NCBI RefSeq assembly: GCF_900110875.1
Contig: NZ_FOFM01000002.1
Coordinates: 682,001 to 746,000 of the forward strand
Direction of reading: 5' to 3'
DNA length: 64,000 bases
From: Pseudovibrio axinellae
GTDB taxonomy: Bacteria > Pseudomonadota > Alphaproteobacteria > Rhizobiales > Stappiaceae
In this document: positions 1 through 64,000 of the stretch, piece by piece
How the letters are laid out: each line of letters starts with the position of its first letter
How positions within the stretch are numbered: the stretch's first letter is position 1
Translations under genes and position numbers: made by a program
The notes under the pieces: generated by a model
Databases searched by the model: none
The model's input: the letters and a program-made list of their open reading frames with translations, nothing else
What the model was told of the DNA's origin: nothing

Positions 1-111
1 CCGACCTTTTGGCGCATCAGGCAAATACTGTGGGATGCATTTATCCGGTTGGGCTGATGCCACAGCAGCATCAAACAAATCACTTAGAAACTGCTTTGGA
101 TCAACCACCAT
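1..111 (-). CDS. Glycerate 2-kinase / hydroxypyruvate reductase family (MOFRL), N-terminus only
   Basis: This is the first 37 codons of a gene that runs off the left edge. It starts at an ATG at 109-111 on the minus strand, with an AGGA about ten bases upstream. The peptide opens MVVDPKQFLSDLFDAAVASA and continues with a DKCIPQYLPDAPKGR segment. That resembles the conserved start of the MOFRL-type glycerate kinases (TtuD/GckA), which phosphorylate D-glycerate to 2-phosphoglycerate. The catalytic part lies outside the window. The gene is co-oriented with and just downstream of the hydroxyproline dehydratase. The family call rests on this short N-terminus only. Confidence 0.6.
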   Translation of the reverse strand, partial: MVVDPKQFLSDLFDAAVASAQPDKCIPQYLPDAPKGR

Positions 112-165
112 TGCCAAAAATCCTGATTGCTACCGAAATAACCGGCCTACTGTTATGTCATTGTC

Positions 166-1176
166 TTATCTAAGCAGGAAGCCGTTTCCAACCGGATCGT
201 CCTGCTCACGCCAGAACGTGGCAGTGCCACTGTAATGCGCCTTGCCAGCAACTTGCGCGATGATCGCATCATGTTGCCCGCATCGAGCATCTTCAAAATA
301 GGTGCCTTCAAAACACGTTGAAATCAGGCTTTCAAAGCGCCGGGTCTGCCCTTTGGCAATCAGCCCTCTGGCCGCCTGCGCAGCCAGCCGTGCAGTGACA
401 CCAGACCCTGTCGGGCTGCGATCCACCTGACTGTCAGCAAAAACGCAGATATTTGCCGTTGCATCAGGGCTATACGCATCATTGCCATCGGTTAGGAGTG
501 TGCCGTACAAGAATGCCAGATCAGCGTCATCAGGATGATGCAGCCTCACCGCAGCACGAACTGCATCACTGACTGCATTGGCTGCGTCCACCAGATCTCG
601 GCTGCTAGATTTTTGCACATCAAGGCCAAAGGCTGAGGCTGGAGCCAATCCGTAAAACGCACCACCGTAAGCAACATCAACGGCTAGCTCACCAAGACCT
701 TTCACATCAACAACGACATCTTTAGAATGCAAAAAGGCCGGGACGGAGCGGAAGGAAACAGCACCTGCAATTCCGTCCTTTACGTCGACACAAGCAACAA
801 CCAAACCGCATGGGCACTCAATGCGCACTTGCGTAACGGGTGAGGTCGCCGCAACCAGTCCGTGATCGACGGCATATCTTCCCAAGGCAATGACTGCATG
901 GCCACACATGGTGCTGTAGCCTTCATTGTGTATGAAAAGCACCCCGAAATGCGCCTCTGGGTGCGAGGGCTCTACTAGGACCGCGCCGTACATATCAAAA
1001 TGCCCGCGCGGCTCGAACATCAGAAACTGGCGCAGATGGTCGAGGGTGTCGCGCGCGTATCGGCGCTTTGCCAAAATGGTTTCGCCAAGAACCTCGGGAT
1101 AGCCACGTGTAACAATCCGTAAGGGTTCACCCGCTGTATGCATGTCGACAACATCAATTTTCTGTTGCTTCAACAT
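166..1176 (-). CDS. trans-3-hydroxy-L-proline dehydratase (proline racemase family)
   Basis: Proline racemase-fold enzyme of 336 residues, cytosolic. The first active-site motif MCGH is present (Cys91). The second motif reads DRSPTGSG, with Thr256 where racemases and 4-hydroxyproline epimerases have Cys. In characterised relatives this Cys/Thr pair marks trans-3-hydroxy-L-proline dehydratase, which yields delta1-pyrroline-2-carboxylate; the substrate is therefore inferred from the motif. The ATG at 1176 is chosen over an upstream in-frame start at 1239 because a strong GGGGGAGA ribosome site sits just before it. Neighbours are a glycerate kinase fragment downstream and a GntR regulator nearby, consistent with a catabolic locus. 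Confidence 0.85.
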   Translation of the reverse strand: MLKQQKIDVVDMHTAGEPLRIVTRGYPEVLGETILAKRRYARDTLDHLRQFLMFEPRGHFDMYGAVLVEPSHPEAHFGVLFIHNEGYSTMCGHAVIALGRYAVDHGLVAATSPVTQVRIECPCGLVVACVDVKDGIAGAVSFRSVPAFLHSKDVVVDVKGLGELAVDVAYGGAFYGLAPASAFGLDVQKSSSRDLVDAANAVSDAVRAAVRLHHPDDADLAFLYGTLLTDGNDAYSPDATANICVFADSQVDRSPTGSGVTARLAAQAARGLIAKGQTRRFESLISTCFEGTYFEDARCGQHDAIIAQVAGKAHYSGTATFWREQDDPVGNGFLLR

Positions 1177-1327
1177 GTTCTCCCCCAGAACTAGTCGGAA
1201 TGCCTTATTTCCGAACATTTTGTTTTCGAATAGAGCCACTCATGAGCTTCTTCTTAGCCTGCAAGGAGAGGAGGGCTCAATACGCTGCGAAATATTATGT
1301 CTCAAGTGATTTGGAGTTTTTCTTAAA

Positions 1328-1771
1328 ATGCTCGTGGCTTTTGGTGTCTATGGTGGCTTGTTTGCATTCTCATTTCTGGTCGCAACATTAGCTCCAGGGT
1401 CATCAGAAGCGGCTTTAAGTGGCCTTCTGATCGCTGGCGACTGGAACCCTGTTTTGCTCCTCCTGTTTGCCTCATTAGGCAATGTGGCAGGCTCGGTGTT
1501 CAACTGGTATTGTGGCCGCTTTCTATCCCACTATAAGGACAGGTCCTGGTTTCCGATCAAAGAGCACCATTACAAGAAAACCGTGCGTTGGTTTAAGCGT
1601 TATGGTCAGGCGTCTATGCTGCTTGCATGGGTGCCAATTATCGGTGATCCTTTGACCGTAATTGCGGGCACGCTTCGCATGAAATTTCTGAATTTCCTGG
1701 TGCTCGTCTCCATCGGAAAGATCGCAAGATACTTGTTTGTGTATTACGCAGTCATCCTATGGCAGGGATAA
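1328..1771 (+). CDS. YqaA family inner-membrane protein
   Basis: A 147-residue membrane protein with about four hydrophobic segments. It has the arrangement of the YqaA/DedA-like (SNARE-associated, VTT) group: a small-residue-rich segment GNVAGSVFNWYCGRF, then a loop with KTVRWFKRYGQ and a WVPIIGDPLTVIAGTLRM segment. Relatives are thought to act in lipid or undecaprenyl-phosphate flipping, but the YqaA branch has no firm function. It starts at ATG 1328, divergent from the hydroxyproline dehydratase, with no obvious operon partner. Confidence 0.8.
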   Translation: MLVAFGVYGGLFAFSFLVATLAPGSSEAALSGLLIAGDWNPVLLLLFASLGNVAGSVFNWYCGRFLSHYKDRSWFPIKEHHYKKTVRWFKRYGQASMLLAWVPIIGDPLTVIAGTLRMKFLNFLVLVSIGKIARYLFVYYAVILWQG

Positions 1772-1957
1772 TCCATGAATCTGGCATTTTGCGAATAATC
1801 TAGATAAATTTGAATTATCAGTGGAATCCCTTAAATATCATAGGGAAAGCCAATATTATATGTGCAATGCACCTAGAGATTCCCTAGGGGAAGTATCGAC
1901 AATATGCAGGCTGGGTGCTAGAGAAAAGCGATCATCGTTCAAACATATATTTTGGAA

Positions 1958-2632
1958 ATGCCCTCATCCACTTCTAACGTTGCCATCGCTTATAGAAAGT
2001 TGAAGCAAGCTATTCTGGAGAACCACCTTGGTCCCGGAGCGCAGGTGCTTGAACAGGAAGCTGCGACACAGCTTGAAATGAGTCGTACGCCTGTGCGCGA
2101 GGCCATGTTGATGTTGCAGAAAGATGGGCTCGTTGAAATGCGTCCTCGCCAGGGGATGCGGGTATTGCCTATTACGGCGGGCGATATCTCAGAGATCTAT
2201 GAAATTCTTGAGGTGGTGGAAGGGCTTGCTATCCGAAAACTTGCAGAAAGAACTGTAAGCGAGAAGCAGCTGACCTCCCTCGAAGATTCCATTACGCTGA
2301 TGGAACTTTCCATAGAACGCGGTGATTTGAGCGTCTGGGCCTCCGCTGACAAAAGATTCCACGAAGATATTGTCAAATTCAGTGGCAATATTCATTTGGT
2401 GAGCGTGTTCCAGCAACTTTGGGAACGTTCCCAAAGGGCAAGAAATATGCTCTTAAAAACCTATGGAACACCGGTCAATTCAAACCAGGAACACAGAGAC
2501 CTTTTAAAACTCATTAATGAGGGAAAAGCGCACGAAGCGGTAGAATTTCAAAAGAACTTACGAACTGCAGCAGCAGATAAAATTCGTAAAATGATCTTTG
2601 AAATCATGGAGGGGATGGTTCTCCCTCAATAA
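1958..2632 (+). CDS. GntR family transcriptional regulator (FadR/FCD subfamily)
   Basis: DNA-binding regulator of about 224 residues. The N-terminal winged helix-turn-helix covers roughly residues 8-70 (LEQEAATQLEMSRTPVREAM recognition region). The C-terminal all-helical FCD effector domain contains the metal/ligand residues typical of the family (DKRFHEDIV; later NSNQEHRDLL). FCD regulators usually respond to small carboxylates or amino-acid catabolites, so the nearby hydroxyproline dehydratase and glycerate kinase are plausible targets; this is inference. ATG 1958 is preferred; a TTG two codons upstream is in frame. The gene ends inside a terminator hairpin shared with ubiV. Confidence 0.85.
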   Translation: MPSSTSNVAIAYRKLKQAILENHLGPGAQVLEQEAATQLEMSRTPVREAMLMLQKDGLVEMRPRQGMRVLPITAGDISEIYEILEVVEGLAIRKLAERTVSEKQLTSLEDSITLMELSIERGDLSVWASADKRFHEDIVKFSGNIHLVSVFQQLWERSQRARNMLLKTYGTPVNSNQEHRDLLKLINEGKAHEAVEFQKNLRTAAADKIRKMIFEIMEGMVLPQ

Positions 2633-2655
2633 AAGCGGGACCGGAGCCCCGCTTT
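2632..2655. terminator. Bidirectional intrinsic terminator between gntR-type gene and ubiV
   Basis: Perfect 8-bp inverted repeat AAAGCGGG / CCCGCTTT with an 8-base loop. It begins at the last base of the regulator stop codon and ends about 20 bases before the ubiV stop. A/T bases flank both sides, so it can end transcription from either convergent gene. Confidence 0.65.
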
Positions 2656-2674
2656 CCCGAAAGTCTTCTCTTAA

Positions 2675-3571
2675 TCAATCCGCTTGCCACAGATGTCCCG
2701 GTTTTCCGGTCACATAGCCATTGGCCAAAGCTCCTGGCAGGGGTTGCTGCTGCAAACGCGCTTCCGCTTCTCCGCTCTCAATCTTACCATCAACAAGATC
2801 ACGAAAGATCTCAGCAACGGCAACCATATCAATATCGTGAGGCGACAGACGAAGGCGACCAATGCCCTTGGTCAACAATTCGTCACGGCCCAGCGTAATC
2901 GCCTGAACACTATGCGATAGGGTTTGAATGCCGTTTGCTGAGAGGAACTTCTGGTCATCAAGCGTGGTAACGTCCATGCCATCTGGATCGCGGTCACAGA
3001 TAAACTGGCAATTGTCTTTATGCAGTTTATGCGCCCGGGCATGATAGCAGCGTCCTGATACAGCCAGCGGCAAACGGCCAAAGGCAAACAACTCCACCGT
3101 CAGATCTGGAAGAGCCTGCGCAATCGTCTCTACAGAATTCAAAGGGAGTTCAACAGGTGGGCAGAATGTTTCCATGCCCAGATTCATGAGAACTTTGGCT
3201 GTCTGTTCATTGTAGATATTCAGGAATGGCCCACCAACGAATGGCTTTCCAGAACGTTTGTGAACACCTGCAATGTCATTGGCTTCAATTAGCTCTGCAT
3301 CTTCTGAAAGGGCCGCGATGGACTTGCGATCGCGAACAGTGACAGGAAGAGCTATGGTTGAAAAGACAACGGTCTTACCAGCATTGGCAAGGCGTTCATA
3401 AATCTCTGGCCAGACCTTGTCGTTGAAAGGCATGCGCTTACCGCAGATCGTTTCACCGATGTACACGCGCTCAACCGGTGCCTCATCTGCAATACGGGCA
3501 TAAAAATCGACGAGTTTGTCGTTTGGCCAGTTGAAGAAGTTTGGACCAATAGAAAGTTCAATCTTGCTCAT
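2675..3571 (-). CDS. ubiV: UbiV, O2-independent ubiquinone hydroxylation factor (peptidase U32 family)
   Basis: A 298-residue U32-family protein. The four cysteines that bind a 4Fe-4S cluster in E. coli UbiV are present with the same spacing for the last three: Cys43, Cys175, Cys188 and Cys192 (13 and 4 apart). With UbiU it forms the complex that hydroxylates the ubiquinone ring without oxygen. It lies 9 bases downstream of ubiU and completes a ubiT-ubiU-ubiV unit on the minus strand. The motif and the gene order together make this a firm assignment. Confidence 0.92.
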   Translation of the reverse strand: MSKIELSIGPNFFNWPNDKLVDFYARIADEAPVERVYIGETICGKRMPFNDKVWPEIYERLANAGKTVVFSTIALPVTVRDRKSIAALSEDAELIEANDIAGVHKRSGKPFVGGPFLNIYNEQTAKVLMNLGMETFCPPVELPLNSVETIAQALPDLTVELFAFGRLPLAVSGRCYHARAHKLHKDNCQFICDRDPDGMDVTTLDDQKFLSANGIQTLSHSVQAITLGRDELLTKGIGRLRLSPHDIDMVAVAEIFRDLVDGKIESGEAEARLQQQPLPGALANGYVTGKPGHLWQAD

Positions 3572-3580
3572 AATCGGTCC

Positions 3581-4600
3581 TTATCTCCAGATCTTTTTGT
3601 AAGCGCCGGTGGTTTCGCGGCCACCTTCCGTCATTGCGCTCAACATGGCTGAAACTTCTTCTTCTGCGTTTCCGCCAGCATCCAAAGCGTCAACAGCGGT
3701 GCGGAATGCTTTAACAACCTGAGAAATGTAGGCTTTACCGCGTTGGCGCCCTTCAATCTTAACAGCCGTAACACCTGCTTTTTGCAGGCGAGGCAGCAAG
3801 CTTGCTGCATTCAGGCTCACAGGGTCTTCAAACAGATAGGATGTTTCACCCTCTGCCTTAAAACGTCCCTTACAAAGGGTCGGATAACCAGCAGTCTCAC
3901 CTTCCTCAAAACCGTCAATCGTAAAGCCGCCAAGACGTGCAAAAAGACGACTACCGTCTTCGTCGTAGGACACATCGCTGGGAGGAGAGCAAACGCCGGT
4001 GAGGTTTGGGGACTTGCCTGTCGCATACGAAGAAAGCGCACAACGCCCTTCAGTCATCACACACAACCCGCCAAAGACGAAGACCTCGGTCTCCACCGTG
4101 ATCTCTTTATGGAGCTTGACGATTTCCTCAACGGACATGACGCGCGGCAGAACCACACGCTGGACGCCAAAGGTATCCTGGTAAAAGCTGATGGATTCCG
4201 GTGTTGCAGCCGCAGCTTGTACAGAAAGATGCAAGCGAAGGTCTGGGTGCTTTTCTTTCGCATAATCCAAAACAGCAATATCAGCTGCGATGATAGCGTC
4301 AGCTCCAGAGGCGCTTACCGCATCAACGGCACGCTTCCAAATCTGGGTATCTCCGGCGCGTGCAAATGTGTTCACCGCCACAAGAACATGCGAGCCGTGT
4401 TTATGCGCAAGGCGAACACCGGCATTCAATTCTTTTTCAGAGAAATTTAAGCCGGGAAAGTTGCGGGCATTGGTCTCGTTGCGCAAGCCACAATAGATGC
4501 TGTGCGCACCCGCTTCCGCAGCTGCTTTAAGAGCAGAGGGTGTGCCGGCTGGGCATACAAGCTCCAGCGACGGATTATTATCGTTACGCTGTCCAAGCAT
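3581..4600 (-). CDS. ubiU: UbiU, O2-independent ubiquinone hydroxylation factor (peptidase U32 family)
   Basis: A 339-residue U32-family protein, partner of UbiV. Cysteines 180, 187, 204 and 243 have spacings of 7, 17 and 39, identical to the 4Fe-4S ligands of E. coli UbiU (169, 176, 193, 232). The N-terminal LELVCPAGTPSALKAA segment and the GGLCVMTEGRCALSSY block are typical of the family. It sits between ubiT and ubiV on the same strand. It is expected to work in the cytosolic Ubi complex under anoxia. Confidence 0.93.
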   Translation of the reverse strand: MLGQRNDNNPSLELVCPAGTPSALKAAAEAGAHSIYCGLRNETNARNFPGLNFSEKELNAGVRLAHKHGSHVLVAVNTFARAGDTQIWKRAVDAVSASGADAIIAADIAVLDYAKEKHPDLRLHLSVQAAAATPESISFYQDTFGVQRVVLPRVMSVEEIVKLHKEITVETEVFVFGGLCVMTEGRCALSSYATGKSPNLTGVCSPPSDVSYDEDGSRLFARLGGFTIDGFEEGETAGYPTLCKGRFKAEGETSYLFEDPVSLNAASLLPRLQKAGVTAVKIEGRQRGKAYISQVVKAFRTAVDALDAGGNAEEEVSAMLSAMTEGGRETTGAYKKIWR

Positions 4601-4672
4601 AAGGCACCTTTTTGGAAATAACAGAGGTGGGCCATATCGTCGGCGCCGGATGCAAGCATCCTGTCACGGCGG

Positions 4673-5209
4673 TCAAGATGTGGCGGTTGGCGCGTCAAGC
4701 AATCGGCGCAGGTGATCTAGTGTTTTGTTGGTTGCTCGGTCCACGACATCGCGGGAACGGCCATTGAACCCCACAAACTCAGCTGGCGACAGGTCTGCTT
4801 CTTCCATGGTGTTACGCAGCGCAAGCACAGCATCTGTGTCCCCTTCGATAACGAGGTCACGCGTGAAGAACACAGCATCCCCGTCATAGGTTCCATCCAC
4901 CAATCCCAGCAGAATGATCAACGGCCCAGAGATACGTGCATCGCCCTCAGGCATATCTTTGCGTTTGAATATCTCAACGCTTGCATGCTCGCCGTTTGGA
5001 ATAAGGCGGAATACATGCGGGATGTCGACCGGGTCGATAATGAAATGACTTCGTTTGTAGCTATCCAAACGCTCAAAGAGTTCTGGACGGGTATGGGCAA
5101 GCCGACGGACCGCTCGGGTCAGAGCAAAGCCAAGCGGAGGAACCGGCAAGATGCCGAGAGCTTTTTGCAGGGCAGGAGGAAACAGGCCTCGTTCCGGTTT
5201 AAAGAGCAT
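4673..5209 (-). CDS. ubiT: UbiT, SCP2-domain lipid-binding accessory factor for anaerobic ubiquinone synthesis
   Basis: A 178-residue protein with an SCP2 (sterol carrier) fold of about 100 residues, including FKRKDMPEGDARISGPLIIL and GDAVFFTRDLVIEGDTD. It is the UbiJ-like lipid carrier dedicated to the O2-independent pathway. It is the first gene of the ubiTUV unit, about 70 bases upstream of ubiU. Its start lies some 56 bases from a symmetric FNR-type site, which fits induction at low oxygen. Confidence 0.9.
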   Translation of the reverse strand: MLFKPERGLFPPALQKALGILPVPPLGFALTRAVRRLAHTRPELFERLDSYKRSHFIIDPVDIPHVFRLIPNGEHASVEIFKRKDMPEGDARISGPLIILLGLVDGTYDGDAVFFTRDLVIEGDTDAVLALRNTMEEADLSPAEFVGFNGRSRDVVDRATNKTLDHLRRLLDAPTATS

Positions 5210-5264
5210 ATTTTAATCTCCACTGATCTGTATCCTCTCCTATTAATCATTGCGGAACTCATCA

Positions 5265-5278
5265 TTGACGGAGGTCAA
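5265..5278. promoter_or_regulatory. FNR/CRP-type operator in the ubiT-ubiD divergent promoter
   Basis: The 14 bases TTGACGGAGGTCAA form a perfect 5-4-5 palindrome. The FNR consensus is TTGAT-N4-ATCAA; TTGAC-N4-GTCAA is one base off in each half and resembles sites used by FnrL/Dnr-type regulators. It lies about 56 bases before ubiT and 82 bases before ubiD, placed to control both directions. The palindrome is seen; the regulator is inferred. Confidence 0.6.
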
Positions 5279-5359
5279 GGACCAGAGCGACTTCACCCTT
5301 CAAATGTGTGTGAACCTGGCGAACTGATCCTAAGTTTGCCTCTGTAGTCTGGTAATGGA

Positions 5360-6928
5360 ATGTATTGGCGCACCGAAAAGAAGTTCGAAACACTCTCCAG
5401 CTTTCTAAAAACGCTGGAAGCGAAGCAGGAGCTTGTGAGAGTAAAAGCGCCAGTGTCAGCTCAATTTGAAGCGACCGAAATCCATCGTCAGGTGATTGAA
5501 CAGGGCGGCCCCACTCTTCAGTTCGACAATACGATCACGTGCTCGGGAACAAAAAGCAGCGTGCCATTGGTCACCAATGTCTTTGGAACACGAGAACGTG
5601 TTGCGCTTGGCCTTGGGTGCACTCCTGAGGAGCTTCCGGCTTTGGGTGAACTGTTGGCTTACCTGAGATCACCGCAGCCTCCTAAGGGGCTCAAAGGGTT
5701 TGTTGATGCATTGCCCGTTGCCAAGGCTGCATGGGCAGCACGGCCCAAACGCCTTCGTTCCTCTCCTCTGGTCGATATGCCTGTCGATCTGGAACAGTTC
5801 CCGGTTCAGATGTGTTGGCCCAATGATGCCGGGCCACTTGTGACATGGGGCATTGTGATCACGCGCCCTCCGGGCAAGGATGATCCCTCTCAGTACAATT
5901 TGGGCATCTACCGGGCACAGGTGATCGGTAAAGACAAAGCCATCCTGCGTTGGCTTGCCATGCGAGGAGGGGCAGCTCACCATCGCTTATGGCAGGCGCG
6001 CGGCGAAAGAATGCCAGTTGCCGTTGTCATTGGGGCTGATCCGGCAACGATTCTGTCAGCTGTGATACCAACTCCCTCAGACGTGAGTGAGCTGATGATC
6101 GCTGGTGTGCTCTCGGGAGGACGCCCAGAACTGATCCCATGTAAGCATGTGGACCTTCACGTGCCTGCCTCCTCAGAAATTGTGCTGGAAGGCTATGCCG
6201 AACCAGTAGACACCGCTGAGGAAGGCCCGTTTGGTGACCATACTGGCTATTACAACGACCCTGACCAATTCCCCGTTTTCAAAGTGTCGGGTATTCGCGC
6301 CCGCAAGGACCCTGTTTACATGAGCACCTTTACCGGCAGAGCGCCAGACGAACCAGCTGTCCTGTCTGAAACCATGAATGACGTCTTTTTGCCTCTTCTG
6401 AAGCAACAGATTCCAGAGGTTGTTGATCTGTGGTTGCCACCGGAGGCATGTTCTTACCGCATCGCCGTTCTTAAGATCAAGAAGAGTTACCCTGGTCAGG
6501 CACGCCGTGTCATGATGGGAATGTGGTCGCTCTTACCTCAGTTCACCATGACCAAGTTGATCATCACCGTTGATGAAGATATTGATTGTCGCAATTGGAG
6601 TGATGTTATGTGGGCTGTCGCAACTCGCATGGACCCATCGCGTGATTTGGTTGTCTTGGATCGCACGCCAGTAGATACGCTTGACTTCGCATCCGGTATG
6701 GAAGGTTTGGGCGGCAAACTTGGTATCGATGCAACGACTAAAATCGGCTCAGAAACCCGTACGGATTGGCCAGAAGTGATGCGGATGCCAAAGGACCTCA
6801 CAAGCCAGGTCGAAGAGCGCTGGGATGATTTGTTCCCCGGTGGCCTCCCGAAAAAAGAAAGTGGAGATCAACCGAAGGATGCTACTACTCCCTCAAAGGC
6901 ACAGAGCGGCTCAAAAAGGGGCGAATAA
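5360..6928 (+). CDS. ubiD: UbiD, prenyl-4-hydroxybenzoate decarboxylase
   Basis: A 522-residue UbiD-family decarboxylase that uses prenylated FMN to decarboxylate polyprenyl-4-hydroxybenzoate in ubiquinone synthesis. The catalytic region is visible: Asn180-Leu-Gly-Ile-Tyr-Arg185 and the EEGPFGDHTGYY motif (about residues 287-298), which carry the metal and active-site Arg/Glu residues. The last 30 residues are a low-complexity charged tail. The gene is followed by ubiX after only 5 bases and diverges from ubiTUV across an FNR-type site. Confidence 0.92.
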   Translation: MYWRTEKKFETLSSFLKTLEAKQELVRVKAPVSAQFEATEIHRQVIEQGGPTLQFDNTITCSGTKSSVPLVTNVFGTRERVALGLGCTPEELPALGELLAYLRSPQPPKGLKGFVDALPVAKAAWAARPKRLRSSPLVDMPVDLEQFPVQMCWPNDAGPLVTWGIVITRPPGKDDPSQYNLGIYRAQVIGKDKAILRWLAMRGGAAHHRLWQARGERMPVAVVIGADPATILSAVIPTPSDVSELMIAGVLSGGRPELIPCKHVDLHVPASSEIVLEGYAEPVDTAEEGPFGDHTGYYNDPDQFPVFKVSGIRARKDPVYMSTFTGRAPDEPAVLSETMNDVFLPLLKQQIPEVVDLWLPPEACSYRIAVLKIKKSYPGQARRVMMGMWSLLPQFTMTKLIITVDEDIDCRNWSDVMWAVATRMDPSRDLVVLDRTPVDTLDFASGMEGLGGKLGIDATTKIGSETRTDWPEVMRMPKDLTSQVEERWDDLFPGGLPKKESGDQPKDATTPSKAQSGSKRGE

Positions 6929-6933
6929 GCACC

Positions 6934-7497
6934 ATGACGAAGCGTATCATTGTTGGCGTCTCTGGAGCGTCCGGCGCTCAGCTTGCATTAAAGACACTTG
7001 AGATCCTGAAGGCATTGAATGTGGAAACGCATCTGGTGCATTCAAAAGGGGCTGTCGCCTCTGTTCAGCATGAGCTCGGCGATGATGGTATTGAACAGCT
7101 CAAATCACTGGCCTCTGTTACCTATGGGCCAAATAAAATGACATCTGCGATTGCAAGTGGATCATTTCACACAGACGGAATGATTATCACGCCATGCTCT
7201 ATGCGAACGCTTTCTGGAGTGGCCTATTCCTTTTCCGACAATCTTTTGAGCCGGGCGGCGGATGTGATCCTTAAAGAGCGCCGCAAACTTGTTCTTGTTC
7301 CACGAGAGACACCGTTGCATGAGGGGCATCTTGAGGCGATGCTCAAGGTGACACGGATGGGGGCAATTATAGCCCCTCCTGTGCCTCCATTTTATGCAGA
7401 TATGAAAAATGCCACCGATTTGCTCAAAGAAGTCGCTGCTCGCGGTATTCATACACTAGGAATTGACCCCGGCGCTTACATGACAAGATGGAAATAG
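6934..7497 (+). CDS. ubiX: UbiX, flavin prenyltransferase
   Basis: A 187-residue flavin prenyltransferase that makes prenyl-FMN, the cofactor of UbiD. The FMN-binding GVSGASGA motif is at residues 8-15, the PCSMRTLSG segment at about 87-95, and the RETPLHEGHLEAML prenyl-phosphate-binding loop further on. It is co-transcribed with ubiD. Length and motifs match the family fully. Confidence 0.93.
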   Translation: MTKRIIVGVSGASGAQLALKTLEILKALNVETHLVHSKGAVASVQHELGDDGIEQLKSLASVTYGPNKMTSAIASGSFHTDGMIITPCSMRTLSGVAYSFSDNLLSRAADVILKERRKLVLVPRETPLHEGHLEAMLKVTRMGAIIAPPVPPFYADMKNATDLLKEVAARGIHTLGIDPGAYMTRWK

Positions 7498-7645
7498 ATT
7501 TTTTGCAGGTTACTTGAATGTAATCTTATGAAAATCCATCGCCCACTTTGCGGCTTAAATTTACTGGTGACAGCTATCTTCCCCTAGAAGTTGAAGAGAA
7601 GACTTCTTTTCAATTTTAGTCGAAATAAAATAAAAGGTGAAGATA

Positions 7646-7984
7646 ATGGCCCTGTGTTTTAAGCGCCCCCTCTGGTTTGGAGCTCTTGCATTCTTGGCAC
7701 TTTTCCTAGTACTCATGCTGGGTCAAAAGGCAAGTGCAACATCAATCACTCTGGATTCAAGTGATACTGAATTATGCGAGGTTCAGGTCACCATTGGACC
7801 TGAAGCGCCTAAAGGACCCATTCATAGGTTCGCTGATATTGACTCCGATGATCGCTACACCTTTGAAACAAGCAAGCTCTGCAACCGTCGCACAGTAGGC
7901 GGTGAAGCATGTACAGACGAGTACACTGAATGGACCTGCTGTGAAGCGCAAGAAGGTGAAGACATCACTTGCAGAGTGCCGTGA
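7646..7984 (+). CDS. Small secreted cysteine-rich protein of unknown function
   Basis: A 112-residue protein with a clear N-terminal signal peptide: basic start, a long hydrophobic stretch, and a likely cut after ASA near residue 32. The mature part of about 80 residues is acidic and holds six cysteines (ELCEV, KLCNR, EACTD, WTCCE, ITCRV), suggesting three disulfides in the periplasm or outside. ATG 7646 is preferred over GTG 7637 because AGGTGA lies at proper spacing. I do not recognise the family. It stands alone between ubiX and an amino-acid racemase. Confidence 0.6.
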   Translation: MALCFKRPLWFGALAFLALFLVLMLGQKASATSITLDSSDTELCEVQVTIGPEAPKGPIHRFADIDSDDRYTFETSKLCNRRTVGGEACTDEYTEWTCCEAQEGEDITCRVP

Positions 7985-8084
7985 TCATAGCCTCCCAGCT
8001 CAATTGCACAAAAAACGTCCTTCTCTGAATCAGCACAATTTGCAAACATGGGTTCTACGACGAGTATCTTATGTCGAGGAATAA

Positions 8085-8786
8085 ATGAAAACGATTGGCT
8101 TATTGGGAGGAATGAGCTGGGAGAGCACTGCTACATATTACAAGCTGATTAATCAGCAAACACGTTTACGGCTCGGAGGGTTCCATTCCGCAGAGCTGTT
8201 ATTGTGGTCCTTCGATTTTTCACGGATCGAGTTTCTTCTTGCTCGTGGAGAGTGGGACGAAGCTGGCAGTATGCTAAAGCAGGTGGCGCTCAAGTTAGAA
8301 AGTGCCGGTGCTGATTGTATCGTGCTCTGCGCGAACACGATGCATAAGGTCGCTCCCCAAATTCAGGAGGAGTTGACTATCCCATTCATTCATATCGCAG
8401 ATACAACTGCGCACGCCGTTCACATGGCAAAGAGCAAAAGGCCTCTTTTGCTCGCAACGCGTTACATAATGGAGCAGGATTTTTATATTAGTCGATTGCA
8501 AGAAACCAATGAAATTTCAGTAGTTGTGCCGGACATAGGGGGGCAGGCTGTCGTCCATGACATTGCTTACAATGAGCTATGTCGAGGACAGATCAATGTG
8601 GATTCTCGGCGCACACTTTTGCAGATAATCCGGAAAGCACAAGGCCAGGGTGCTGACAGCGTTATTTTGGGTTGTACAGAGCTAGGTATGTTGGTGGGGC
8701 AGGAGGATATTTCAGCTCCTGTAATCGACAGTACCAGCGAACATGTTCGTAGTGTCTTGGATTTTGCTTTGAAGAACGAGAGTTAA
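8085..8786 (+). CDS. Aspartate/glutamate racemase family protein
   Basis: A 233-residue Asp/Glu racemase of the YgeA/RacX group. The two catalytic cysteines are both present, in VLCANTMHK and in ILGCTELGML, and the N-terminus IGLLGGMSWESTATYY is typical of this branch. It should interconvert L and D forms of an amino acid, aspartate or a broader range, in the cytosol. Gamma-glutamyltransferase follows in the same direction after about 50 bases, which may link both to D-amino-acid or peptidoglycan-peptide metabolism (inference). Confidence 0.87.
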   Translation: MKTIGLLGGMSWESTATYYKLINQQTRLRLGGFHSAELLLWSFDFSRIEFLLARGEWDEAGSMLKQVALKLESAGADCIVLCANTMHKVAPQIQEELTIPFIHIADTTAHAVHMAKSKRPLLLATRYIMEQDFYISRLQETNEISVVVPDIGGQAVVHDIAYNELCRGQINVDSRRTLLQIIRKAQGQGADSVILGCTELGMLVGQEDISAPVIDSTSEHVRSVLDFALKNES

Positions 8787-8808
8787 TTTTATGATATAGT
8801 TTGGTCTT

Positions 8809-8822
8809 CGGGCGAATGCCCG
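8809..8822 (+). terminator. Short hairpin between racemase and ggt
   Basis: CGGGC-GAAT-GCCCG is a 5-bp GC-rich stem followed by TTTG, 22 bases after the racemase stop and 5 bases before the ggt ribosome site. It is a weak terminator, or a structure near the ggt start. Confidence 0.3.
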
Positions 8823-8839
8823 TTTGTGGAGGGAAAATA

Positions 8840-10588
8840 ATGAAGAAAATATGGGTTTCTGCCGTGTTGGCAGCAGGGTTGGCTGCTCCCGTTCAGGCAC
8901 AGGAAGCTGCCGATAAAGTCGCGCCGGAAATGGCGAGTGGCATCTCTGACAAGCAAATGGTAACCGCCCAGAAATTTATGGTGGTTGCTGCAAATCCTCA
9001 TGCCTCTAAGGCTGGTTTTGATGTCTTGCAAGCAGGTGGAAATGCAATTGATGCAATGGTGGCAGTTCAGCTTGTTCTGGGGCTGGTAGAACCACAATCC
9101 TCAGGGATCGGCGGCGGGGCCTTTCTGGTTTATTATGATGCTGAAACAGGTGAGCTGACCACGTTTGACGGCCGTGAAACAGCTCCCGCATCTGCAACAC
9201 CATCGCTCTTTCAGGATGAAAATGGCGAACCACTGAAGTTTTTTGACGCCGTGGTTGGCGGCCTGTCGGTTGGGACGCCCGGCACTGTAAGACTGCTGCA
9301 CGATACTCACGCTAAGCTGGGCTCTCTCCCATGGGCGGATTTGGTTGCCCCAGCAATTAAGCTGGCGACAGACGGGTTTGAAGTTTCACCGCGTTTGAAT
9401 GCGCTGATCACACAAGATCAGGAGCAGCTCTCTCGATTTGAGGCAACAAAGAACTACTTCGTGCCGGATGGGAAACCTCTTCCCGTTGGATACCTGCTTA
9501 AAAACCCTGCCTACGCAGCAACATTGATGGCGATTTCACAAAACGGCGCCGATGGCTTCTATACGGGTGATATTGCAAAATCCATCATCGAGACTGTGCG
9601 CACTGCCAAAGGGAACCCAGGCACACTGGCGCTTGAAGATTTGGCACGCTACGAGATCAAAGAAAGACCCGCGATTTGCGCGCAGTACCGCGCCTATGAA
9701 GTTTGCGGTATGGGCCCTCCATCATCTGGTGCTCTGACAGTTGGCCAGATTTTGGGCCAGCTCAACACCTATGATCTACCAGCTATGAACTCAGGGGACC
9801 CACAGGCGTGGCGCTTGATTGGGGACGCGTCTCGTCTCGCTTTTGCAGATCGCGGTCGCTACATGGCTGACAGTGATTTCGTGCCAATGCCAACCCAAGG
9901 CCTCATTGACCCTGCTTATCTAAAGGGCAGAGCAGAGCTCTTAAGCGGTGATAAGGCCTTGCCAGCAGATAAAGTAGCACCGGGAAATCCGACCTGGGAT
10001 CATACAATGCTGCAAGCTGATGATGAGAGCATCGAGCTTCCATCTACCAGTCATTTTTCGATCGTCGATGCCGATGGCAACGCCATTTCTATGACAACGA
10101 CCATTGAAAATGGTTTTGGTTCCCGTTTGATGACCAACGGTTTCCTGCTCAACAATGAACTAACTGACTTCTCGTTTCGCACGAACAAAAATGGCGTGCC
10201 GATTGCAAACAGGGTTGAGCCAGGCAAGCGTCCACGCTCTTCCATGTCACCAACAATCGTAATGAAGGATGATAAGCCAGTAGTTGTTGTTGGATCTCCC
10301 GGCGGCAGTCGCATTATCGGATATGTTGCAGCTACTCTGGTCGCTAATTTGGACTGGGGAATGAATATTCAAGACGCGATTTCAATGCCGCATCTGATCA
10401 ACCGTTTTGGGACCTATGACTTGGAAAAAGGAACCGCTGCAGAGAAGCTTCAACCTGCTTTGGAAGCTATGGGTTACAAGACCAATATTAGGGACCTCAA
10501 CTCAGGTCTTCATGGAATTGTTATCACCAGAGATGGCTTGCAAGGAGGCGCGGACCCTCGACGTGAAGGCCTTGCAATAGGAGAATAA
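8840..10588 (+). CDS. ggt: Gamma-glutamyltransferase, periplasmic
   Basis: A 582-residue precursor with a Sec signal peptide (MKKIWVSAVLAAGLAAPVQA, cut near residue 20). It is an Ntn-hydrolase that cleaves itself before the catalytic threonine in STSHFSIVDADGN (about residue 400) to give large and small subunits, and transfers or hydrolyses gamma-glutamyl groups of glutathione. The substrate loop PGKRPRSSMSPTIV and the GSPGGSRII oxyanion region are present. ATG 8840 follows a GGAGGG ribosome site; an upstream in-frame GTG at 8801 would add 13 residues ahead of the signal peptide and is unlikely. Confidence 0.93.
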   Translation: MKKIWVSAVLAAGLAAPVQAQEAADKVAPEMASGISDKQMVTAQKFMVVAANPHASKAGFDVLQAGGNAIDAMVAVQLVLGLVEPQSSGIGGGAFLVYYDAETGELTTFDGRETAPASATPSLFQDENGEPLKFFDAVVGGLSVGTPGTVRLLHDTHAKLGSLPWADLVAPAIKLATDGFEVSPRLNALITQDQEQLSRFEATKNYFVPDGKPLPVGYLLKNPAYAATLMAISQNGADGFYTGDIAKSIIETVRTAKGNPGTLALEDLARYEIKERPAICAQYRAYEVCGMGPPSSGALTVGQILGQLNTYDLPAMNSGDPQAWRLIGDASRLAFADRGRYMADSDFVPMPTQGLIDPAYLKGRAELLSGDKALPADKVAPGNPTWDHTMLQADDESIELPSTSHFSIVDADGNAISMTTTIENGFGSRLMTNGFLLNNELTDFSFRTNKNGVPIANRVEPGKRPRSSMSPTIVMKDDKPVVVVGSPGGSRIIGYVAATLVANLDWGMNIQDAISMPHLINRFGTYDLEKGTAAEKLQPALEAMGYKTNIRDLNSGLHGIVITRDGLQGGADPRREGLAIGE

Positions 10589-10763
10589 AGGTCGGATATG
10601 ATTAAGTTTAGGCTCGAGTGATTATTTAATTCTCTCTCGGGTCTTAACGCTGGGTTAACTGTGCACTCCGGTGAACTCTTCTGTAACTTCCTGCAATTGT
10701 GATAAGTCGCCCATTGAAATGGCCACGCCCACTGGTTCTGGCCCCAAAAGGTGCCAGTTCTCG

Positions 10764-12179
10764 ATGGCGATTACGTTTCAAAATAGTTGCAGCGACGACT
10801 GCGAGCCATCTGCCATGCATAGGTGGGTGCTTTTAGTCGCAATGAGCTTTATTCTCGGGCTCGCTCTTCTCGATGAAACAGTCGTGAGCCTCGCGCTGCC
10901 AACTATCACTGAAGAATTTGGAATGTCGCTCACTGGGGCTCATTGGGTGGTAAATTCTTACCTATTGATATTTTCCGCTCTCGTTGCTTTGGGCGGTAAA
11001 CTGGCAGATCTAGTAAATATCAATTACCTGGTTTTTGCAGGCATCATTGTTTTCAGTCTGGCTTCACTGGCGTGCGGCTTCGCTCCCACTGGGAACTTTC
11101 TCATTGGTGCACGGGCCGCACAAGGCATTGGTGCAGCAATCATATTCCCACTTCCCATCGCAACGATATCACGAATATTTCCGGCAAAACACCGAGGGTT
11201 TGCATTCGGAGTATATGCATCAATAGCCTGCATCTTTATGGCATCGGGCCCTTTGGTGAGTGGTTATTTTACAAGTGAACTTTCGTGGAGATGGATCTTT
11301 TGGGTCAACCTGCCCATGTCCCTGTTAGTTTTTCTTGTATTTGCAATCGCCCCGCTAAAAGGCCGTCACGCTTACGGTGGTGACCGAAGCGTTTCAGATT
11401 ACCCTTTTGATTGGTTAGGAATAACGACGCTCCTGGCAGGTCTGTTCTTCTTTGTGATGGCGATCATGGAGGCGCCAGATTGGGGGTGGGAAGACAACAT
11501 GACAATCTGGGCAGGCATCGTCGGCATCGCAGCCTTAACATTATTTGTTTGGAATGAACTAAGCAGAAAAAACCCGCTGATCCAGCTTCATTTTTTCAAG
11601 GACCCTTCATTTGCTGTAGCAGCGTTCATAGTTTTTCAAACGCAGTTCTCAAAGATCGTGTTGTTCATTTTTGGAGCATTGTACTTCCAGGAAGCACTAG
11701 GCTTTCCTCCACTAGTGGCCGGAATTGCGCTGATGGCTGCTCTCATGCTGAACCCCGTAACCGCGAGCATGAGTGGTGTGTTGGTTGACAAGTACGGCCC
11801 ACGTGCGCCCGCTATGTGGGGCTTGCCGTTGGTGACAGGCTCTATGATCTGGATTACGGCTTTTATTTCGCTAGATAACTACTGGCTCTTGCTGCCCGCG
11901 CTTACAGTCTGGGGAGCAGGGATGCCGTTTGTGTTCTTACCCTCGACGAAATCAGCATTGGAATCTGTTGATTTGGAGAAAAGAGGACAGGCCAGTGGTG
12001 TGATGATCAGTTTTCAGATGCTTGGTGGCACAATCGGAATGTCGATTTCTAGCTCGGTCTTCATTGCTACGAATAGCTATCAACTCGTATTTGGTATTGC
12101 GACAGCTCTTATGCTGCTCTGTTATTTGCTGGCGTACTTCTACTTTTTAAAGAAGGATAGCACTAAAACTCAAAAGTGA
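10764..12179 (+). CDS. MFS drug/solute exporter, DHA2 (14-TMS) family
   Basis: Inner-membrane transporter of about 470 residues with some 13-14 hydrophobic segments. The DHA2 motif in helix 1 (LALLDETVVSLALPTI) and motif A-like GGKLADLVNINYL are present, with the antiporter motif around GPLVSGYFTSELSWRWIFWVNLP. It is probably a proton-coupled exporter of toxic compounds. The start is unclear: GTG 10671, ATG 10764 and ATG 10815 are all in frame, and the first helix begins only after the last of these. There is no adjacent regulator or adaptor gene. Confidence 0.85.
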   Translation: MAITFQNSCSDDCEPSAMHRWVLLVAMSFILGLALLDETVVSLALPTITEEFGMSLTGAHWVVNSYLLIFSALVALGGKLADLVNINYLVFAGIIVFSLASLACGFAPTGNFLIGARAAQGIGAAIIFPLPIATISRIFPAKHRGFAFGVYASIACIFMASGPLVSGYFTSELSWRWIFWVNLPMSLLVFLVFAIAPLKGRHAYGGDRSVSDYPFDWLGITTLLAGLFFFVMAIMEAPDWGWEDNMTIWAGIVGIAALTLFVWNELSRKNPLIQLHFFKDPSFAVAAFIVFQTQFSKIVLFIFGALYFQEALGFPPLVAGIALMAALMLNPVTASMSGVLVDKYGPRAPAMWGLPLVTGSMIWITAFISLDNYWLLLPALTVWGAGMPFVFLPSTKSALESVDLEKRGQASGVMISFQMLGGTIGMSISSSVFIATNSYQLVFGIATALMLLCYLLAYFYFLKKDSTKTQK

Positions 12180-12200
12180 GGGCTGACATAGAGCCAGCCC
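12180..12200. terminator. Weak hairpin between convergent MFS and guaD genes
   Basis: GGGCTG and CAGCCC pair perfectly around a 9-base loop, directly after the MFS stop codon and before the guanine deaminase stop. There is no clear U-tract, so it is only a possible terminator. Confidence 0.35.
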
Positions 12201-12213
12201 CAACAATGTTCTA

Positions 12214-13536
12214 TTAGGCTTGGGAGTATACCCGCTTGCCGTCGACGTAGGTAGCAGCAATCGCGCGGTCATCACCAAGGATCATCTGGATAAACAGCTG
12301 GTCAATCAAGCTGTTTGCATATCCCATGCGGTGACGAATGAGTGGAGTGGAAAGCGGGTCAATGACAGCAAAGTCTGCTTCCATGCCGACTTTGATGTTG
12401 CCGATCCTGTCTTCCTGGTAGAGTGTTTTCGCAGAGCCGACTGTTGCCAGATAATACGCCTGAACGGGGTGAAGGGAGTAACCCTGGAGCTGTGCAATCT
12501 CGTAAGCAGTGCGCATTGTTGTGAGGATTGAGAAGCTGGAGCCGCCGCCAACATCGGTAGCCAGACCCACACGAATAGGCTGGTGGGTGAAATGCGAACC
12601 ACGCACATCAAACAGGCCGGAACCGATAAAGGTATTTGAAGTTGGGCAATGAGCGATGGAGGTACCCGTTTCGTGAAGCACCGCTTTCTCTCGGTCATTC
12701 AGGTAAATGCCATGTCCCAATACACAACCCTTACCAAGCAAACCGTAGTGCTCGTAGACGCCGACGTAATCAGGATGCTCTGGATAAAGCTCGCCAACCC
12801 ACTCCAGTTCCTGACGGTTTTCAGAGGTGTGGGTCTGCACAAGCGCTTCAGGGTGCTCCTTCCACAATGCGCCCGTTGCCTCCATCTGTTCAGGAGTTGA
12901 CGTTGGCGCAAAGCGTGGGGTGATAGAATACAGCGCTCGGCCCTGTCCATGCCACTTCTCAAGCAAAGCCTTCGACTGGTCATACCCGCTTTGTGCAGTA
13001 TCGCGCAGGTTTGCAGGAGCGTTGCGATCCATCATCACTTTACCAGCGGCAATACGCATATTGTATCGGGCTGCTTGCTCAAAAAGAGCATCAACTGATT
13101 CAGGGTGGATCGTGCAGTAAACAGAAGCGCTGGTTATACCATTGGCAAAGCTCTGCTGCAGATAAACGTCTGCTGCGCGCCGGGCATATTCAATATCACC
13201 AAACTTCGCTTCAGCCGGGAAGGTGTAGGTGTTCAACCATTCAATAAGCTGAGCGCCGTAAGAGGCGATAATCTCGGTTTGTGGGTAGTGGACATGACAG
13301 TCGATGAAACCAGGTAGAATAAACTTGCCACTATGATCGTACAGAACCGCATCACTTGGCAGGGTCTTCAACAGCTCGACGGCATCCCCAATAGCGGTGA
13401 TTTTTCCGTTCTCTGTAATGATAAGACCGTCAGGCCAGTCAGTTAAAGCCTCAGCCGGATTATCGCAGAACGGATCTCCGCTAAATTGCAGCACATGACC
13501 GCGAAGCGCTGTGATCGTCCGAACGGTTTCTTGCAT
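12214..13536 (-). CDS. guaD: Guanine deaminase
   Basis: A 440-residue amidohydrolase that converts guanine to xanthine in purine salvage or catabolism. Zinc-site motifs occur in order: PGFIDCHVHYPQT, VQTHTSEN, VLGHGIYL and LATDVGGGSSFS. The last and the PQTE segment are diagnostic for GuaD. Length matches the family. The start at 13536 is an ATG. The ACT-domain gene lies upstream on the same strand, about 120 bases away. Confidence 0.93.
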   Translation of the reverse strand: MQETVRTITALRGHVLQFSGDPFCDNPAEALTDWPDGLIITENGKITAIGDAVELLKTLPSDAVLYDHSGKFILPGFIDCHVHYPQTEIIASYGAQLIEWLNTYTFPAEAKFGDIEYARRAADVYLQQSFANGITSASVYCTIHPESVDALFEQAARYNMRIAAGKVMMDRNAPANLRDTAQSGYDQSKALLEKWHGQGRALYSITPRFAPTSTPEQMEATGALWKEHPEALVQTHTSENRQELEWVGELYPEHPDYVGVYEHYGLLGKGCVLGHGIYLNDREKAVLHETGTSIAHCPTSNTFIGSGLFDVRGSHFTHQPIRVGLATDVGGGSSFSILTTMRTAYEIAQLQGYSLHPVQAYYLATVGSAKTLYQEDRIGNIKVGMEADFAVIDPLSTPLIRHRMGYANSLIDQLFIQMILGDDRAIAATYVDGKRVYSQA

Positions 13537-13655
13537 CAGATTTTCCTTGGGAATTGAACCAAACAGCCATATCTAGCGCAAATTACCGCTCGGAGCGAGA
13601 GGAAAGAGAGCATCGCTCGCGAGAGATCTGAGATCAACGTGATGCGTGTAGGAGA

Positions 13656-14189
13656 TCAATCACCTTCTATTGCTGCTTCATTGAGCTCAACATCAATCAT
13701 TAAATCGGCAGCAATACCTTCCAGTGCCTCTGAAACTTCAGATGGAGATATTTGCGGAGGAATGACAACGCGAGCGTTTGCGCGGAACATAAGCTCGCCA
13801 CTCATAGACCCCGGCTCAACAAGAGATTCCAAGGTTTCAATGCTCACATGAAGGTTTGAAAGGACACTGGACACACGGCTGATCATACCGGGTTGATCCT
13901 GACCTAGGATATGAAGAAGCGCTTGAGTGCCAGCTGGAGCGTTTCCTGTGTTGAGATCGTGAATCCCGATGGTGAGACCAACGGTTTCTAGCTTTGTCAA
14001 CGCGGCGGTAAGATCTGGGGCAGATGAGCTTTCGACATGCACGCGAACAATACCGGCAAACTGACCTCCCAGACGTGAGAGAGAACTGTCGATCCAGTTT
14101 GCTTTATGGTCAGCTACAACCTTGGATATGTCACCTACAAGACCAGGGCGGTCGCTAGCAACGACAGTAAGGACAAGCTCTTTTTTCAT
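13656..14189 (-). CDS. GcvR-like double-ACT-domain protein
   Basis: A 177-residue protein made of two ACT domains (about residues 5-80 and 90-170), starting LVLTVVASDRPGLVGDISKVV. This is the layout of GcvR, the glycine-cleavage repressor partner of GcvA. ACT domains bind small ligands, often amino acids. There are no gcv genes nearby, so the regulatory target is unknown and the GcvR label is by homology only. Confidence 0.75.
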   Translation of the reverse strand: MKKELVLTVVASDRPGLVGDISKVVADHKANWIDSSLSRLGGQFAGIVRVHVESSSAPDLTAALTKLETVGLTIGIHDLNTGNAPAGTQALLHILGQDQPGMISRVSSVLSNLHVSIETLESLVEPGSMSGELMFRANARVVIPPQISPSEVSEALEGIAADLMIDVELNEAAIEGD

Positions 14190-14616
14190 AATGCATTCTC
14201 CACAAAAGCGCCCCCCGCCGGAAACTGGGGCCTGCTTATCATAGCAATGCTAGATGCAGATGTAAGTCAAACACTTCGATCAATTTCTTTATAATTTTGC
14301 ACCTAAGAAAACGCAGACTTTCGTCCAGCTGCGCAAATTAGCACCTTGCTATCTTATTAGGGTCCATCTAGCTTGCCCCACGTTAAACTATGGACGGCGT
14401 CCCGTGACGGACTGAAATGGATTTCGGTGGCGGTTGACCCATGTCGGGGACCAGAATCGAAGCTGTCTGACGAAATAGAGTAAAGGCGGCGTGCTCATGT
14501 AACGCGCCAGTGTTCTGTTTCGTCGGTCCATCTATTGTCTTTGCGACGTCTCCTTAAGTGCCAGCGGCCTCATTGTATGTGACAATTGAAGCATTGCTGC
14601 ATAGCGGAGATAGAAC
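14190..14616. other. Intergenic region upstream of the cobalamin cluster, with structured element
   Basis: This gap of 427 bases between the ACT-domain gene and the first gene of the cob operon must hold both divergent promoters. I see no cobalamin-riboswitch B12 box. It contains a 10-base direct repeat and several inverted repeats, described as a separate feature. A 36-codon minus-strand reading frame (14388-14498) runs through it with no ribosome site and is not called as a gene. Confidence 0.6.
14361..14534. repeat. Structured non-coding element bounded by 10-bp direct repeats
   Basis: GGTCCATCTA occurs at 14361-14370 and again at 14525-14534. Between them, ATGGAC (14390-14395) can pair with the GTCCAT of either copy, giving two exclusive stems. 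An 11-bp stem joins GACGAAATAGA (about 14469-14479) to TCTGTTTCGTC (to 14524), with GGCGGCGT / ACGCGCC pairing inside. It may be a leader RNA with alternative folds, or a small inserted repeat with target duplication. Confidence 0.45.
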
Positions 14617-14880
14617 ATGTCTTACTTTATAAAGCCTGCCTTCTTGATAGGGTGTTGGGCTCTTTCCTCCACAGCAGCCTTTGCGCATGCAGGCCACCTA
14701 GGTGAACTTGCAGGGCACAGCCATTGGGTTGGTGTCGCTGCTGTCGCCGGTGCTGCAATAATCGCCGGACTTGCCGCCAAAGCGAAAAAACGAGCAGCCT
14801 CCAAAGAGGACGGCACACGTGAAAGTGCGGACGGCGCAGACGTAATTTCTCCTGAAGAGCCAGAAGCAGAGCCAGTATGA
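14617..14880 (+). CDS. Small His-rich membrane-anchored protein at head of cob operon
   Basis: An 87-residue protein. It has a signal-like hydrophobic start cut or anchored near AFAHAG, a short HAGHLGELAGHSHWVG segment with four histidines, a second hydrophobic stretch (AAVAGAAIIAGLAA), then a basic patch and an acidic tail. The layout resembles small DUF6732-type proteins. It overlaps cbiX by the four bases ATGA, so the two are translationally coupled. Periplasmic histidines next to a cobaltochelatase suggest a role with cobalt or another metal; this is inference. Confidence 0.6.
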   Translation: MSYFIKPAFLIGCWALSSTAAFAHAGHLGELAGHSHWVGVAAVAGAAIIAGLAAKAKKRAASKEDGTRESADGADVISPEEPEAEPV

Positions 14881-15986
14881 TGACCAAAAAAGAAGAAAAA
14901 CTCGGCGTAATGATTTGCGGGCATGGCAGCCGAAACAAAGGCGCAGTCGGCGAGTTCGCACGCTTGGCTGCGGGCCTGCGAAAGCGGTTTCCGGACCTGC
15001 CTGTTGACTATGGCTACCTTGAGTTTGCAAACCCAGTGATCCACTCGGGTCTGGATAACCTGCGAGAGCAGGGCTGCACGCGCATTCTTGCCGTTCCAGG
15101 CATGCTGTTTGCTGCCGGACATGCAAAAAACGACATTCCTTCTGTTCTGAATACCTATCAGGCCAAACATCCAGAAATTTCTCTTGAATATGGCCGCGAG
15201 CTTGCTGTCGATACGCGCATGGTGCAGGCCGCCGCAGCGCGCATTCAAGAAGCGATTGATGCGGCTGGTGGCGATGTAAAGCCAGAAGAAACCCTGCTTA
15301 TGGTGGTAGGGCGCGGGGCATCTGATCCTGATGCAAACTCCAACGTCTCTAAGATAACGCGGATGTTGTGGGAAGGTTTTGGCTTTGGCTGGGCGGAGAC
15401 CAGCTACTCAGGCGTCACTTTCCCGCTTGTTGAGCCGGGGCTGGAGCATGCTGTGAAGCTTGGTTACAAGCGCATCATCGTGTTCCCGTACTTCCTGTTC
15501 ACAGGTGTGCTTGTTCAGCGCATTTATAACTTTGCTGATGATGTTGCAGCGCGCCATCCTGATATTGAGTTTATCAATGCTGGCTATCTCAATGACCACC
15601 CAAAGGTCATCGATACCATGCAGGAGCGTGTCAACGAGATCCTCGAAGGCGCCAACAACATGAATTGCCAGCTCTGCAAATACCGCGAGCAGGTTTTGGG
15701 GTTTGAAGCTGAGATTGGACTGCCTCAGGAAAGCCATCACCACCATGTGGAGGGGCTGGGCGATGAAGCAGAATGCAAGCTTTGTGACGTAACCTGCACT
15801 GGTGAATGCGACAGCAAAGGCGCTGATGCACACACACATTCCCACAGCCACGAACACAGCCACAGCCATGGTTATGGGCATCATCACCATCACGGCGACG
15901 ATCACGGACATGACCATCACCACCACCCCTACCCACATGCAGACCACCCGCACGGACCCAAGTCCATGTTGAAGGGTGATGCCTGA
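14877..15986 (+). CDS. cbiX: CbiX, sirohydrochlorin cobaltochelatase (long form, metal-binding tail)
   Basis: A 369-residue class II chelatase that inserts Co2+ into sirohydrochlorin. It has two chelatase repeats (about residues 8-120 and 138-255); His16 in CGHGS and His82 are the likely metal ligands. Next comes MNCQLC (262-267), which matches the MxCxxC Fe-S site of long CbiX proteins. A second cysteine group follows (300, 303, 307, 311), and then a tail of about 40 residues (318-359) in which roughly half are His. CbiX marks the early-cobalt route. It is translationally coupled to the gene before it. Confidence 0.92.
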   Translation: MMTKKEEKLGVMICGHGSRNKGAVGEFARLAAGLRKRFPDLPVDYGYLEFANPVIHSGLDNLREQGCTRILAVPGMLFAAGHAKNDIPSVLNTYQAKHPEISLEYGRELAVDTRMVQAAAARIQEAIDAAGGDVKPEETLLMVVGRGASDPDANSNVSKITRMLWEGFGFGWAETSYSGVTFPLVEPGLEHAVKLGYKRIIVFPYFLFTGVLVQRIYNFADDVAARHPDIEFINAGYLNDHPKVIDTMQERVNEILEGANNMNCQLCKYREQVLGFEAEIGLPQESHHHHVEGLGDEAECKLCDVTCTGECDSKGADAHTHSHSHEHSHSHGYGHHHHHGDDHGHDHHHHPYPHADHPHGPKSMLKGDA

Positions 15987-15988
15987 GA

Positions 15989-16675
15989 ATGGGCTTGAGT
16001 ACGAAAGAAGAAGGGCTGGCCTCTTACGAGTACATTAAGGATCCTGCCGAAATTTATCGGCAGTCCTTTTCCATTGTGCGTAAAGAGGCAAACCTTGACC
16101 CTCTTCCAAATGATCTGCAGCCCGTTGCAGTTCGGCTGATCCATGCCTGTGGCATGACGGACATCCCGCAGGACCTTGCCTATTCAAAAGATATAGTAGG
16201 CAAAGCCAATGCAGCCTTGCGCAAGGGTGCTCCGATCCTCACAGATGTGGAAATGGTTGCTCACGGCATCATTCGCAAATACTTGCCAGCAGGCAATCAG
16301 GTCATTTGCAAGTTGAACCAGCCGGAAGTTCCTGACTTGGCTCAATCACTGGGAACAACACGTTCTGCAGCTGCGGTTGAACTGTGGAAGCCACATTTGG
16401 AAGGGGCGGTCATTGCGATCGGAAATGCACCTACAGCTCTGTTCCACCTTTTGGAAATGATTGCGAAAGGTGCACCCAAACCAGCGGCTATCCTTGGCTT
16501 CCCTGTTGGCTTTGTCGGGGCAGCTGAGTCCAAGCAAGCTCTGGCGGAAAGTCTCCTTTCTATTCCATACGTGACACTTCTGGGGCGTCGTGGTGGGTCT
16601 GCAATTGCGGCGGCTGCCGTCAACGCTCTGGCGGCTGGCTTGCCGGAAGAGAAGACGCAGGGGGCATCAACATGA
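15989..16675 (+). CDS. cobH: Precorrin-8X / cobalt-precorrin-8 methylmutase
   Basis: A 228-residue methylmutase (CobH/CbiC) that moves a methyl from C11 to C12 to give (hydrogeno)cobyrinic acid. The catalytic histidine lies in RLIHACGM (His52), and the C-terminal GFPVGFVGAAESK segment is typical. It starts 2 bases after cbiX and overlaps cobL by 4 bases, so it belongs to a tightly coupled operon. Confidence 0.93.
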   Translation: MGLSTKEEGLASYEYIKDPAEIYRQSFSIVRKEANLDPLPNDLQPVAVRLIHACGMTDIPQDLAYSKDIVGKANAALRKGAPILTDVEMVAHGIIRKYLPAGNQVICKLNQPEVPDLAQSLGTTRSAAAVELWKPHLEGAVIAIGNAPTALFHLLEMIAKGAPKPAAILGFPVGFVGAAESKQALAESLLSIPYVTLLGRRGGSAIAAAAVNALAAGLPEEKTQGAST

Positions 16676-17898
16676 CGGATCGCCCCGCCCCTTGGCTGAC
16701 GATTATCGGGATTGGCGAAGATGGATATGATGGTCTGTCTGAAGCTGCCCAGTGCGCGCTCAGCTCAGCAACGCTTGTCTATGGCGGCGCGCGTCACCTA
16801 GAACTGGTGGAAGGTAAGCTGGCCAATACCTCGTGTCAGCTGAAGGCCTGGCCCTCTCCCTTTGCAAAGGGGATTGAGGAACTTGCTGCCAATGAGGGAC
16901 AAAACACCGTTGTGCTCGCGACGGGAGATCCGCAATGGTTCGGTATCGGTGCCACGCTTCATCGCAGGTTCAGTGCAGATGAGATAGAAGTCATTCCTCA
17001 CCTCTCCGCCTTTTCAATGGCTGCAAGTCGACTTGGCTGGCCGCTGCAAAATGTTGAAACTTTGAGCTTACATGGCCGACCAATTGATGTTCTGCGCGGT
17101 TTTCTGTTTCCAGGCGCGCGCATCATCGCCTTGACGTCCAACGGAGCAGCTCCTGGGGAGATTGCCGACCTTTTGGCGGATGAAGGCTATGGCATAAGCA
17201 CATTGACTGTGCTGGAGCATCTGGGTGGAGCAAAGGAAAGAATTTCAACGTGCGAAGCAGAAGTTTACTCAGCCGACGCTGCCGACCTGAATACGGTTGC
17301 AATTGAAGCCAGGTCGATTGGGAATACCCCTGTTTTATCGCGCAGTCCTGGCCTGCCGGATTCAGCGTTCCGTCATGATGGCAAGATAACGAAACAGGAA
17401 GTGCGTGCGGTGACGCTTGCCAAGCTTGCGCCAGTTCCTGGGCAACTCCTCTGGGATATTGGCGCTGGAAGCGGTTCAATCGGGATTGAATGGCTGAGAG
17501 CTGCAAAAAATACGAAGGCGGTAGCCGTTGAACCTTTAGAAAAAAGGCGCGTGTTTCTGCGAGGCAACGCCGCAGCACTGGGAACTCCCGATCTAAAGGT
17601 TGTTGAAGGCAAAGCACCAGAGGCGCTGACAAACCTGCCTCATCCAGATGCTATCTTTATCGGTGGCGGCCTGACATCAAAAGATATTGTCAAAACATGC
17701 TTTGATGCCCTTCCATCAGGAGGACGTCTGGTTGCTAACGCTGTCACTCTTGAGGGGGAGCAGGTGCTAGCAGAGAGCTGGAAGAAGTTTGGTGGAGACC
17801 TGGTCAGGCTTTCTATTTCCAGAGCCGACCCGATAGGCGGCCTTACAGGTTGGCGCCCGTTGATGCCAGTAACGCAGTGGAGCTTGGTGAAGCCATGA
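16672..17898 (+). CDS. cobL: Precorrin-6Y C5,15-methyltransferase (decarboxylating)
   Basis: A 408-residue bifunctional CobL, equivalent to CbiE plus CbiT. The N-terminal half (about 1-210) is the tetrapyrrole methylase for C5, with a GIGEDGYDGLSEAA start and the STATGDPQWFG-like ATGDPQWFG loop. The C-terminal half (about 225-405) is a Rossmann methyltransferase (DIGAGSGSIGIEW) that decarboxylates the acetate on ring C and methylates C15. Both parts look complete. ATGA overlaps occur at both ends of the gene. Confidence 0.93.
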   Translation: MTDRPAPWLTIIGIGEDGYDGLSEAAQCALSSATLVYGGARHLELVEGKLANTSCQLKAWPSPFAKGIEELAANEGQNTVVLATGDPQWFGIGATLHRRFSADEIEVIPHLSAFSMAASRLGWPLQNVETLSLHGRPIDVLRGFLFPGARIIALTSNGAAPGEIADLLADEGYGISTLTVLEHLGGAKERISTCEAEVYSADAADLNTVAIEARSIGNTPVLSRSPGLPDSAFRHDGKITKQEVRAVTLAKLAPVPGQLLWDIGAGSGSIGIEWLRAAKNTKAVAVEPLEKRRVFLRGNAAALGTPDLKVVEGKAPEALTNLPHPDAIFIGGGLTSKDIVKTCFDALPSGGRLVANAVTLEGEQVLAESWKKFGGDLVRLSISRADPIGGLTGWRPLMPVTQWSLVKP

Positions 17899-18614
17899 TT
17901 GGTACCCTATATGGCGTAGGTCTTGGACCTGGTGACCCTGAGCTTTTAACGTTGAAAGCTCATAGGCTTATTTGCGCCGCGAAAACAATTGCATACCCAG
18001 CAGCCGTTGGAACACCCAGTTTTGCACGGCACATTGCCTCGCAGTTTATTGCGGAAGGCACCTGCGAAATTCCAATTGAAATGCCAATGAAGGTTGAGCG
18101 TTTTCCTGCCAAAGAGATCTACGATCAGGCAGCGGAGACAATCTCCAAGAAACTGGCAGCAGGAGAAGATGTTGTCGTGCTGTGTGAAGGAGATCCATTT
18201 GTCTATGGCTCCTTCATGTATCTTTATGAGCGTTTGCAAGGAGAGTTTCCCTGCGTGGTCGTGCCTGGAGTGTCATCGATCAACGCTTGTTCGGCCGCGC
18301 TCGGCAGACCATTGGCTGCACGCAACGAGGTAATAACAATCATTCCCGGTCCGCTAGAGGATGAGCAACTTGAGCGACGCATTGAGCAATCAGATGCCTT
18401 TGTGATCATGAAAGTCGGGCGTCATCTGCCACGTGTAAAAGCTCTGCTGGACAAAATGGGACTACTTGGTGCGGCAGGATATGTAGAACGTGCAACGCTG
18501 CCAGAGATGGTCGTGGCACGTTTAGCCGACTATCCAAACGAGACTGCACCATATTTTTCAATGATAATTGTATACAAGGGAGAAGAGGCATGGACGCTGC
18601 ACCCGCAATCCTAG
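17895..18614 (+). CDS. cobI: Precorrin-2 / cobalt-factor II C20-methyltransferase
   Basis: A 239-residue tetrapyrrole methylase (CobI/CbiL). The GVGLGPGDPELLTLKA start is the SAM-binding P-loop of the family, and CEGDPFVYGSFMYL follows at about 99-112. ATG 17895 overlaps the cobL stop (ATGA); an in-frame start at 17850 inside cobL is not needed. The end overlaps the next gene by 25 bases. Confidence 0.92.
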   Translation: MIGTLYGVGLGPGDPELLTLKAHRLICAAKTIAYPAAVGTPSFARHIASQFIAEGTCEIPIEMPMKVERFPAKEIYDQAAETISKKLAAGEDVVVLCEGDPFVYGSFMYLYERLQGEFPCVVVPGVSSINACSAALGRPLAARNEVITIIPGPLEDEQLERRIEQSDAFVIMKVGRHLPRVKALLDKMGLLGAAGYVERATLPEMVVARLADYPNETAPYFSMIIVYKGEEAWTLHPQS

Positions 18615-20443
18615 TGATAAGCCCGGTCGCTCTCAAAACGGCGCAAAAACTCTCTAGTGTTTTGGATGAAAGCCTCATTCACGGTTTCGCCCGTCAAGGC
18701 TCCGAGCCAAACGTTGACTACCAGTTCACGTTTGCTGATTCAGCAGAGCACTTGCGCACACTGTTTCAGTCGGGCACGCCAATCATCGGTATTTGTGCTG
18801 CCGGCATCCTCATTCGTGCACTTGCGCCCGTTCTAACAGATAAAAGGCAGGAGCCTCCTGTCATTGCTGTGTCAGAAGACGGTTCGAGCGTGGTTCCATT
18901 GCTCGGCGGACATCATGGCGCGAATGCGCTTGCGCAGCAGATCTCTGAAGTTTTGCAAGGTCATGCTGCCATCACGACAGCAGGCGACACTGTCTTCAAA
19001 GTTGCATTGGACGAGCCACCACAGGGGTGGACCCTTGCAAACCCTTCAGACGCAAAGTCAGTCATGGCTCAAATGCTTGCAGGCGAGACTGTAAAGCTTT
19101 CCGGACAAGCTGAGTGGCTGGAATCTGCGGCCTTGCCACTTGCTGATGATGCAGAATTAGAGATTGTTGCAACAGAAGAACCGGTCGAAGGCCACAGCAC
19201 GAAGCTTGTGTTCCACCCTCAAACTCACGTTGTCGGATTGGGGTGCTCAAGAGGTTGTTCAGTTGAGGAACTGGACGAACTCCTGCAAAAAGGCATGGAA
19301 CAGGCAAATATCACGATTGGTATGGTTTCTGCGTTTACGAGTATCGACCTGAAGGCCGATGAAGTGGCGATGAACCAACTAGCTGCCCGCTATGAGAAAC
19401 CGTTCCGCCTGTTCACCGCCGGTGAGTTGAACGAGCACAAAGATCGTCTGCAAACGCCATCTGATGTCGTCTTTGCAGAAGTTGGCTGTTACGGAGTGAG
19501 CGAAGGATCTGCTTTGGCAGGGACCGGACCGCTAGGTGAGCTTGTATTGGCTAAGCAGAAAACTGCGAATGCGACAGTTGCCATTGCCAAGGCACCTGCT
19601 CCCGTCAACACGAACCTGATTGGCCGCGCCAGAGGCAGGCTGCACGTGATCGGTATCGGGCCGGGACAAGAAGCGTGGCGTACGCCAGAAGCATCACACT
19701 GGTTGGCTGAAGCTGATGAGGTTGTTGGTTATGGCCTCTACCTTGATCTGGTGTCCTCTTTGATCAAAGGCAAGCAGCGTCATGCGTTCCAGTTGGGTGC
19801 AGAAGAAGAGCGGGTCAGGTTTGCACTGGAAAGAGCAGGTCAGGGCCATAACGTAGCGCTTGTCTGTTCTGGTGACTCTGGTGTCTATGCCATGGGTGCT
19901 TTGGTCTTTGAACTGCTAGACCGTGCGCCAAATAAAAGCGGTGTCAGCGATGCTGCTCGCCGGGTAGAAGTCGCCTCCGCGCCTGGTATTTCTGCAATGA
20001 TCGCACTCAGCAACCGCATTGGTGCTCCGCTCGGCCATGATTTCTGCGCGATCTCTCTTTCTGACTTGCTGACCCCTTGGGAAACAATTCAGCAGCGTTT
20101 GGAAGGTGCTGCGATTGGTGACTTTGTAATCGGGTTTTACAATCCGGTTTCCAAACGACGCCGGACGCAGCTGGCCTGGGCAAGGGAAAAGCTTTTAGAG
20201 CACCGCCCGGCAGAAACACCGGTTATTCTGGGGGCCAACATCGGACGTGACAATGAGACGATAACGACCACCACGTTGAAAGACCTCAAAGTGGATGACG
20301 TCGATATGCTGACCACGGTCATTGTAGGGTGCAGCCAAACCCGTTTGGGCGGAAATGGTCACTCCTTGCACTTTGTGTATACGCCCCGTGGTTACGCCAA
20401 AAAGATTGATGCGCAAGACAAACAAGCGGAGAGTGTAGCATGA
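18590..20443 (+). CDS. CbiG-CobJ fusion: cobalt-precorrin-5A hydrolase and C17-methyltransferase
   Basis: A 617-residue fusion. Residues 1-345 are CbiG: the N-terminal domain has GTPIIGICAAGILIR and LLGGHHGAN, and the C-terminal domain has VVGLGCSRGC and GCYGVSEGSAL. CbiG opens the delta-lactone and releases acetaldehyde. Residues 350-605 are CobJ/CbiH, starting LHVIGIGPGQEAWRTPEA with VCSGDSGVYAMG and FYNPVSKRR, which contracts the ring while methylating C17. CbiG belongs to the oxygen-independent pathway. The fusion ties two adjacent steps of ring contraction together. It overlaps cobM by 4 bases. Confidence 0.92.
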   Translation: MDAAPAILVISPVALKTAQKLSSVLDESLIHGFARQGSEPNVDYQFTFADSAEHLRTLFQSGTPIIGICAAGILIRALAPVLTDKRQEPPVIAVSEDGSSVVPLLGGHHGANALAQQISEVLQGHAAITTAGDTVFKVALDEPPQGWTLANPSDAKSVMAQMLAGETVKLSGQAEWLESAALPLADDAELEIVATEEPVEGHSTKLVFHPQTHVVGLGCSRGCSVEELDELLQKGMEQANITIGMVSAFTSIDLKADEVAMNQLAARYEKPFRLFTAGELNEHKDRLQTPSDVVFAEVGCYGVSEGSALAGTGPLGELVLAKQKTANATVAIAKAPAPVNTNLIGRARGRLHVIGIGPGQEAWRTPEASHWLAEADEVVGYGLYLDLVSSLIKGKQRHAFQLGAEEERVRFALERAGQGHNVALVCSGDSGVYAMGALVFELLDRAPNKSGVSDAARRVEVASAPGISAMIALSNRIGAPLGHDFCAISLSDLLTPWETIQQRLEGAAIGDFVIGFYNPVSKRRRTQLAWAREKLLEHRPAETPVILGANIGRDNETITTTTLKDLKVDDVDMLTTVIVGCSQTRLGGNGHSLHFVYTPRGYAKKIDAQDKQAESVA

Positions 20444-21219
20444 CGGTTCATTTCATTGGGGCTGGGCCGGGTGATCCAGAATTGATCACAGTGCGCGGTC
20501 TTAAACTGATCGAAAAGTGTAAGGTCTGTCTCTACGCAGGCTCACTGGTTCCACCGGCAATTGTCGAGGCAGCCCCCAAGGATGCTTTGGTCCTGGATAC
20601 AGCCTCGATGACACTGGATGAGATCATTGATGAGATGACCAAGGCTCACGCGCAACAGTTGGATGTTGCGCGCGTGCACTCTGGCGACCCGTCCATCTAT
20701 GGTGCAACTGCTGAGCAGATGCGCCGGTTGGATGAACTGGGTATAGGCTATGATGTAACACCAGGTGTGCCTGCTTTTGCAGCAGCAGCAGCAGCTCTAA
20801 AGACTGAGCTTACCATTCCTGAAATTGCCCAGAGCATCATCATCACACGAACATCGATGAAGTCCTCTGGCATGCCTGAAGGCGAGGAGCTGGAAACACT
20901 GGGCCGCTCCGGTGCAACCATGGCGATTCATCTCAGTGTGAGAAACCTTGGCGAAATCTATCGCAAGCTTGCCCCGCTATACGGGGAAGAGTGCCCGGTG
21001 ATTATCGCCTATCGTGTTGGTTGGCCCGATGAAGCGTTCATTCATGGAACCCTGGCAGATATCCGAGAAAAAGCGAAGGCTTCCAAGATTACAAGAACCG
21101 CGCTTATCTTTGTTGGTCCGGCGCTGAAGGCAGGCAAGGAATTTCGCGATAGCGCGCTTTATGACGCCAATCACGTTCACGTCCTTCGTCCCAAGAAGAA
21201 AGTAAAGTCTTCTGCGTAA
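20440..21219 (+). CDS. cobM: Precorrin-4 / cobalt-precorrin-4 C11-methyltransferase
   Basis: A 259-residue CobM/CbiF tetrapyrrole methylase. FIGAGPGDPELITVRG and CLYAGSLVPP open the protein, VARVHSGDPSIYGA follows, and TRTSMKSSGMPEGEEL is the substrate loop. It is the last gene of the plus-strand block that begins upstream of cbiX and is convergent with cobB, only 9 bases apart. Confidence 0.94.
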   Translation: MTVHFIGAGPGDPELITVRGLKLIEKCKVCLYAGSLVPPAIVEAAPKDALVLDTASMTLDEIIDEMTKAHAQQLDVARVHSGDPSIYGATAEQMRRLDELGIGYDVTPGVPAFAAAAAALKTELTIPEIAQSIIITRTSMKSSGMPEGEELETLGRSGATMAIHLSVRNLGEIYRKLAPLYGEECPVIIAYRVGWPDEAFIHGTLADIREKAKASKITRTALIFVGPALKAGKEFRDSALYDANHVHVLRPKKKVKSSA

Positions 21220-21228
21220 GGCCACAGA

Positions 21229-22587
21229 TTAGAAAGAAGCGGACCACCAATCTTCGCTTCTTTCTGCCACCACATGAGCAAACGAGCCCATAATGCGCCC
21301 GTTGATATGCCCTAAGGGATCAAGGTCATGGTGTTCAGCGTCCTGGGCTTCAAAAAGCGAAGGAGCCTTTGATGCGCAGTGCAGAGTTGAATAGTGAAAC
21401 TCATGAGCGCCCAAAGGTTTTTGCCAAGGAAAACCGGCGTTCTTTGCAGCCTCTGTGCACCGTAATTTCCGATAGCCAAGGTGTAACTTCCGCTTTGCAA
21501 AGCTTGTGTCATGCGGCAAGAGGCCGAGCATCTCGTGGGTCTGGCCAGCTTTGTCGGTTAGAGTTTGACCAAGGGCCATGTAGCCGCCGCACTCACCATA
21601 AATCAGCTTATCTGCCTGAGTAGCTGCGATCATTCCACTCTTGAAATTGTCTGCATGAGCCAGTGTTTCAGCGTGAAGTTCAGGGTAGCCTCCGCAAAGG
21701 AAAATTGCGTCGGCGTCGCTGGATGGGCTTTCATCAGCTAGGGGAGAAAAGAACGAGAGCGTTGCCCCTTGCTTCTGCCAATTGTTGAGCAGATGCTCGT
21801 AGTTAAAAGCAAAAGCAATATCCTTTGCGATTGCCATATGCTGTCCAAGCGGTGGCAGATGAGAAATGCCGGTTAGTTTTTTGTTCTCTCTGGCAGGAAT
21901 GGCGAGTACTTTTGCAAGCCGCATGAGTACAAGCATATCAATATTTTTTGCAGCCGCTGCTCCAGCAGCAATCAAAAACGCCTCCAGGTCTTCACGCTCA
22001 CTGGCTTGTACAAGGCCCAGATGGCGCTCGGGCAAGGCAAGTGTTTCAGAGCGATAAAATGCTCCAAGCACGATCACATTCAGCTTTTCCAGCGCTTGCC
22101 GTAAAATGCGCTCATGGCGAGGCGACCCCACACGGTTGAGGATAACACCGGCGATATGGCAATGTGGTTGGTAAGTTAAAAAGCCATGTACAAGAGCAGC
22201 AACTGAGTGCGCCTGAGATTTGCAGTCAACAACCAGAATTATCGGAAGCCCAAGGTGAGTTGCAAGGTCCGCAACAGAACCAGACCCGTCAGCTGCCCCG
22301 TCAAACAATCCCATAGCACCTTCTATCACGACGACATCGGTGTGCTCTGCCTGTTCTGTGGCATTCAATGATAGCTGGGCCAAAGACATCGCCCATGCAT
22401 CATAATTGAGGCAAGGCCGTCCTGAGGCAGCCTTATGGAAAGCAGGATCAATGTAGTCAGGCCCCGACTTTCCTGAAGCTACCCGTAGTCCTGTCTCACG
22501 AAGGGCGCGCAGCAACGCTAATGTAATGGTTGTCTTACCAGACCCGGAAGACGGCGCTGCAATGACAAACCCCTTCGCAATGCTCAT
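21229..22587 (-). CDS. cobB: Cobyrinic acid a,c-diamide synthase
   Basis: A 452-residue CobB/CbiA that uses ATP and glutamine to amidate the a and c side chains. It has the N-terminal P-loop APSSGSGKTTIT, the VIEGAMGLFDG motif and a C-terminal class I glutamine amidotransferase half with the triad cysteine in IYGECGGYMALG and histidine in the closing segment. It overlaps cobA by 4 bases. This is the last corrin step visible here; cobalt-chelatase CobNST genes are absent, as expected for early cobalt insertion. Confidence 0.94.
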   Translation of the reverse strand: MSIAKGFVIAAPSSGSGKTTITLALLRALRETGLRVASGKSGPDYIDPAFHKAASGRPCLNYDAWAMSLAQLSLNATEQAEHTDVVVIEGAMGLFDGAADGSGSVADLATHLGLPIILVVDCKSQAHSVAALVHGFLTYQPHCHIAGVILNRVGSPRHERILRQALEKLNVIVLGAFYRSETLALPERHLGLVQASEREDLEAFLIAAGAAAAKNIDMLVLMRLAKVLAIPARENKKLTGISHLPPLGQHMAIAKDIAFAFNYEHLLNNWQKQGATLSFFSPLADESPSSDADAIFLCGGYPELHAETLAHADNFKSGMIAATQADKLIYGECGGYMALGQTLTDKAGQTHEMLGLLPHDTSFAKRKLHLGYRKLRCTEAAKNAGFPWQKPLGAHEFHYSTLHCASKAPSLFEAQDAEHHDLDPLGHINGRIMGSFAHVVAERSEDWWSASF

Positions 22588-23423
22588 AGGGCAGGTTCCT
22601 CTTCCATACGTGGCGCGCGGGAGGACTGTGACAAAACAGGTTCGAGCCAGTTCATTTGATCGCGCAGGCTCACCACTTCGCCAACAACAACAATCGCAGG
22701 CGGTTTGAGCCCGCTATTTGTTATATCGGCTGCGCATGAGCCAAGCGTTGTTTCCAGAACGGTTTGGTCCTGTAGCGTTGCGTTGCAAATCACAGCAGCT
22801 CGCTCGCTCGGATGGCGGCCTCCATCCATGAGCTTCTGGGAAATAAGTGAGATATGCTTCATCGCCATATACATCACGATCACAGGAGAGCCTTTTGCAA
22901 GTGCATCCCAATCAAGCTCATCAGGCGTTACGCCATTTTGGTCATGTCCGGTCAGGAACGTAACAGCTTGATTGATACCTCTATGTGTCGCGGGAATTCC
23001 AGCATAGGCCAATCCGCCGACCCCAGCCGTAACACCGGGAATAATACGGAAAGGGATACCAGCGTCGACCAGCGCAAGGGCTTCTTCGCCGCCGCGTCCA
23101 AAAACAAAGGGATCTCCACCCTTTAGTCGAAGGACACGTTTTCCTGATTTTGCCAATTGGATGAGCGTGAGTGAGATATCTGACTGCTTGGCGGAAGGCT
23201 TACCGCCACGCTTTCCTGCATATATGACTTCTGTCGTTTTATCTGCGAGTGCCAGTATACGAGCATCAACCAGTGCGTCATAGACAATGACATCTGCTTG
23301 TTTCAGGCCATTTAAGGCATGCAGGCTCAGTAAACCCGGATCACCGGGGCCAGCCCCAGCAAGCCAGACCCATCCAGCTTCCAGAGTAGGGAATTCAAAA
23401 TCGGGGAGGGAGATATCGATCAA
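22584..23423 (-). CDS. cobA: Uroporphyrinogen-III C-methyltransferase
   Basis: A 279-residue SUMT that methylates C2 and C7 of uroporphyrinogen III to give precorrin-2. Motifs are VWLAGAGPGDPGLLSLHAL, VIYAGKRGGKPSAKQ, RLKGGDPFVFGRGGEE and the TAGVGGLAYAGIPATHRG loop. It lacks the CysG-type dehydrogenase/ferrochelatase domain, so oxidation of precorrin-2 must come from another gene. It is the first gene of the cobA-cobB unit, about 107 bases from the divergent cbiD. Confidence 0.94.
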   Translation of the reverse strand: MIDISLPDFEFPTLEAGWVWLAGAGPGDPGLLSLHALNGLKQADVIVYDALVDARILALADKTTEVIYAGKRGGKPSAKQSDISLTLIQLAKSGKRVLRLKGGDPFVFGRGGEEALALVDAGIPFRIIPGVTAGVGGLAYAGIPATHRGINQAVTFLTGHDQNGVTPDELDWDALAKGSPVIVMYMAMKHISLISQKLMDGGRHPSERAAVICNATLQDQTVLETTLGSCAADITNSGLKPPAIVVVGEVVSLRDQMNWLEPVLSQSSRAPRMEEEPAL

Positions 23424-23530
23424 GCGGCTCTCGTGAGTTGGGCGGTTTTGCCTAGCAATTTAATTGGAAACCTACAGGAAGTCCAAAGTGTTCTGCTTGG
23501 TATCTTCCGCTAAATCTGTATAGTCGCCCA

Positions 23531-24643
23531 ATGGTTGAAAGTGGGCAAAAAAAATTACGAACTGGGTGGACCACTGGGGCCTGTGCAACCGCTGCAGCAA
23601 AGGCTGCATATGCGTGTTTGTTGACCGGTGAATTCCCTGACCCTGTGAGCATAACGTTGCCTCGAGGAGAGGTGCCTCTTTTCGCATTAGCCTCTGAGAA
23701 AGCAGAGGAAAAATCTGCCACAGCTGCAATCGTAAAAGATGCCGGAGATGACCCGGATGTAACACACGGCGCTCTCGTGCAGGCGAAAGTTACACTTAAT
23801 CCCGGCGCCAATAGCATCAGATTTTTGGCAGGGCCGGGTGTCGGTACAGTCACCAAACCGGGACTGCCCATTCCTGTGGGGGAACCTGCAATCAACCCTA
23901 TGCCCCGTCAGATGATTGGTGCGGAACTTCAAAAGCTTGCTGATGAAAATGGTGTGCAGCTGGCGGTCGATGTTGAGATATCCATCTCTGATGGTGAAAT
24001 GCTTGCGCAAAAAACGATGAACCCACGCCTGGGGATCATCGGTGGCCTTTCTGTTCTGGGTACGACAGGTATCGTGCGCCCGTTTTCCTGCGCGGCCTGG
24101 ATCGCCTCAATACATCGTGGTGTGGATGTGGCGCGGGCAACCGGTTTATCTCACGTTGCAGCAGCAACAGGGGCGACCTCTGAAAATGTGCTGAGGTCAT
24201 TTTACCCCGACCTGCAAGAACAAGCCTATCTCGATATGGGAGACTTCGCAGGTGGCTTGTTGAAATACCTGCGTGCGCATCCAATACCAAAGCTGACGAT
24301 CTCAGGCGGAGTTGCTAAGCTGACAAAGCTTGCACAAGGAGCGATGGACCTTCACTCCGCGCGTTCATCCGTTGACTTTGCGGCGCTTGCCCAGGTGTTA
24401 GAGCGCGCTGGCGCCTCGCCTACTTTGGTGGCAGAAACGGCGCAGGCTGAATTGGTTTCTTATGTTGCGCAACGTGCCGCTGAAGAAGACCTCCATATAG
24501 GGCAGATCATTTCGGAAGCTGCCAAAAGCGCTGCTTTGACAATTCTCCGTGGGGCGCCTGTCAGTGTGGAGGTTATTGTAACAGACCGAAAGGGGCAGGT
24601 TTTAGGGCACGCTGTTTGTGACGATAGCGCCAAACTGGAGTGA
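23531..24643 (+). CDS. cbiD: CbiD, cobalt-precorrin-5B C1-methyltransferase
   Basis: A 370-residue CbiD, the hallmark methylase of the oxygen-independent pathway (methylates C1 after ring contraction). It opens with LRTGWTTGACATAAAKAAY, followed by PRGEVPLFAL, the GPGVGTVTKPGLPIPVGEPAINP block and FAGGLLKYLRAHPI. All are typical and the length is normal. It is divergent from cobA and abuts cobK. Confidence 0.94.
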   Translation: MVESGQKKLRTGWTTGACATAAAKAAYACLLTGEFPDPVSITLPRGEVPLFALASEKAEEKSATAAIVKDAGDDPDVTHGALVQAKVTLNPGANSIRFLAGPGVGTVTKPGLPIPVGEPAINPMPRQMIGAELQKLADENGVQLAVDVEISISDGEMLAQKTMNPRLGIIGGLSVLGTTGIVRPFSCAAWIASIHRGVDVARATGLSHVAAATGATSENVLRSFYPDLQEQAYLDMGDFAGGLLKYLRAHPIPKLTISGGVAKLTKLAQGAMDLHSARSSVDFAALAQVLERAGASPTLVAETAQAELVSYVAQRAAEEDLHIGQIISEAAKSAALTILRGAPVSVEVIVTDRKGQVLGHAVCDDSAKLE

Positions 24644-24648
24644 TCGGG

Positions 24649-25404
24649 ATGTCTATAAAACTCAAGATACTTGTTCTTGCTGGTACGCGAGAAGCAAGAG
24701 AGTTGATAAAGACCCTGTCTTTAAATGCCGATTATGACGTGACCGCCTCGCTTGCTGGGGTCACCAAGAACCCACACAAACTGGCTGTAACAACCCAAAT
24801 GGGTGGGTTTGGTGGCGCTGAAGGCTTGATGCATTACCTTCAAGCTGAGGGTATTACTGCGGTTGTCGATGCCACCCATCCTTATGCCGCTCAAATTACC
24901 CAAAACGCGTGTGAAGCCACAAAGCGAGCAACTATTCCAATGTTGCGTTTTGAGCGTGCTCCGTGGAAGCGCTGCCCTGAGGACGAGTGGCACCTCGTTG
25001 ATGATCTGCACGCCGCGCTGGAATTGATTCCAGCAAGGGAAACTGTATTCTTTGCAGCAAGTTCCAAGGTCGCTGCGCCATTTATTCAGCGGCCAGACCT
25101 TACCGCAGTCATTCGCAGCTTAAACGTCCCTGAGCGCAAAGATGCCTTGCCAAACGCAGTGTATGTGGCAGGGATGCCAAGTGCGGATTGGCGCGAAGAA
25201 GTCGCGCTTTTCAAACAGTTGAACGTTGGTTGGCTTATCAGTAAAAACAGCGGAGGAAACTCATCCTACGCGAAAATCAGGGCTGCGCGTGAACTCAAAA
25301 TTCCAGTGGCGATGATACAGCGTCCCGGGAGTTATGATGGTATCAGCTGTTCTAGTGTTGAGTGTGTCCTTGAACAGCTGAAGCTCATCGAAGTTCAGGC
25401 GTAA
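24649..25404 (+). CDS. cobK: Precorrin-6A / cobalt-precorrin-6A reductase
   Basis: A 251-residue CobK/CbiJ reductase using NAD(P)H. It has an N-terminal ILVLAGTREARELIK nucleotide-binding segment, the VVDATHPYAAQITQNA motif and the C-terminal LISKNSGGNSSYAKIRAAREL motif. ATG 24649 is preferred: a GGAG lies 8 bases before it, while the in-frame GTG at 24640 overlaps the cbiD stop. It is convergent with the cytochrome b561 gene, 10 bases apart. Confidence 0.92.
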   Translation: MSIKLKILVLAGTREARELIKTLSLNADYDVTASLAGVTKNPHKLAVTTQMGGFGGAEGLMHYLQAEGITAVVDATHPYAAQITQNACEATKRATIPMLRFERAPWKRCPEDEWHLVDDLHAALELIPARETVFFAASSKVAAPFIQRPDLTAVIRSLNVPERKDALPNAVYVAGMPSADWREEVALFKQLNVGWLISKNSGGNSSYAKIRAARELKIPVAMIQRPGSYDGISCSSVECVLEQLKLIEVQA

Positions 25405-25414
25405 GTCTGGCAAA

Positions 25415-25972
25415 TTATCCTTTTGGGTTCTTGTAGGGTGCTGTCGTCATGCGTTGGATGATGCCATCTCTTGCAATGAGCCAATGATAAAGTCCCCCCA
25501 GCACATGTAAGGAAACCAGCCAGGCAAAAACGACGCCAATTGTGGCGTGGAGATCCAGGATCGCTTCCGCATTGGGGCGGTCCTTTGGAACAATGCCAGG
25601 AAGATCAAAGAGTCCGAAGAACGGGATAGGGGCTCCGTAGAGAGATAGCCCAACCCAACCGAGAATTGGATTGGCGATCAACACTAGGTAAAGCAGCCCA
25701 TGCACTGCTTTGGAAATAATGCGCAGTGCTGGCGACATTGAAGTCGGAGGGGGCGGGGCAGGCGTGACCCAATGTTGGAGGAGACGTAAAACCACGAGTA
25801 TAAAAAGAAGAATGCCAATGCTCTTGTGATAAAAGAAAAACGCATTCTGCAAAGGGCCAGACGCCAAGTCTGACATGACCAAACCCATCGGCACCATGAT
25901 GAACACCAAAATGGCAACCACCCAATGGTATGTTTTTGCCATCGCAGAATATCCGGCAACTTGGTGGCTCAT
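25415..25972 (-). CDS. Cytochrome b561 family protein
   Basis: A 185-residue di-heme inner-membrane protein with four hydrophobic helices. Histidines that can ligate heme occur in the first helix region (TYHWVVAILVF), in FFYHKSIGILLF, in VHGLLYLVLI and in LHVLGGLYHW. This is the YodB/CybB pattern; relatives move electrons between the quinone pool and periplasmic acceptors or superoxide. It starts at an ATG at 25972 and is divergent from the RibD-like gene across a palindromic site. Confidence 0.87.
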   Translation of the reverse strand: MSHQVAGYSAMAKTYHWVVAILVFIMVPMGLVMSDLASGPLQNAFFFYHKSIGILLFILVVLRLLQHWVTPAPPPPTSMSPALRIISKAVHGLLYLVLIANPILGWVGLSLYGAPIPFFGLFDLPGIVPKDRPNAEAILDLHATIGVVFAWLVSLHVLGGLYHWLIARDGIIQRMTTAPYKNPKG

Positions 25973-26023
25973 ACCCTATTCTCCCGATAATTCTGGAGCT
26001 TCTTGAACAGCCCCTGCAATCTC

Positions 26024-26043
26024 CTGATCGACAGATGGATCAG
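26024..26043. promoter_or_regulatory. Palindromic candidate operator between cytochrome b561 and RibD-like genes
   Basis: CTGATC-N8-GATCAG is a perfect 6-bp inverted repeat in the 155-base divergent promoter region. The position suits an operator for either gene. I cannot name a regulator. Confidence 0.3.
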
Positions 26044-26127
26044 GCTTCGATACCACTAGGCTAACCTTAGGAGAGGTGAGCTGTGAACTCGGTAAAACAA
26101 GGGGGCTTCATGGAAGGAGGTCAGGTG

Positions 26128-26922
26128 ATGCGAACACCTTTGCAAGACCACCCGGATGCTTCTCAGCTGACCAGTGGCTTTGTTGAGGAAGAATGGCAAG
26201 AAGTATTAGCTGCTTCCATAGACAGAAGAGCTCCGGACCTTAGGGGGTATGGCAGTGTATTTACGCCATTGTGCAAGGCGCAGAAACAGTTTGTTATCGG
26301 CCAGCTTGGGCAGTCAATCGATGGCCGCATTGCCACGCTAACTGGCGATTCCAATTACGTGAATTGTATAGAGGCACTCGTTCACCTCCATCGGCTGCGG
26401 GCGCTTTGTGATGCTGTAGTTGTTGGAGTTGGCACCGCAGTAGCTGATAACCCTAAGCTTACAGTTAGGCATGTAAGTGGTAGTAATCCTGCGCGGATTG
26501 TTATTGACCCTTATGGCCGAATGCCAGCTAAGAGCACATTACTGCAGGATGTAAGTGCCCGTCGTATCGTGATCACACGCACTGATGCGAACGTAAGCTA
26601 CCCTGACGGTGTGGAGTGCCTGCAGATAAAGCCTGATGCAAACGGAAGGTTGTGCTGTACCGAAATCCGCAAAGTTCTCCGGGAGTTTCGCTGTATTCTC
26701 ATCGAAGGCGGCGCTTGGACACTGTCCCGCTTTATCGAGCTGAATATGATTGACCGCCTCCATATTATGCTTGCTCCCCTGATCATAGGCTCGGGCCCGC
26801 GCGGCATGCAACTTCCTGCGATCGATTACCTTTCGCAGGCAATAAGGCCTGGTGTTGCCTGGTACCCGCTGGGAACAGATATGCTAGCCGACTTGAGTTT
26901 GTCCGACACAACCCCAAGGTGA
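26128..26922 (+). CDS. Stand-alone RibD C-terminal-type pyrimidine reductase (DHFR-like fold)
   Basis: A 264-residue protein. After about 50 unassigned residues it is a single RibD_C domain: FVIGQLGQSIDGRIAT, DAVVVGVGTAVADNPKLTVR, ARIVIDPYGRMP, CILIEGGAWTLSRFIE and LAPLIIGSGPRGM are all family motifs. RibD_C reduces the ribose of an aminopyrimidine with NADPH. No deaminase domain is present, so this is not a full riboflavin RibD. ATG 26128 has an excellent AAGGAGGT site; GTG 26083, also preceded by a good site, would add 15 residues. It may serve the pterin-like locus downstream (inference). Confidence 0.83.
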   Translation: MRTPLQDHPDASQLTSGFVEEEWQEVLAASIDRRAPDLRGYGSVFTPLCKAQKQFVIGQLGQSIDGRIATLTGDSNYVNCIEALVHLHRLRALCDAVVVGVGTAVADNPKLTVRHVSGSNPARIVIDPYGRMPAKSTLLQDVSARRIVITRTDANVSYPDGVECLQIKPDANGRLCCTEIRKVLREFRCILIEGGAWTLSRFIELNMIDRLHIMLAPLIIGSGPRGMQLPAIDYLSQAIRPGVAWYPLGTDMLADLSLSDTTPR

Positions 26923-27009
26923 TGATACCTTAAATACGCCCAAAAGCGCTTCCTAACATGAGAGAAAGCTCCTATAAACCTGCGTGAATTCCCTCAAAGG
27001 ATACAACGC

Positions 27010-27588
27010 ATGCCAGAGCTCATCAGACGAACCTCCCTTTTTGAGTCCAAAGGACGGATTGAGGACGTGGAAGTGCGTGTCGTCCATGAGGATGGCCGCG
27101 AGCACATCACAACCGATCCTGTTTGGGTTTATGGCGATTCTATTGCGGTTTTGGCGTATGACCCACAAGCCAAAACTGTACTGTTGGTCAAACAACTTCG
27201 TGTAGCTCCATATATTATGGAGGAGATTGTTATTCTGGAAGCGTGTGCTGGTGGTATTGAAGCTAGTGACCCATCCATCGAAGACGCTTGTAAACGTGAA
27301 GCGCAAGAAGAATTGGGTTGCGAGCTGAGAAACCTGCGCAAAGTGGCAAATGTCTTCATCAACCCCGCGCGCTTGGCTGAAAGAGCACACCTTTTTCTAG
27401 CTGAGTTCACGTCAGCTGCTCTGAACATCGAAGGGCGCAACCAGGATGAAGACGAAGATATTGAGGTCGTCGAGCTGTCCTTTAAGGAGCTGTGTGCTCT
27501 GCACGCTGCGCAAGAAATCCGGTGTCCGCGTCTATTGATGCTGACACAAGCACTCATGATAGAAAAGGCCAGCCATCAACTCGCTTAA
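27010..27588 (+). CDS. Nudix hydrolase, ADP-ribose/nucleoside-diphosphate-sugar type
   Basis: A 192-residue Nudix protein like NudF/NudK. The catalytic core CKREAQEELGC of the Nudix box (about residues 96-108) is intact, but the leading Glu of GX5EX7REUXEEXGU is Pro (SDPSIEDAC). Upstream are the AVLAYDPQAKTVLLVKQLR strand and the VILEACAGGIE loop. It probably hydrolyses ADP-ribose or a sugar nucleotide. It sits between the RibD-like gene and the glycosyltransferase operon, which uses sugar nucleotides. Confidence 0.85.
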   Translation: MPELIRRTSLFESKGRIEDVEVRVVHEDGREHITTDPVWVYGDSIAVLAYDPQAKTVLLVKQLRVAPYIMEEIVILEACAGGIEASDPSIEDACKREAQEELGCELRNLRKVANVFINPARLAERAHLFLAEFTSAALNIEGRNQDEDEDIEVVELSFKELCALHAAQEIRCPRLLMLTQALMIEKASHQLA

Positions 27589-27688
27589 GAAGGACCAGTG
27601 CCCTTTTTGAGCCTGTGTGATAGGCGCTCTGAGACCCGTCTCTATCAAACATCTAGTTCAAGTTTTCAGTGCAAATGCTGCGCCCTAT

Positions 27689-28510
27689 TTAACCCGGAGG
27701 CAGGCCAACAAGGTCAACGTGCCCGACTTGCAGCTGTGATGTTCCCATGCCAACGGCTCTGAGCCGATACTCAAGCCAGTCATCAACGACCATGTCAGAC
27801 ACCCCAATCTCCCGTGCTGCTTGCGCCCAACCTTTGATCAACTCAAGCTGCAGAGTTTTGTCTTCAGGGGTACAGACCCAATCAGATCGACCCTTGAAGC
27901 AGGTATAACCAGCCTTTAACAGACGCTCATGGGCGTGAAACCCTCCAAGCGGCCCCAAAGCAGACCCAAACCCTTTGTCAGTTGCCTGGTGCTGATTAAA
28001 CGCTCTTTGGATCAGACGATCTGCGGGGTGGTGAGGCTGGCTTAAAAGCACTCCATTGTAAGAAAGCCCAGCAAGGAAAGGGAGTTTGAGCTGTTGCAAT
28101 TTGGCAATCAGACTATCCAGCCAATAAGCACTTACCAGATCCAGAAAAGCAGATGTAACAACCCCATGTTGTCCCTCCAAAATATCGAGCGCATTGGTAT
28201 GCGTCAGCTCGCAAATATCTGTTCTCTTTTGGGTTTGCGGGAACGGAGGTGGCGTTTCTTCTGCAACCTTTAAAAGAGCCGGGTTATTATCAACCAGGAG
28301 CCATGCCTGCTCTCGATTGGGGCCAATATGCACCGCCAGATCATGCAGGAAAGGGCCTGTCCCAGCCGCCATGTCAATTAATTTGAGCGGCCCATCCTTC
28401 GGCGCATGTTCGACCAGCCAGTTGCAAAATTTCTTCATTATGACTTTGTTACGCGCCCGCCGGTCAGCTTTGCGACGTAGTGAGAGCCATTGGGTGGAGA
28501 ATTCATTCAA
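27689..28510 (-). CDS. Class I SAM-dependent methyltransferase
   Basis: A 273-residue protein with a Rossmann methyltransferase core: LKLIDMAAGTGPFLHDLA is motif I (about residues 42-59), AWLLVDNNPALLK is the acidic-loop strand, and VVTSAFLDLVSAYWLDSL is motif IV-like. The substrate is not evident. It overlaps the glycosyltransferase upstream by 4 bases and closes a four-gene operon with it, the PTPS-like protein and the MDR dehydrogenase. A small-molecule substrate made by those genes is the likely target. Confidence 0.78.
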   Translation of the reverse strand: MNEFSTQWLSLRRKADRRARNKVIMKKFCNWLVEHAPKDGPLKLIDMAAGTGPFLHDLAVHIGPNREQAWLLVDNNPALLKVAEETPPPFPQTQKRTDICELTHTNALDILEGQHGVVTSAFLDLVSAYWLDSLIAKLQQLKLPFLAGLSYNGVLLSQPHHPADRLIQRAFNQHQATDKGFGSALGPLGGFHAHERLLKAGYTCFKGRSDWVCTPEDKTLQLELIKGWAQAAREIGVSDMVVDDWLEYRLRAVGMGTSQLQVGHVDLVGLPPG

Positions 28511-29616
28511 AGGTGACCCTCCAGTACAACGGCAAATGCTTTTGCGCTGTCACTCCAGCTCGGTAGAGCCCGGGCCGCAAAACGAGACCCCTCTGAAAGC
28601 TGGTTGCGCAATTCATCATTTCTCAGCAAAACCTCGATGGAGTCACCAAGAGCTGTTGCATCACCAGCAGCAACATGAAAGCCAGCACTGGGTGGCACTG
28701 TGGAAGTAACCGCGCCTGCTCCACTCGCGATAATGGGCAACCCAAAACTCATCGCCTCGGCAAAGGCCATCCCGTACCCCTCATAATAAGTGGGAAGCAC
28801 AAACAGGTCCGCAGATTGATAAAAACGCATCAAGCCAGCTTGAGAAACGTTGCCATGAATGTGAATGCGATCTGCCAAATCATAGCGTTTAATCTGGTTG
28901 CGCACCTGGCGCGTATATTGCGGATTAAAGGATGTCTCGCCGATCAGGTCTAAATGCCAGTTCAAGTGTTTTAGCCGTCCCAAAGCCTCAACAAGGTGCA
29001 GCTGCCCCTTACGTGGCACCAGTGAGCCAACGCACAACAATTGTAGTGCTGAGCCTGCTTCTCGTTTTGACGATAACTGGTCAACCTCAGGAGCTTGGGC
29101 GATACCAGGAAGGACGATGCTGACCTTTCCTGGTGGAACACTCATCTGAGAAACAAGGGTTTTTCGCGTAGACGGGCTCGTTACAATCACACGTTCAGCA
29201 TAAGTCAGTGCTTTCGTTTCTGACTGCTTCAAGGCGCTGGCCAGCTTTGGCTCCATACCGCTTTCCAAAAAGAGTGGATGGTGAACGAGTGCAATCAATA
29301 TGGCTCGGTTAGAGATATCTTTTGCAAGATCAGGTGAAGCACCCAAAGCAAGGCCATCCACAACCACCAAAGCTGGCGCTTCTATCCCTCCCAGAGCCTC
29401 GATCGCTGCTCCTCGATCGCTGCTTGAAGGGGTTGGATAGTTCCCCGCAAGGCTGATAAGTGAAACGTCCCACTCATTCTTCTGCAGCCCTTGGACAATT
29501 GAATGGTCATAGCGATAACCGCCCGTTGGCGTGTTCAGGTCACCGGGAAATACAAAGTAACAGGCCTTTGAAACATCTGCCGCGATCTGACTGGGGAATG
29601 GATGTAAATCACTCAT
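28507..29616 (-). CDS. Glycosyltransferase family 4 (GT-B fold)
   Basis: A 369-residue retaining glycosyltransferase. Its C-terminal donor domain has LLCVGSLVPRKGQLHLVEAL, the GNVSQAGLMRFYQSADLFVLPTYYEGYGMAFAEAMSFG block with the E-x7-E motif, and PIIASGAGAV. ATG 29616 overlaps the end of the PTPS-like gene, which sets the start; an upstream in-frame start at 29661 would only extend into that gene. It should add a sugar to the product of the neighbouring enzymes. There are no polysaccharide export or assembly genes around, so a small glycoside fits better than a polymer. Confidence 0.85.
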   Translation of the reverse strand: MSDLHPFPSQIAADVSKACYFVFPGDLNTPTGGYRYDHSIVQGLQKNEWDVSLISLAGNYPTPSSSDRGAAIEALGGIEAPALVVVDGLALGASPDLAKDISNRAILIALVHHPLFLESGMEPKLASALKQSETKALTYAERVIVTSPSTRKTLVSQMSVPPGKVSIVLPGIAQAPEVDQLSSKREAGSALQLLCVGSLVPRKGQLHLVEALGRLKHLNWHLDLIGETSFNPQYTRQVRNQIKRYDLADRIHIHGNVSQAGLMRFYQSADLFVLPTYYEGYGMAFAEAMSFGLPIIASGAGAVTSTVPPSAGFHVAAGDATALGDSIEVLLRNDELRNQLSEGSRFAARALPSWSDSAKAFAVVLEGHL

Positions 29617-30028
29617 GAGCCAGAGCCGCGGTAAGAGGGGCCTCATAAGATGCGCGGGCATCTGGGTTCTCGGCGATAGTCACGCGCACTTTGCTCAGTT
29701 CGCTGGGCTCACGGCCTAACTTGTGCAAGTAGGCAGCGTCGCTTACGCGCTGGTAGATATAACTACAAAGAAAGTCGACAGTGGTGTTTCGCCCTTTGAA
29801 CTGAGGAAGTTCATCAAGGTTCTTGTAGTTGAAAGGGCGCAGGATCTCTTCCAAAACCGCAAGCGCGTTGCCAATGTCAATGACTATACCGTTTTCGTCC
29901 AGCTCTTCGGCGAAAATGGCAACATGAACATGTGCTGTTAGGCCATGGAGCTGCGAGGCAGGCCCAAAAACCTCCCCTTTCAAGCTGTGTGCAATCATAA
30001 TATGATCGTTGATCTCAACAGAATACAT
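29609..30028 (-). CDS. PTPS/QueD-fold protein with degenerate active site
   Basis: A 139-residue T-fold protein of the 6-pyruvoyl-tetrahydropterin synthase/QueD family. It aligns without gaps around the active site, yet key residues differ. Of the three Zn histidines, His14 and His28 remain but the third is Leu30 (LHGL for LHGH). The catalytic Cys is Ala24, and the Asp-His pair of LDHKNLD is Asn-Tyr (FNYKNLD). Glu120, which anchors the pterin, is kept (IAENPD). It should still bind a pterin or pyrimidine but is unlikely to perform QueD chemistry. It lies in the middle of the MDR-PTPS-GT4-methyltransferase operon. Confidence 0.8.
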   Translation of the reverse strand: MYSVEINDHIMIAHSLKGEVFGPASQLHGLTAHVHVAIFAEELDENGIVIDIGNALAVLEEILRPFNYKNLDELPQFKGRNTTVDFLCSYIYQRVSDAAYLHKLGREPSELSKVRVTIAENPDARASYEAPLTAALAHE

Positions 30029-30046
30029 CTCAAAACCCCTATAAAA

Positions 30047-31024
30047 TCACGAGTAAACAATGGGTTGGAAAACGGTATCCTTCTTGCCGGAGAAAACACC
30101 TGGCAGGTCTTCTGGAGTGCTTTCGAACTGAATAGGTGGCGCAAGCAAAGCTTCCAGAACATCGTCCTCCAATAGCGAGATTGCAGCCTCCATGCGTCGC
30201 CGGTGGGACCACCTTGGTCTCATTGCAGGGGCAACCTGCCCAACCTGTGAGGAGATAAGGTTGAGGCGTTGACTGTGAAATCCCCCACCAAGAACAAGGT
30301 TGGAGTGTTGCGAGCCATACCAGGATGCTTCGATGATTTTTGCTTCGCTCCCCGCAATACGGATGGCTGTGTTCAAACCGGTGTCAGATGCGCTGCAATG
30401 AATGACCACGTCTTGATTTTCCGGTGCAGCGTCTGGCGTGGCAAATTCACAAGAGAACTCATCTGCAATGTCCTGTCGGCGTTCGTTGACGTCGATCAGG
30501 GTAATGTGCACACCAGCTATGTGTCTGCAAATATAGCCAACAAGTGCACCAAGCGTACCTACACCAACCACAGAAACATGAGAGCAGGGGAGTATCGAGG
30601 CGTCCCAAGTTATGTTCAGTGCAGTTTCCATGTTGGCGGCAAGCGTTGCACGGATACTAGGTAAACTCTCCGGAATAGGATAAAGCGCGCTAGCCGGAAG
30701 CAGGAATGCGCTTTGGTGAGGAAACAACGAAAAAACGCGCTGCCCCGCTGGCAGTTCGCCAGCAGGCTCAATCACTTCTGCAACATTTGCATATCCGTAT
30801 TTGACCGGGAATGGAAAGGACCCTACCTGAAATGGAGCGGTCATCCGCTCTCGCTCACTGATAGGTACACCCCCATGAAAAACGATAGCTTCCGTGCCTC
30901 TGCTTACCGCAGAAGCATGGGTTTTTAAGTAAATACGGTTACCATATGATTTAGAGAGCCTTTCCTCTCTTATTTCAATGGTTTGAGGCGCAGTATACCA
31001 AAGCGCTCTGGCTATCTCAGACAA
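30047..31024 (-). CDS. Zinc-less MDR-family dehydrogenase (BchC/Tdh-like)
   Basis: A 325-residue medium-chain dehydrogenase/reductase. The nucleotide-binding VVGVGTLGALVGYICRH motif (GxGxxG) with an acidic end at TLIDVNE points to NAD(H). The catalytic zinc residues are missing: the usual Cys is Ser in HASAVSRGTEAIVF, and the GHE motif is KYGYAN. The structural zinc lobe is absent too. This pattern is like BchC. It is the first gene of the operon, 18 bases before the PTPS-like gene, and diverges from opgH. The likely job is oxidation or reduction of a side chain on the pathway product. Confidence 0.78.
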   Translation of the reverse strand: MSEIARALWYTAPQTIEIREERLSKSYGNRIYLKTHASAVSRGTEAIVFHGGVPISERERMTAPFQVGSFPFPVKYGYANVAEVIEPAGELPAGQRVFSLFPHQSAFLLPASALYPIPESLPSIRATLAANMETALNITWDASILPCSHVSVVGVGTLGALVGYICRHIAGVHITLIDVNERRQDIADEFSCEFATPDAAPENQDVVIHCSASDTGLNTAIRIAGSEAKIIEASWYGSQHSNLVLGGGFHSQRLNLISSQVGQVAPAMRPRWSHRRRMEAAISLLEDDVLEALLAPPIQFESTPEDLPGVFSGKKDTVFQPIVYS

Positions 31025-31138
31025 GAAACGCGCTCCCCGGCTCGCTTAGTTTTCACAAATATACTCTAGGGAAACGTGAACAAAGGAAACTAGCAAAAAT
31101 GTAGGTGCTTCCAGAAACAATAACATTTTGGGTAGGAC

Positions 31139-33013
31139 ATGACAGAACAATCCCCGGCCCCTCACGAGGTGGCCAGCAAACGTCTTGTTGACCAGTTGCT
31201 CTCGGCCCATATCGTCGAAAAACATCAGGAAAATAAGCGCTTATATCGGCGACGGTTAGTCTTTGGAGGTCTTGTGTTTACCTCGATCTCAGGGCTTATT
31301 GGCCTGATGGTTTTGACGTTGTTCACCAGCGGTTTTACCATTGCAAAAATTGTGATGCTTCTTGCTTTTCTGGTAACCTTACCTTGGCTTGTTATTGGAT
31401 TTTGGCATGCTGTTATTGGCCTGCTACTGCTCAGGTTCTCACATGACCCGACCAGAAAAGTTTATGCGCTCAACTCACCAGATTACTTTGACCATGAGAA
31501 ACCGCTTAAGAATAAGCAAACTGCATTGCTATCCTGCATACGTAACGAAGATTCTCTTCAAGTAGCAGCAAAACTGGAAGCGATGCTTCAGGACTTGAAG
31601 CGAGGAAATAAACTTGGTGGTTTTTCTCTGTACGTTTTGAGTGACAGCGATACCACAGAGCATATCACGCAGGAGATACGTGAGTTCTCACTTTTGCGTG
31701 GGCGCTGGCAAAACCAAATAGATGTGTTCTATCGCAGGCGAGAGCTGAATACGGGTTATAAAGCAGGCAATATTGCAGACTTTTGCCGCAACTGGGGCGC
31801 GCACCATGATTATGCAGTCACTCTGGATGCGGACAGCTTCCTTTCTGCAAAAGCGCTTTGCGACCTTGTGAGCAAAATGAACGCATCTCCTCGCCTCGGG
31901 ATTTTGCAAACATTGGTGCTTGGCCTCTCAACCAGCTCCTTCTTCACCCGAGTATTCCAATGGGGCATGCGCTTGGGCATGCGTTCTTTCACCTTGGGTG
32001 CTGCTTGGTGGCAGGGGCCTTCAGGTCCATATTGGGGGCACAATGCAATTTTTAGAATAAAGCCATTCATACAGTATTGTATGCATGATCCCTTGCCTGG
32101 AAGCGGTGCATTGAGCGGCCCGGTTTTAAGTCATGATCAAGTTGAAGCAGCGCTCATGGTGAGTGCGGGCTATGAGGTTCGCGTATGGCCGGTAGAGGGA
32201 GGAAGCTACGAAGAAAACCCTCCCCATCTGATTGAGTTTATTCGAAGAGATTTGCGCTGGTGCCATGGCAACCTACAGTATCTCAAACTCCTGCGCGCTC
32301 CGGGTTTCAAAATGTTGGGTCGTATCCAGCTTACGTTGGCGATCCTGATGTTTATCGGCTCCCCAGCCTGGCTGATTTTCATAGCAACAGCGATGTATCT
32401 CACCTCGACAGCAGCACCAGGAACGTCGTCGTTTGACCCATTTTATGGGACCCTTCTTATCCTCATTCTTATGAGTATGGTTTTTGCTCCCAAGCTGGTG
32501 ACGCTTGCTCATGTTCTGACAGTTCCCAAGGAAACCAGAGAATACGGCGGGGGCCTTTTGATATCAGTTAGCGCCTTGCTTGAGCTTGTGTTTTCGATGT
32601 TGCTTGCGCCAGTTATGGCAATTGCTCATAGCATATTCATCGTGCAGCTCTTTGCGGGTAAAAAAACAAAGTGGGACGGTCAGGCAAGGCAGCCGACAGG
32701 CATTCCTGTGCTTCTTTCGATAAAGAAGTTCTGGCCTCAGACGGTGTTTGGTCTGTGCGGTATTGCTTGGATGACGAGCTTTTCTTTCTCTGAGACCTGG
32801 CTTCTGCTTCCGGTTATTATTGGTCCGTTGCTGGCAGTTCCATTTGCGATGATCACATCAAAACCAGCTCCTGGGCTGTACTTCAAACATTCCGGCCTTT
32901 GGGCATTACCTGAAGAAAAGAAAGCCCCTCTTGAGCTACTGGAGCTTGATAAGGAGCACCGCAAAATTGAAATTGGCCTTACAAAGGAAGACAAGGCGGC
33001 TGCCATTCGGTGA
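31139..33013 (+). CDS. opgH: OpgH, periplasmic glucan glucosyltransferase
   Basis: A 624-residue inner-membrane GT2 enzyme that polymerises glucose from UDP-glucose into osmoregulated periplasmic glucans. Two hydrophobic segments lie at about 40-100 and several more in the C-terminal third. Catalytic motifs between them are SDSD (168-171), the DAD of VTLDADS (230-232), the HDQVEAA region (332-338) and RRDLRW (369-374), a Q/RxxRW equivalent. It is shorter than E. coli OpgH (about 850), lacking some N-terminal sequence. No opgG is adjacent; opgC follows on the other strand. Confidence 0.92.
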   Translation: MTEQSPAPHEVASKRLVDQLLSAHIVEKHQENKRLYRRRLVFGGLVFTSISGLIGLMVLTLFTSGFTIAKIVMLLAFLVTLPWLVIGFWHAVIGLLLLRFSHDPTRKVYALNSPDYFDHEKPLKNKQTALLSCIRNEDSLQVAAKLEAMLQDLKRGNKLGGFSLYVLSDSDTTEHITQEIREFSLLRGRWQNQIDVFYRRRELNTGYKAGNIADFCRNWGAHHDYAVTLDADSFLSAKALCDLVSKMNASPRLGILQTLVLGLSTSSFFTRVFQWGMRLGMRSFTLGAAWWQGPSGPYWGHNAIFRIKPFIQYCMHDPLPGSGALSGPVLSHDQVEAALMVSAGYEVRVWPVEGGSYEENPPHLIEFIRRDLRWCHGNLQYLKLLRAPGFKMLGRIQLTLAILMFIGSPAWLIFIATAMYLTSTAAPGTSSFDPFYGTLLILILMSMVFAPKLVTLAHVLTVPKETREYGGGLLISVSALLELVFSMLLAPVMAIAHSIFIVQLFAGKKTKWDGQARQPTGIPVLLSIKKFWPQTVFGLCGIAWMTSFSFSETWLLLPVIIGPLLAVPFAMITSKPAPGLYFKHSGLWALPEEKKAPLELLELDKEHRKIEIGLTKEDKAAAIR

Positions 33014-33033
33014 CGCTTAAGGGTACCGCTAAC

Positions 33034-33080
33034 AAAAAAGCAGATTGTGCGGCGAGGTCGGGCACAATCTGCTTCTTATT
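33034..33080. terminator. Bidirectional intrinsic terminator between opgH and opgC
   Basis: A perfect 12-bp stem, AGCAGATTGTGC (33039-33050) with GCACAATCTGCT (33062-33073), has an 11-base loop. It is flanked by AAAAAA on the left and TCTTATT on the right, so it works in both directions for the two convergent genes. Confidence 0.85.
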
Positions 33081-33100
33081 GCATTAATGGAACCAGCTAG

Positions 33101-34252
33101 TTAGGAGCCCGGGGTTTCTTTTGGTTTTCTCCAGGGCTCACCTTTGAACCAGCCAACTGCGTAGGCGACAGCAATGAGACCTGCAAAACCAAGAAGGTTT
33201 GCCATTACCCCACCAGAAAATGTTCCCTTTAAGCCCAGTTCATCGCGAAGGACTGCAAGGCCCTGAGCAAGAATAAGGCTGGCTAGGAAGACAGCAAGCG
33301 ATTGCTGGCCGACCCTCTTGATCACACGAACGACCTTTCCGCCAAAGCCTTCCATTAGCAGCCGACCTCCGCCTTGGCCCACCGCAACCCAGGCAACATA
33401 CGCCAATGCAAGAAAGTGGATATATCGCAGGAGACCCATTTCGGTTTTAACGGTGAGAAAGCGGATATCTCCGGCGATCTTTCTCAGCTCAGGCACCTCA
33501 TTGAGGATGCGGAAATAGGCAAATGGGATGGTTAGAATGATGATAGCTGTGCTTACAAACAGCAGTCGTTTCTTGACAGGAGGAGCAGGTATCCAGCCTT
33601 TGATGAACGCAAAGCCGGTGAAAAACAGCAGCTGCCACGCAAATGGGTTAAAGAACCAGCGGCGGTCAGACCAAGGTTCGGCAGGGAAGTCGACAAACCG
33701 GAATGTTGCCAACAACCAGAAAGTGGCAACGAGAGCCGCGACAGCACCACGGCCGATCTTATAGTAGGCGACCATGACCAAGGGCAGCATCGCTAGGATG
33801 ACGAGATACATCGGCAAAATGTCGAAGTAATTTGGAACATAAGTCAACGTCAACAAGGCAGGCAATTGAAAAATCGGATCTTCAAAAAAGTGCCAAAGGT
33901 TGAGCTTGCCCACGTAATCATCACTGGATAATCCGTTGATTTGTAAGAATGCCAACATGCCAGCAACGGCAAAGAACAGGCATATATGGGCCCAGTATAC
34001 TTGCCAGACGCGATATAAGACGCGGGCACTTCCCATGGCCAGGCCATGAAGTTCGAAGACGCGACCGAATGCGATCGCTGAGGCCATGCCTGAGCAAAAC
34101 ACAAAAATCTCGGTTGCATCGGAAAATCCGAAGCGTGCAGGAATCCACAATGCCCACCCGTTTGCTGGCAGGTGGGCTATGAAGATTATAAACATTGCGA
34201 TGCCTCGGAAAAAATCGAGGCGAGGATCTCTTGTTCGGCTTGCCGTTTTCAT
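33101..34252 (-). CDS. opgC: OpgC-like glucan succinyl/acyltransferase
   Basis: Polytopic membrane protein of about 383 residues with some ten hydrophobic segments. The opening RDPRLDFFRGIAMFIIFIAHLP with GFSDATEIFVFCSGM is the OpgC signature. OpgC decorates periplasmic glucans with succinyl groups, making them anionic; the adjacent opgH supports this. The start is uncertain: ATG 34252 has no clear ribosome site, and TTG 34300 or GTG 34282 would add 16 or 10 residues. Confidence 0.88.
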   Translation of the reverse strand: MKTASRTRDPRLDFFRGIAMFIIFIAHLPANGWALWIPARFGFSDATEIFVFCSGMASAIAFGRVFELHGLAMGSARVLYRVWQVYWAHICLFFAVAGMLAFLQINGLSSDDYVGKLNLWHFFEDPIFQLPALLTLTYVPNYFDILPMYLVILAMLPLVMVAYYKIGRGAVAALVATFWLLATFRFVDFPAEPWSDRRWFFNPFAWQLLFFTGFAFIKGWIPAPPVKKRLLFVSTAIIILTIPFAYFRILNEVPELRKIAGDIRFLTVKTEMGLLRYIHFLALAYVAWVAVGQGGGRLLMEGFGGKVVRVIKRVGQQSLAVFLASLILAQGLAVLRDELGLKGTFSGGVMANLLGFAGLIAVAYAVGWFKGEPWRKPKETPGS

Positions 34253-34351
34253 AGGAGTCGGCGGTATGTTGTGTTTGTTCACGGTTACTCTGAAATTCAA
34301 ATTATAAGAGGTAAGGCGCAGCCTCGAAATCCCCCGAAGCTACACCTCTAT

Positions 34352-35737
34352 TTATCCTATGCGAAAACGTAGGTGTTCGCTTTGCATAAGGTCGGTGGCT
34401 GCCATCATGCGTTTTGCCTGAGCCATTCGGGTTTCCCCATAAGTGTCAGAACCACCTCTTAAACGTGAGCGCTCGTCGATCATGCGTTTTGCTTCCTGAC
34501 AAAGGCCAGCACGCAAAGCCGCTTCAATTGTAATACGTTCAAATACATCCCGCTGGGCATGGCTGCCGCCAACGGTACGCAACAAAGGACGAGCCTCAGC
34601 TAAGTGGTGGTAAGCACTAAAGAAATTTCCATTTTTAAACTGCATCAGACCCGACGCGGTGGGCGAACCTGTAGTTTTTGTAATCTGGGACATCTCACTA
34701 CTGTCCTCTTCGCCAAAGGCCCGCATGCGGGAGAGGAGGTGATCAGAAGCTTGACGGCGATTGTCGCCCAGCAGAGCGAGCATGTAATGTAAGTCGGCAA
34801 AAACATTGCAGGAATCGTCTATGTGTTTTTCGCTGTTTATCGCCAGTTCTTCCCAACGCTGACCAACTTTGATGCCTTCAAGCTCGAGCCGTACCAGCAT
34901 CGATGCTGCATTCGAGATATCGCGATAATCATCAGTGTGATCCTTGCGGAACTTCTGGTCGTAGAGCTCAAGGACGCGTTCGATATTCCCGCGATCCAGG
35001 TGCAAGAGAGCTAGGTGCCACCAAACATGGTAGCCAAAATTGTTACAATGTTCCCAAGCTTGTGGTCGATCATCGAGCCACTTGATACCTTCTTCGCTCT
35101 TGCCAGTCATGTCCAGCACATGGGCAACAGCATGAAGACCCCAAGCATCGTCATGTTGAATTTCAACGGCATTTCTGCCTACACGCTCGGCTTTTTCAAA
35201 ATCACCACTCTCTTCAAGGGAAAAGGCATAGCAACCAAGGACGTAGCCCTTGGCGACATGCTCATCCTCATAAGCAGAGATTACACCTTCAATGGAAGAG
35301 CGCATGCGGGACGGTTGGCCAAGAACGAAGCGGATCGCATGGACCAGCTTCATGATGAGCGCATCACGAGGGTACTTCAAAAGCACCTCGTCCAAACGTT
35401 CTGCAGCTTTGCTGAGAGAGCCATGGAGCCAGTCATTGAGGGCATCAACTACAGCGTGCTCCCGGTCTGTAACTTGCGTATCGCGGCGGCATTGATCAGC
35501 AATTGCGTAGGCTTCAAACGCAGTTGCAGTCATTTCACGTCTGCCAAGTAAAAGGCAGAACAAACCACGAGTTGCCTGTGCCATGGCAAAATCTGGGTCG
35601 GCCTCGAGCGTCTGCGCAAGGCATTCTGGTGTTGCAGCACTATGGGCAAGAAATGCAAGAGCTGTTTTATTCCAGTGAGTTAATGCACTCTTGTTTGAGA
35701 GTGTTACCGAGTATTCAAACTGGTCATCAATGCGCAT
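34352..35737 (-). CDS. TTC38-like tetratricopeptide repeat protein
   Basis: A 461-residue all-helical protein without signal peptide or membrane segment, made of degenerate TPR pairs across its length (such as FEAYAIADQCRRDTQVTDREHAVVDAL and GLHAVAHVLDMTGKSEEGIKWL). The HAVAHVLDM motif and the WHLALLHLDRGN segment are characteristic of the TTC38 group, found from bacteria to humans and of unknown function. There are no clear operon partners. Confidence 0.75.
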   Translation of the reverse strand: MRIDDQFEYSVTLSNKSALTHWNKTALAFLAHSAATPECLAQTLEADPDFAMAQATRGLFCLLLGRREMTATAFEAYAIADQCRRDTQVTDREHAVVDALNDWLHGSLSKAAERLDEVLLKYPRDALIMKLVHAIRFVLGQPSRMRSSIEGVISAYEDEHVAKGYVLGCYAFSLEESGDFEKAERVGRNAVEIQHDDAWGLHAVAHVLDMTGKSEEGIKWLDDRPQAWEHCNNFGYHVWWHLALLHLDRGNIERVLELYDQKFRKDHTDDYRDISNAASMLVRLELEGIKVGQRWEELAINSEKHIDDSCNVFADLHYMLALLGDNRRQASDHLLSRMRAFGEEDSSEMSQITKTTGSPTASGLMQFKNGNFFSAYHHLAEARPLLRTVGGSHAQRDVFERITIEAALRAGLCQEAKRMIDERSRLRGGSDTYGETRMAQAKRMMAATDLMQSEHLRFRIG

Positions 35738-36189
35738 GGATGCGACCCGTGGTTAGGGCGACTTATGAGCCGTGCAATGTGAGAGTGCTTAAAGTGGAGA
35801 AACACTGGTTTCACATTGGTAACGCCCCAAGTCTGCCAGGAAGTCTGTTGAACAGAACCCTTTCAAAACTGGCGATGACGTTCAACACACAAAAAGGTGT
35901 TTAATATCAACTAGCTTTGTTTATGTAGAAAATATATTTCAACCTCATGAATAAATGGAAAACATCATTCTATCCGTAAGTAAAAAATATACGAGACGTT
36001 GAATTTTACCTATGAAATATTACTATTATCAAAAGTTACGGTAAGTTTGTCCTTAGGTTTTTTATTCGCAGTGTCCATTCAAATATTTATTTTATCGTCA
36101 TCAATAGCTTTCACTGCTTGTTGATTTTCTTTTTAGCTTCTTTTGTGCAATCTCGCTAAGCTAAAAGAAACCAAGTGCGTGGCGAATTC
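35738..36189. other. AT-rich intergenic region without recognisable genes
   Basis: About 450 bases between the divergent TPR gene and YeeE/TsuA-like gene. From about 35890 onward it is clearly AT-richer than its surroundings. It must hold both promoters. I find no reading frame with a ribosome site, no strong hairpin and no RNA gene. Confidence 0.6.
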
Positions 36190-37374
36190 ATGGCAGGTAT
36201 GGGTAGCTATCAACAGTCAAATGCAGACCAGCGGTTTCAAACCCCGCAATATGTGATCGTCGTAGGGGCGTTATTCGCGCTTGTCGGGGTTGCTCTATTG
36301 GGTTTTGACAGCAGGGGGTGGCGTGTCTTTGGTGCTGCGTGGATAGGAGCTCTGGCAGGGGCTGCTTTGTATCACACCAGCTTTGGTTTTACCGCTGCTT
36401 GGCGCCGTATTGTAACGCAGAAAAGAGGGCAGGGTCTTCGCGCCCAATTTTTGCTTATCTCTCTGGTTTGTTTAATAAGTTTCCCTTTGCTGCAATACGG
36501 GTCCAACCTTGGTTTAAAGGTTGGCGGTTTCGTTTTTCCGTTTGGGGTTGGAGCCGCGTTTGGAGCCTTTCTTTTTGGCATTGGAATGCAGCTGGGCGGA
36601 GGCTGCGGATCAGGCACGTTGTTTACTGTGGGAGGTGGTTCGTCACGCATGTTGATCACGCTCGCCTTCTTTATTTTGGGCAGTGTGATTGCAACAGCTC
36701 ACCTTCCATTTTGGAATTCTTTTCCAAGATTACCGGCATTTTCTTACTTGCGCGATTTTGGGCTGCTACGTGCGCTCTTCATCACGGTTGTGCCGCTTAC
36801 GATACTTGCCGCCCTAACGGCATTTATAGAGAAAAGACAATGGGGTAAGCTAGAGGAGCCGCGGAAAACAACCTCCCTTTTCCGGGGGCAGTGGGGGTAT
36901 GTTTTAGGTGCGTTGATTTTAGCGTTGGTTTGCGTTCTTACGTTTATTGTGCTGCGTCGTCCCTGGGGAATTACATCTGGGTTTGCTCTTTGGGGGGCGA
37001 AGCTTTTTTATGCAATCGGCATTCCGGTGGAGACCTGGCCGTATTGGCAGGGGCAAGTCGGTGCGATTAAAAACTCTGTCTTTGCCGACTCAACCTCAGT
37101 TATGAATTTCGGCATTGTGCTAGGCGCTCTGATTGCGGCAGCAATGGCAGGACGCTTCAACCCGATCAGGCAGATTAGTCTTAAGGGTGTTGGTACCGCA
37201 ATTGTTGGTGGGTTGATGCTTGGGTACGGAGCACGCCTGGCCTATGGCTGCAACATAGGGGCGTATTTGGGGGGAATAACTTCTGGTTCTTTACATGGCT
37301 GGCTGTGGCTTGTCTTTGCTTTTGCTGGCTCACTCATTGGGACGCAAGTGCGATCATGGCTCAAAATGGATTGA
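36190..37374 (+). CDS. YeeE/YedE (TsuA-like) sulfur-compound transporter
   Basis: An inner-membrane protein of about 394 residues with around ten helices in two related halves. Each half carries the family cysteine motif: GMQLGGGCGSGTLFTVGGGSS and LAYGCNIGAYLGGITSGSLHGW. In TsuA these cysteines pass thiosulfate through the pore by S-S/S-H contacts, so this should import thiosulfate or a related sulfur species. An in-frame GTG at 36175 is an alternative start. A DUF302 protein follows about 150 bases downstream. There is no TusA-type SirA gene next to it. Confidence 0.87.
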   Translation: MAGMGSYQQSNADQRFQTPQYVIVVGALFALVGVALLGFDSRGWRVFGAAWIGALAGAALYHTSFGFTAAWRRIVTQKRGQGLRAQFLLISLVCLISFPLLQYGSNLGLKVGGFVFPFGVGAAFGAFLFGIGMQLGGGCGSGTLFTVGGGSSRMLITLAFFILGSVIATAHLPFWNSFPRLPAFSYLRDFGLLRALFITVVPLTILAALTAFIEKRQWGKLEEPRKTTSLFRGQWGYVLGALILALVCVLTFIVLRRPWGITSGFALWGAKLFYAIGIPVETWPYWQGQVGAIKNSVFADSTSVMNFGIVLGALIAAAMAGRFNPIRQISLKGVGTAIVGGLMLGYGARLAYGCNIGAYLGGITSGSLHGWLWLVFAFAGSLIGTQVRSWLKMD

Positions 37375-37377
37375 ACG

Positions 37378-37407
37378 CGCCAGCTGCGACGCATAAAACA
37401 GCTGGCG
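37378..37407 (+). terminator. Hairpin after the YeeE-like gene
   Basis: CGCCAGCTG (37378-37386) and CAGCTGGCG (37399-37407) form a perfect 9-bp stem with a 12-base loop, starting 4 bases after the stop codon. The U-tract is missing, so it may terminate weakly or protect the 3-prime end. Confidence 0.5.
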
Positions 37408-37522
37408 GTGGCTCTAGTGCTGCAAACCACTAAAACTTGGCCAATTAAAATCGAGGGGGAGTGTACAACAGGCTATTCAGCTCCTGCTTCTAAAGTCACC
37501 TGACTACGAGAAGGATTGTGGA

Positions 37523-38047
37523 ATGAAAATTCTTACGGGAGTGCTTGGTTTTGTTGGCACGTTTATGTTCGTTATGGCTGCCTTTCAACCATCACAAGCT
37601 CAAATCACCTCTGAACAAGCGTTGGAAGGTAAGATCTTTCAGCGCAATGGCTGGCGCGTTATCGAAACGAGTATGTTAATCGATGACCTACTGGAGTCGT
37701 TAAAAAAAGCTATTCGCGAAGAGGATATGCTTCTTGTGAGTTTGGCAAGTGCTTCTCGCGCAGCAAAGGCCAGTGGCTTAGATATTCCCGGAAACTACGT
37801 GATCGGAGTATTTCGAAATGATTTTGCCCGCCGAATGCTGGCTGCCAGTATTCAGGCCGGCATTGAGGCTCCGATCCGCTTCTATTTGACAGAAAATCCA
37901 GGTGGCACGTCGACGCTCTCTTGGAAGACACCAAGCTTTGTCTTCCAGCCATACCGCGATACAGCCACTGAGGATCTGGTTTCCTTGAGTGAAGAACTAG
38001 ACGTCGTCTTTCAACGCATTGCGGACCGCGCCACAGATAATACCTGA
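37523..38047 (+). CDS. Periplasmic DUF302 domain protein
   Basis: A 174-residue protein with a signal peptide (MKILTGVLGFVGTFMFVMA, cut near QAQ). The mature part has a DUF302 fold: the DDLLESLKKAIREEDMLLVSLASAS region, IPGNYVIGVFRNDFARRMLAAS and the C-terminal PSFVFQPYRD. DUF302 proteins often neighbour sulfur or redox genes, but their function is unknown. A GAAGGA ribosome site precedes ATG 37523. Confidence 0.8.
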   Translation: MKILTGVLGFVGTFMFVMAAFQPSQAQITSEQALEGKIFQRNGWRVIETSMLIDDLLESLKKAIREEDMLLVSLASASRAAKASGLDIPGNYVIGVFRNDFARRMLAASIQAGIEAPIRFYLTENPGGTSTLSWKTPSFVFQPYRDTATEDLVSLSEELDVVFQRIADRATDNT

Positions 38048-38073
38048 GGCGCGATCAGATCTCTCATCTACGA

Positions 38074-38091
38074 GCGCTTTAAAAAAAGCGC
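38074..38091. terminator. Terminator between DUF302 gene and ThDP enzyme gene
   Basis: GCGCTTT and AAAGCGC pair around an AAAA loop, in the 66 bases between these convergent genes. An outer GATCTC / GAGATC pair could extend the stem. Confidence 0.5.
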
Positions 38092-38113
38092 GAGATCCAA
38101 GTCCGTACCTGTT

Positions 38114-39751
38114 TTAAAATTGTCCGTCATACGCTCGTCGGTCAATGCGGCATGCAAGAAGTGTGAAGGTATCGCGCTTCAATGCTGCCTGAGCTTCCCT
38201 CTTCAACGTGTCTGTATCATCAACCCAAACCCCATGTCCGCCGTAAGCATCAGCGAGCGCCGGAAAGTTTGTGGCAGAAAAGTCAACGCCCAGATTAGGG
38301 TGCTGGTTTGCACGCTGTTTCATCTCAATAAGCGACAAGCTTTCGTCAACCAAAACACAAACAATAAACGGCACCTGCATATCCCGCAGAACTGCAAGGT
38401 CACCAAGCCCCATTTCCAGACCGGCATCGCCGACAAAGACAATGACTGGATCTTCCGGTTTTGCCATTTTGTGCCCGATGCCAAGTGGCAGTGCGCATGC
38501 CATCGTGCAAAGTGCCGAACTCTGTAGCATCGTGCGCGGATGCACGCTCTCCCATATTTGACTGAGCAAAATACGGTGAGCGCCGCTGTCTGCTGTCGCG
38601 ACCGTGGTGGCAGGCAGCGTTTTGCGAAGCTCATGGAATACGCTTGCTGGTCCCCAGTCACTCTTTTCTGCAGCAAAGTCCGCTCTGAGTGCCGCTTGAG
38701 TTGGCACAATCCGGTCACGCAGCCAGTCGGTTTCAGCGTCAAGAGGGCCTGTACTTTCTTCAGGCGTAAGCGTAATCAGGGTTGGTTTAATATCAGCTGC
38801 CAATGTATGGCTCACATGGTGCATTCCGTGGCTCCGCAAAACCGGAGTGAGTTCGATAACCGGTGTTTCGTTGCTCCACGGGTTGCGCCAGTTCACCCGC
38901 ATTTCAATCGGGTCATACCCAATCAGCACAATCAGGTCTGCCTCTTCAAGCAAAGGCAAAACACGCTTGTCCGCCTTGGGAGACAAGCCCGCCCCACCAA
39001 GAGACAGCCGGTGGGCTTCAGGAATAAGCCCTTTGCCCTTGTAGCTGGTGAGGAGAGGGATTTGGAAGGCCTCGCAGAAAGCCTTGATCTCAGCACTTGC
39101 ACAAGCATTGACTGCATCCACACCGGCAATGGCAATTGGGCGCTCAGCGGAGTTTATCAAGTCACGTGCTTGTTCTACCACCTCACCAAATGGCAGTTGG
39201 GCAGCGCGAATGCCATAAGCAGGAGAACGAAGCCTTTCAGCACTTTTTCCTTCAGCGACAGAGATAGGTACATCAATGTGGACGGGCCCGGGTTGACCAG
39301 ACATAGCAATGGAAATTGCTTTGTCCATCATAGCATTGAGCGTACCGGCAGCGGCCTTAAAGCTGGCTTTTACAATTGGGCGCAAAAGCTGCTGATGGTC
39401 CATCACCTGATGGGTGTAGGTCTCTGCATCCGCTCCATCCACACATCCGGTTATGAAGATCAGCGGCACACGATCCTGAAAGGCATTGGCAATCACGTTG
39501 ACTGCATTGGTCACACCTGGCCCAAGCGTTGCCAGCAAAACAACCGGAGCATCAACGCCTTGGCGTGCCAAAGCGTGCCAGACACCTTCAGCCATAAAGC
39601 CGCCTGCGTTTTCATGCTTGACCAGATTAAACTTGAGACCAGCAAGGTTTAAAGCGTCCATAAGAGCGAGCACTTCGCCACCTGGAATGCCAAAGGCATA
39701 CTGGCTTCCGGCCTGGTGTAGTTTCTGGGCGATTAAATCAGCACCGCGCAT
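38114..39751 (-). CDS. Thiamine-diphosphate enzyme, acetolactate-synthase-like
   Basis: A 545-residue ThDP-dependent enzyme with the standard three domains. The N-terminal Pyr domain has the catalytic Glu in VKHENAGGFMAEG (about residue 48). The middle domain (about 190-330) follows, and the C-terminal PP domain has the ThDP motif GDAGLEMGLGDLAVLRD. The closing Asn of the GDG-NN motif is replaced (VDESLSL), as in some decarboxylases. It is not a clear IlvB. A class III CoA-transferase is directly upstream (2 bases), so the pair may act on a 2-oxo acid or acyl-CoA, in the way oxalyl-CoA decarboxylase pairs with formyl-CoA transferase. The substrate is unknown. Confidence 0.8.
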   Translation of the reverse strand: MRGADLIAQKLHQAGSQYAFGIPGGEVLALMDALNLAGLKFNLVKHENAGGFMAEGVWHALARQGVDAPVVLLATLGPGVTNAVNVIANAFQDRVPLIFITGCVDGADAETYTHQVMDHQQLLRPIVKASFKAAAGTLNAMMDKAISIAMSGQPGPVHIDVPISVAEGKSAERLRSPAYGIRAAQLPFGEVVEQARDLINSAERPIAIAGVDAVNACASAEIKAFCEAFQIPLLTSYKGKGLIPEAHRLSLGGAGLSPKADKRVLPLLEEADLIVLIGYDPIEMRVNWRNPWSNETPVIELTPVLRSHGMHHVSHTLAADIKPTLITLTPEESTGPLDAETDWLRDRIVPTQAALRADFAAEKSDWGPASVFHELRKTLPATTVATADSGAHRILLSQIWESVHPRTMLQSSALCTMACALPLGIGHKMAKPEDPVIVFVGDAGLEMGLGDLAVLRDMQVPFIVCVLVDESLSLIEMKQRANQHPNLGVDFSATNFPALADAYGGHGVWVDDTDTLKREAQAALKRDTFTLLACRIDRRAYDGQF

Positions 39752-39753
39752 AT

Positions 39754-41100
39754 TTAGGAATCCCCCAATGAAACGACACCGCGCGCAGCGAGGTCGTCAA
39801 TTTCCTCTTTGGATTTTTGTAGGTATTTAGAAAGGACACTCAAACTGTCCTCTCCAAGGGTTGGAGGTGCTTTCCGGTATGTGACGGGTGTCCGACTATA
39901 TTTAATTGGATTACCAATGAGGTCGACCTGACCTGTTTGAGATTGCGCATGGGGCAGCGAAATCTTCATGCCCCGATGAAGGATTTGTGGGTCGTTGAAT
40001 ACACCTTCCAGATCATTCACAGGCCCGCAAGGCACACCAACAGCCTCAAGCTCACCAGCCCAGTGCTCAGCGCTGTGTTTGATTGTAAATTGCCGCAGGA
40101 GCGGAATAAGCTCAGCCCTGTTCCGCACGCGCTCAGCATTGGTTGTAAAACGCGGATCGGTGCTCAATTCCACGCAACCCAGTGTTTGGCAAAAGCGCAT
40201 ATATTGGGCATCGTTGCCAACGGCGACCATGAAATCCTTGTCAGAGGCAGGGAATGTCTCATAAGGCACGATAGTTGGGTGGGCATTGCCAAGTCGCTCT
40301 GGGTTTTTCCCATCAGTCAGGTAAGAAAGGCCCTGATTGATGAGCCAGGCGACCTGACTGTCGAGCAAAGAGATGTCGATATGCTGGCCTTCCCCACTCT
40401 TCGTGCGGTGGTGCAATGCAGCTAAAATAGCGTTACACGCGTACATCCCACACATGACATCAGCAATTCCAACGCCAATCTTTGTAGGTTGACCACCCTC
40501 TGCCTCCGATTGACCCGTAATGCTCATGATCCCGCCCATAGCCTGGATAAGCGCATCATAACCTGCGCGATGCGCATATGGGCCGGTCTGCCCAAATCCG
40601 GTGAGCGAGCAATAGATCAAGCTCTGATTGTGTTCGCGAAGATCGTCGTAGCCCAGCCCTTTTCGGGCAAGGTCTCCAACCTTGAAGTTTTCAATAACAA
40701 CATCAGCTTTGGTAGCCAGATCTTTTAGGATCTGCACGCCCTCTTCACTGCGCATATCGATGCCAATAGAGTGCTTGTTGCGATTGGAGCTTAGATAATA
40801 GGCGCTCTCGCTGGTTTCTCCGCCATTTTTGCCTTTCAAAAAAGGGGGCCCCCATCTCCGAGTGTCGTCGCCTCGCGTCGGGTGCTCTACCTTAATGACC
40901 TCAGCTCCCATATCCCCCAGCAGCTGCGTGCAGGTTGGACCTGCCAGAATGCGGGAAAGGTCGAGCACAACAAGCCCATCCAAGGGCCCATTAGGTGCAG
41001 GAGAGTGGTGCAGTTCACTGTCTCGTGAAGAATTCAACCGTCTAATCCATTGGCGTTGAGGCAAGATTGACCACAAAGGGAAGGTGACTGACACGACCAT
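39754..41100 (-). CDS. CaiB/BaiF family (class III) CoA-transferase
   Basis: A family III CoA-transferase of about 448 residues. PLDGLVVLDLSRILAGPTCTQLLGDMGAEVIKVEHP is the signature start. The catalytic Asp is probably the one in AGYDALIQAMGGIMS. It moves CoA between carboxylic acids. About 40 residues before PLDGL are unusual; the start may be ATG 41100 or a later TTG at 41037. It is immediately followed by the ThDP enzyme, with which it very likely forms an operon. Confidence 0.85.
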   Translation of the reverse strand: MVVSVTFPLWSILPQRQWIRRLNSSRDSELHHSPAPNGPLDGLVVLDLSRILAGPTCTQLLGDMGAEVIKVEHPTRGDDTRRWGPPFLKGKNGGETSESAYYLSSNRNKHSIGIDMRSEEGVQILKDLATKADVVIENFKVGDLARKGLGYDDLREHNQSLIYCSLTGFGQTGPYAHRAGYDALIQAMGGIMSITGQSEAEGGQPTKIGVGIADVMCGMYACNAILAALHHRTKSGEGQHIDISLLDSQVAWLINQGLSYLTDGKNPERLGNAHPTIVPYETFPASDKDFMVAVGNDAQYMRFCQTLGCVELSTDPRFTTNAERVRNRAELIPLLRQFTIKHSAEHWAGELEAVGVPCGPVNDLEGVFNDPQILHRGMKISLPHAQSQTGQVDLIGNPIKYSRTPVTYRKAPPTLGEDSLSVLSKYLQKSKEEIDDLAARGVVSLGDS

Positions 41101-41232
41101 TTGCAGCAATCCAGCAAATTTTGGAGAGACGTTAGAGCACTCTGTAAAAGCTCACCACATGAAACTGCAAAATCACACGGCATCGTGAATGCCCGTGAAA
41201 TTTGTAGTTTACTCTGTGATGAAACCCTGCGT

Positions 41233-42063
41233 TTACCAGTGTTTGGTGTTGGCGAGGTCAAGCCACGCGCGGCGAATCCAGTTGGCTTTCATAGAGTGGC
41301 CGCCATCATGAAGACAAAGCTCCAGCTTTTCGCCCTCAGATGACCACACGTCGCATTCCAGATCGCCAGCAATAACGGATGTGGGTTCGGTGCGATAAAG
41401 CCCGGCCTGCCGTTTCCACACATCCAAACTGTCAAACACGTCTGATTGACGCCAGTTTGCACCAATCGCACGCCCCACCATGGGAACGGTTTTATCTTCA
41501 ATACCGTGGGTGTGGTAAAGGTTAGTCAGCGGAGAAGGGCATTCCTGTGGGATAGGGTCCCAGAACGCGCCCGCAATAGGGGCAAACCCGGCATAATTCT
41601 CACCTTGATAACACGCTAGATTCCAGACCATGGAACCACCCATAGAAAAGCCTGCGAGCAGGATTTTATCGCGGTCAACTGGAAAGCGGTCAGAAACGTC
41701 GCTCAGCATCTCATCAAAGAAGGCAAACTCATCGCGATCCTGACTGGGAGAGCCGGGGTAAGACCAGGATCCACCAACGCCCTGCGGAACAACCAACGCA
41801 ACGCCAAGCTCGTTTGCAAGCCTGCGCAGGGCCTTATTATTGACCGCCTGAGAAGCCTTGCCCTTCCAGCCGTGAAGGTAAATTATGGCGCCAATTTGGC
41901 CGACATCAGCAGGTTTGTCAGGTAAAGCAATGTAATATTCGCCGCTTTCAACCTGACAGGGCGTATTCACACCGCAGCCCGCTTCATCTGCCATGCTGAC
42001 ATTGGGCGTTAAGCTTGAAAAAGCAACACTAGCAAAAGTAATCACGCTTGTAAGAAGACTCAT
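41233..42063 (-). CDS. Secreted alpha/beta-hydrolase, PHB-depolymerase/LpqC-like esterase
   Basis: A 276-residue precursor with a signal peptide (SLLTSVITFASVAFSSLTPNVSMADE, cut near MAD). It has the alpha/beta-hydrolase fold: an IIYLHGWKGK oxyanion strand, the nucleophile elbow LAGFSMGGSMVW (Ser), and the acid/His side in LCLHDGGHSM. This matches poly(3-hydroxybutyrate)-depolymerase-like esterases (LpqC/Fes type). Five or more cysteines are consistent with export. In-frame starts exist at 42141, 42069 and 42063; the last two fit the signal peptide. Confidence 0.8.
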   Translation of the reverse strand: MSLLTSVITFASVAFSSLTPNVSMADEAGCGVNTPCQVESGEYYIALPDKPADVGQIGAIIYLHGWKGKASQAVNNKALRRLANELGVALVVPQGVGGSWSYPGSPSQDRDEFAFFDEMLSDVSDRFPVDRDKILLAGFSMGGSMVWNLACYQGENYAGFAPIAGAFWDPIPQECPSPLTNLYHTHGIEDKTVPMVGRAIGANWRQSDVFDSLDVWKRQAGLYRTEPTSVIAGDLECDVWSSEGEKLELCLHDGGHSMKANWIRRAWLDLANTKHW

Positions 42064-42223
42064 GCCCATTCCACTTCTTGCCGGATTTTCGCACTGAACC
42101 TGTTGTAATTCATGAAGAAATCCATGAACCGCAGTGACCAATCCTGTTTATGCTAACATACGCCCCATTGGCGGTCTTACTCTCAAGAATTATGCCATTC
42201 TTTGCGGATTATCACGTGAGAGC

Positions 42224-43009
42224 TTATTGCCATTCCCCTTCTGTGGGGATGTGCAATGTATTACCGCAGTGTTTGCAGTGAACAGCATCATTATCGTGAC
42301 GATTAAGGCCACAATCAGGACAAGTGTATTTTACTTTAGAAGGGCGGAAAATGGTTTGAATGAGCCGTAGAAAAAGTGCAACGCCAAACACCATAATGAC
42401 AATGGTAATCGCACGACCCATCGTATCTGACATGGTGATGTCGCCATAGCCCGTCGTGGTCAACGTCGTGACGGTAAAATAGAGCGCATCCATGTAGGAA
42501 TTGATGTCAGGGTTGAGCTGGGCCTCAATAACATAAACAACAGCACTGACCATGAATACGAAGACCATCAGGTTGATCGCTGAGTTGATGATTTCTTCGT
42601 GCTGGCGGAACCACGAGAATGTCTCGCGTAAATCCTTGACCACATGGTAAGATCGCAACAGCCGCAGCATGCGGATGACCCGCAAAAAACCCATGTTTTC
42701 GATAAATGCTTCAGCAAACAACGAGAGGATGACGATAAGGTCTGCAACGGCTGTGCTGTTAACTGCGGCTCTGAAAGGCCTTAAGGCGATTGCAATCCGC
42801 AACCCATAATCAATCAGCAAAATGAACCCAATAGCCCAATCCAGACGTGGGTAGCTCTCCAGCTGTGGCAAGGTTGCAGAAAGCACAAAATAAAAAATTG
42901 TGACCAGATCGAACAAAAGCAATCCGATGCGCCATGAGCGTGCAGCTATGGTCTGTCCGAAGTAAAGGCGTCGCAGCGCACCTCTAAAATCGGTTATCGC
43001 TTCCTGCAT
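42224..43009 (-). CDS. Voltage-gated-type K+ channel with C-terminal zinc ribbon
   Basis: A 261-residue single-pore-unit channel. An S1-S4 module (about 25-130) has an S4 with Arg110, Arg113, Arg116 and Arg119. The pore helix and selectivity filter TTTGYGD (184-190) follow, then S6 to about 222. The last 35 residues are a zinc ribbon: CPDC (230-233) and CKHC (245-248). Four copies should form a K+-selective pore in the inner membrane. The zinc ribbon is an unusual cytoplasmic end and may sense metal or redox state, or help assembly. Confidence 0.87.
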   Translation of the reverse strand: MQEAITDFRGALRRLYFGQTIAARSWRIGLLLFDLVTIFYFVLSATLPQLESYPRLDWAIGFILLIDYGLRIAIALRPFRAAVNSTAVADLIVILSLFAEAFIENMGFLRVIRMLRLLRSYHVVKDLRETFSWFRQHEEIINSAINLMVFVFMVSAVVYVIEAQLNPDINSYMDALYFTVTTLTTTGYGDITMSDTMGRAITIVIMVFGVALFLRLIQTIFRPSKVKYTCPDCGLNRHDNDAVHCKHCGNTLHIPTEGEWQ

Positions 43010-43182
43010 AAAATCACTTTCCCCATTGAGCAGAAATTATTAGCAAATGTGGCCATGTCTGCAAAGCCTTCCCCGTTCATTACAAATAGATTTTGCAGCA
43101 TCTGCACCCGCCGGCATTGTCGCTCTCTGAGTTTAGTGAAAAACGCTGTAACTGATTAAAGGGTTTCTGTTCTACTTTTTGC

Positions 43183-44100
43183 ATGAAAAAAGCGAGGGCC
43201 ATTCCAGTGCCGCCGCCGCCTGGGTATCTGCAACAGTGGCGCGCGACCAGAAACACCTGTCTGGTGACAGGGGCAACAGATGGCATCGGGCGTGCGCTGG
43301 CGATCCGTCTGGCGGATGCAGGTCAAAATGTTGCAGTGGTGGGCCGCTCAGCTCAAAAGGTGAAGCGTGTTTTAAATGAGATCAATGATGTGGGCCCAAC
43401 ACAATCACATCAGGGTTTTGTCGCGGATTTGTCTCTGATCTCTGAGGTGGACCGGCTTGCAGATACTCTTCGGCGAGACCTGCCAGAAATGAACCGCATC
43501 GCCTTGTGTGCCAGTGAGACGCCGGGTTTTCATGGCATTACACCGGAAGGAATCGAGGCAGGCTTTGCAGTCAATTATCTCAGCAGATTCCGATTGCTCA
43601 ACGAGCTCGCACCGCTCATCAAGCAACAGCAGGAGCCAAGAGTTGTTTCCTTTGCAAGCCCATCAATACGCTTTGTGCCTCCCAACATGATTGCGCTCAA
43701 CGACCCTGAGAGCAAGCTCAGCAAATGGGATCGTAGAAAAGCACACACTATCTGCAATCTTCTGTTTTTGAAGGAATTTGCAGAAAGAATGAAAGGCACT
43801 GGCGCCCGCATCAACGCCTTCGGACCCGGCTTGGTTTTAACAAAACAGGTTGCACATTACAGTCTGGCAAGGCGCTTCTGGCTCGGGATTCTCAGTTCGC
43901 TGATTGGAAAAACGGCTGCCTACGCAGCCCTACCAGCCATGTACATGCTGCTCTCGCAGAGTTTCTCGGATGGGACCGCCGGGTTTTATGAAGGTCACAC
44001 CAAAATCACTGCAGATAACCAACTCTGGAACAAAGCACGACAGCAGTGGTTCTGGGAGGAAACCTCTCAACTGGTTCAACTGGCGCAGGCCAGACAATAG
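43183..44100 (+). CDS. SDR-like protein lacking the catalytic Tyr-Lys
   Basis: A 305-residue short-chain dehydrogenase-fold protein close to retinol-dehydrogenase types. The cofactor motif TGATDGIG (29-36) and the strand-end VVGRS suggest NADP(H). The serine region VVSFASPS (154-161) is kept. Where YxxxK should lie (KWDRRKAHTICNLLF, about 181-195) there is no Tyr or correctly placed Lys, so the normal chemistry is unlikely. It may bind NADP without reducing a carbonyl. A PPPP-rich N-terminus precedes the fold. Confidence 0.75.
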   Translation: MKKARAIPVPPPPGYLQQWRATRNTCLVTGATDGIGRALAIRLADAGQNVAVVGRSAQKVKRVLNEINDVGPTQSHQGFVADLSLISEVDRLADTLRRDLPEMNRIALCASETPGFHGITPEGIEAGFAVNYLSRFRLLNELAPLIKQQQEPRVVSFASPSIRFVPPNMIALNDPESKLSKWDRRKAHTICNLLFLKEFAERMKGTGARINAFGPGLVLTKQVAHYSLARRFWLGILSSLIGKTAAYAALPAMYMLLSQSFSDGTAGFYEGHTKITADNQLWNKARQQWFWEETSQLVQLAQARQ

Positions 44101-44246
44101 GGAAAAGCCAAGCCCCTGTTCATCAGCACTCTTAATTACCTTTCAGTGGTCCCGTCAAATGCTCTGCTCCATCAAGGATTGAGTTACTTCCCTAAGGTAA
44201 GCTTGCCCCAGCGCTGCCTGCATTTCTCAATGTGTAAGAGTAGAAA

Positions 44247-45401
44247 ATGAAAAATAAAAAAAGAACCTCTTCCTCGCGGAATGGACAATTATCGTTCTCT
44301 GCTCGCAATTTTTCCCTCTTGCCATTGTTAGTTTGCCTCAGTGTCGTTTTTGTCCCGGGAGCTGTGACAGCGCAGGAAACGCCCCCGCCACCGGGTGTCA
44401 TTGTAGAGCTGGTGAGGATGCAGTCCATTGAAGAGGAACGCGTTTTCGCTGGGCGTACAGAAGCAATCAGCCAGATCGCACTTATTGCTCGGGTGGGCGG
44501 GTTTCTAGAGCCGCTTGAGTTTAAAGAGGGGCAAAATGTCAAGCGTGGAGACCTTCTCTATGTCATACAACAAGAGCCCTACGAGTTTGCCGTAGCGCAG
44601 TCACAAGCCAATTTGGAGAGTGCGCAGGCAAACGTAGATCTTGCCCAACTGGATTTTAACCGAAAGCAACAGCTCGTCAGTCGCGATACGATCTCAGTTT
44701 CAGAATTGGATGTCGCCCGCGCAAATTTGAAAGAAGCAAACGCGACACTTGCACTCCGCCAGGCAGACTTGAAACTCTCTGAATTGGACTTGAGTTACAC
44801 AGAGATCCACGCGCCGTTAGATGGGCAGATTGGCACTTCAGCCTTTAAGCAAGGAGCTTATGTGACGGCCAATAGCGGGACATTGGCAACCATCACATCT
44901 TTAGATCCGATCCGTGTCGCATTCCCGGTACCTCAGTCGATCATTTTGCAGGCGCAGCGCCTAGACAATATCGGAACTGACAACACTTTGATCAGGCTCC
45001 AGCTGTCAGATGGCAAGTTCTATATGCATAACGGGAAGCTAGACTTTCTGGAGGCAGAGGCCAATCCGGGCACTGATACCGTGACCGCCTATGCAACCTT
45101 TGAAAATCCGGAACATATGCTCTTTGACAGTCAGTTGGTGGATGTTGTTGTAAGCGCTAAAGACGCAAAACCGGTCATGGTCATCTCACAGTCTGCCCTC
45201 CTGCTGGATCAAGATGGTCCATATGTTCTGAAGGTAGATAAAGAAGACGTAGTGAAACAGCAGCGCATTTCCGTTGTTGATCAAATCCAAGGGCTCGTGA
45301 TCGTGGGTTCAGGTTTGAAGGAAGGGGAGCAGGTGATTACCTCCGGTATTCAGAAAGTTCGCCCCGGAATTAAGGTCAACGCGCAGCTGGCAGGTCAGTA
45401 A
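44247..45401 (+). CDS. RND efflux periplasmic adaptor (membrane fusion protein)
   Basis: A 384-residue adaptor with a Sec signal peptide (cut near VTAQE) and no lipobox. Domains in order are a lipoyl half (VGGFLEPLEFKEGQNVKRGDLLYVI), an alpha hairpin (about 110-170, repeated Ala/Gln/Leu heptads), the lipoyl return (IHAPLDGQIGTSAFKQGAYV), a beta-barrel and the membrane-proximal domain. It is an AcrA/MexA type. It is 2 bases upstream of the permease. No outer-membrane TolC gene or TetR regulator is adjacent. Confidence 0.92.
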   Translation: MKNKKRTSSSRNGQLSFSARNFSLLPLLVCLSVVFVPGAVTAQETPPPPGVIVELVRMQSIEEERVFAGRTEAISQIALIARVGGFLEPLEFKEGQNVKRGDLLYVIQQEPYEFAVAQSQANLESAQANVDLAQLDFNRKQQLVSRDTISVSELDVARANLKEANATLALRQADLKLSELDLSYTEIHAPLDGQIGTSAFKQGAYVTANSGTLATITSLDPIRVAFPVPQSIILQAQRLDNIGTDNTLIRLQLSDGKFYMHNGKLDFLEAEANPGTDTVTAYATFENPEHMLFDSQLVDVVVSAKDAKPVMVISQSALLLDQDGPYVLKVDKEDVVKQQRISVVDQIQGLVIVGSGLKEGEQVITSGIQKVRPGIKVNAQLAGQ

Positions 45402-45403
45402 TC

Positions 45404-48400
45404 ATGATCTATGACATGTTCATTCGCCGGCCTAGGCTGGCTATGGTGATTTCGATCCTGATAGTGGTGGTCGGTGCGATTTCCATCTTCTCAATTCCGG
45501 TATCTCAATACCCAACAATTGCACCACCAACTGTACAGGTGAATGCGACCTATATTGGAGCAGATGCTTTAACGGTCGAGGAAAGCGTAGGGCAGCTCAT
45601 CGAAGGGGCGGTGAACGGCGTAGATGGTATGCGCTATATGAAATCATCATCGTCCAGTGATGGCACATATGCCCTTACCGTCTATTTCGATTTGACCACA
45701 AACCCCGATATAAACTCGGTCAACGTTCAAAACCGAATAAGTACCATTGAAAGTAAGCTCCCGCAGGAGGTACGAGACCAGGGAGTCAACGTAACCAAGA
45801 AAGCCGGAGATCTGCTGCAAGCAATTTCCTTTTATTCTCCAGAGCAAACCCATGATGGCCTCTTCATTTCCAACTACGTTACGATCAATATCGTTGATGA
45901 GCTGAAACGGATACCAGGTGTTGGTGATGCCACAGTGTTTGGCGCGCAAGATTACTCCATGCGCATTTGGTTGAATCCGGGTAAACTTAGAGCATTGAAC
46001 CTGACCGCAGAGGATGTAATTGTTGCTGTTCAATCGCAAAACAAACAGGCAGCCGTTGGACGCATCGGGGCCGCACCTGTAGCAGCTGACCAGCAGCTTC
46101 AGCTCACAGTGACGGCAAAGGGCCGTTTGAACTCAGTAGAAGAATTTGAAAAAATTATCTTACGCGCAAACCCAGATGGGTCTCTGGTGCACTTGGACGA
46201 TGTGGCCCGTGTGGAACTTTCCAGTGCATCCTATGATGTAAACGCTCTGTATAATCAGCAACCAACGGCGATGGTAGGTATCTACCTGTCTCCTGGAGCG
46301 AATGCTGTTGCTGTATCTGAAGCGGTGAATGAACGTATCGCTTTTCTGTCAGAGCGGTTTCCAGAAGATCTGACTTACGTTTCAATCTTTGATACCTCCC
46401 TTTTTGTAAATGAAATGATCTCAAAAGTTATCAGCACATTGCTTGAGGCATTCGTGCTCGTAACCATTGTGGTTTTTGTCTTCCTTGGCAGGGCGCGGGC
46501 GACCCTTATTCCACTCATTGCGGTGCCGGTGTCCATAATCGGGGCAGTCGCCGTGGCTTTTTTGATGGGCTACACCGCAAATACAATCTCATTGCTGGCG
46601 TTGGTTCTCGCGATTGGGATTGTGGTTGATGATGCGATCATTGTCGTAGAGAATGTGGAACGCATCATGCACGAGGACCCGCACCTGACCCCGGCGCAGG
46701 CCACTTCAAAAGCTGTTGGCGAAATTGCGGCTCCGGTCCTCGCAACCACTCTAGTTCTGCTCTCCGTTTTTGTCCCAGTGGCCTTCTTGCCTGGGTCTTC
46801 TGGCGTTTTGTTTCGAGAATTTGCCGTATCAATTTCCGCAGCAATGGTGATTTCTACAATCAACGCGCTGTCGCTTTCTCCGGCACTTTGTGCAATCTTG
46901 ATGAGGTCGGAAGAGCTCACAGGCGTGATGGCTCGCATCTCGAAGAAGATTGATGAGATTGGCCACGGTTATGCAAATCTGATTAAACGGCTTATGAAGC
47001 TGTCGCTGCTCTCGCTACCTGCCGTTGTTCTCTTCGCGTTACTGGGCTTCCTGATCGTCTCAAATACGCCAGATGGTTTTGTGCCGGATGAGGACAAAGG
47101 TTATGCCATGGTGCTCGTCAACCTGCCTCCTGGTGCATCGCTCAACCGTACTGATGAAGTCATGCGCAAGGCGGATGAGATCATTCAAAAAGATCCGGCA
47201 GTTGATTCAACCACAATGGTCATGGGCTTGGATTTGCTCGCGGGTGGTGGCTCATCTCCAAATGCCGGTGTTATTTTCGTTAAGCTCAAAGACTACGAGG
47301 AACGCAAAACGAAAGAGCTTTCCTCTTTCGCGTTTGTCTATCGTGCCTATGGAGCTTTGGCAGGAATTCCTGAAGCTACCTTTTTCCCGGTCAATCCTGC
47401 CGCAATTGATGGTTTGGGAACGGTTGGGGGCTTTGAATTCATTATGGAAGCGTTGGAAGGGCAAGATCCCACCGTGCTTGCTCAGATATCCCGCTCGCTG
47501 ATTGTTGCATCAAATGAAGAGCCCGATATCGCTTCCTTCTTCACTACATTTAACGCCAATACCCCTCAGCTCAATGTCAAGCTGGATCGTGAGCGCGCCC
47601 AGGTATTGGGGTTGAATATCGCAAGTGTCTATAACGCGTTACAGGCCACGCTGGGTGGGTACTATATTAACGATTTCAATCTGTACGGTCGCACCTGGAC
47701 GGTACGCTTACAGGCAGAGCAGAAGTATCGCTCAGGACTGGAAGATATAGGCGCAATCTTTGTACGCTCAGATGCTGGCGAAATGGTAGAGCTCTCCTCT
47801 GTTGTGCAAACAGAACTGACGCGCGGAGCCAACACCATTACGCGATACAACAACTATCGCGCAGTTTCCTTCAATGGTAACCCTGCTCCTGGCGCAGGGC
47901 TTGGAAGAGCGTTGAGTGCGATGGACAACGTTGCGAAAGAAACTCTGCCCAAAGGTTATGCCTATGAGTGGACAGGGCTGGCACTGGAACAAAAAGAAGC
48001 TGCAGGCCAGACAGCGCTTGTGCTTGGGTTGGCCTTCTTGTTCGCCTATCTGTTTCTGGTGGCGCTATACGAAAGCTGGAATACACCAATCCCGGTTTTG
48101 CTTTCAGTTGCCCCAGCCTTAGCAGGCGCTCTTCTCAGCCTTTGGGTCTTCGGATTAGCCTTTGATCTGTATGCTCAAATTGGTCTCGTCATCTTAATTG
48201 CGCTGGCCGGCAAAAATGCGATCTTGATGAATGAGTTCTCCCTGGAAAAGCGTATTGAAGGGATGGGACTTTATGAATCGGCAATCGAAGGTGCGCGCCT
48301 GCGTTTTCGCCCTGTCATGATGACATCACTCGCCTTTTCTGCTGGCTTGGTGCCGCTGGTTATCTCAACTGGACCCGGAGCAGGGGCCATGGTGGCAGTT

Positions 48401-48568
48401 GGTGTTCCAGTCCTGGTCGGCATGCTGTTCTCTGCCACAATCGGTATCTTCCTTATTCCAACACTTTACGCTACGTTCCAATGGATGCGTGAAAAAGCCG
48501 GCTGGACGATTGAAGAGGGACAGGCAGCCAAATATGGTAGCGTTCAATCTGCCCCTGAAAATGACTAG
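45404..48568 (+). CDS. RND multidrug efflux permease, HAE1 (AcrB/MexB) family
   Basis: A 1054-residue inner-membrane permease of normal length with 12 predicted helices and two large periplasmic loops. It opens MIYDMFIRRPRLAMVISILI. The proton-relay acidic pair lies in LAIGIVVDDAIIVVENVER, and the relay Lys in LAGKNAILMNEFSLE. The VDGMRYMKSSSSSDG segment is typical of HAE1 porters. With the adaptor it should expel hydrophobic drugs or other toxic compounds in exchange for protons. Confidence 0.94.
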   Translation: MIYDMFIRRPRLAMVISILIVVVGAISIFSIPVSQYPTIAPPTVQVNATYIGADALTVEESVGQLIEGAVNGVDGMRYMKSSSSSDGTYALTVYFDLTTNPDINSVNVQNRISTIESKLPQEVRDQGVNVTKKAGDLLQAISFYSPEQTHDGLFISNYVTINIVDELKRIPGVGDATVFGAQDYSMRIWLNPGKLRALNLTAEDVIVAVQSQNKQAAVGRIGAAPVAADQQLQLTVTAKGRLNSVEEFEKIILRANPDGSLVHLDDVARVELSSASYDVNALYNQQPTAMVGIYLSPGANAVAVSEAVNERIAFLSERFPEDLTYVSIFDTSLFVNEMISKVISTLLEAFVLVTIVVFVFLGRARATLIPLIAVPVSIIGAVAVAFLMGYTANTISLLALVLAIGIVVDDAIIVVENVERIMHEDPHLTPAQATSKAVGEIAAPVLATTLVLLSVFVPVAFLPGSSGVLFREFAVSISAAMVISTINALSLSPALCAILMRSEELTGVMARISKKIDEIGHGYANLIKRLMKLSLLSLPAVVLFALLGFLIVSNTPDGFVPDEDKGYAMVLVNLPPGASLNRTDEVMRKADEIIQKDPAVDSTTMVMGLDLLAGGGSSPNAGVIFVKLKDYEERKTKELSSFAFVYRAYGALAGIPEATFFPVNPAAIDGLGTVGGFEFIMEALEGQDPTVLAQISRSLIVASNEEPDIASFFTTFNANTPQLNVKLDRERAQVLGLNIASVYNALQATLGGYYINDFNLYGRTWTVRLQAEQKYRSGLEDIGAIFVRSDAGEMVELSSVVQTELTRGANTITRYNNYRAVSFNGNPAPGAGLGRALSAMDNVAKETLPKGYAYEWTGLALEQKEAAGQTALVLGLAFLFAYLFLVALYESWNTPIPVLLSVAPALAGALLSLWVFGLAFDLYAQIGLVILIALAGKNAILMNEFSLEKRIEGMGLYESAIEGARLRFRPVMMTSLAFSAGLVPLVISTGPGAGAMVAVGVPVLVGMLFSATIGIFLIPTLYATFQWMREKAGWTIEEGQAAKYGSVQSAPEND

Positions 48569-48585
48569 GAAAAATGCAGAAAGCC

Positions 48586-48617
48586 CTCCTTGGCAAACAC
48601 CTGTGAAAACCAAGGAG
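48586..48617. terminator. Hairpin after the RND permease
   Basis: CTCCTTGG (48586-48593) pairs with CCAAGGAG (48610-48617) across a 16-base loop, 17 bases after the permease stop. A second stem, GCTCAGCCC / GGGTTGAGC, sits at 48635-48657 over the end of the convergent gene. Neither has a U-tract. Confidence 0.4.
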
Positions 48618-48645
48618 AAGTTCCGCAAAGGTGAGCTCAGCCCTC

Positions 48646-49911
48646 CTAGGGTTGAGCAAGGTGTAGCAGGCCAAACCAATAAAACGCTGCAATTCCAGAA
48701 ATAGCATGACCCGTAGCGACTGCAATCCACGAGCGGCGGTACTGAAACATCACCCCCCAATATAAGCTGGCAAAAAGGGTAAGAAAGACAGCAAGATTGG
48801 AGTAAAGGACGTGCATACTGGCAAAGGCAAGAGAGGCTGCGAGATTGCCCCAAAGCGCGGAGGACAATTTATTGGGACCTAGCCCCCAGGAAATAGGAAC
48901 CTGCACGCCACAACGAACAATAAACTGCTGGCCGGGGCACATCACCAGTGCATAAAAGGAAGCAAAGGCAAACTCCTTCCATCCATCAAATGGCCCCTGT
49001 ACTTGATGCACTAGAAAGTGAAATGAGAACACATTCACACTCGGGTCCAACAGATAGCGCACGCCTGCCATAAGAAAAATAACAGGAATGGTCATGACGA
49101 TACCGTAGGTGAACTGGCCTGCCAGGTTGCTGAAATCCAAGCCGAATGTTTGCCGTGGCAAAGCGAGCTTTTTGAGGTTAAGCACCAAGATCGCGACAGT
49201 AATAAGGTTCGCAGGTACGGTGTAAAGTGTCATGGCGGCGAAGCTATAATTGCTATCGTTAAAGGAGTGGAGGTAGAGAGCTACGAACAACGCATACGAG
49301 GACATAACGAACAGGATTGTTGCCAGCAACACCGCAAAGGTTTGTACACGCTGCGCATTGATTTTGCTTTCCTCAAGCACATAGGTACTGCTTTGCTCCA
49401 GCTGATGAGCAGCTTGTTGTGAAAAACAGCGATAAACTGAGAGATTGGTTTCAATCGAAGTTTCAAGCGTACCATAGTGGTTCCAGCTTAGAGACGCGAC
49501 GACTGTGTCTTTCTTGGCACGAACGCTGGCCAGCATGCGTTGCGGCCCTGTTTGCGCTCGAACATAGGCTAACTTCCCTGCAACATCGCCGGAAAACAGT
49601 CGTCCATGGACAGTCTCGGTACCATCTGGATCTTGTTTAAAGACCTCCAACTCGCCTTCCAGAACAACAAATAGACGATCAGCGATCCCGCCTTGAGCGA
49701 GTAGGATCTCGTCGGCTTTGACAACATGAAATTTAGCGCAGTCGACAGCTTCAGAAATAGCTCGCGGTGCCTGCATTCCAAGGTCTAATAGCTTCTGACG
49801 CAATTGAGCACGATGTTGAGCTGTATTGTCCTCGCACACTGCGCGGAGTTGTGGGGCGTTTGGAGCACTAAGTTCGCCACGGTTGTCTTCGCGCCAGGTC
49901 AAGGAGCTCAT
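48646..49911 (-). CDS. Cyclic-nucleotide-binding domain fused to a CPBP-like membrane domain
   Basis: A 421-residue protein. Residues 40-155 form a cyclic-nucleotide-binding beta-roll (ADEILLAQGGIADRLFVVLEGELEVFK and LFSGDVAGKLAYV). From about 190 there are some seven hydrophobic helices like the CPBP (CAAX protease/bacteriocin-processing) family. The second CPBP motif is kept (FASMH, His367) and a third-type His lies at 402. The first motif, EExxxR, is Gln328-Gln329-x3-Arg333, so the catalytic glutamates are lost. It may be a pseudo-protease with a cytosolic cNMP or CRP-like sensor. No partner gene is evident. Confidence 0.7.
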   Translation of the reverse strand: MSSLTWREDNRGELSAPNAPQLRAVCEDNTAQHRAQLRQKLLDLGMQAPRAISEAVDCAKFHVVKADEILLAQGGIADRLFVVLEGELEVFKQDPDGTETVHGRLFSGDVAGKLAYVRAQTGPQRMLASVRAKKDTVVASLSWNHYGTLETSIETNLSVYRCFSQQAAHQLEQSSTYVLEESKINAQRVQTFAVLLATILFVMSSYALFVALYLHSFNDSNYSFAAMTLYTVPANLITVAILVLNLKKLALPRQTFGLDFSNLAGQFTYGIVMTIPVIFLMAGVRYLLDPSVNVFSFHFLVHQVQGPFDGWKEFAFASFYALVMCPGQQFIVRCGVQVPISWGLGPNKLSSALWGNLAASLAFASMHVLYSNLAVFLTLFASLYWGVMFQYRRSWIAVATGHAISGIAAFYWFGLLHLAQP

Positions 49912-50268
49912 GAATTGGTTTTTCCTCGTAGAACCCAGATTGGATCAGCGACCAGTAGATAGATTAGTGTTGCGCCGGAAACTACCCCACGTGACCCAAC
50001 TTGCCTGTTATTTGGTTATTAATGGTAATCCTGTGCTAACGTGACCGTTCAAGTTCCATTCAATTGACTGCTTATCGAATACAAGAATTGAGAGAAGGCT
50101 GATTAAGCACCAGCAGCGGCGTAAACAATGGTCAGCGCGTGCTACGGGAGACTGAGGAAAGACATCTGCCTGCGAAGATGGACCTATCGGAATTAATGGG
50201 AAATATCTGAGAATGGCGCCTTTGAACAAGCTGCGCTTAGATACCTACGGAAACTTCGAGAGGGTTGT
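49912..50268. other. Intergenic region; possible N-terminal coding remnants at its end
   Basis: No gene can be called in the first 300 bases. From 50213 an ATG opens a 24-codon frame (MAPLNKLRLDTYGNFERVVW and onwards) that looks protein-like and stops at about 50287, overlapping the start of the exostosin-like gene in another frame. This suggests that the N-terminus of that gene is shifted or damaged. Confidence 0.4.
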
Positions 50269-51264
50269 TTGGCCTTGTCATTGCTAAACTACAAGTCCTA
50301 TCAATGGATGCCACGAAACAGGGAGGAGACCTGCTGCAAGTTCATCTCCAGCAGGGGCTTTGCAAAGTGCTGTGTTTCCCGCAACCGTAAGCTAAAGTCG
50401 TCGATACCAGCCCTTGATCAAGACTTACTTGAACAGCATAAAAAAGGCGCAACGCTCTACATCACAACAGATGCACTACCGGACTTTGTGCGCACTAAAT
50501 TGACGCAAATTCGCGAGCCATTCGTGCTGTTAAGTGGCGACAGTGACTTGCCGATTGGAGCGGATGTATCGCTGCCAAACGCCTTACCTCCGCTTGATCT
50601 GCAAAATTTGCTCAATCACCCGCTGCTTGTTGCATGGTTCGCTCAAAATTTGACCATTAAACACGACAAGCTCTTCAATCTCCCAATTGGGCTGGACTAT
50701 CACACTCTGACACAGCGAAAATCCCATGCATGGGGCGCGTTCCAGTCCCCTCTTGAGCAGGAGGAGCGATTACGGCAAATCGTCTCAATGGCTCCGCCGC
50801 TGCGCTCAAGAGAAATCCGCGGCTATTGTAATTGGCATCATGCAGTGCACCGGGGAGATCGACGCGAGGTGCTGGATGTGGCGGATGATAGCGTTGCATA
50901 CTACGAGAGCGATCACCTGCCGCGAGACCAATCCTGGCGGAAAAACGCACAGTTTCTCTTCACAATCAGTCCCTTTGGAGAAGGAATGGATTGTCACCGT
51001 ACATGGGAAGCCCTGTTTCTTGGTGCGATCCCGATCGTCAAATCTTCGGGCTTGAATCCACTTTTCGTGGACCTGCCAGTCGTCATAATAGAAGACTGGA
51101 AAGAGCTAACCAAAGAGCGCTTGCTTCAGGAACGAGACGACATACTGGCAAGGGCGTTTGACTTCTCTAGTCTCTTCCTGAGCTTTTGGAAGAACCGTTT
51201 CCAAGGTCGTAAGCCTGTTCATCAAACGCCGGTAAGCTATCAGGAGTTTTTAAGTACCCTTTAA
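50269..51264 (+). CDS. Exostosin-like (GT47-type) protein with unclear N-terminus
   Basis: A protein of about 331 residues from a TTG at 50269. The C-terminal half carries FLFTISPFGEGMDCHRTWEALFLGAIPIVKSS, a motif of exostosin-type glycosyltransferases. The block GATLYITTDALPDFV to LLVAWFAQNL is also well formed. The first 45 or so residues look poor, with no ATG in this frame back to a stop at 50194, while two other frames here read like protein (50213 onward and 50304-50390). One or two frameshifts near 50285-50395 are possible. The substrate is unknown. Confidence 0.6.
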   Translation: MALSLLNYKSYQWMPRNREETCCKFISSRGFAKCCVSRNRKLKSSIPALDQDLLEQHKKGATLYITTDALPDFVRTKLTQIREPFVLLSGDSDLPIGADVSLPNALPPLDLQNLLNHPLLVAWFAQNLTIKHDKLFNLPIGLDYHTLTQRKSHAWGAFQSPLEQEERLRQIVSMAPPLRSREIRGYCNWHHAVHRGDRREVLDVADDSVAYYESDHLPRDQSWRKNAQFLFTISPFGEGMDCHRTWEALFLGAIPIVKSSGLNPLFVDLPVVIIEDWKELTKERLLQERDDILARAFDFSSLFLSFWKNRFQGRKPVHQTPVSYQEFLSTL

Positions 51265-51288
51265 AGGGGCGTATTTGCCAATAAAAAA

Positions 51289-51313
51289 AGCCAGAGGACA
51301 TAATCCTCTGGCT
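51289..51313 (-). terminator. Intrinsic terminator for the minus-strand Liv-type operon
   Basis: AGCCAGAGGA and TCCTCTGGCT form a perfect 10-bp stem with a 5-base loop. Read on the minus strand, it is followed by seven T residues. It lies about 240 bases beyond the last ABC gene and just after the convergent exostosin-like gene. Confidence 0.75.
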
Positions 51314-51556
51314 CAGGTGCAGGCTCAATAGCCCTTGGAGGAACTCTAGCAATATTCCGGCCCATGCAGCAAAGTGCTCTGGAATATGCCGTCAAGCAAT
51401 GTTGAGCTTTTAAGCTAACTCAGGCTGCTTTTCTGGAGCTGACCTTTGTGGGCATCACTACGTATTTTCTAGGGTGAGCCCGGATTTTAGGCTAAAATAC
51501 GCTCGAATGTGAAATCTCAGAAAAGTTTGCTTGGCCCTGATGAAAAACAACCCGCC

Positions 51557-52336
51557 TTAGATAGCCAGATAGGTCTGGCGAAGTTCTTCGTTGTCCAAAA
51601 CCTCTTGCGCAGTTCCATCAAATACCACTTCGCCCATGTCCAAAATGACTGCACGGTCCGCAAGGTGCAGAGCTGCAACAGCATTTTGTTCGACAATAAT
51701 TGTTGTGATGCCAAGCTCTTTCACATTAACGAGAATGCGTTCAATTTCCTGAACAATCACTGGCGCCAGACCTTCATAAGGCTCGTCCAATAATAGCAGC
51801 TTTACATCCCGCGCCAGAGCACGGGCCAAAGCCAGCATTTGCTGTTCACCGCCAGACATGGTCACTGCCTCTTGCTTTGCACGCTCTGCAAGGCGGGGGA
51901 AGTGATCATAAATGCGCTCAATGGACCAACCGTGAGGCCCTGAGATCTGAGCAAGCTGAAGGTTCTCTTCGACCGTTAGGCCTTGGATAATCCGGCGATC
52001 TTCCTGCACCAGCTGAATACCGTTTTGCGCGGCCAGATAATTAGGCATCTCGTGAATGGGTTGGTGGTCCAGCCAGATTTCACCATGGGTTAATTGTGGG
52101 TCACTGGCCCTTGCAATAGCCCGCAGCGTAGATGTTTTACCCGCCCCGTTGCGTCCAAGCAGAGCAAGGATCTCGCCTTCACGGATGTCAAAGCTAACAC
52201 CTTGAACAATATAGCTTTCGCCGTAGTAGGCATGCAGGTCCCAAGCAGAAAAATAGGCCGGTGCCCCACCTTTTGCCCGCACAGGTGATATCCCAGGAGC
52301 GGTGACACCTTTAAACTGATCGTCGATTATGGTCAT
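51557..52336 (-). CDS. LivF-type ABC transporter ATP-binding protein
   Basis: A 259-residue ATPase of the branched-chain amino acid/amide uptake family. Walker A is LLGRNGAGKTSTLR, the signature is MSGGEQQMLALARAL, and Walker B is KLLLLDEPYEGLAP. About 30 residues precede the usual LivF start. It is the last gene of the five-gene importer and overlaps the LivG-type gene by 4 bases. Confidence 0.9.
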   Translation of the reverse strand: MTIIDDQFKGVTAPGISPVRAKGGAPAYFSAWDLHAYYGESYIVQGVSFDIREGEILALLGRNGAGKTSTLRAIARASDPQLTHGEIWLDHQPIHEMPNYLAAQNGIQLVQEDRRIIQGLTVEENLQLAQISGPHGWSIERIYDHFPRLAERAKQEAVTMSGGEQQMLALARALARDVKLLLLDEPYEGLAPVIVQEIERILVNVKELGITTIIVEQNAVAALHLADRAVILDMGEVVFDGTAQEVLDNEELRQTYLAI

Positions 52337-53088
52337 ACGTGTGCCCCTCCAAGGTATGCTTCTTGAACCCGAGGATCGCCTTTAATATCCTCTGGTTTTC
52401 CTTCGGCAATAACCGTGCCTTGCGCTAACACACTGATCTTGCTGGCAAGCGAAAACACCACATGCATGTCGTGTTCAATGACGATCTTGGTAATACCGCG
52501 CTCGCCGATCCGCTTCAGCAGGTCGATGGTGTTGTTTGTATCTGCACGAGACATACCGGCTGTCGGCTCGTCCAGCAAAAGCAGTTTAGGGTCCTGAACC
52601 AGACACATCGCCAGCTCCAGTCGGCGCTTGTCACCGCGCGAAAGAGAGTCTGCGATCATGCCCTTCTTTTCAGCAAGCCCCACATCCTCAAGCATGTGAA
52701 GGGCTTTATCCCGAATTTCTCCAAGCCCATCAACGCGGGCCCATGCATTAAGAGAAAACGCGCCATCCCGTTTTGCGAGCGTCGGGATCATGATGTTATC
52801 CAGAAGTGTCAGGTCACCAAAGATCTCGGGTGTCTGAAACACACGGGAAACGCCTATCTGATTGATCTCATGAGGCTTTGCCCCAATAAGATCCTTTCCC
52901 AAAAAGGTAACCGAGCCACTATCAGGAATAAGTCGCCCGACAAAGCAGTTCAGCAATGTAGATTTGCCGGCACCATTGGGCCCGATAATCGCGTGAACAT
53001 GCCCTTGTTCGACAGAAAGGTTCACTTCATCGAGTGCTTTAAGGCCGCCAAAGCGCTTGTTCACGTTGGATACATTAAGAATTTCCAT
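52333..53088 (-). CDS. LivG-type ABC transporter ATP-binding protein
   Basis: A 251-residue ATPase. Walker A is IGPNGAGKSTLLN, the signature is LSRGDKRRLELAMCL and Walker B KLLLLDEPTAGMSRAD. The signature differs from that of urea-type UrtD (SHGQKQ), which argues against a urea system. It pairs with the LivF-type protein on the cytoplasmic face. Confidence 0.9.
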   Translation of the reverse strand: MEILNVSNVNKRFGGLKALDEVNLSVEQGHVHAIIGPNGAGKSTLLNCFVGRLIPDSGSVTFLGKDLIGAKPHEINQIGVSRVFQTPEIFGDLTLLDNIMIPTLAKRDGAFSLNAWARVDGLGEIRDKALHMLEDVGLAEKKGMIADSLSRGDKRRLELAMCLVQDPKLLLLDEPTAGMSRADTNNTIDLLKRIGERGITKIVIEHDMHVVFSLASKISVLAQGTVIAEGKPEDIKGDPRVQEAYLGGAHV

Positions 53089-53100
53089 GGTTGCCTCTCT

Positions 53101-54246
53101 TTATTCCGCCGCCGCAGCAGACTGTGAACTGCTGGTGAATTTGGGCTTAGGTTTGCTGCGAGAGAATATCTTGGAAATTCTGTTCAAGCCTTCCATGATA
53201 CCGCCAGGCAGGAAGATCACGACCACCATGAACAACAGGCCAAGCGTCAGGTGCCAACCCTCACCAACAAACAATCCAGCGATACTGACAACAGGCGCTT
53301 CAATAACATCTGGTAGGAAAGAGAAGATCGCATGTAGTGTTTGCTCGTTGTAAGCTGAGAAAATATTCTCAAAGTATTTGATAAGGCCTGCACCCAGGAT
53401 TGGACCCAACAAGGTGCCAGCGCCGCCAAGAATGGTCATCAAAACCACCTCACCAGAGGCTGTCCACTGCATGCGTTCTGCCCCAGCTAAGGGATCTGTT
53501 ACAGCCAGCAAACCACCTGCAACACCGGCAAATACCCCAGAGATTACAAAGGCTGCGAGCGTGTAGGGGCGCGTGTTTAATCCGGTGTAGCTCATACGGT
53601 TTTGGTTGGATTTTACTGCCCGAAGCATCATGCCAAAGGGACTACGGAAGATCCGTTGTGAGATGTAAAACCCCACGATGAGCAGTACTGCGCAGAAATA
53701 GAAGCCGGAGTAGCCAGTCATCTCGATACCAAACAGGCGAGAGATCAACGGACCGGTATCTGACCCAGACCCATCCAGTAACCGGGGATCAGACTGCAAC
53801 ACACGTAGGCCGGTTTCCCCATTGGTGATTGGGGTGAGCACCGAGTACGCCAGATTATAACTCATCTGCGCAAAAGCGAGCGTCAGGATTGAGAAGTAGA
53901 TCCCGGACCGGCGCAGAGAAATAAACCCGATGGCCAACGCAAACAGTGCTGAAAAGACAACTGAAAACAGCAGTGCTGGCAATGGGTTCATGCCCAGTAA
54001 CTTAAAGCTCCACACAGCTGCGTACGATCCCACGCCAAGAAACACCGCATGGCCAAAGCTCAGGTATCCGGTCAGGCCAAACAGAATGTTGAAACCAAGG
54101 GCAAACAACCCAAAAATCGCGAACTTCTGCAAAAGGTCCGGATATCCGGCTCCAATAGGGGCCAACCAAAGAGGCATTGCGAGAATAGCAAGTGTAAACA
54201 ACACAAACATGAGAAGGTCTGAGCGAGGAGTAACTTTGGTCAACAT
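53101..54246 (-). CDS. LivM-type ABC transporter permease
   Basis: A 381-residue inner-membrane permease with about nine hydrophobic segments. [27 protein letters not shown] and [21 protein letters not shown] are LivM motifs. A hydrophilic tail of about 25 residues ends in Ala/Glu. It stands 3 bases after the LivH-type gene. Confidence 0.9.
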
Positions 54247-54249
54247 AGC

Positions 54250-55278
54250 TCAGGTCTCCATCACGCCCTTGCGGCCCATCAGTCCACGCGGACGAACCAG
54301 AAGGATAATAACTGCAACAAGGTAGATAATGATTTGGTCGATGCCTGGCAGAATGGTTTTCACCTCGTTCATACTCGCAAAGCTCTGCAAAATACCAAGG
54401 AGAAAGCCGGCAGAAACAGCGCCGGGCAACGAGCCCATACCGCCAACCACAACCACAACAAAGGAGAGCACAAGAAAGTCCATGCCCATGTGGTAGTCAG
54501 GCGGCAAAATTGGCGTGTACATCACTCCGGCCAGTCCTGCGACCATGGCAGCAATGGCGAAAACAAGGGTGAAACGTCGCTCGATATTGATGCCAAGAAA
54601 ACCAACAGTTTCTCGGTCAGCCATGCCTGCACGAACAACCATACCAAAGGTGGTAAACTGTAGGAATGCGAACACTGAACCGATTATGCCAAGCGAGAAG
54701 AAGAGATAAACAATACGCCATTGCGGGTAAACAATAGTGCCGGGGTCAAAGCCGATCAGTGTACCCAAATCCATCGCACCACGCACGACGTCTGGTGCAG
54801 CCTGCGGAATTGGGTTTGCGCCGAAATATGACTTCACAATCTCTTGCAGCACGATGGCAAGGCCAAATGTCACCAAAATCTGTTCCGCATGCGGGCGCTT
54901 GTAAAAATGCCGGATCAGTCCGCGCTCCATCACATACCCGAAGAGCAGCATGAGTGGAACTGCAAGCAAAATTGACAAGGGAACTGAGTAGTTGAGCAGT
55001 GTCGTTCCCGTGTCACCCAGCCAGACTTCTATGTAAGGTGTGCGGGTTTCTAAAGGAGTGCCCCATGCCGTTATTTTGGTCGGATCGACAACGACTTGCT
55101 CTAGGCTTATCACATGGTTGAATGCCACTGCGCAGAAGGCGCCCAGCATAAACAACGCCCCATGGGCGAAGTTTACAACTCCAAGTGTCCCAAAAATAAG
55201 CGTCAGGCCCAACGCGATCAGTGCGTAGGCACCGCCCTTATCAAGGCCGTTGAGAATTTGAAGAACGATGGCATCCAT
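54250..55278 (-). CDS. LivH-type ABC transporter permease
   Basis: A 342-residue permease. The start ILNGLDKGGAYALIALGLTLIFGTLGVVNFAHGALFMLGAF is the LivH signature, and VVVGGMGSLPGAVSAGFLLGIL comes near the end. The periplasmic loop around residues 60-100 is longer than usual. It forms the heterodimeric channel with the LivM-type protein. Confidence 0.9.
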   Translation of the reverse strand: MDAIVLQILNGLDKGGAYALIALGLTLIFGTLGVVNFAHGALFMLGAFCAVAFNHVISLEQVVVDPTKITAWGTPLETRTPYIEVWLGDTGTTLLNYSVPLSILLAVPLMLLFGYVMERGLIRHFYKRPHAEQILVTFGLAIVLQEIVKSYFGANPIPQAAPDVVRGAMDLGTLIGFDPGTIVYPQWRIVYLFFSLGIIGSVFAFLQFTTFGMVVRAGMADRETVGFLGINIERRFTLVFAIAAMVAGLAGVMYTPILPPDYHMGMDFLVLSFVVVVVGGMGSLPGAVSAGFLLGILQSFASMNEVKTILPGIDQIIIYLVAVIILLVRPRGLMGRKGVMET

Positions 55279-55358
55279 CGGCCCTTCTCCCTTCTATGTC
55301 TGTGAGAGGGTGCAAGGCATCCACTGCGGCAAGTCAACCGTTCATGAGGGAGCCATGA

Positions 55359-55385
55359 CCCGGCTGCAGACGTGATGCAGCCGGG
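55359..55385 (-). terminator. Strong intercistronic hairpin after the binding-protein gene
   Basis: CCCGGCTGCA and TGCAGCCGGG form a perfect 10-bp GC-rich stem with a 7-base loop, between the substrate-binding gene and the LivH-type gene. It lies 13 bases after the binding-protein stop on the minus strand with no U-tract following. Such hairpins commonly protect the binding-protein mRNA and lower permease expression. Confidence 0.65.
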
Positions 55386-55397
55386 CAAAGGTTTTTG

Positions 55398-56744
55398 TTA
55401 GACCTTGTAAGGTCCAAGCTCACCACCAAAGATTTCTGGGTCATAGGTGACCTGAGCAGATGGTGTGACTTCGACAACTTCAAGAAGGTCAAAGCGAGAC
55501 GTTGCGTTCTCGTTACCCTTCACAACCAACACATCTTTGAAGCACTGGTGATCAGCGCCGCGGTAAAGGGTTGGACCGTTCCCCATTCCGTCAAACTGAT
55601 GGTCTTCCAAAGCCTTGATGACTTCAGCAGGGTTAAAGGTGCCAGCACGCTCACAGGCATCTGCATAAAGCAGCGTTTGAACGTAACAGGTGTGTGCAGC
55701 CTGGGATGGTGGGAAACCATATTCCTGACCAAACGACTTAACGAAGGCTTTTGAACCTTCATCCTGCAAAGACCAGTTCCAGTTGGTCGTTCCGTAAATA
55801 CCTTTGATGTTCTCGCCAGCACCTTGTGCCATGAGACGGGAGTAGAGCGGTACGATGATCTCAAAGTTCTTGCCGTTCACCAGCTTGTCACGCAGGCCAA
55901 ACTGAACAGCCTGTGTCAGAGAGTTGATCATGTCCTTACCGTAGTGGTTCAGGATCAACACATCTGCGCCAGAGTTCAGAACAGGAGCAATGTACTGCGA
56001 GAAGTCACCGGCACCTAGCGGGGTACGTACTTTGTTGACGGTCTCCCAGCCAAGGCCTTCTGTGGTGTTGGCGATAGATTCTTCCTGTGTCCAGCCCCAT
56101 GTGTAGTCGGCAGTCAGATGGTAAGCACGGCGATCCTTGCCCATTTGCTTTTCAAGCACTGGGCCCAGAGCTGCTCCGGACATATAGGCGTTGAAGAAGT
56201 GGCGGAAACCATAACGGCGCTTGTCTTTACCGGTGGTGTCGTTGGAGTGTGTCAGGCCACACATGAACACGATGCCCATTTCCTGGGCCAAAGATTGTTG
56301 AGCAATCGCAACACCAGAGGATGAACCTCCAGACCACATGATAACGCCGTCTTTTTCCACCATACGCTTGGCAGAGGCACGTGCAGCATCAGACTTGGTC
56401 TGAGTATCTCCAGTTACATACTCAACCTTCTTTCCAAGAATACCGTTCCCTTCCAGGGAAAGGGGCTTCATGGTGTTCAACATGCCACCATCACCTTCAC
56501 CATTCAGGTGTTTAACGGCGAGTTGGTATGCACGCAATTCGTCAGCGCCTTCATCGGCATAGGCGCCGGTTTGTGGAACGTTGAAACCAAATGTAACGCT
56601 CTTAGAATTGGTAGGGTCATTGCGGAAGTTTGTATCCGCCCATGCATTACGTGTAATAATCGTTGGCGTTGCAAGAACCAGTCCGCTGGCTGCACCCGCC
56701 TTTAATAGACTACGCCGATTAATCGGCCTGCGAAAATTACTCAT
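55398..56744 (-). CDS. Tat-exported Liv-type substrate-binding protein
   Basis: A 448-residue periplasmic binding protein of the COG0683/Peripla_BP_6 family. The signal has a twin-arginine motif (NRRSLLKAGAASGLVLATP), so it is probably exported folded. The mature body has GFNVPQTGAYADEG, the SSGVAIAQQSLAQEMGIVFMCG hinge and HLTADYTWGWTQEES. The ligand is an amino acid, amide or similar; I cannot tell which. A GGGAGG ribosome site precedes ATG 56744. It is first in the operon. Confidence 0.9.
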   Translation of the reverse strand: MSNFRRPINRRSLLKAGAASGLVLATPTIITRNAWADTNFRNDPTNSKSVTFGFNVPQTGAYADEGADELRAYQLAVKHLNGEGDGGMLNTMKPLSLEGNGILGKKVEYVTGDTQTKSDAARASAKRMVEKDGVIMWSGGSSSGVAIAQQSLAQEMGIVFMCGLTHSNDTTGKDKRRYGFRHFFNAYMSGAALGPVLEKQMGKDRRAYHLTADYTWGWTQEESIANTTEGLGWETVNKVRTPLGAGDFSQYIAPVLNSGADVLILNHYGKDMINSLTQAVQFGLRDKLVNGKNFEIIVPLYSRLMAQGAGENIKGIYGTTNWNWSLQDEGSKAFVKSFGQEYGFPPSQAAHTCYVQTLLYADACERAGTFNPAEVIKALEDHQFDGMGNGPTLYRGADHQCFKDVLVVKGNENATSRFDLLEVVEVTPSAQVTYDPEIFGGELGPYKV

Positions 56745-57180
56745 GAAATCCTCCCGAAAGGCATACTGCCCAGTTTTGGAGCGTGAACAGGCCCCGTCCT
56801 CCCCAGAACCTTATGTGAAGTCTCACGATCTTTCGCTGGAAACATTACACATATCACGCAGAGTAAATCGTAGTTGGTTAGTAATATGAATCGCAATTCG
56901 ACTTATGGTTTTTAAACCAAAGGTTAATGCTAGTTATTAGTATAGGAGATACTGTAATTCTTTTGTCTATATTGATTTTAGTATTGTGTTGCAGCGCAAA
57001 CTTAACTTTGATTAATTTAATTCATTCTGCGTAATTTCCGAAATGTGGCCTTAGAACGCAGAGTTAAGGGAAAACACCAGCGTGTGCCCCCTAACGAGGA
57101 TAGCCGATGTTCGTTGTTTAGTTGAAAAACAAACATCGGCTATCTCGTGGTGCAGTATGTTATGTGTGCAAGTGCGTTGC
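56745..57180. other. Intergenic region with ABC-operon promoter and a long inverted repeat
   Basis: A gap of 436 bases, AT-rich from about 56870 to 57050, holding the promoter of the ABC operon. No reading frame with a ribosome site is seen. Its left end contains a long inverted repeat (separate entry). Confidence 0.6.
57094..57148. repeat. 17-bp imperfect inverted repeat downstream of the globin chemoreceptor gene
   Basis: The left arm at 57094-57111 is complementary to the right arm at 57132-57148, with one bulged G; the core GATAGCCGATGTT / AACATCGGCTATC pairs exactly. It starts about 30 bases after the chemoreceptor stop. It could terminate that gene, though it lacks a U-tract, or serve as a protein-binding site. 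Confidence 0.5.
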
Positions 57181-58515
57181 TTACTTTAAATCACTTAGGA
57201 AATGCCGAACCGAGGCTTTTAGATCGCAAGCTTGCTGAGATAAAACTGCAGCTGCATCTAAAACGCTGATCGCTGTTGTGTCGGTTTGCATAGCCGCCGC
57301 TTGCACCTGTCCGATGCTTTGAGAAACCTGTGTTGTCCCTGCCGCAGCATCGCTGATGTTAGAAGCAATCGAATGAGTAGCGATACCTTGTTGTTCTACT
57401 GCACTGGCAATTGCATTGGCACTTAGGCTCATCTCTGAAATGACGTCTTTGATATCAGAAATTGCCTGTTTCGACTCAGTTGTGCTCTCTTGAATTCCAG
57501 AGATCTGCGCGCTGATCTTTACCGTTGCACTTGCAGTTTGTTCTGCAAGAGATTTCACCTCGTGTGCGACGACAGCAAAGCCCTTGCCCAGCTCGCCAGC
57601 CCGTGCCGCCTCAATCGTTGCATTAAGCGCAAGAAGGTGGGTTTGCTCGGAGATCTTATTAATTAAATCAATAATATCACCAATCTCAATTGCGACATTC
57701 GAAAGGCGGCTTACCTGTTCAAATGCTTTTGTTGATGCTTCCGTAGCGTTTGTAGCAGTAATCGTCGTTTTATGGACCTGCTCTGCAATTTCGGAAATTG
57801 CCAGTCCCAGTTCTTCTGTCGCGCTGCGCACAGCATCTACATTCTGCGATGCGTCGATGGACGTGGTTGCCACGTCAGAGCTAATCTGGTTGGTTAAATC
57901 AGCCGTTTGGGAAAGAGACTTCGCAGAGCCATGCAAATCATCGGCGGTATTTGTGATGGAACTTGCAACGTGTCCGACAGACCCCTCAAAGCTGTCTACT
58001 AACTTACGCAGAAAGGCTTGGCGGATTTCTGCGCCAGTCTGATCATAGACAGTGAGTGCAAGGTCCATATCCAGCAAAATAACCTTATGAAGGATACCCT
58101 GGAGGTTTCTAGCTGACCGCTGAGCGCGTGAGAAAATGCGTATTGTTGCCTGATTGCTTAGAGCTGCATTCAACAAACTGCCCAAACAACTATAAGCACC
58201 AATATACCATCTGGGGGTCAAGCCCAGGCGCTGATGCGTCCTGCCAATGCGCTGAACAGAATCTGCATAATGCTGATCAAGCTCACCGCTGCAAATGAGC
58301 CCCCAATGCTCAAGCTGCTTACTCTTTGCATGAGCCATATGAGCATCATTTTCGAATATAGCTAGAGTTTCTGGAAAGCTCCGTATGTGATTGTAGAAAT
58401 CATCCAAAACGCTTGGCATGATCTTCATAATGATTTCTTTGGAATTTCGTAATTCTTCCAGTTCTGACAAAGATATACAGTGATACCTAAGCCGACCCTC
58501 AATAGTGTCACTCAT
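57181..58515 (-). CDS. Globin-coupled methyl-accepting chemotaxis protein (HemAT-like)
   Basis: A 444-residue soluble chemoreceptor without membrane segments. Residues 15-165 form a protoglobin sensor; the proximal heme ligand is His94 in [11 protein letters not shown], followed by [12 protein letters not shown]. The C-terminal part (about 200-440) is an MCP signalling domain with the conserved hairpin tip [41 protein letters not shown]. It should sense O2 (or NO/CO) and signal to CheA. It diverges from an NsrR-like gene across a perfect FNR box. Confidence 0.92.
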
Positions 58516-58848
58516 TAAAATTCGATACCTGTTGAATTATCGTTTTTACTTCTTTGGGTTGTTGTTCATGGGAATGTGTCATTCTCAGAATAAAAAAAGC
58601 ACAAACTAAAATAATTAGTCTAGGTATGGAAGATTAGCTCTATTTACCTATCGTAATTGGTAGGGTGCTTGCAGGCGTAAATTGCATTTATATTTTGATA
58701 ATTTTTGATAAAGATCAATGTTCCCCTATGAGTACTGCTTTCTTGTAGTATATGACCAGCGCTAGGCAATAAAAATGATAGCTCTAATGTTTTTAGTAAA
58801 ATTCAATATAAAAAGCATTTTCAGCTTTGGAGTAAGGTTGAGGTACCT
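58516..58848. other. Divergent promoter region of chemoreceptor and Rrf2 genes
   Basis: An AT-rich gap of 333 bases with a perfect FNR box at 58705-58718. It also holds an ATTGCATTT element (58681-58689) that resembles half of an NsrR site. No gene is seen in it. Confidence 0.6.
58705..58718. promoter_or_regulatory. Perfect FNR-box
   Basis: TTGATAAAGATCAA matches the FNR consensus TTGAT-N4-ATCAA at all ten defined positions. It sits 131 bases before the Rrf2 regulator and 190 bases before the globin-chemoreceptor, so either gene or both may be controlled by an oxygen-sensing FNR/FixK protein. Confidence 0.75.
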
Positions 58849-59313
58849 ATGAAGTTAACTGGGATGACAGATGTAGCGGTTCGCATTTTGATGCTCATGG
58901 CTGTCAACCGGAACGACAAGTGGACGATTGATCGCTTGTCTGAGGCAACCAACACTGGGCGTCCGCAGGTCGCCAAGGTCGTGCAGATATTGAACCGAAA
59001 AGGGTATATCAAGTCTCGTCGTGGGCGCTTAGGTGGGCTCATGCTTGCACATGCTCCTGCTTCCATAAACATCGGCAAACTTATCCGCACTGTTGAAGAT
59101 AACTTCGCACTTGTGGAGTGCTTTTCCTGTAACACGACAAAATCATGCCCCTTAGCTGGTGTGTGCAGGTTCAGGGGTAAGCTAAAGGGAGCATTGGATT
59201 CATTTATGGGAGAGTTGGATTCAATTTTTCTCACGCAAATAATTGAAAATGCAGAAGAAATTAAAACGAGTGTTGGAGCAGATACAGACCGCACGCTCAA
59301 GCTCTCTGCATAA
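58849..59313 (+). CDS. Rrf2-family Fe-S regulator, NsrR-like
   Basis: A 154-residue Rrf2 protein. The winged-helix domain (1-75) has WTIDRLSEATNTGRPQVAKVVQILNRKGYI and RGRLGG. Cysteines 94, 100 and 106 fit C-X5-C-X5-C, the Fe-S ligand pattern of NsrR; Cys91 is extra. NsrR senses nitric oxide and represses NO-detoxification genes. No such gene is adjacent, so the NO assignment rests on the motif only. The FNR box upstream agrees with a role at low oxygen. Confidence 0.83.
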   Translation: MKLTGMTDVAVRILMLMAVNRNDKWTIDRLSEATNTGRPQVAKVVQILNRKGYIKSRRGRLGGLMLAHAPASINIGKLIRTVEDNFALVECFSCNTTKSCPLAGVCRFRGKLKGALDSFMGELDSIFLTQIIENAEEIKTSVGADTDRTLKLSA

Positions 59314-59509
59314 ATAAAAGCAATAAATCAAAATTTGAATAACTGGGTTTCGTGAGCATTAACTGAGAGTGATCATTATCTCGCAGTGCTCACGCCTGCT
59401 TAAGACTGTTTCGCGAAAATCATGCCATGTTTATGTGAACTCTGTACCTATCGGCACAGGGTTTTGTCCATTTTGGGCACTAGCGAATTGTTCGGCGCAG
59501 GCAATTTTT

Positions 59510-62422
59510 ATGAGACGAGTCAGGTACTCAATTTCTCTTAAACTGGCAATCATCTCAGTTGTCGCTATTGCTCTATCTTACCTCGCTCTCACATTTCTTG
59601 TTGTTATTCAGTGGGAAAGAACGCTGGAACTGCAAAGTGGGCAACTCTCCCAAATCGCGGAGAACCAGTTTTCAGCAGCGCTTGAGCGAGACGTGGTCCT
59701 GGTACGCCACCGTATTCAGTCGCAGTTAGACGAGACGGCAGCCAGCCTTTCCGCGATTGGCGGAAAAGGTGATATTGTAAAAGCTGCTGAAACACGCGTA
59801 TGGGCTGGTGATGTGAATATCTTATCGCTGGTTCAAGAAGGCACTCCGCTGGATGCAATCATTCTTCTAAACTATCGGGGGCAGATTGTTGGAGCCTCCA
59901 AGCGCGAAGATCCTGGCCTGTTACAAAAGCAACTCCTAAAAGTTCAACTGAAGCACACGCCGAGTACGATTTGGAGGCCTGCAATAGGTAAGGGACCGGC
60001 AATAAGATACACATTGCTGCCTGCAACGCAGTTTGACCCGCTGTTACCGCGAGAACCCTCGACAGGTGTCTCGCAGGTGCTATATTCTTCGCTGGTCGAC
60101 CCGGGAACAAAGTGGCGTGGTGCATTGGTTGCCCAAAGGTGGTTTCCCTTTAACTCTGAGGTAATAAATGAATATAGCCAGATCTCTGGGGCAGAGATCG
60201 CGATTTTCTATGACGATAAGCTGGTAGGCGCCTCGCCAAACGTACCAGTTCAAGCACTGCAAAAACCGGGAAGCCTGGACAGACTTAAAATCTTGAATAC
60301 CGCGTTTGAGTTTTGCGATGACGGCCCTCCACCTCTTGTTATTTGCGCCTTCAAACCCTTGGAAGCATTGCTGGACGCGCAACAGCGGCTTCGTAATGTA
60401 GGAGAGGAAACCAGCGGGCAGACCCTTGAAAGGTTGATCGTACTGGGATTTGCGGCCTGCTTCATCATCTTCATCGTTGCCTTGTTTGTGTCTCGAAAAA
60501 TGTCCCAGCCACTGCAGAGGATCGCTGACGCGCTTTCCGATGTCGCTGGCGGCAACTTTGATGTTCGGGTCGAAGGAACCCGAAGAATGGATGAGGTGGG
60601 CGAGATTGCACGTGCCGTTAAAGTGCTGCAGGCGTCCGCGCGTGAACGTGACAGTCTACGTCTGAATATCCAGAAAACAAACAAGGAGTTACGTAAGAAA
60701 GAGCAAGAGCTGGTAAAGCAGAATACGTTGTTCGATGCGGCTTTGAACAATATGTCTCATGGATTGTGCATGTTCGACACACAGAAAAGACTGATCGCGT
60801 ATAATCAACGCTTCGATGATATTTTCGGCTGTGCGCGGGGTGATGCGAAAATTGGCACAACATGGGATGAAATGGTCGAAACAATGCCTCTGGCGGAACC
60901 CTCATTTGAGGAGAGAGACCAAATCTCCGTCGCTCAACAGCTGTGGCCCAGTACAATGCGCAGTACGTTCACACTGATATTGCAAAGTGAACAGGTTATT
61001 CTAATGACCCTTGAACCCCAGGATGGCGGTGGGTGGGTTGCAATTTTTGAAGATATCACCGACAGGCAGCGCATCAGTGATCATCTGAGCTATTTGGCGA
61101 CGCACGATGCACTCACTAAACTCCCCAACCGGCTTCTTTTGAATGAGCGTTTGCAGGAAATGAAGCAAGCAGCTCTTGAGCAAGATGAGCAGTTTGGAAT
61201 CTTATGGATCGACCTTGATGAGTTTAAAACGATCAATGATTCCCTGGGGCATGCAGTTGGCGACAAGCTTTTGTGCCATGTCGCCAAAATTTTGCGAGAG
61301 CAAGTGAGCAACAAAGAGATGGTTGCCCGTCTCGGCGGCGATGAGTTCGCTATCCTGTCAAAACTTCCGGCCTCCCGCGATGAACTCGAAAATATCGCCA
61401 AGGAAATTCTCAAGGTTGTTGCATCTCCGTGCTTTTTGGAAGGGCATGAGATTGTTGTTGCGGCGAGCGTTGGCATTGCGATGTTTAGCAAAAGACACCA
61501 AAATGTTGATGAGCTGATCCGGTTTGCAGATCTTGCCCTGTATCAGGCCAAAAACGATGGCCGCAGCACCTATCGCTTCTTTGAGGATGATATGGCTGCC
61601 AAGATTAAGCAACGCCAGACCTTGATCACTGATCTGTATAAGGCAACTGCCAACCGAGAGCTGGAGGTCTATTTCCAGCCGCAAGTGACGCTTGAAAATG
61701 GAGAAATCTCCGGCTTTGAAGCTTTGTTGCGATGGAACCACTCGCGTTATGGCTTCATTTCTCCAATTGAGTTTATCCCTCTGGCAGAGGAAACCGGCCT
61801 CATTCTCGAAATTGGTGCCTGGGTGTTGGAAGAAGCATGCTTTCTTGCAGCCTCCTGGCCTAAGCCGGTAAATCTGTCAGTGAACCTTTCTCCTCGGCAG
61901 ATTTACTGCGAACAGCTTCTTCCCGTGGTTGATGATGTGCTGACACGCACCGGGCTGGACCCAGGGCGTCTTGAGTTGGAGGTGACGGAGACAATGCTGT
62001 TGGCAGATCATTTGCGTGTTCGCCAAACCTTGGCAAAGCTACAGGAAGGCGGTGTCAAAATCTCTATGGATGATTTTGGGACTGGCTACTCGTCTTTGAG
62101 TACACTTCGCCGCTTTCCGTTTGACAGAATTAAAGTCGATAGATCCTTCGTGATGAGTATGAGCAAGGATGATGACGCTCGTTTCATCGTAAATTCGGTG
62201 ATCGATCTGGCAAATAGCCTTGGTATTGTGACCACAGCGGAAGGCGTGGAAACTAAAGAAATTGCAGAGCAGCTGAAAGCAGAAGGGTGCACTGAGGCAC
62301 AGGGCTATTATTTTGGTAAACCATCTCCCCCAAACCAGGCGTTGGTCTGGATGTTGGGAGAGGCGAACGGAATCTCACTAGAAGACCAAGTCAACAAGAA
62401 GCAAAACAAAACAAAACAGTAG
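59510..62422 (+). CDS. Membrane GGDEF-EAL protein with HAMP and PAS domains
   Basis: A 970-residue c-di-GMP enzyme. TM1 is at about 8-30, then a periplasmic sensor of about 270 residues, TM2 at about 305-325, HAMP (SRKMSQPLQRIADALSDV on), and a PAS domain (ALNNMSHGLCMFDTQKRLIAYN). The GGDEF domain has an intact ARLGGDEFAIL motif (about 606-616). The EAL domain has EALLRW (about 736), ELEVTETMLL, DDFGTGYSSL and KVDRSF, all intact, so both synthesis and hydrolysis are possible. ATG 59510 is chosen because the 47 codons before it lack family character and the first helix follows it directly. Confidence 0.92.
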   Translation: MRRVRYSISLKLAIISVVAIALSYLALTFLVVIQWERTLELQSGQLSQIAENQFSAALERDVVLVRHRIQSQLDETAASLSAIGGKGDIVKAAETRVWAGDVNILSLVQEGTPLDAIILLNYRGQIVGASKREDPGLLQKQLLKVQLKHTPSTIWRPAIGKGPAIRYTLLPATQFDPLLPREPSTGVSQVLYSSLVDPGTKWRGALVAQRWFPFNSEVINEYSQISGAEIAIFYDDKLVGASPNVPVQALQKPGSLDRLKILNTAFEFCDDGPPPLVICAFKPLEALLDAQQRLRNVGEETSGQTLERLIVLGFAACFIIFIVALFVSRKMSQPLQRIADALSDVAGGNFDVRVEGTRRMDEVGEIARAVKVLQASARERDSLRLNIQKTNKELRKKEQELVKQNTLFDAALNNMSHGLCMFDTQKRLIAYNQRFDDIFGCARGDAKIGTTWDEMVETMPLAEPSFEERDQISVAQQLWPSTMRSTFTLILQSEQVILMTLEPQDGGGWVAIFEDITDRQRISDHLSYLATHDALTKLPNRLLLNERLQEMKQAALEQDEQFGILWIDLDEFKTINDSLGHAVGDKLLCHVAKILREQVSNKEMVARLGGDEFAILSKLPASRDELENIAKEILKVVASPCFLEGHEIVVAASVGIAMFSKRHQNVDELIRFADLALYQAKNDGRSTYRFFEDDMAAKIKQRQTLITDLYKATANRELEVYFQPQVTLENGEISGFEALLRWNHSRYGFISPIEFIPLAEETGLILEIGAWVLEEACFLAASWPKPVNLSVNLSPRQIYCEQLLPVVDDVLTRTGLDPGRLELEVTETMLLADHLRVRQTLAKLQEGGVKISMDDFGTGYSSLSTLRRFPFDRIKVDRSFVMSMSKDDDARFIVNSVIDLANSLGIVTTAEGVETKEIAEQLKAEGCTEAQGYYFGKPSPPNQALVWMLGEANGISLEDQVNKKQNKTKQ

Positions 62423-62476
62423 GTCACGTTGGCGTTGTCATCGCTGCGCAGGCATAGGCTGGTGTCTAGGTCGTGA

Positions 62477-63454
62477 TTATTCTGCAGGTTCCATCGCGGC
62501 GGTGTTGTCTTCCCGGTTTGAAGCAAGGTCCCACGATTGGAAGTTAGGAATACGTGCATAGGTCGCCTGTGCGTCGACAAATACACTCTCAAGACCTGCT
62601 AAAAACTCAAAGGAACCAGCCACATAAGCCATGTCAAACTCTGTCAGGTCTGGAAGCAGTGTTTTTATAATTTCCTTTGCATTGTCGCTTTGAAGGTCGG
62701 CAAATATCAGATGGACACCCCGGTGATTAAGCCAGTTAAATGCCTGCTGAAACTTGTCTTCTTTCAGGGAACGATCAAGAATAAGCACTTTCTCGCGCCG
62801 TGGCTGTCCCATGACAGAGCTCAACGCGATGGCCCAGATAGGTGCCAAGCTGTTCTCACCTGCAACCATGATGAGTCGTTCGTCATCATGTCCAAGGAAC
62901 GACGAGCCATAAGGGCCGATAATACCAACACGTCCCTTAAAGTCGCTCTTTTTTGTCAGCATCTCAAAAAGATCAGGCGTGGTTGCCCGCTCAATGAAGA
63001 AGATCAGCGTGTTAAACTCAGTACCAGCATCCAAAGCAAAACTGGCGAACAGGTTCACCTGCACCTGGCCCCGAAAATCAACATGATAATACTGGCCAGG
63101 ACGCCACGAAATGGGTTTTGTGAAGCTTAGGCGTAATTCGATGAGGTCTTCAGAAACCCGGCGAAATGCAGAAACATTGCCCTTGAGCGCTTGCAACTCA
63201 GATGTGACTGGTACTCTGATTTCCGCATCACCTATGACGGTCGCTTTGCAAGCCAGCACGGTGCTTTTCAGCTGCGTTCCGTTAGCATTCACGGTGCCAG
63301 ACACGACTGTAAGGCGCGTGCTCTCACACGTGTTATTCCCACAGTCGCACTGCAAGGCCATGCCACTTTGTTTGACAGCATCCAGGAGGGGGGTATCAAT
63401 CTCGGCCCGAACGACGGTGCCATTGATAGTGATAGTCGCCATAGTGCTGTTCAT
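62477..63454 (-). CDS. Ferredoxin-fused FAD oxidoreductase with altered 2Fe-2S site
   Basis: A 325-residue electron-transfer reductase. An N-terminal plant-type ferredoxin domain (1-85) is followed by a FAD domain (SWRPGQYYHVDF, about 113-124) and an NAD-binding domain (GRVGIIGPYGSSFLG, MVAGENSLAPIWAI). In the ferredoxin loop, QCDCGNNTCESTRLTVVSG aligns so that Cys38, Cys43 and the distant Cys69 are ligands but the third Cys is Thr46. Cys36 may substitute. It resembles phenol-hydroxylase or CDP-glucose-reductase-type components. ATG 63454 is preferred. No oxygenase is adjacent; the partner is unknown. Confidence 0.8.
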   Translation of the reverse strand: MNSTMATITINGTVVRAEIDTPLLDAVKQSGMALQCDCGNNTCESTRLTVVSGTVNANGTQLKSTVLACKATVIGDAEIRVPVTSELQALKGNVSAFRRVSEDLIELRLSFTKPISWRPGQYYHVDFRGQVQVNLFASFALDAGTEFNTLIFFIERATTPDLFEMLTKKSDFKGRVGIIGPYGSSFLGHDDERLIMVAGENSLAPIWAIALSSVMGQPRREKVLILDRSLKEDKFQQAFNWLNHRGVHLIFADLQSDNAKEIIKTLLPDLTEFDMAYVAGSFEFLAGLESVFVDAQATYARIPNFQSWDLASNREDNTAAMEPAE

Positions 63455-63543
63455 GGACACCCGTGTTGCTCCGGATAGGTGATTGGCTGTTCTAAGCGCG
63501 TTAAACTTATAAAATCACAGGTTGAATACCAGATAAAATTCTG

Positions 63544-63559
63544 AATCATGTACGTGATT
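63544..63559. promoter_or_regulatory. Near-palindrome upstream of the ferredoxin-reductase gene
   Basis: AATCATGTACGTGATT is symmetric except for one base pair, about 90 bases upstream of the reductase start. It is a possible operator of unknown type. Confidence 0.25.
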
Positions 63560-63614
63560 ATCACAATTTTAACGATAAGTAGTCACGCGGCTATTTGTAG
63601 TTATCTTTGACGCC

Positions 63615-64000
63615 TTAATCCTTGTCAAATGTTGCTATGACGAGATGCCCGGGCACCGGCTCACCTTGCTCAGAGCGAACTGTGATTGGAGAAAGATCGA
63701 GGACGGAGAAATTATTCTTGGCCAGCAGGTCACGAATATAGCTTTCAGCATGTGCAAAGCGATGGTATTTGCCAACCGCAAACTGCTGAGTGCCCAATAC
63801 GTCTGCAGGCTGTGTTTCAGAAGAGAATGCGAAGACGCCCTTTTGTGCAATGTTACTGGCAACACCGGCAAAAAACTCTTCCAACTCGCCCATATATGGC
63901 AGAACATCAGTGGCGACGATGAGGTCCCATCGCTCGTCTTCATCAACCTTTAAAAACTCAACGACTTCGCCAACGTAGAGGTCATCATAGATTTCCTTTT
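63615..64000 (-). CDS. SAM-dependent methyltransferase, C-terminal part (cut by window end)
   Basis: The last 127 codons of a minus-strand gene that begins beyond the right edge. The visible part reads DERWDLIVATDVLPYMGELEEFFAGVASNIAQKGVFAFSSE and matches motifs IV-V of class I methyltransferases. In layout it is like the TPR-containing methyltransferases of COG4976, but the N-terminal part and motif I are outside the window. An internal ATG at 63893 is not the true start because the frame stays open and conserved upstream. Confidence 0.7.
   Translation of the reverse strand, partial: KEIYDDLYVGEVVEFLKVDEDERWDLIVATDVLPYMGELEEFFAGVASNIAQKGVFAFSSETQPADVLGTQQFAVGKYHRFAHAESYIRDLLAKNNFSVLDLSPITVRSEQGEPVPGHLVIATFDKD

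Follow-up and report, generated by a model that had tools for sequence, protein, structure and literature searches.

A recurrent MDR, PTPS-IV, GT4 and methyltransferase operon and its probable part in making a decorated small molecule from GTP

The four minus-strand genes described here lie in a 64,000-nucleotide stretch of Pseudovibrio axinellae DNA (the window: contig NZ_FOFM01000002.1, positions 682,001 to 746,000). They form a genuine operon under purifying selection (Table 1). They are no local oddity but part of a gene set that recurs across many unrelated bacteria, in a cluster wider than the operon itself. This set probably uses GTP to make a small molecule bearing sugar and methyl groups, branching off from a start like that of vitamin B2 (riboflavin) synthesis.

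Table 1. Features of the operon and its surroundings (positions are those of the window).
Feature	Coordinates	Strand	Remarks
Cytochrome b561	25415-25972	-	PF01292; frequent neighbour, at most 8 kb from PTPS at 35 of 92 listed loci
Stand-alone RibD C-terminal reductase (RibD_C), without deaminase domain	26083-26922	+	PF01872, E 1.1e-30; 0.8 kb beyond the operon
Class I SAM-dependent methyltransferase, unnamed family	27689-28510	-	TTG start; 4 bp overlap with GT4
GT4-family glycosyltransferase	28507-29616	-	8 bp overlap with PTPS
PTPS-IV-type T-fold protein	29609-30028	-	Begins 18 bp after MDR
MDR-superfamily dehydrogenase, zinc-less	30047-31024	-	TTG start; first gene of the operon
Divergent intergenic region, 114 bp	31025-31138		Presumed to carry the promoters of the operon and of GT2
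MdoH-like membrane GT2	31139-33013	+	NCBIfam MdoH models; divergent from the operon

All four reading frames were found to be open, at the positions and on the strand given in a preliminary description of this DNA, and its remark that neighbouring genes are 18 bases apart or overlap was borne out at every junction. A longer open ATG start is available to GT4 at position 29661. The proposal of a single transcript is strongly supported by the tight spacing and by the presence of all four genes within 8 kb of PTPS in 81 of 92 listed loci. The median pairwise dN/dS within the genus, computed from sequences more than 60% identical to those of the window and from pairs with a dS of 0.05 to 2, was 0.014 for PTPS, 0.08 for MDR and 0.118 for GT4, making PTPS the most constrained of these three genes. 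A promoter and terminator scan barely exceeded shuffled sequence (4 promoter sites against 2.5 +/- 1.5), so the promoter role of the divergent intergenic region is a presumption. A search of positions 24000-37000 with Rfam gave no match at gathering scores.

Conservation of the gene order in Alphaproteobacteria, suggested earlier as a check, was apparent for the first two genes. Over 289 genomes, MDR (orthologs called at E<1e-40) and PTPS-IV showed identical patterns of presence and absence, with both in 36 and neither in 253; they were adjacent on one strand in 34 of the 36, lying on separate contigs in one of the exceptions (G035) and on opposite strands in the other (G233). About one in eight of the sampled alphaproteobacterial genomes (36/289) thus carries this PTPS subfamily. 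PTPS-IV was missing from one of 16 genomes of the genus, and two loci (L041 and L162) had PTPS without MDR. The gene set was also found in Beta- and Gammaproteobacteria, in Actinomycetota and on contigs labelled as other phyla; Methylosinus trichosporium OB3b carries it on plasmid pOB3b1. Neighbourhoods were counted in those 92 of 123 loci where PTPS is flanked on either side by 6 kb or more (one locus, L070, lacks PTPS). The loci from genome contigs were the best 80 of at least 587 matching stretches, drawn from one genome per species and found with patterns of which two may match one gene; the counts are therefore biased towards relatives of the window, and related loci among them are non-independent.

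The window's MDR and methyltransferase had no Pfam match at 0.001. Their family assignments rest on NCBIfam matches below cut-off (BchC and threonine dehydrogenase for the former, UbiE for the latter), on fold models, on PDB fold matches and on a Rhizobium relative whose methyltransferase exceeds a Pfam cut-off and whose MDR has a sub-threshold match to ADH_zinc_N. AlphaFold modelled the MDR fold confidently (mean pLDDT 94.7), with 4ejm as the top PDB fold match (E 9.3e-20). The methyltransferase likewise gave a confident class I SAM methyltransferase fold (pLDDT 97.0); the top fold matches were SAM methyltransferases (E down to 7.4e-11), and the 50 listed also included a few cyclopropane synthases, which share the fold. 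The earlier view of the dehydrogenase as zinc-less agrees with an alignment of 41 MDR rows: no Cys occupies an invariant or nearly invariant column, and the zinc-ligand Cys of zinc-dependent alcohol dehydrogenases is thus not conserved at its canonical positions. This alignment, like that of 40 methyltransferase rows, was selected from a longer list. GT4 matches PF00534 (Glycos_transf_1; E 1.4e-32), and an E(x7)E motif occurs in 107 of 115 cluster GT4 proteins. Where present, GT4 lies downstream of PTPS on the same strand in 113 of 115 listed loci. The same holds for the methyltransferase in 97 of 104, with the gene upstream on the opposite strand in seven.

The gene diverging from the operon, for an MdoH-like GT2, was present in 54 of the 92 listed loci, and a gene for a CDP-alcohol phosphatidyltransferase in 19. 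The latter was found in none of the 54 loci with the GT2 and in 19 of the 38 others, so that the two enzymes are mutually exclusive in the sample. A membrane step catalyzed by one or the other suggests an exported or envelope-linked product. Together with other neighbours (OpgC, LPG_synthase_TM, an FkbM methyltransferase within 8 kb of PTPS in 27 of 92 listed loci and a sulfatase-type gene in 11), these enzymes would also suit an envelope glycan operon, in which GT4, the methyltransferase and GT2 assemble or modify a glycan of the periplasm or cell surface, PTPS and MDR act on sugars or moonlight, and no pterin is involved. That RibA (GTP cyclohydrolase II) and RibD_C are less constant in the cluster than GT4 and the methyltransferase points the same way. 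However, the genome has a separate MdoG/MdoH locus: its only MdoG match lies on contig C52 beside an MdoH of its own, to which the window's GT2, a paralog, is about 30% identical. The window's GT2 thus lacks the adjoining MdoG (OpgG) of an osmoregulated periplasmic glucan locus. Moreover, PTPS, the most constrained of the three genes compared, is inseparable from MDR, and RibD_C and RibA lie within 8 kb of it in 63 and 43 of the 92 listed loci, respectively (absent from 29 and 49). A glycan operon is thus unlikely.

The preliminary description had noted the absence of neighbouring genes for queuosine, folate or biopterin. This is correct as worded, but the gene for RibD_C, a riboflavin-type reductase belonging to the conserved set, lies close to the operon. 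PF01872 is the sole Pfam match of its product, whose closest solved relatives, 2AZN and 6P8C, are stand-alone reductases of 219 and 249 amino acids. All its NCBIfam matches were below cut-off, the generic RibD C-terminal model scoring best and an archaeal reductase model further down. Of 50 cluster RibA rows, 48 carry the GCHII zinc motif and one, a truncated distant match (L060), has the RibB signature NEGD; PF00926 (RibB) had no match in either of the two cluster RibA proteins scanned. These loci are therefore not built for supplying riboflavin's four-carbon unit. The single PF00925 match in the window's genome, on another contig, keeps the RibB motif and lacks the GCHII zinc cysteines; no intact GCHII was found.

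A plasmid locus of Streptomyces fungicidicus has the same four genes in the same order, accompanied by a Met-type GCHII and a creatininase-family gene. The best NCBIfam match of the latter is MftE, with ArfB also matching (E 3e-9), all below cut-off. BrbF, an enzyme annotated as a creatininase, deformylates AFRPP (PMC9478397, in part). A creatininase neighbour proved not to mark Met-type (formyl-product) GCHII: the eight RibA rows from creatininase-bearing loci outside Streptomyces all have Tyr. Over the cluster RibA rows as a whole, Tyr was read in 46 of 50 and Met in one, three being unreadable. Creatininase genes were counted in 10 of 92 listed loci, a figure that omits the annotated creatininase of locus L036.

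Among further neighbours, OpgC and the TPR protein encoded at 33101-35737 had HMM matches near the cluster in five and four loci, window included, and were left outside the cluster on account of these low numbers. The NUDIX gene at 27010-27588 was rejected as a member, its sole HMM match being the window itself. A first set of neighbours comprised 13 ORF clusters in at least four loci, two of them unlabelled and, by their coordinates, opposite the PTPS and GT4 genes. A second comprised seven unlabelled families in 6 to 23 loci, from each of which one representative was scanned with Pfam. The most frequent (23 loci) is an ABC exporter-type protein whose distance from PTPS is scattered. Four others were identified as a response regulator, a membrane protein of YfhO type, an aminotransferase and a lyase of fumarase type, and the remaining two gave no Pfam match. 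All seven were judged to be outside the cluster. Distances are fairly uniform, some 4-6 kb, for the YfhO-type family and the unmatched pair.

The occurrence of RibA and RibD_C among the cluster genes, and the unusual riboflavin entry in Alphaproteobacteria (PMC9478397, in part), would fit a regulatory or auxiliary riboflavin branch, with a second supply of ribityl pyrimidine for flavins and a modified flavin arising through GT4 and the methyltransferase. The pairing of a RibB domain with a RibD deaminase domain was, however, not found in the cluster: the RibB signature is confined to one RibA row, and the window's RibD_C has no deaminase domain. No lumazine or riboflavin synthase appeared among the single representatives of the seven recurrent families, two of which are Pfam-unmatched. 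Such a flavin branch is improbable.

The PTPS protein matches PF01242 (E 4.6e-22) and a profile of 29 PTPS rows selected from a longer list (E 1.1e-55, the window being one of the rows); it is 36-53% identical to the other 28. As described in 2017 in the consulted part of PMC5445326, proteins of the PTPS-IV group (COG0720 / IPR007115) have FGPAQ as preferential signature and PF00925 and PF01872 as neighbours; the window's protein falls in this group by profile and has PF01872 nearby, while the genome's only PF00925 match lies on another contig. FGPAQ with HGA was counted in 118 of 123 cluster PTPS proteins, while the window (FGPAS/HGL) and nine relatives in the genus share FGPAS or FGPAE plus HGL in its place. 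With the roles that we take the canonical PTPS residues to have, comparison with QueD of the same genome indicates that one zinc histidine, the Cys and the Asp-His residues are gone and the anchoring Glu is kept; the Glu is invariant in all 29 rows. The only PDB relative at E<=0.001, and thus the nearest solved one, is Streptomyces coelicolor SCO6650 (3D7J; E 1.1e-28, 103 bits over 131 residues), labelled an uncharacterized protein. SCO6650 is reported to lack both zinc and the catalytic triad. The operon had been called undescribed; this no longer holds for PTPS-IV with its two riboflavin-type neighbours, nor for the structure of a relative, and stands for the whole cluster, of which, as of its product, no description was found in the literature searched.

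A sentence citing unpublished work in the consulted part of PMC5041015 makes PTPS-IV part of F420 synthesis, and CofH is present in the window's genome. The expected co-occurrence failed to appear: CofH exceeded its cut-off in 8 of 36 PTPS-IV genomes against 36 of 253 others (Fisher p 0.22), leaving 28 of the 36 without it, so that this role is disfavoured and very improbable. Also disfavoured, and hardly credible, is a divergent QueD or PTPS-II serving queuosine or tetrahydrobiopterin synthesis, as PF01242 membership and the relatives' automatic label, 6-carboxytetrahydropterin synthase, would have it: the QueD motif CxxxHGH reads AxxxHGL (HGA in most relatives), the PTPS-II motif CxxxxxHGH is missing, with no Cys at the catalytic place, and two other such proteins are encoded in the same genome, one flanked by QueC and QueE and scoring above the QueD cut-off, the other a CxxxxxHGH-type PTPS beside an SDR.

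The reading we favour, with modest confidence, is that of a dedicated pathway, with the operon at its core, from GTP to a glycosylated, methylated pyrimidine or pterin. This remains the best product class, as first proposed, with the amendments that the four genes are not the whole cluster and that the chemistry is anchored in GTP cyclohydrolase II and RibD_C rather than in folate-type pterin chemistry. We infer the entry metabolite, the order of steps, the chemistry of PTPS-IV and MDR, and the product and its location as follows. GTP would be converted to 2,5-diamino-6-ribosylamino-4(3H)-pyrimidinone 5'-phosphate by GTP cyclohydrolase II, with or without a BrbF/ArfB-type deformylase; the cyclohydrolase would be encoded in the cluster in many relatives and elsewhere in the window's genome. 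The stand-alone RibD_C may then reduce the ribosyl to the ribityl form, omitting the deamination required for riboflavin, so that the branch point would be the diamino-ribosyl/ribitylamino-pyrimidinone phosphate. PTPS-IV would bind and remodel the ribityl compound, most likely by ring closure or side-chain rearrangement, its retained Glu gripping the 2-amino-4-oxo edge of the pyrimidine or pterin and the zinc/Cys/Asp-His chemistry having been lost. MDR would carry out an NAD(P)-dependent redox step, the methyltransferase would add a methyl group and GT4 a sugar, and a membrane step by the MdoH-like GT2 or the CDP-alcohol phosphotransferase would come last. Several points count against this pathway: PF00925 detects no intact GCHII in the window's genome; RibA and RibD_C are missing within 8 kb in 49 and 29 of the 92 listed loci; the window's RibD_C is nearer to the generic than to the archaeal NCBIfam model; the expected link between creatininase and Met-type GCHII failed outside Streptomyces; and both GT4 and SAM methyltransferases are of a generic kind that might act on a glycan. 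An extended version is doubtful; it would have the product be an envelope-associated ribityl-pterin or -pyrimidine for redox or signalling, glycosylated and methylated, with interchangeable membrane enzymes, cytochrome b561 as redox partner and new chemistry by a metal-free PTPS-IV. If the pathway is real, a widespread metabolite and the reaction of a metal-free T-fold enzyme await assignment, masked by annotation under the name of a queuosine enzyme.

The MDR-PTPS-GT4-methyltransferase core and the GT2/CDP-alcohol alternative form no part of the PTPS-IV account in the consulted part of PMC5445326. With the early steps of archaeal or BrbF-type riboflavin synthesis (GCH, ArfB/BrbF deformylase, reductase) the cluster shares enzyme families and, presumably, intermediates. 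It differs in that the window's reductase has no deaminase domain, the cluster RibA proteins lack the RibB signature in all but the one row, and PTPS-IV, MDR, GT4 and a methyltransferase are added. Biopterin glycoside pathways (that of the Chlorobium pteridine glycosyltransferase, and cyanopterin) use GTP cyclohydrolase I, a catalytic PTPS-II and sepiapterin reductase, whereas the present cluster combines GCHII/RibD_C with a PTPS that lacks the customary catalytic residues. Glycosyl transfer to a pterin does have a precedent there, in a pteridine glycosyltransferase termed 'GT-1- and AviGT-4-like' in the consulted part of PMC5683033.

The four minus-strand genes of the preliminary description were all recovered as ORFs, separated by an 18-bp gap and overlaps of 8 and 4 bp. 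Family assignments, backed by fold comparisons, identify them as an MDR dehydrogenase, a PTPS (PF01242), a GT4 glycosyltransferase and a SAM methyltransferase. A PTPS match is found in 15 of 16 genomes of the genus, and in these 15 all four genes lie together in 3.4-kb loci. Among genus sequences more than 60% identical to the window's (9-10 per gene; pairs with dS of 0.05-2), median pairwise dN/dS was 0.014 for PTPS (22 pairs), 0.08 for MDR (38 pairs) and 0.118 for GT4 (13 pairs).

Core genes and neighbouring cluster genes in the window
Feature	Position	Strand
Cytochrome b561	25415-25972	minus
RibD_C (RibD C-terminal reductase)	26083-26922	plus
Methyltransferase	27689-28510	minus
GT4	28507-29616	minus
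PTPS	29609-30028	minus
MDR	30047-31024	minus
MdoH-like GT2	31139-33013	plus

When 289 genomes of the class were searched, MDR matches split cleanly (36 genomes with E <1e-40; next match, 1.8e-8), and a PTPS profile built from a 29-row alignment also returned 36 genomes at E <1e-40 (next, 6.1e-8). The two sets are identical; for independent genes the chance of this is about 1e-46, uncorrected for kinship and with a PTPS alignment assembled largely from loci located via MDR. Of these alphaproteobacterial carriers, 34 have MDR directly followed by PTPS in the same orientation. In the gathered loci, counting genes on the PTPS strand, MDR lies upstream of PTPS in 115/116, GT4 downstream in 113/115, and the methyltransferase downstream in 97 of the 104 where it is present. 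When one genome of each species was scanned, at least 587 stretches matched; among the best 80 are records labelled Alpha-, Beta- and Gammaproteobacteria, Planctomycetota, Gemmatimonadetes and Marinimicrobia. PTPS matches also occur in 23 plasmid records; six of the eight inspected (Methylosinus, Thiodictyon, Rhizobium, Agrobacterium, Streptomyces fungicidicus and Microbacterium) carry the four genes in order, and GT4 is out of place on a Palleronia plasmid. On the eighth, from Streptomyces anthocyanicus, MDR, GT4 and methyltransferase are all missing, and the PTPS relative adjoins MEKHLA-domain and cupin genes, possibly a different use of the fold.

The sole solved PTPS relative at E 0.001 is SCO6650 (3D7J). 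Compared with the genome's own QueD, Cys is replaced by Ala, an Asp-His pair by Asn-Tyr, and the second His of HGH is lost (HGA in relatives, HGL in the window); the C-terminal Glu is invariant (29/29 rows). FGPAQ occurs with HGA in 118 of 123 cluster PTPS proteins, and FGPAS or FGPAE with HGL in ten genomes of the genus, the window's among them. Judged from these sequences (the window gene, with L203-L210 and L212 at 88-91% identity to it), the latter form is a fixed, strongly constrained variant of the window's clade. FGPAQ proteins have been termed PTPS-IV (561 sequences, with PF00925 and PF01872 neighbours); the accessible part of that paper gives no product for them (PMC5445326).

Neighbours within 8 kb were counted at the 92 loci that extend 6 kb or more to each side. 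All four core genes fall within this distance at 81 of the 92; counts for the other genes, again out of 92, are RibD_C (63), MdoH-like GT2 (54), GTP cyclohydrolase II (GCHII; 43), cytochrome b561 (35), FkbM methyltransferase (27), CDP-alcohol phosphatidyltransferase (19), a sulfatase-type protein (11) and creatininase (10, one further case, L036, having been missed by the filter). GT2 and the CDP-alcohol transferase never share a locus in this sample: the latter occurs in 0/54 loci with GT2 and in 19/38 lacking it (Fisher p 1.5e-9, each related locus being counted on its own). The motif of the CDP-alcohol transferase fits a strict pattern in 16 of 24 matches and a looser one in all 24. The window's GT2 is not the genome's MdoG-linked enzyme: MdoG and another MdoH (~30% identical) lie on a separate contig, C52. 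A YfhO-type membrane protein (L069:2032-4428 and relatives) recurs ~5-6 kb from PTPS at 8 loci, and two families without a Pfam match recur ~4 kb from it, at 10 and 8 loci. On ORF translations only, cobalamin-type genes (window 14877-25404; CbiD-like, precorrin methyltransferases and, by appearance, CobK-like) reach up to the cluster.

Of 50 cluster RibA (GCHII) matches, 48 keep the zinc motif and 44 have a long N-terminal part; one, a distant truncated match (L060), carries a RibB signature. Most of the RibA profile aligns with the RibB-type protein encoded in the window genome. At the position of E. coli Tyr105 the rows read Tyr (46), Met (1, S. fungicidicus) or are unreadable (3). Met here, from work on SCO6655, is reportedly the mark of formyl-product formation; the remaining eight rows with a creatininase at the locus read Tyr throughout. 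In Sinorhizobium meliloti the creatininase-annotated BrbF deformylates AFRPP (PMC9478397). The PDB entries nearest to the window's RibD_C are stand-alone reductases, headed by 2AZN. In NCBIfam this protein stays below cut-off with every model, but scores better with the generic RibD C-terminal model than with the one for the archaeal reductase. From the RibA motifs, the BrbF precedent and the RibD_C affinities we infer that the pathway starts at diamino-ribosylamino-pyrimidinone phosphate and its ribityl form. The window genome has a creatininase-family gene; its only GCHII match (L080, C53:752481-752945) is fused to an intact-looking RibB and lacks the zinc cysteines. Across the genus, 10/16 genomes have a single PF00925 match, and 3/16 yielded a match with the zinc motif (for a few weaker matches there was no locus to read); the first step of riboflavin synthesis would thus seem to lack an assigned enzyme there.

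A modified flavin is a possible product of such a route, but later riboflavin enzymes are absent from the cluster neighbours examined. A role of PTPS in F420 synthesis is unlikely: CofH is over cut-off in 44/289 genomes and shared with only 8 of the 36 PTPS-IV genomes (p 0.22). The window genome has its own CofH match over cut-off (C53:142656-144928, a weaker match adjoining), which suggests F420 synthesis in this alphaproteobacterium. Against a role in queuosine or biopterin synthesis, the genome has further PTPS genes whose motifs and neighbours fit those pathways. A glycan-only operon is a less likely reading, which would leave PTPS, RibD_C and RibA unexplained. A glycosylated, methylated GTP-derived pyrimidine or pterin is the most likely product; this product, the sequence of the steps and the part played by PTPS-IV are all inferred.

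On contig C68 of the same genome, an SDR, a CxxxxxHGH-type PTPS and a GT4 lie head to tail (L077:9058-11271); this looks like a glycosylated-biopterin cassette, a second and distinct set of pterin and glycosyltransferase genes. The preliminary description listed the operon as a candidate undescribed one: the operon is real, but PTPS-IV with its PF00925/PF01872 neighbours had already been noted in PMC5445326, and the cluster is a real, widespread and partly recognised orphan cluster.
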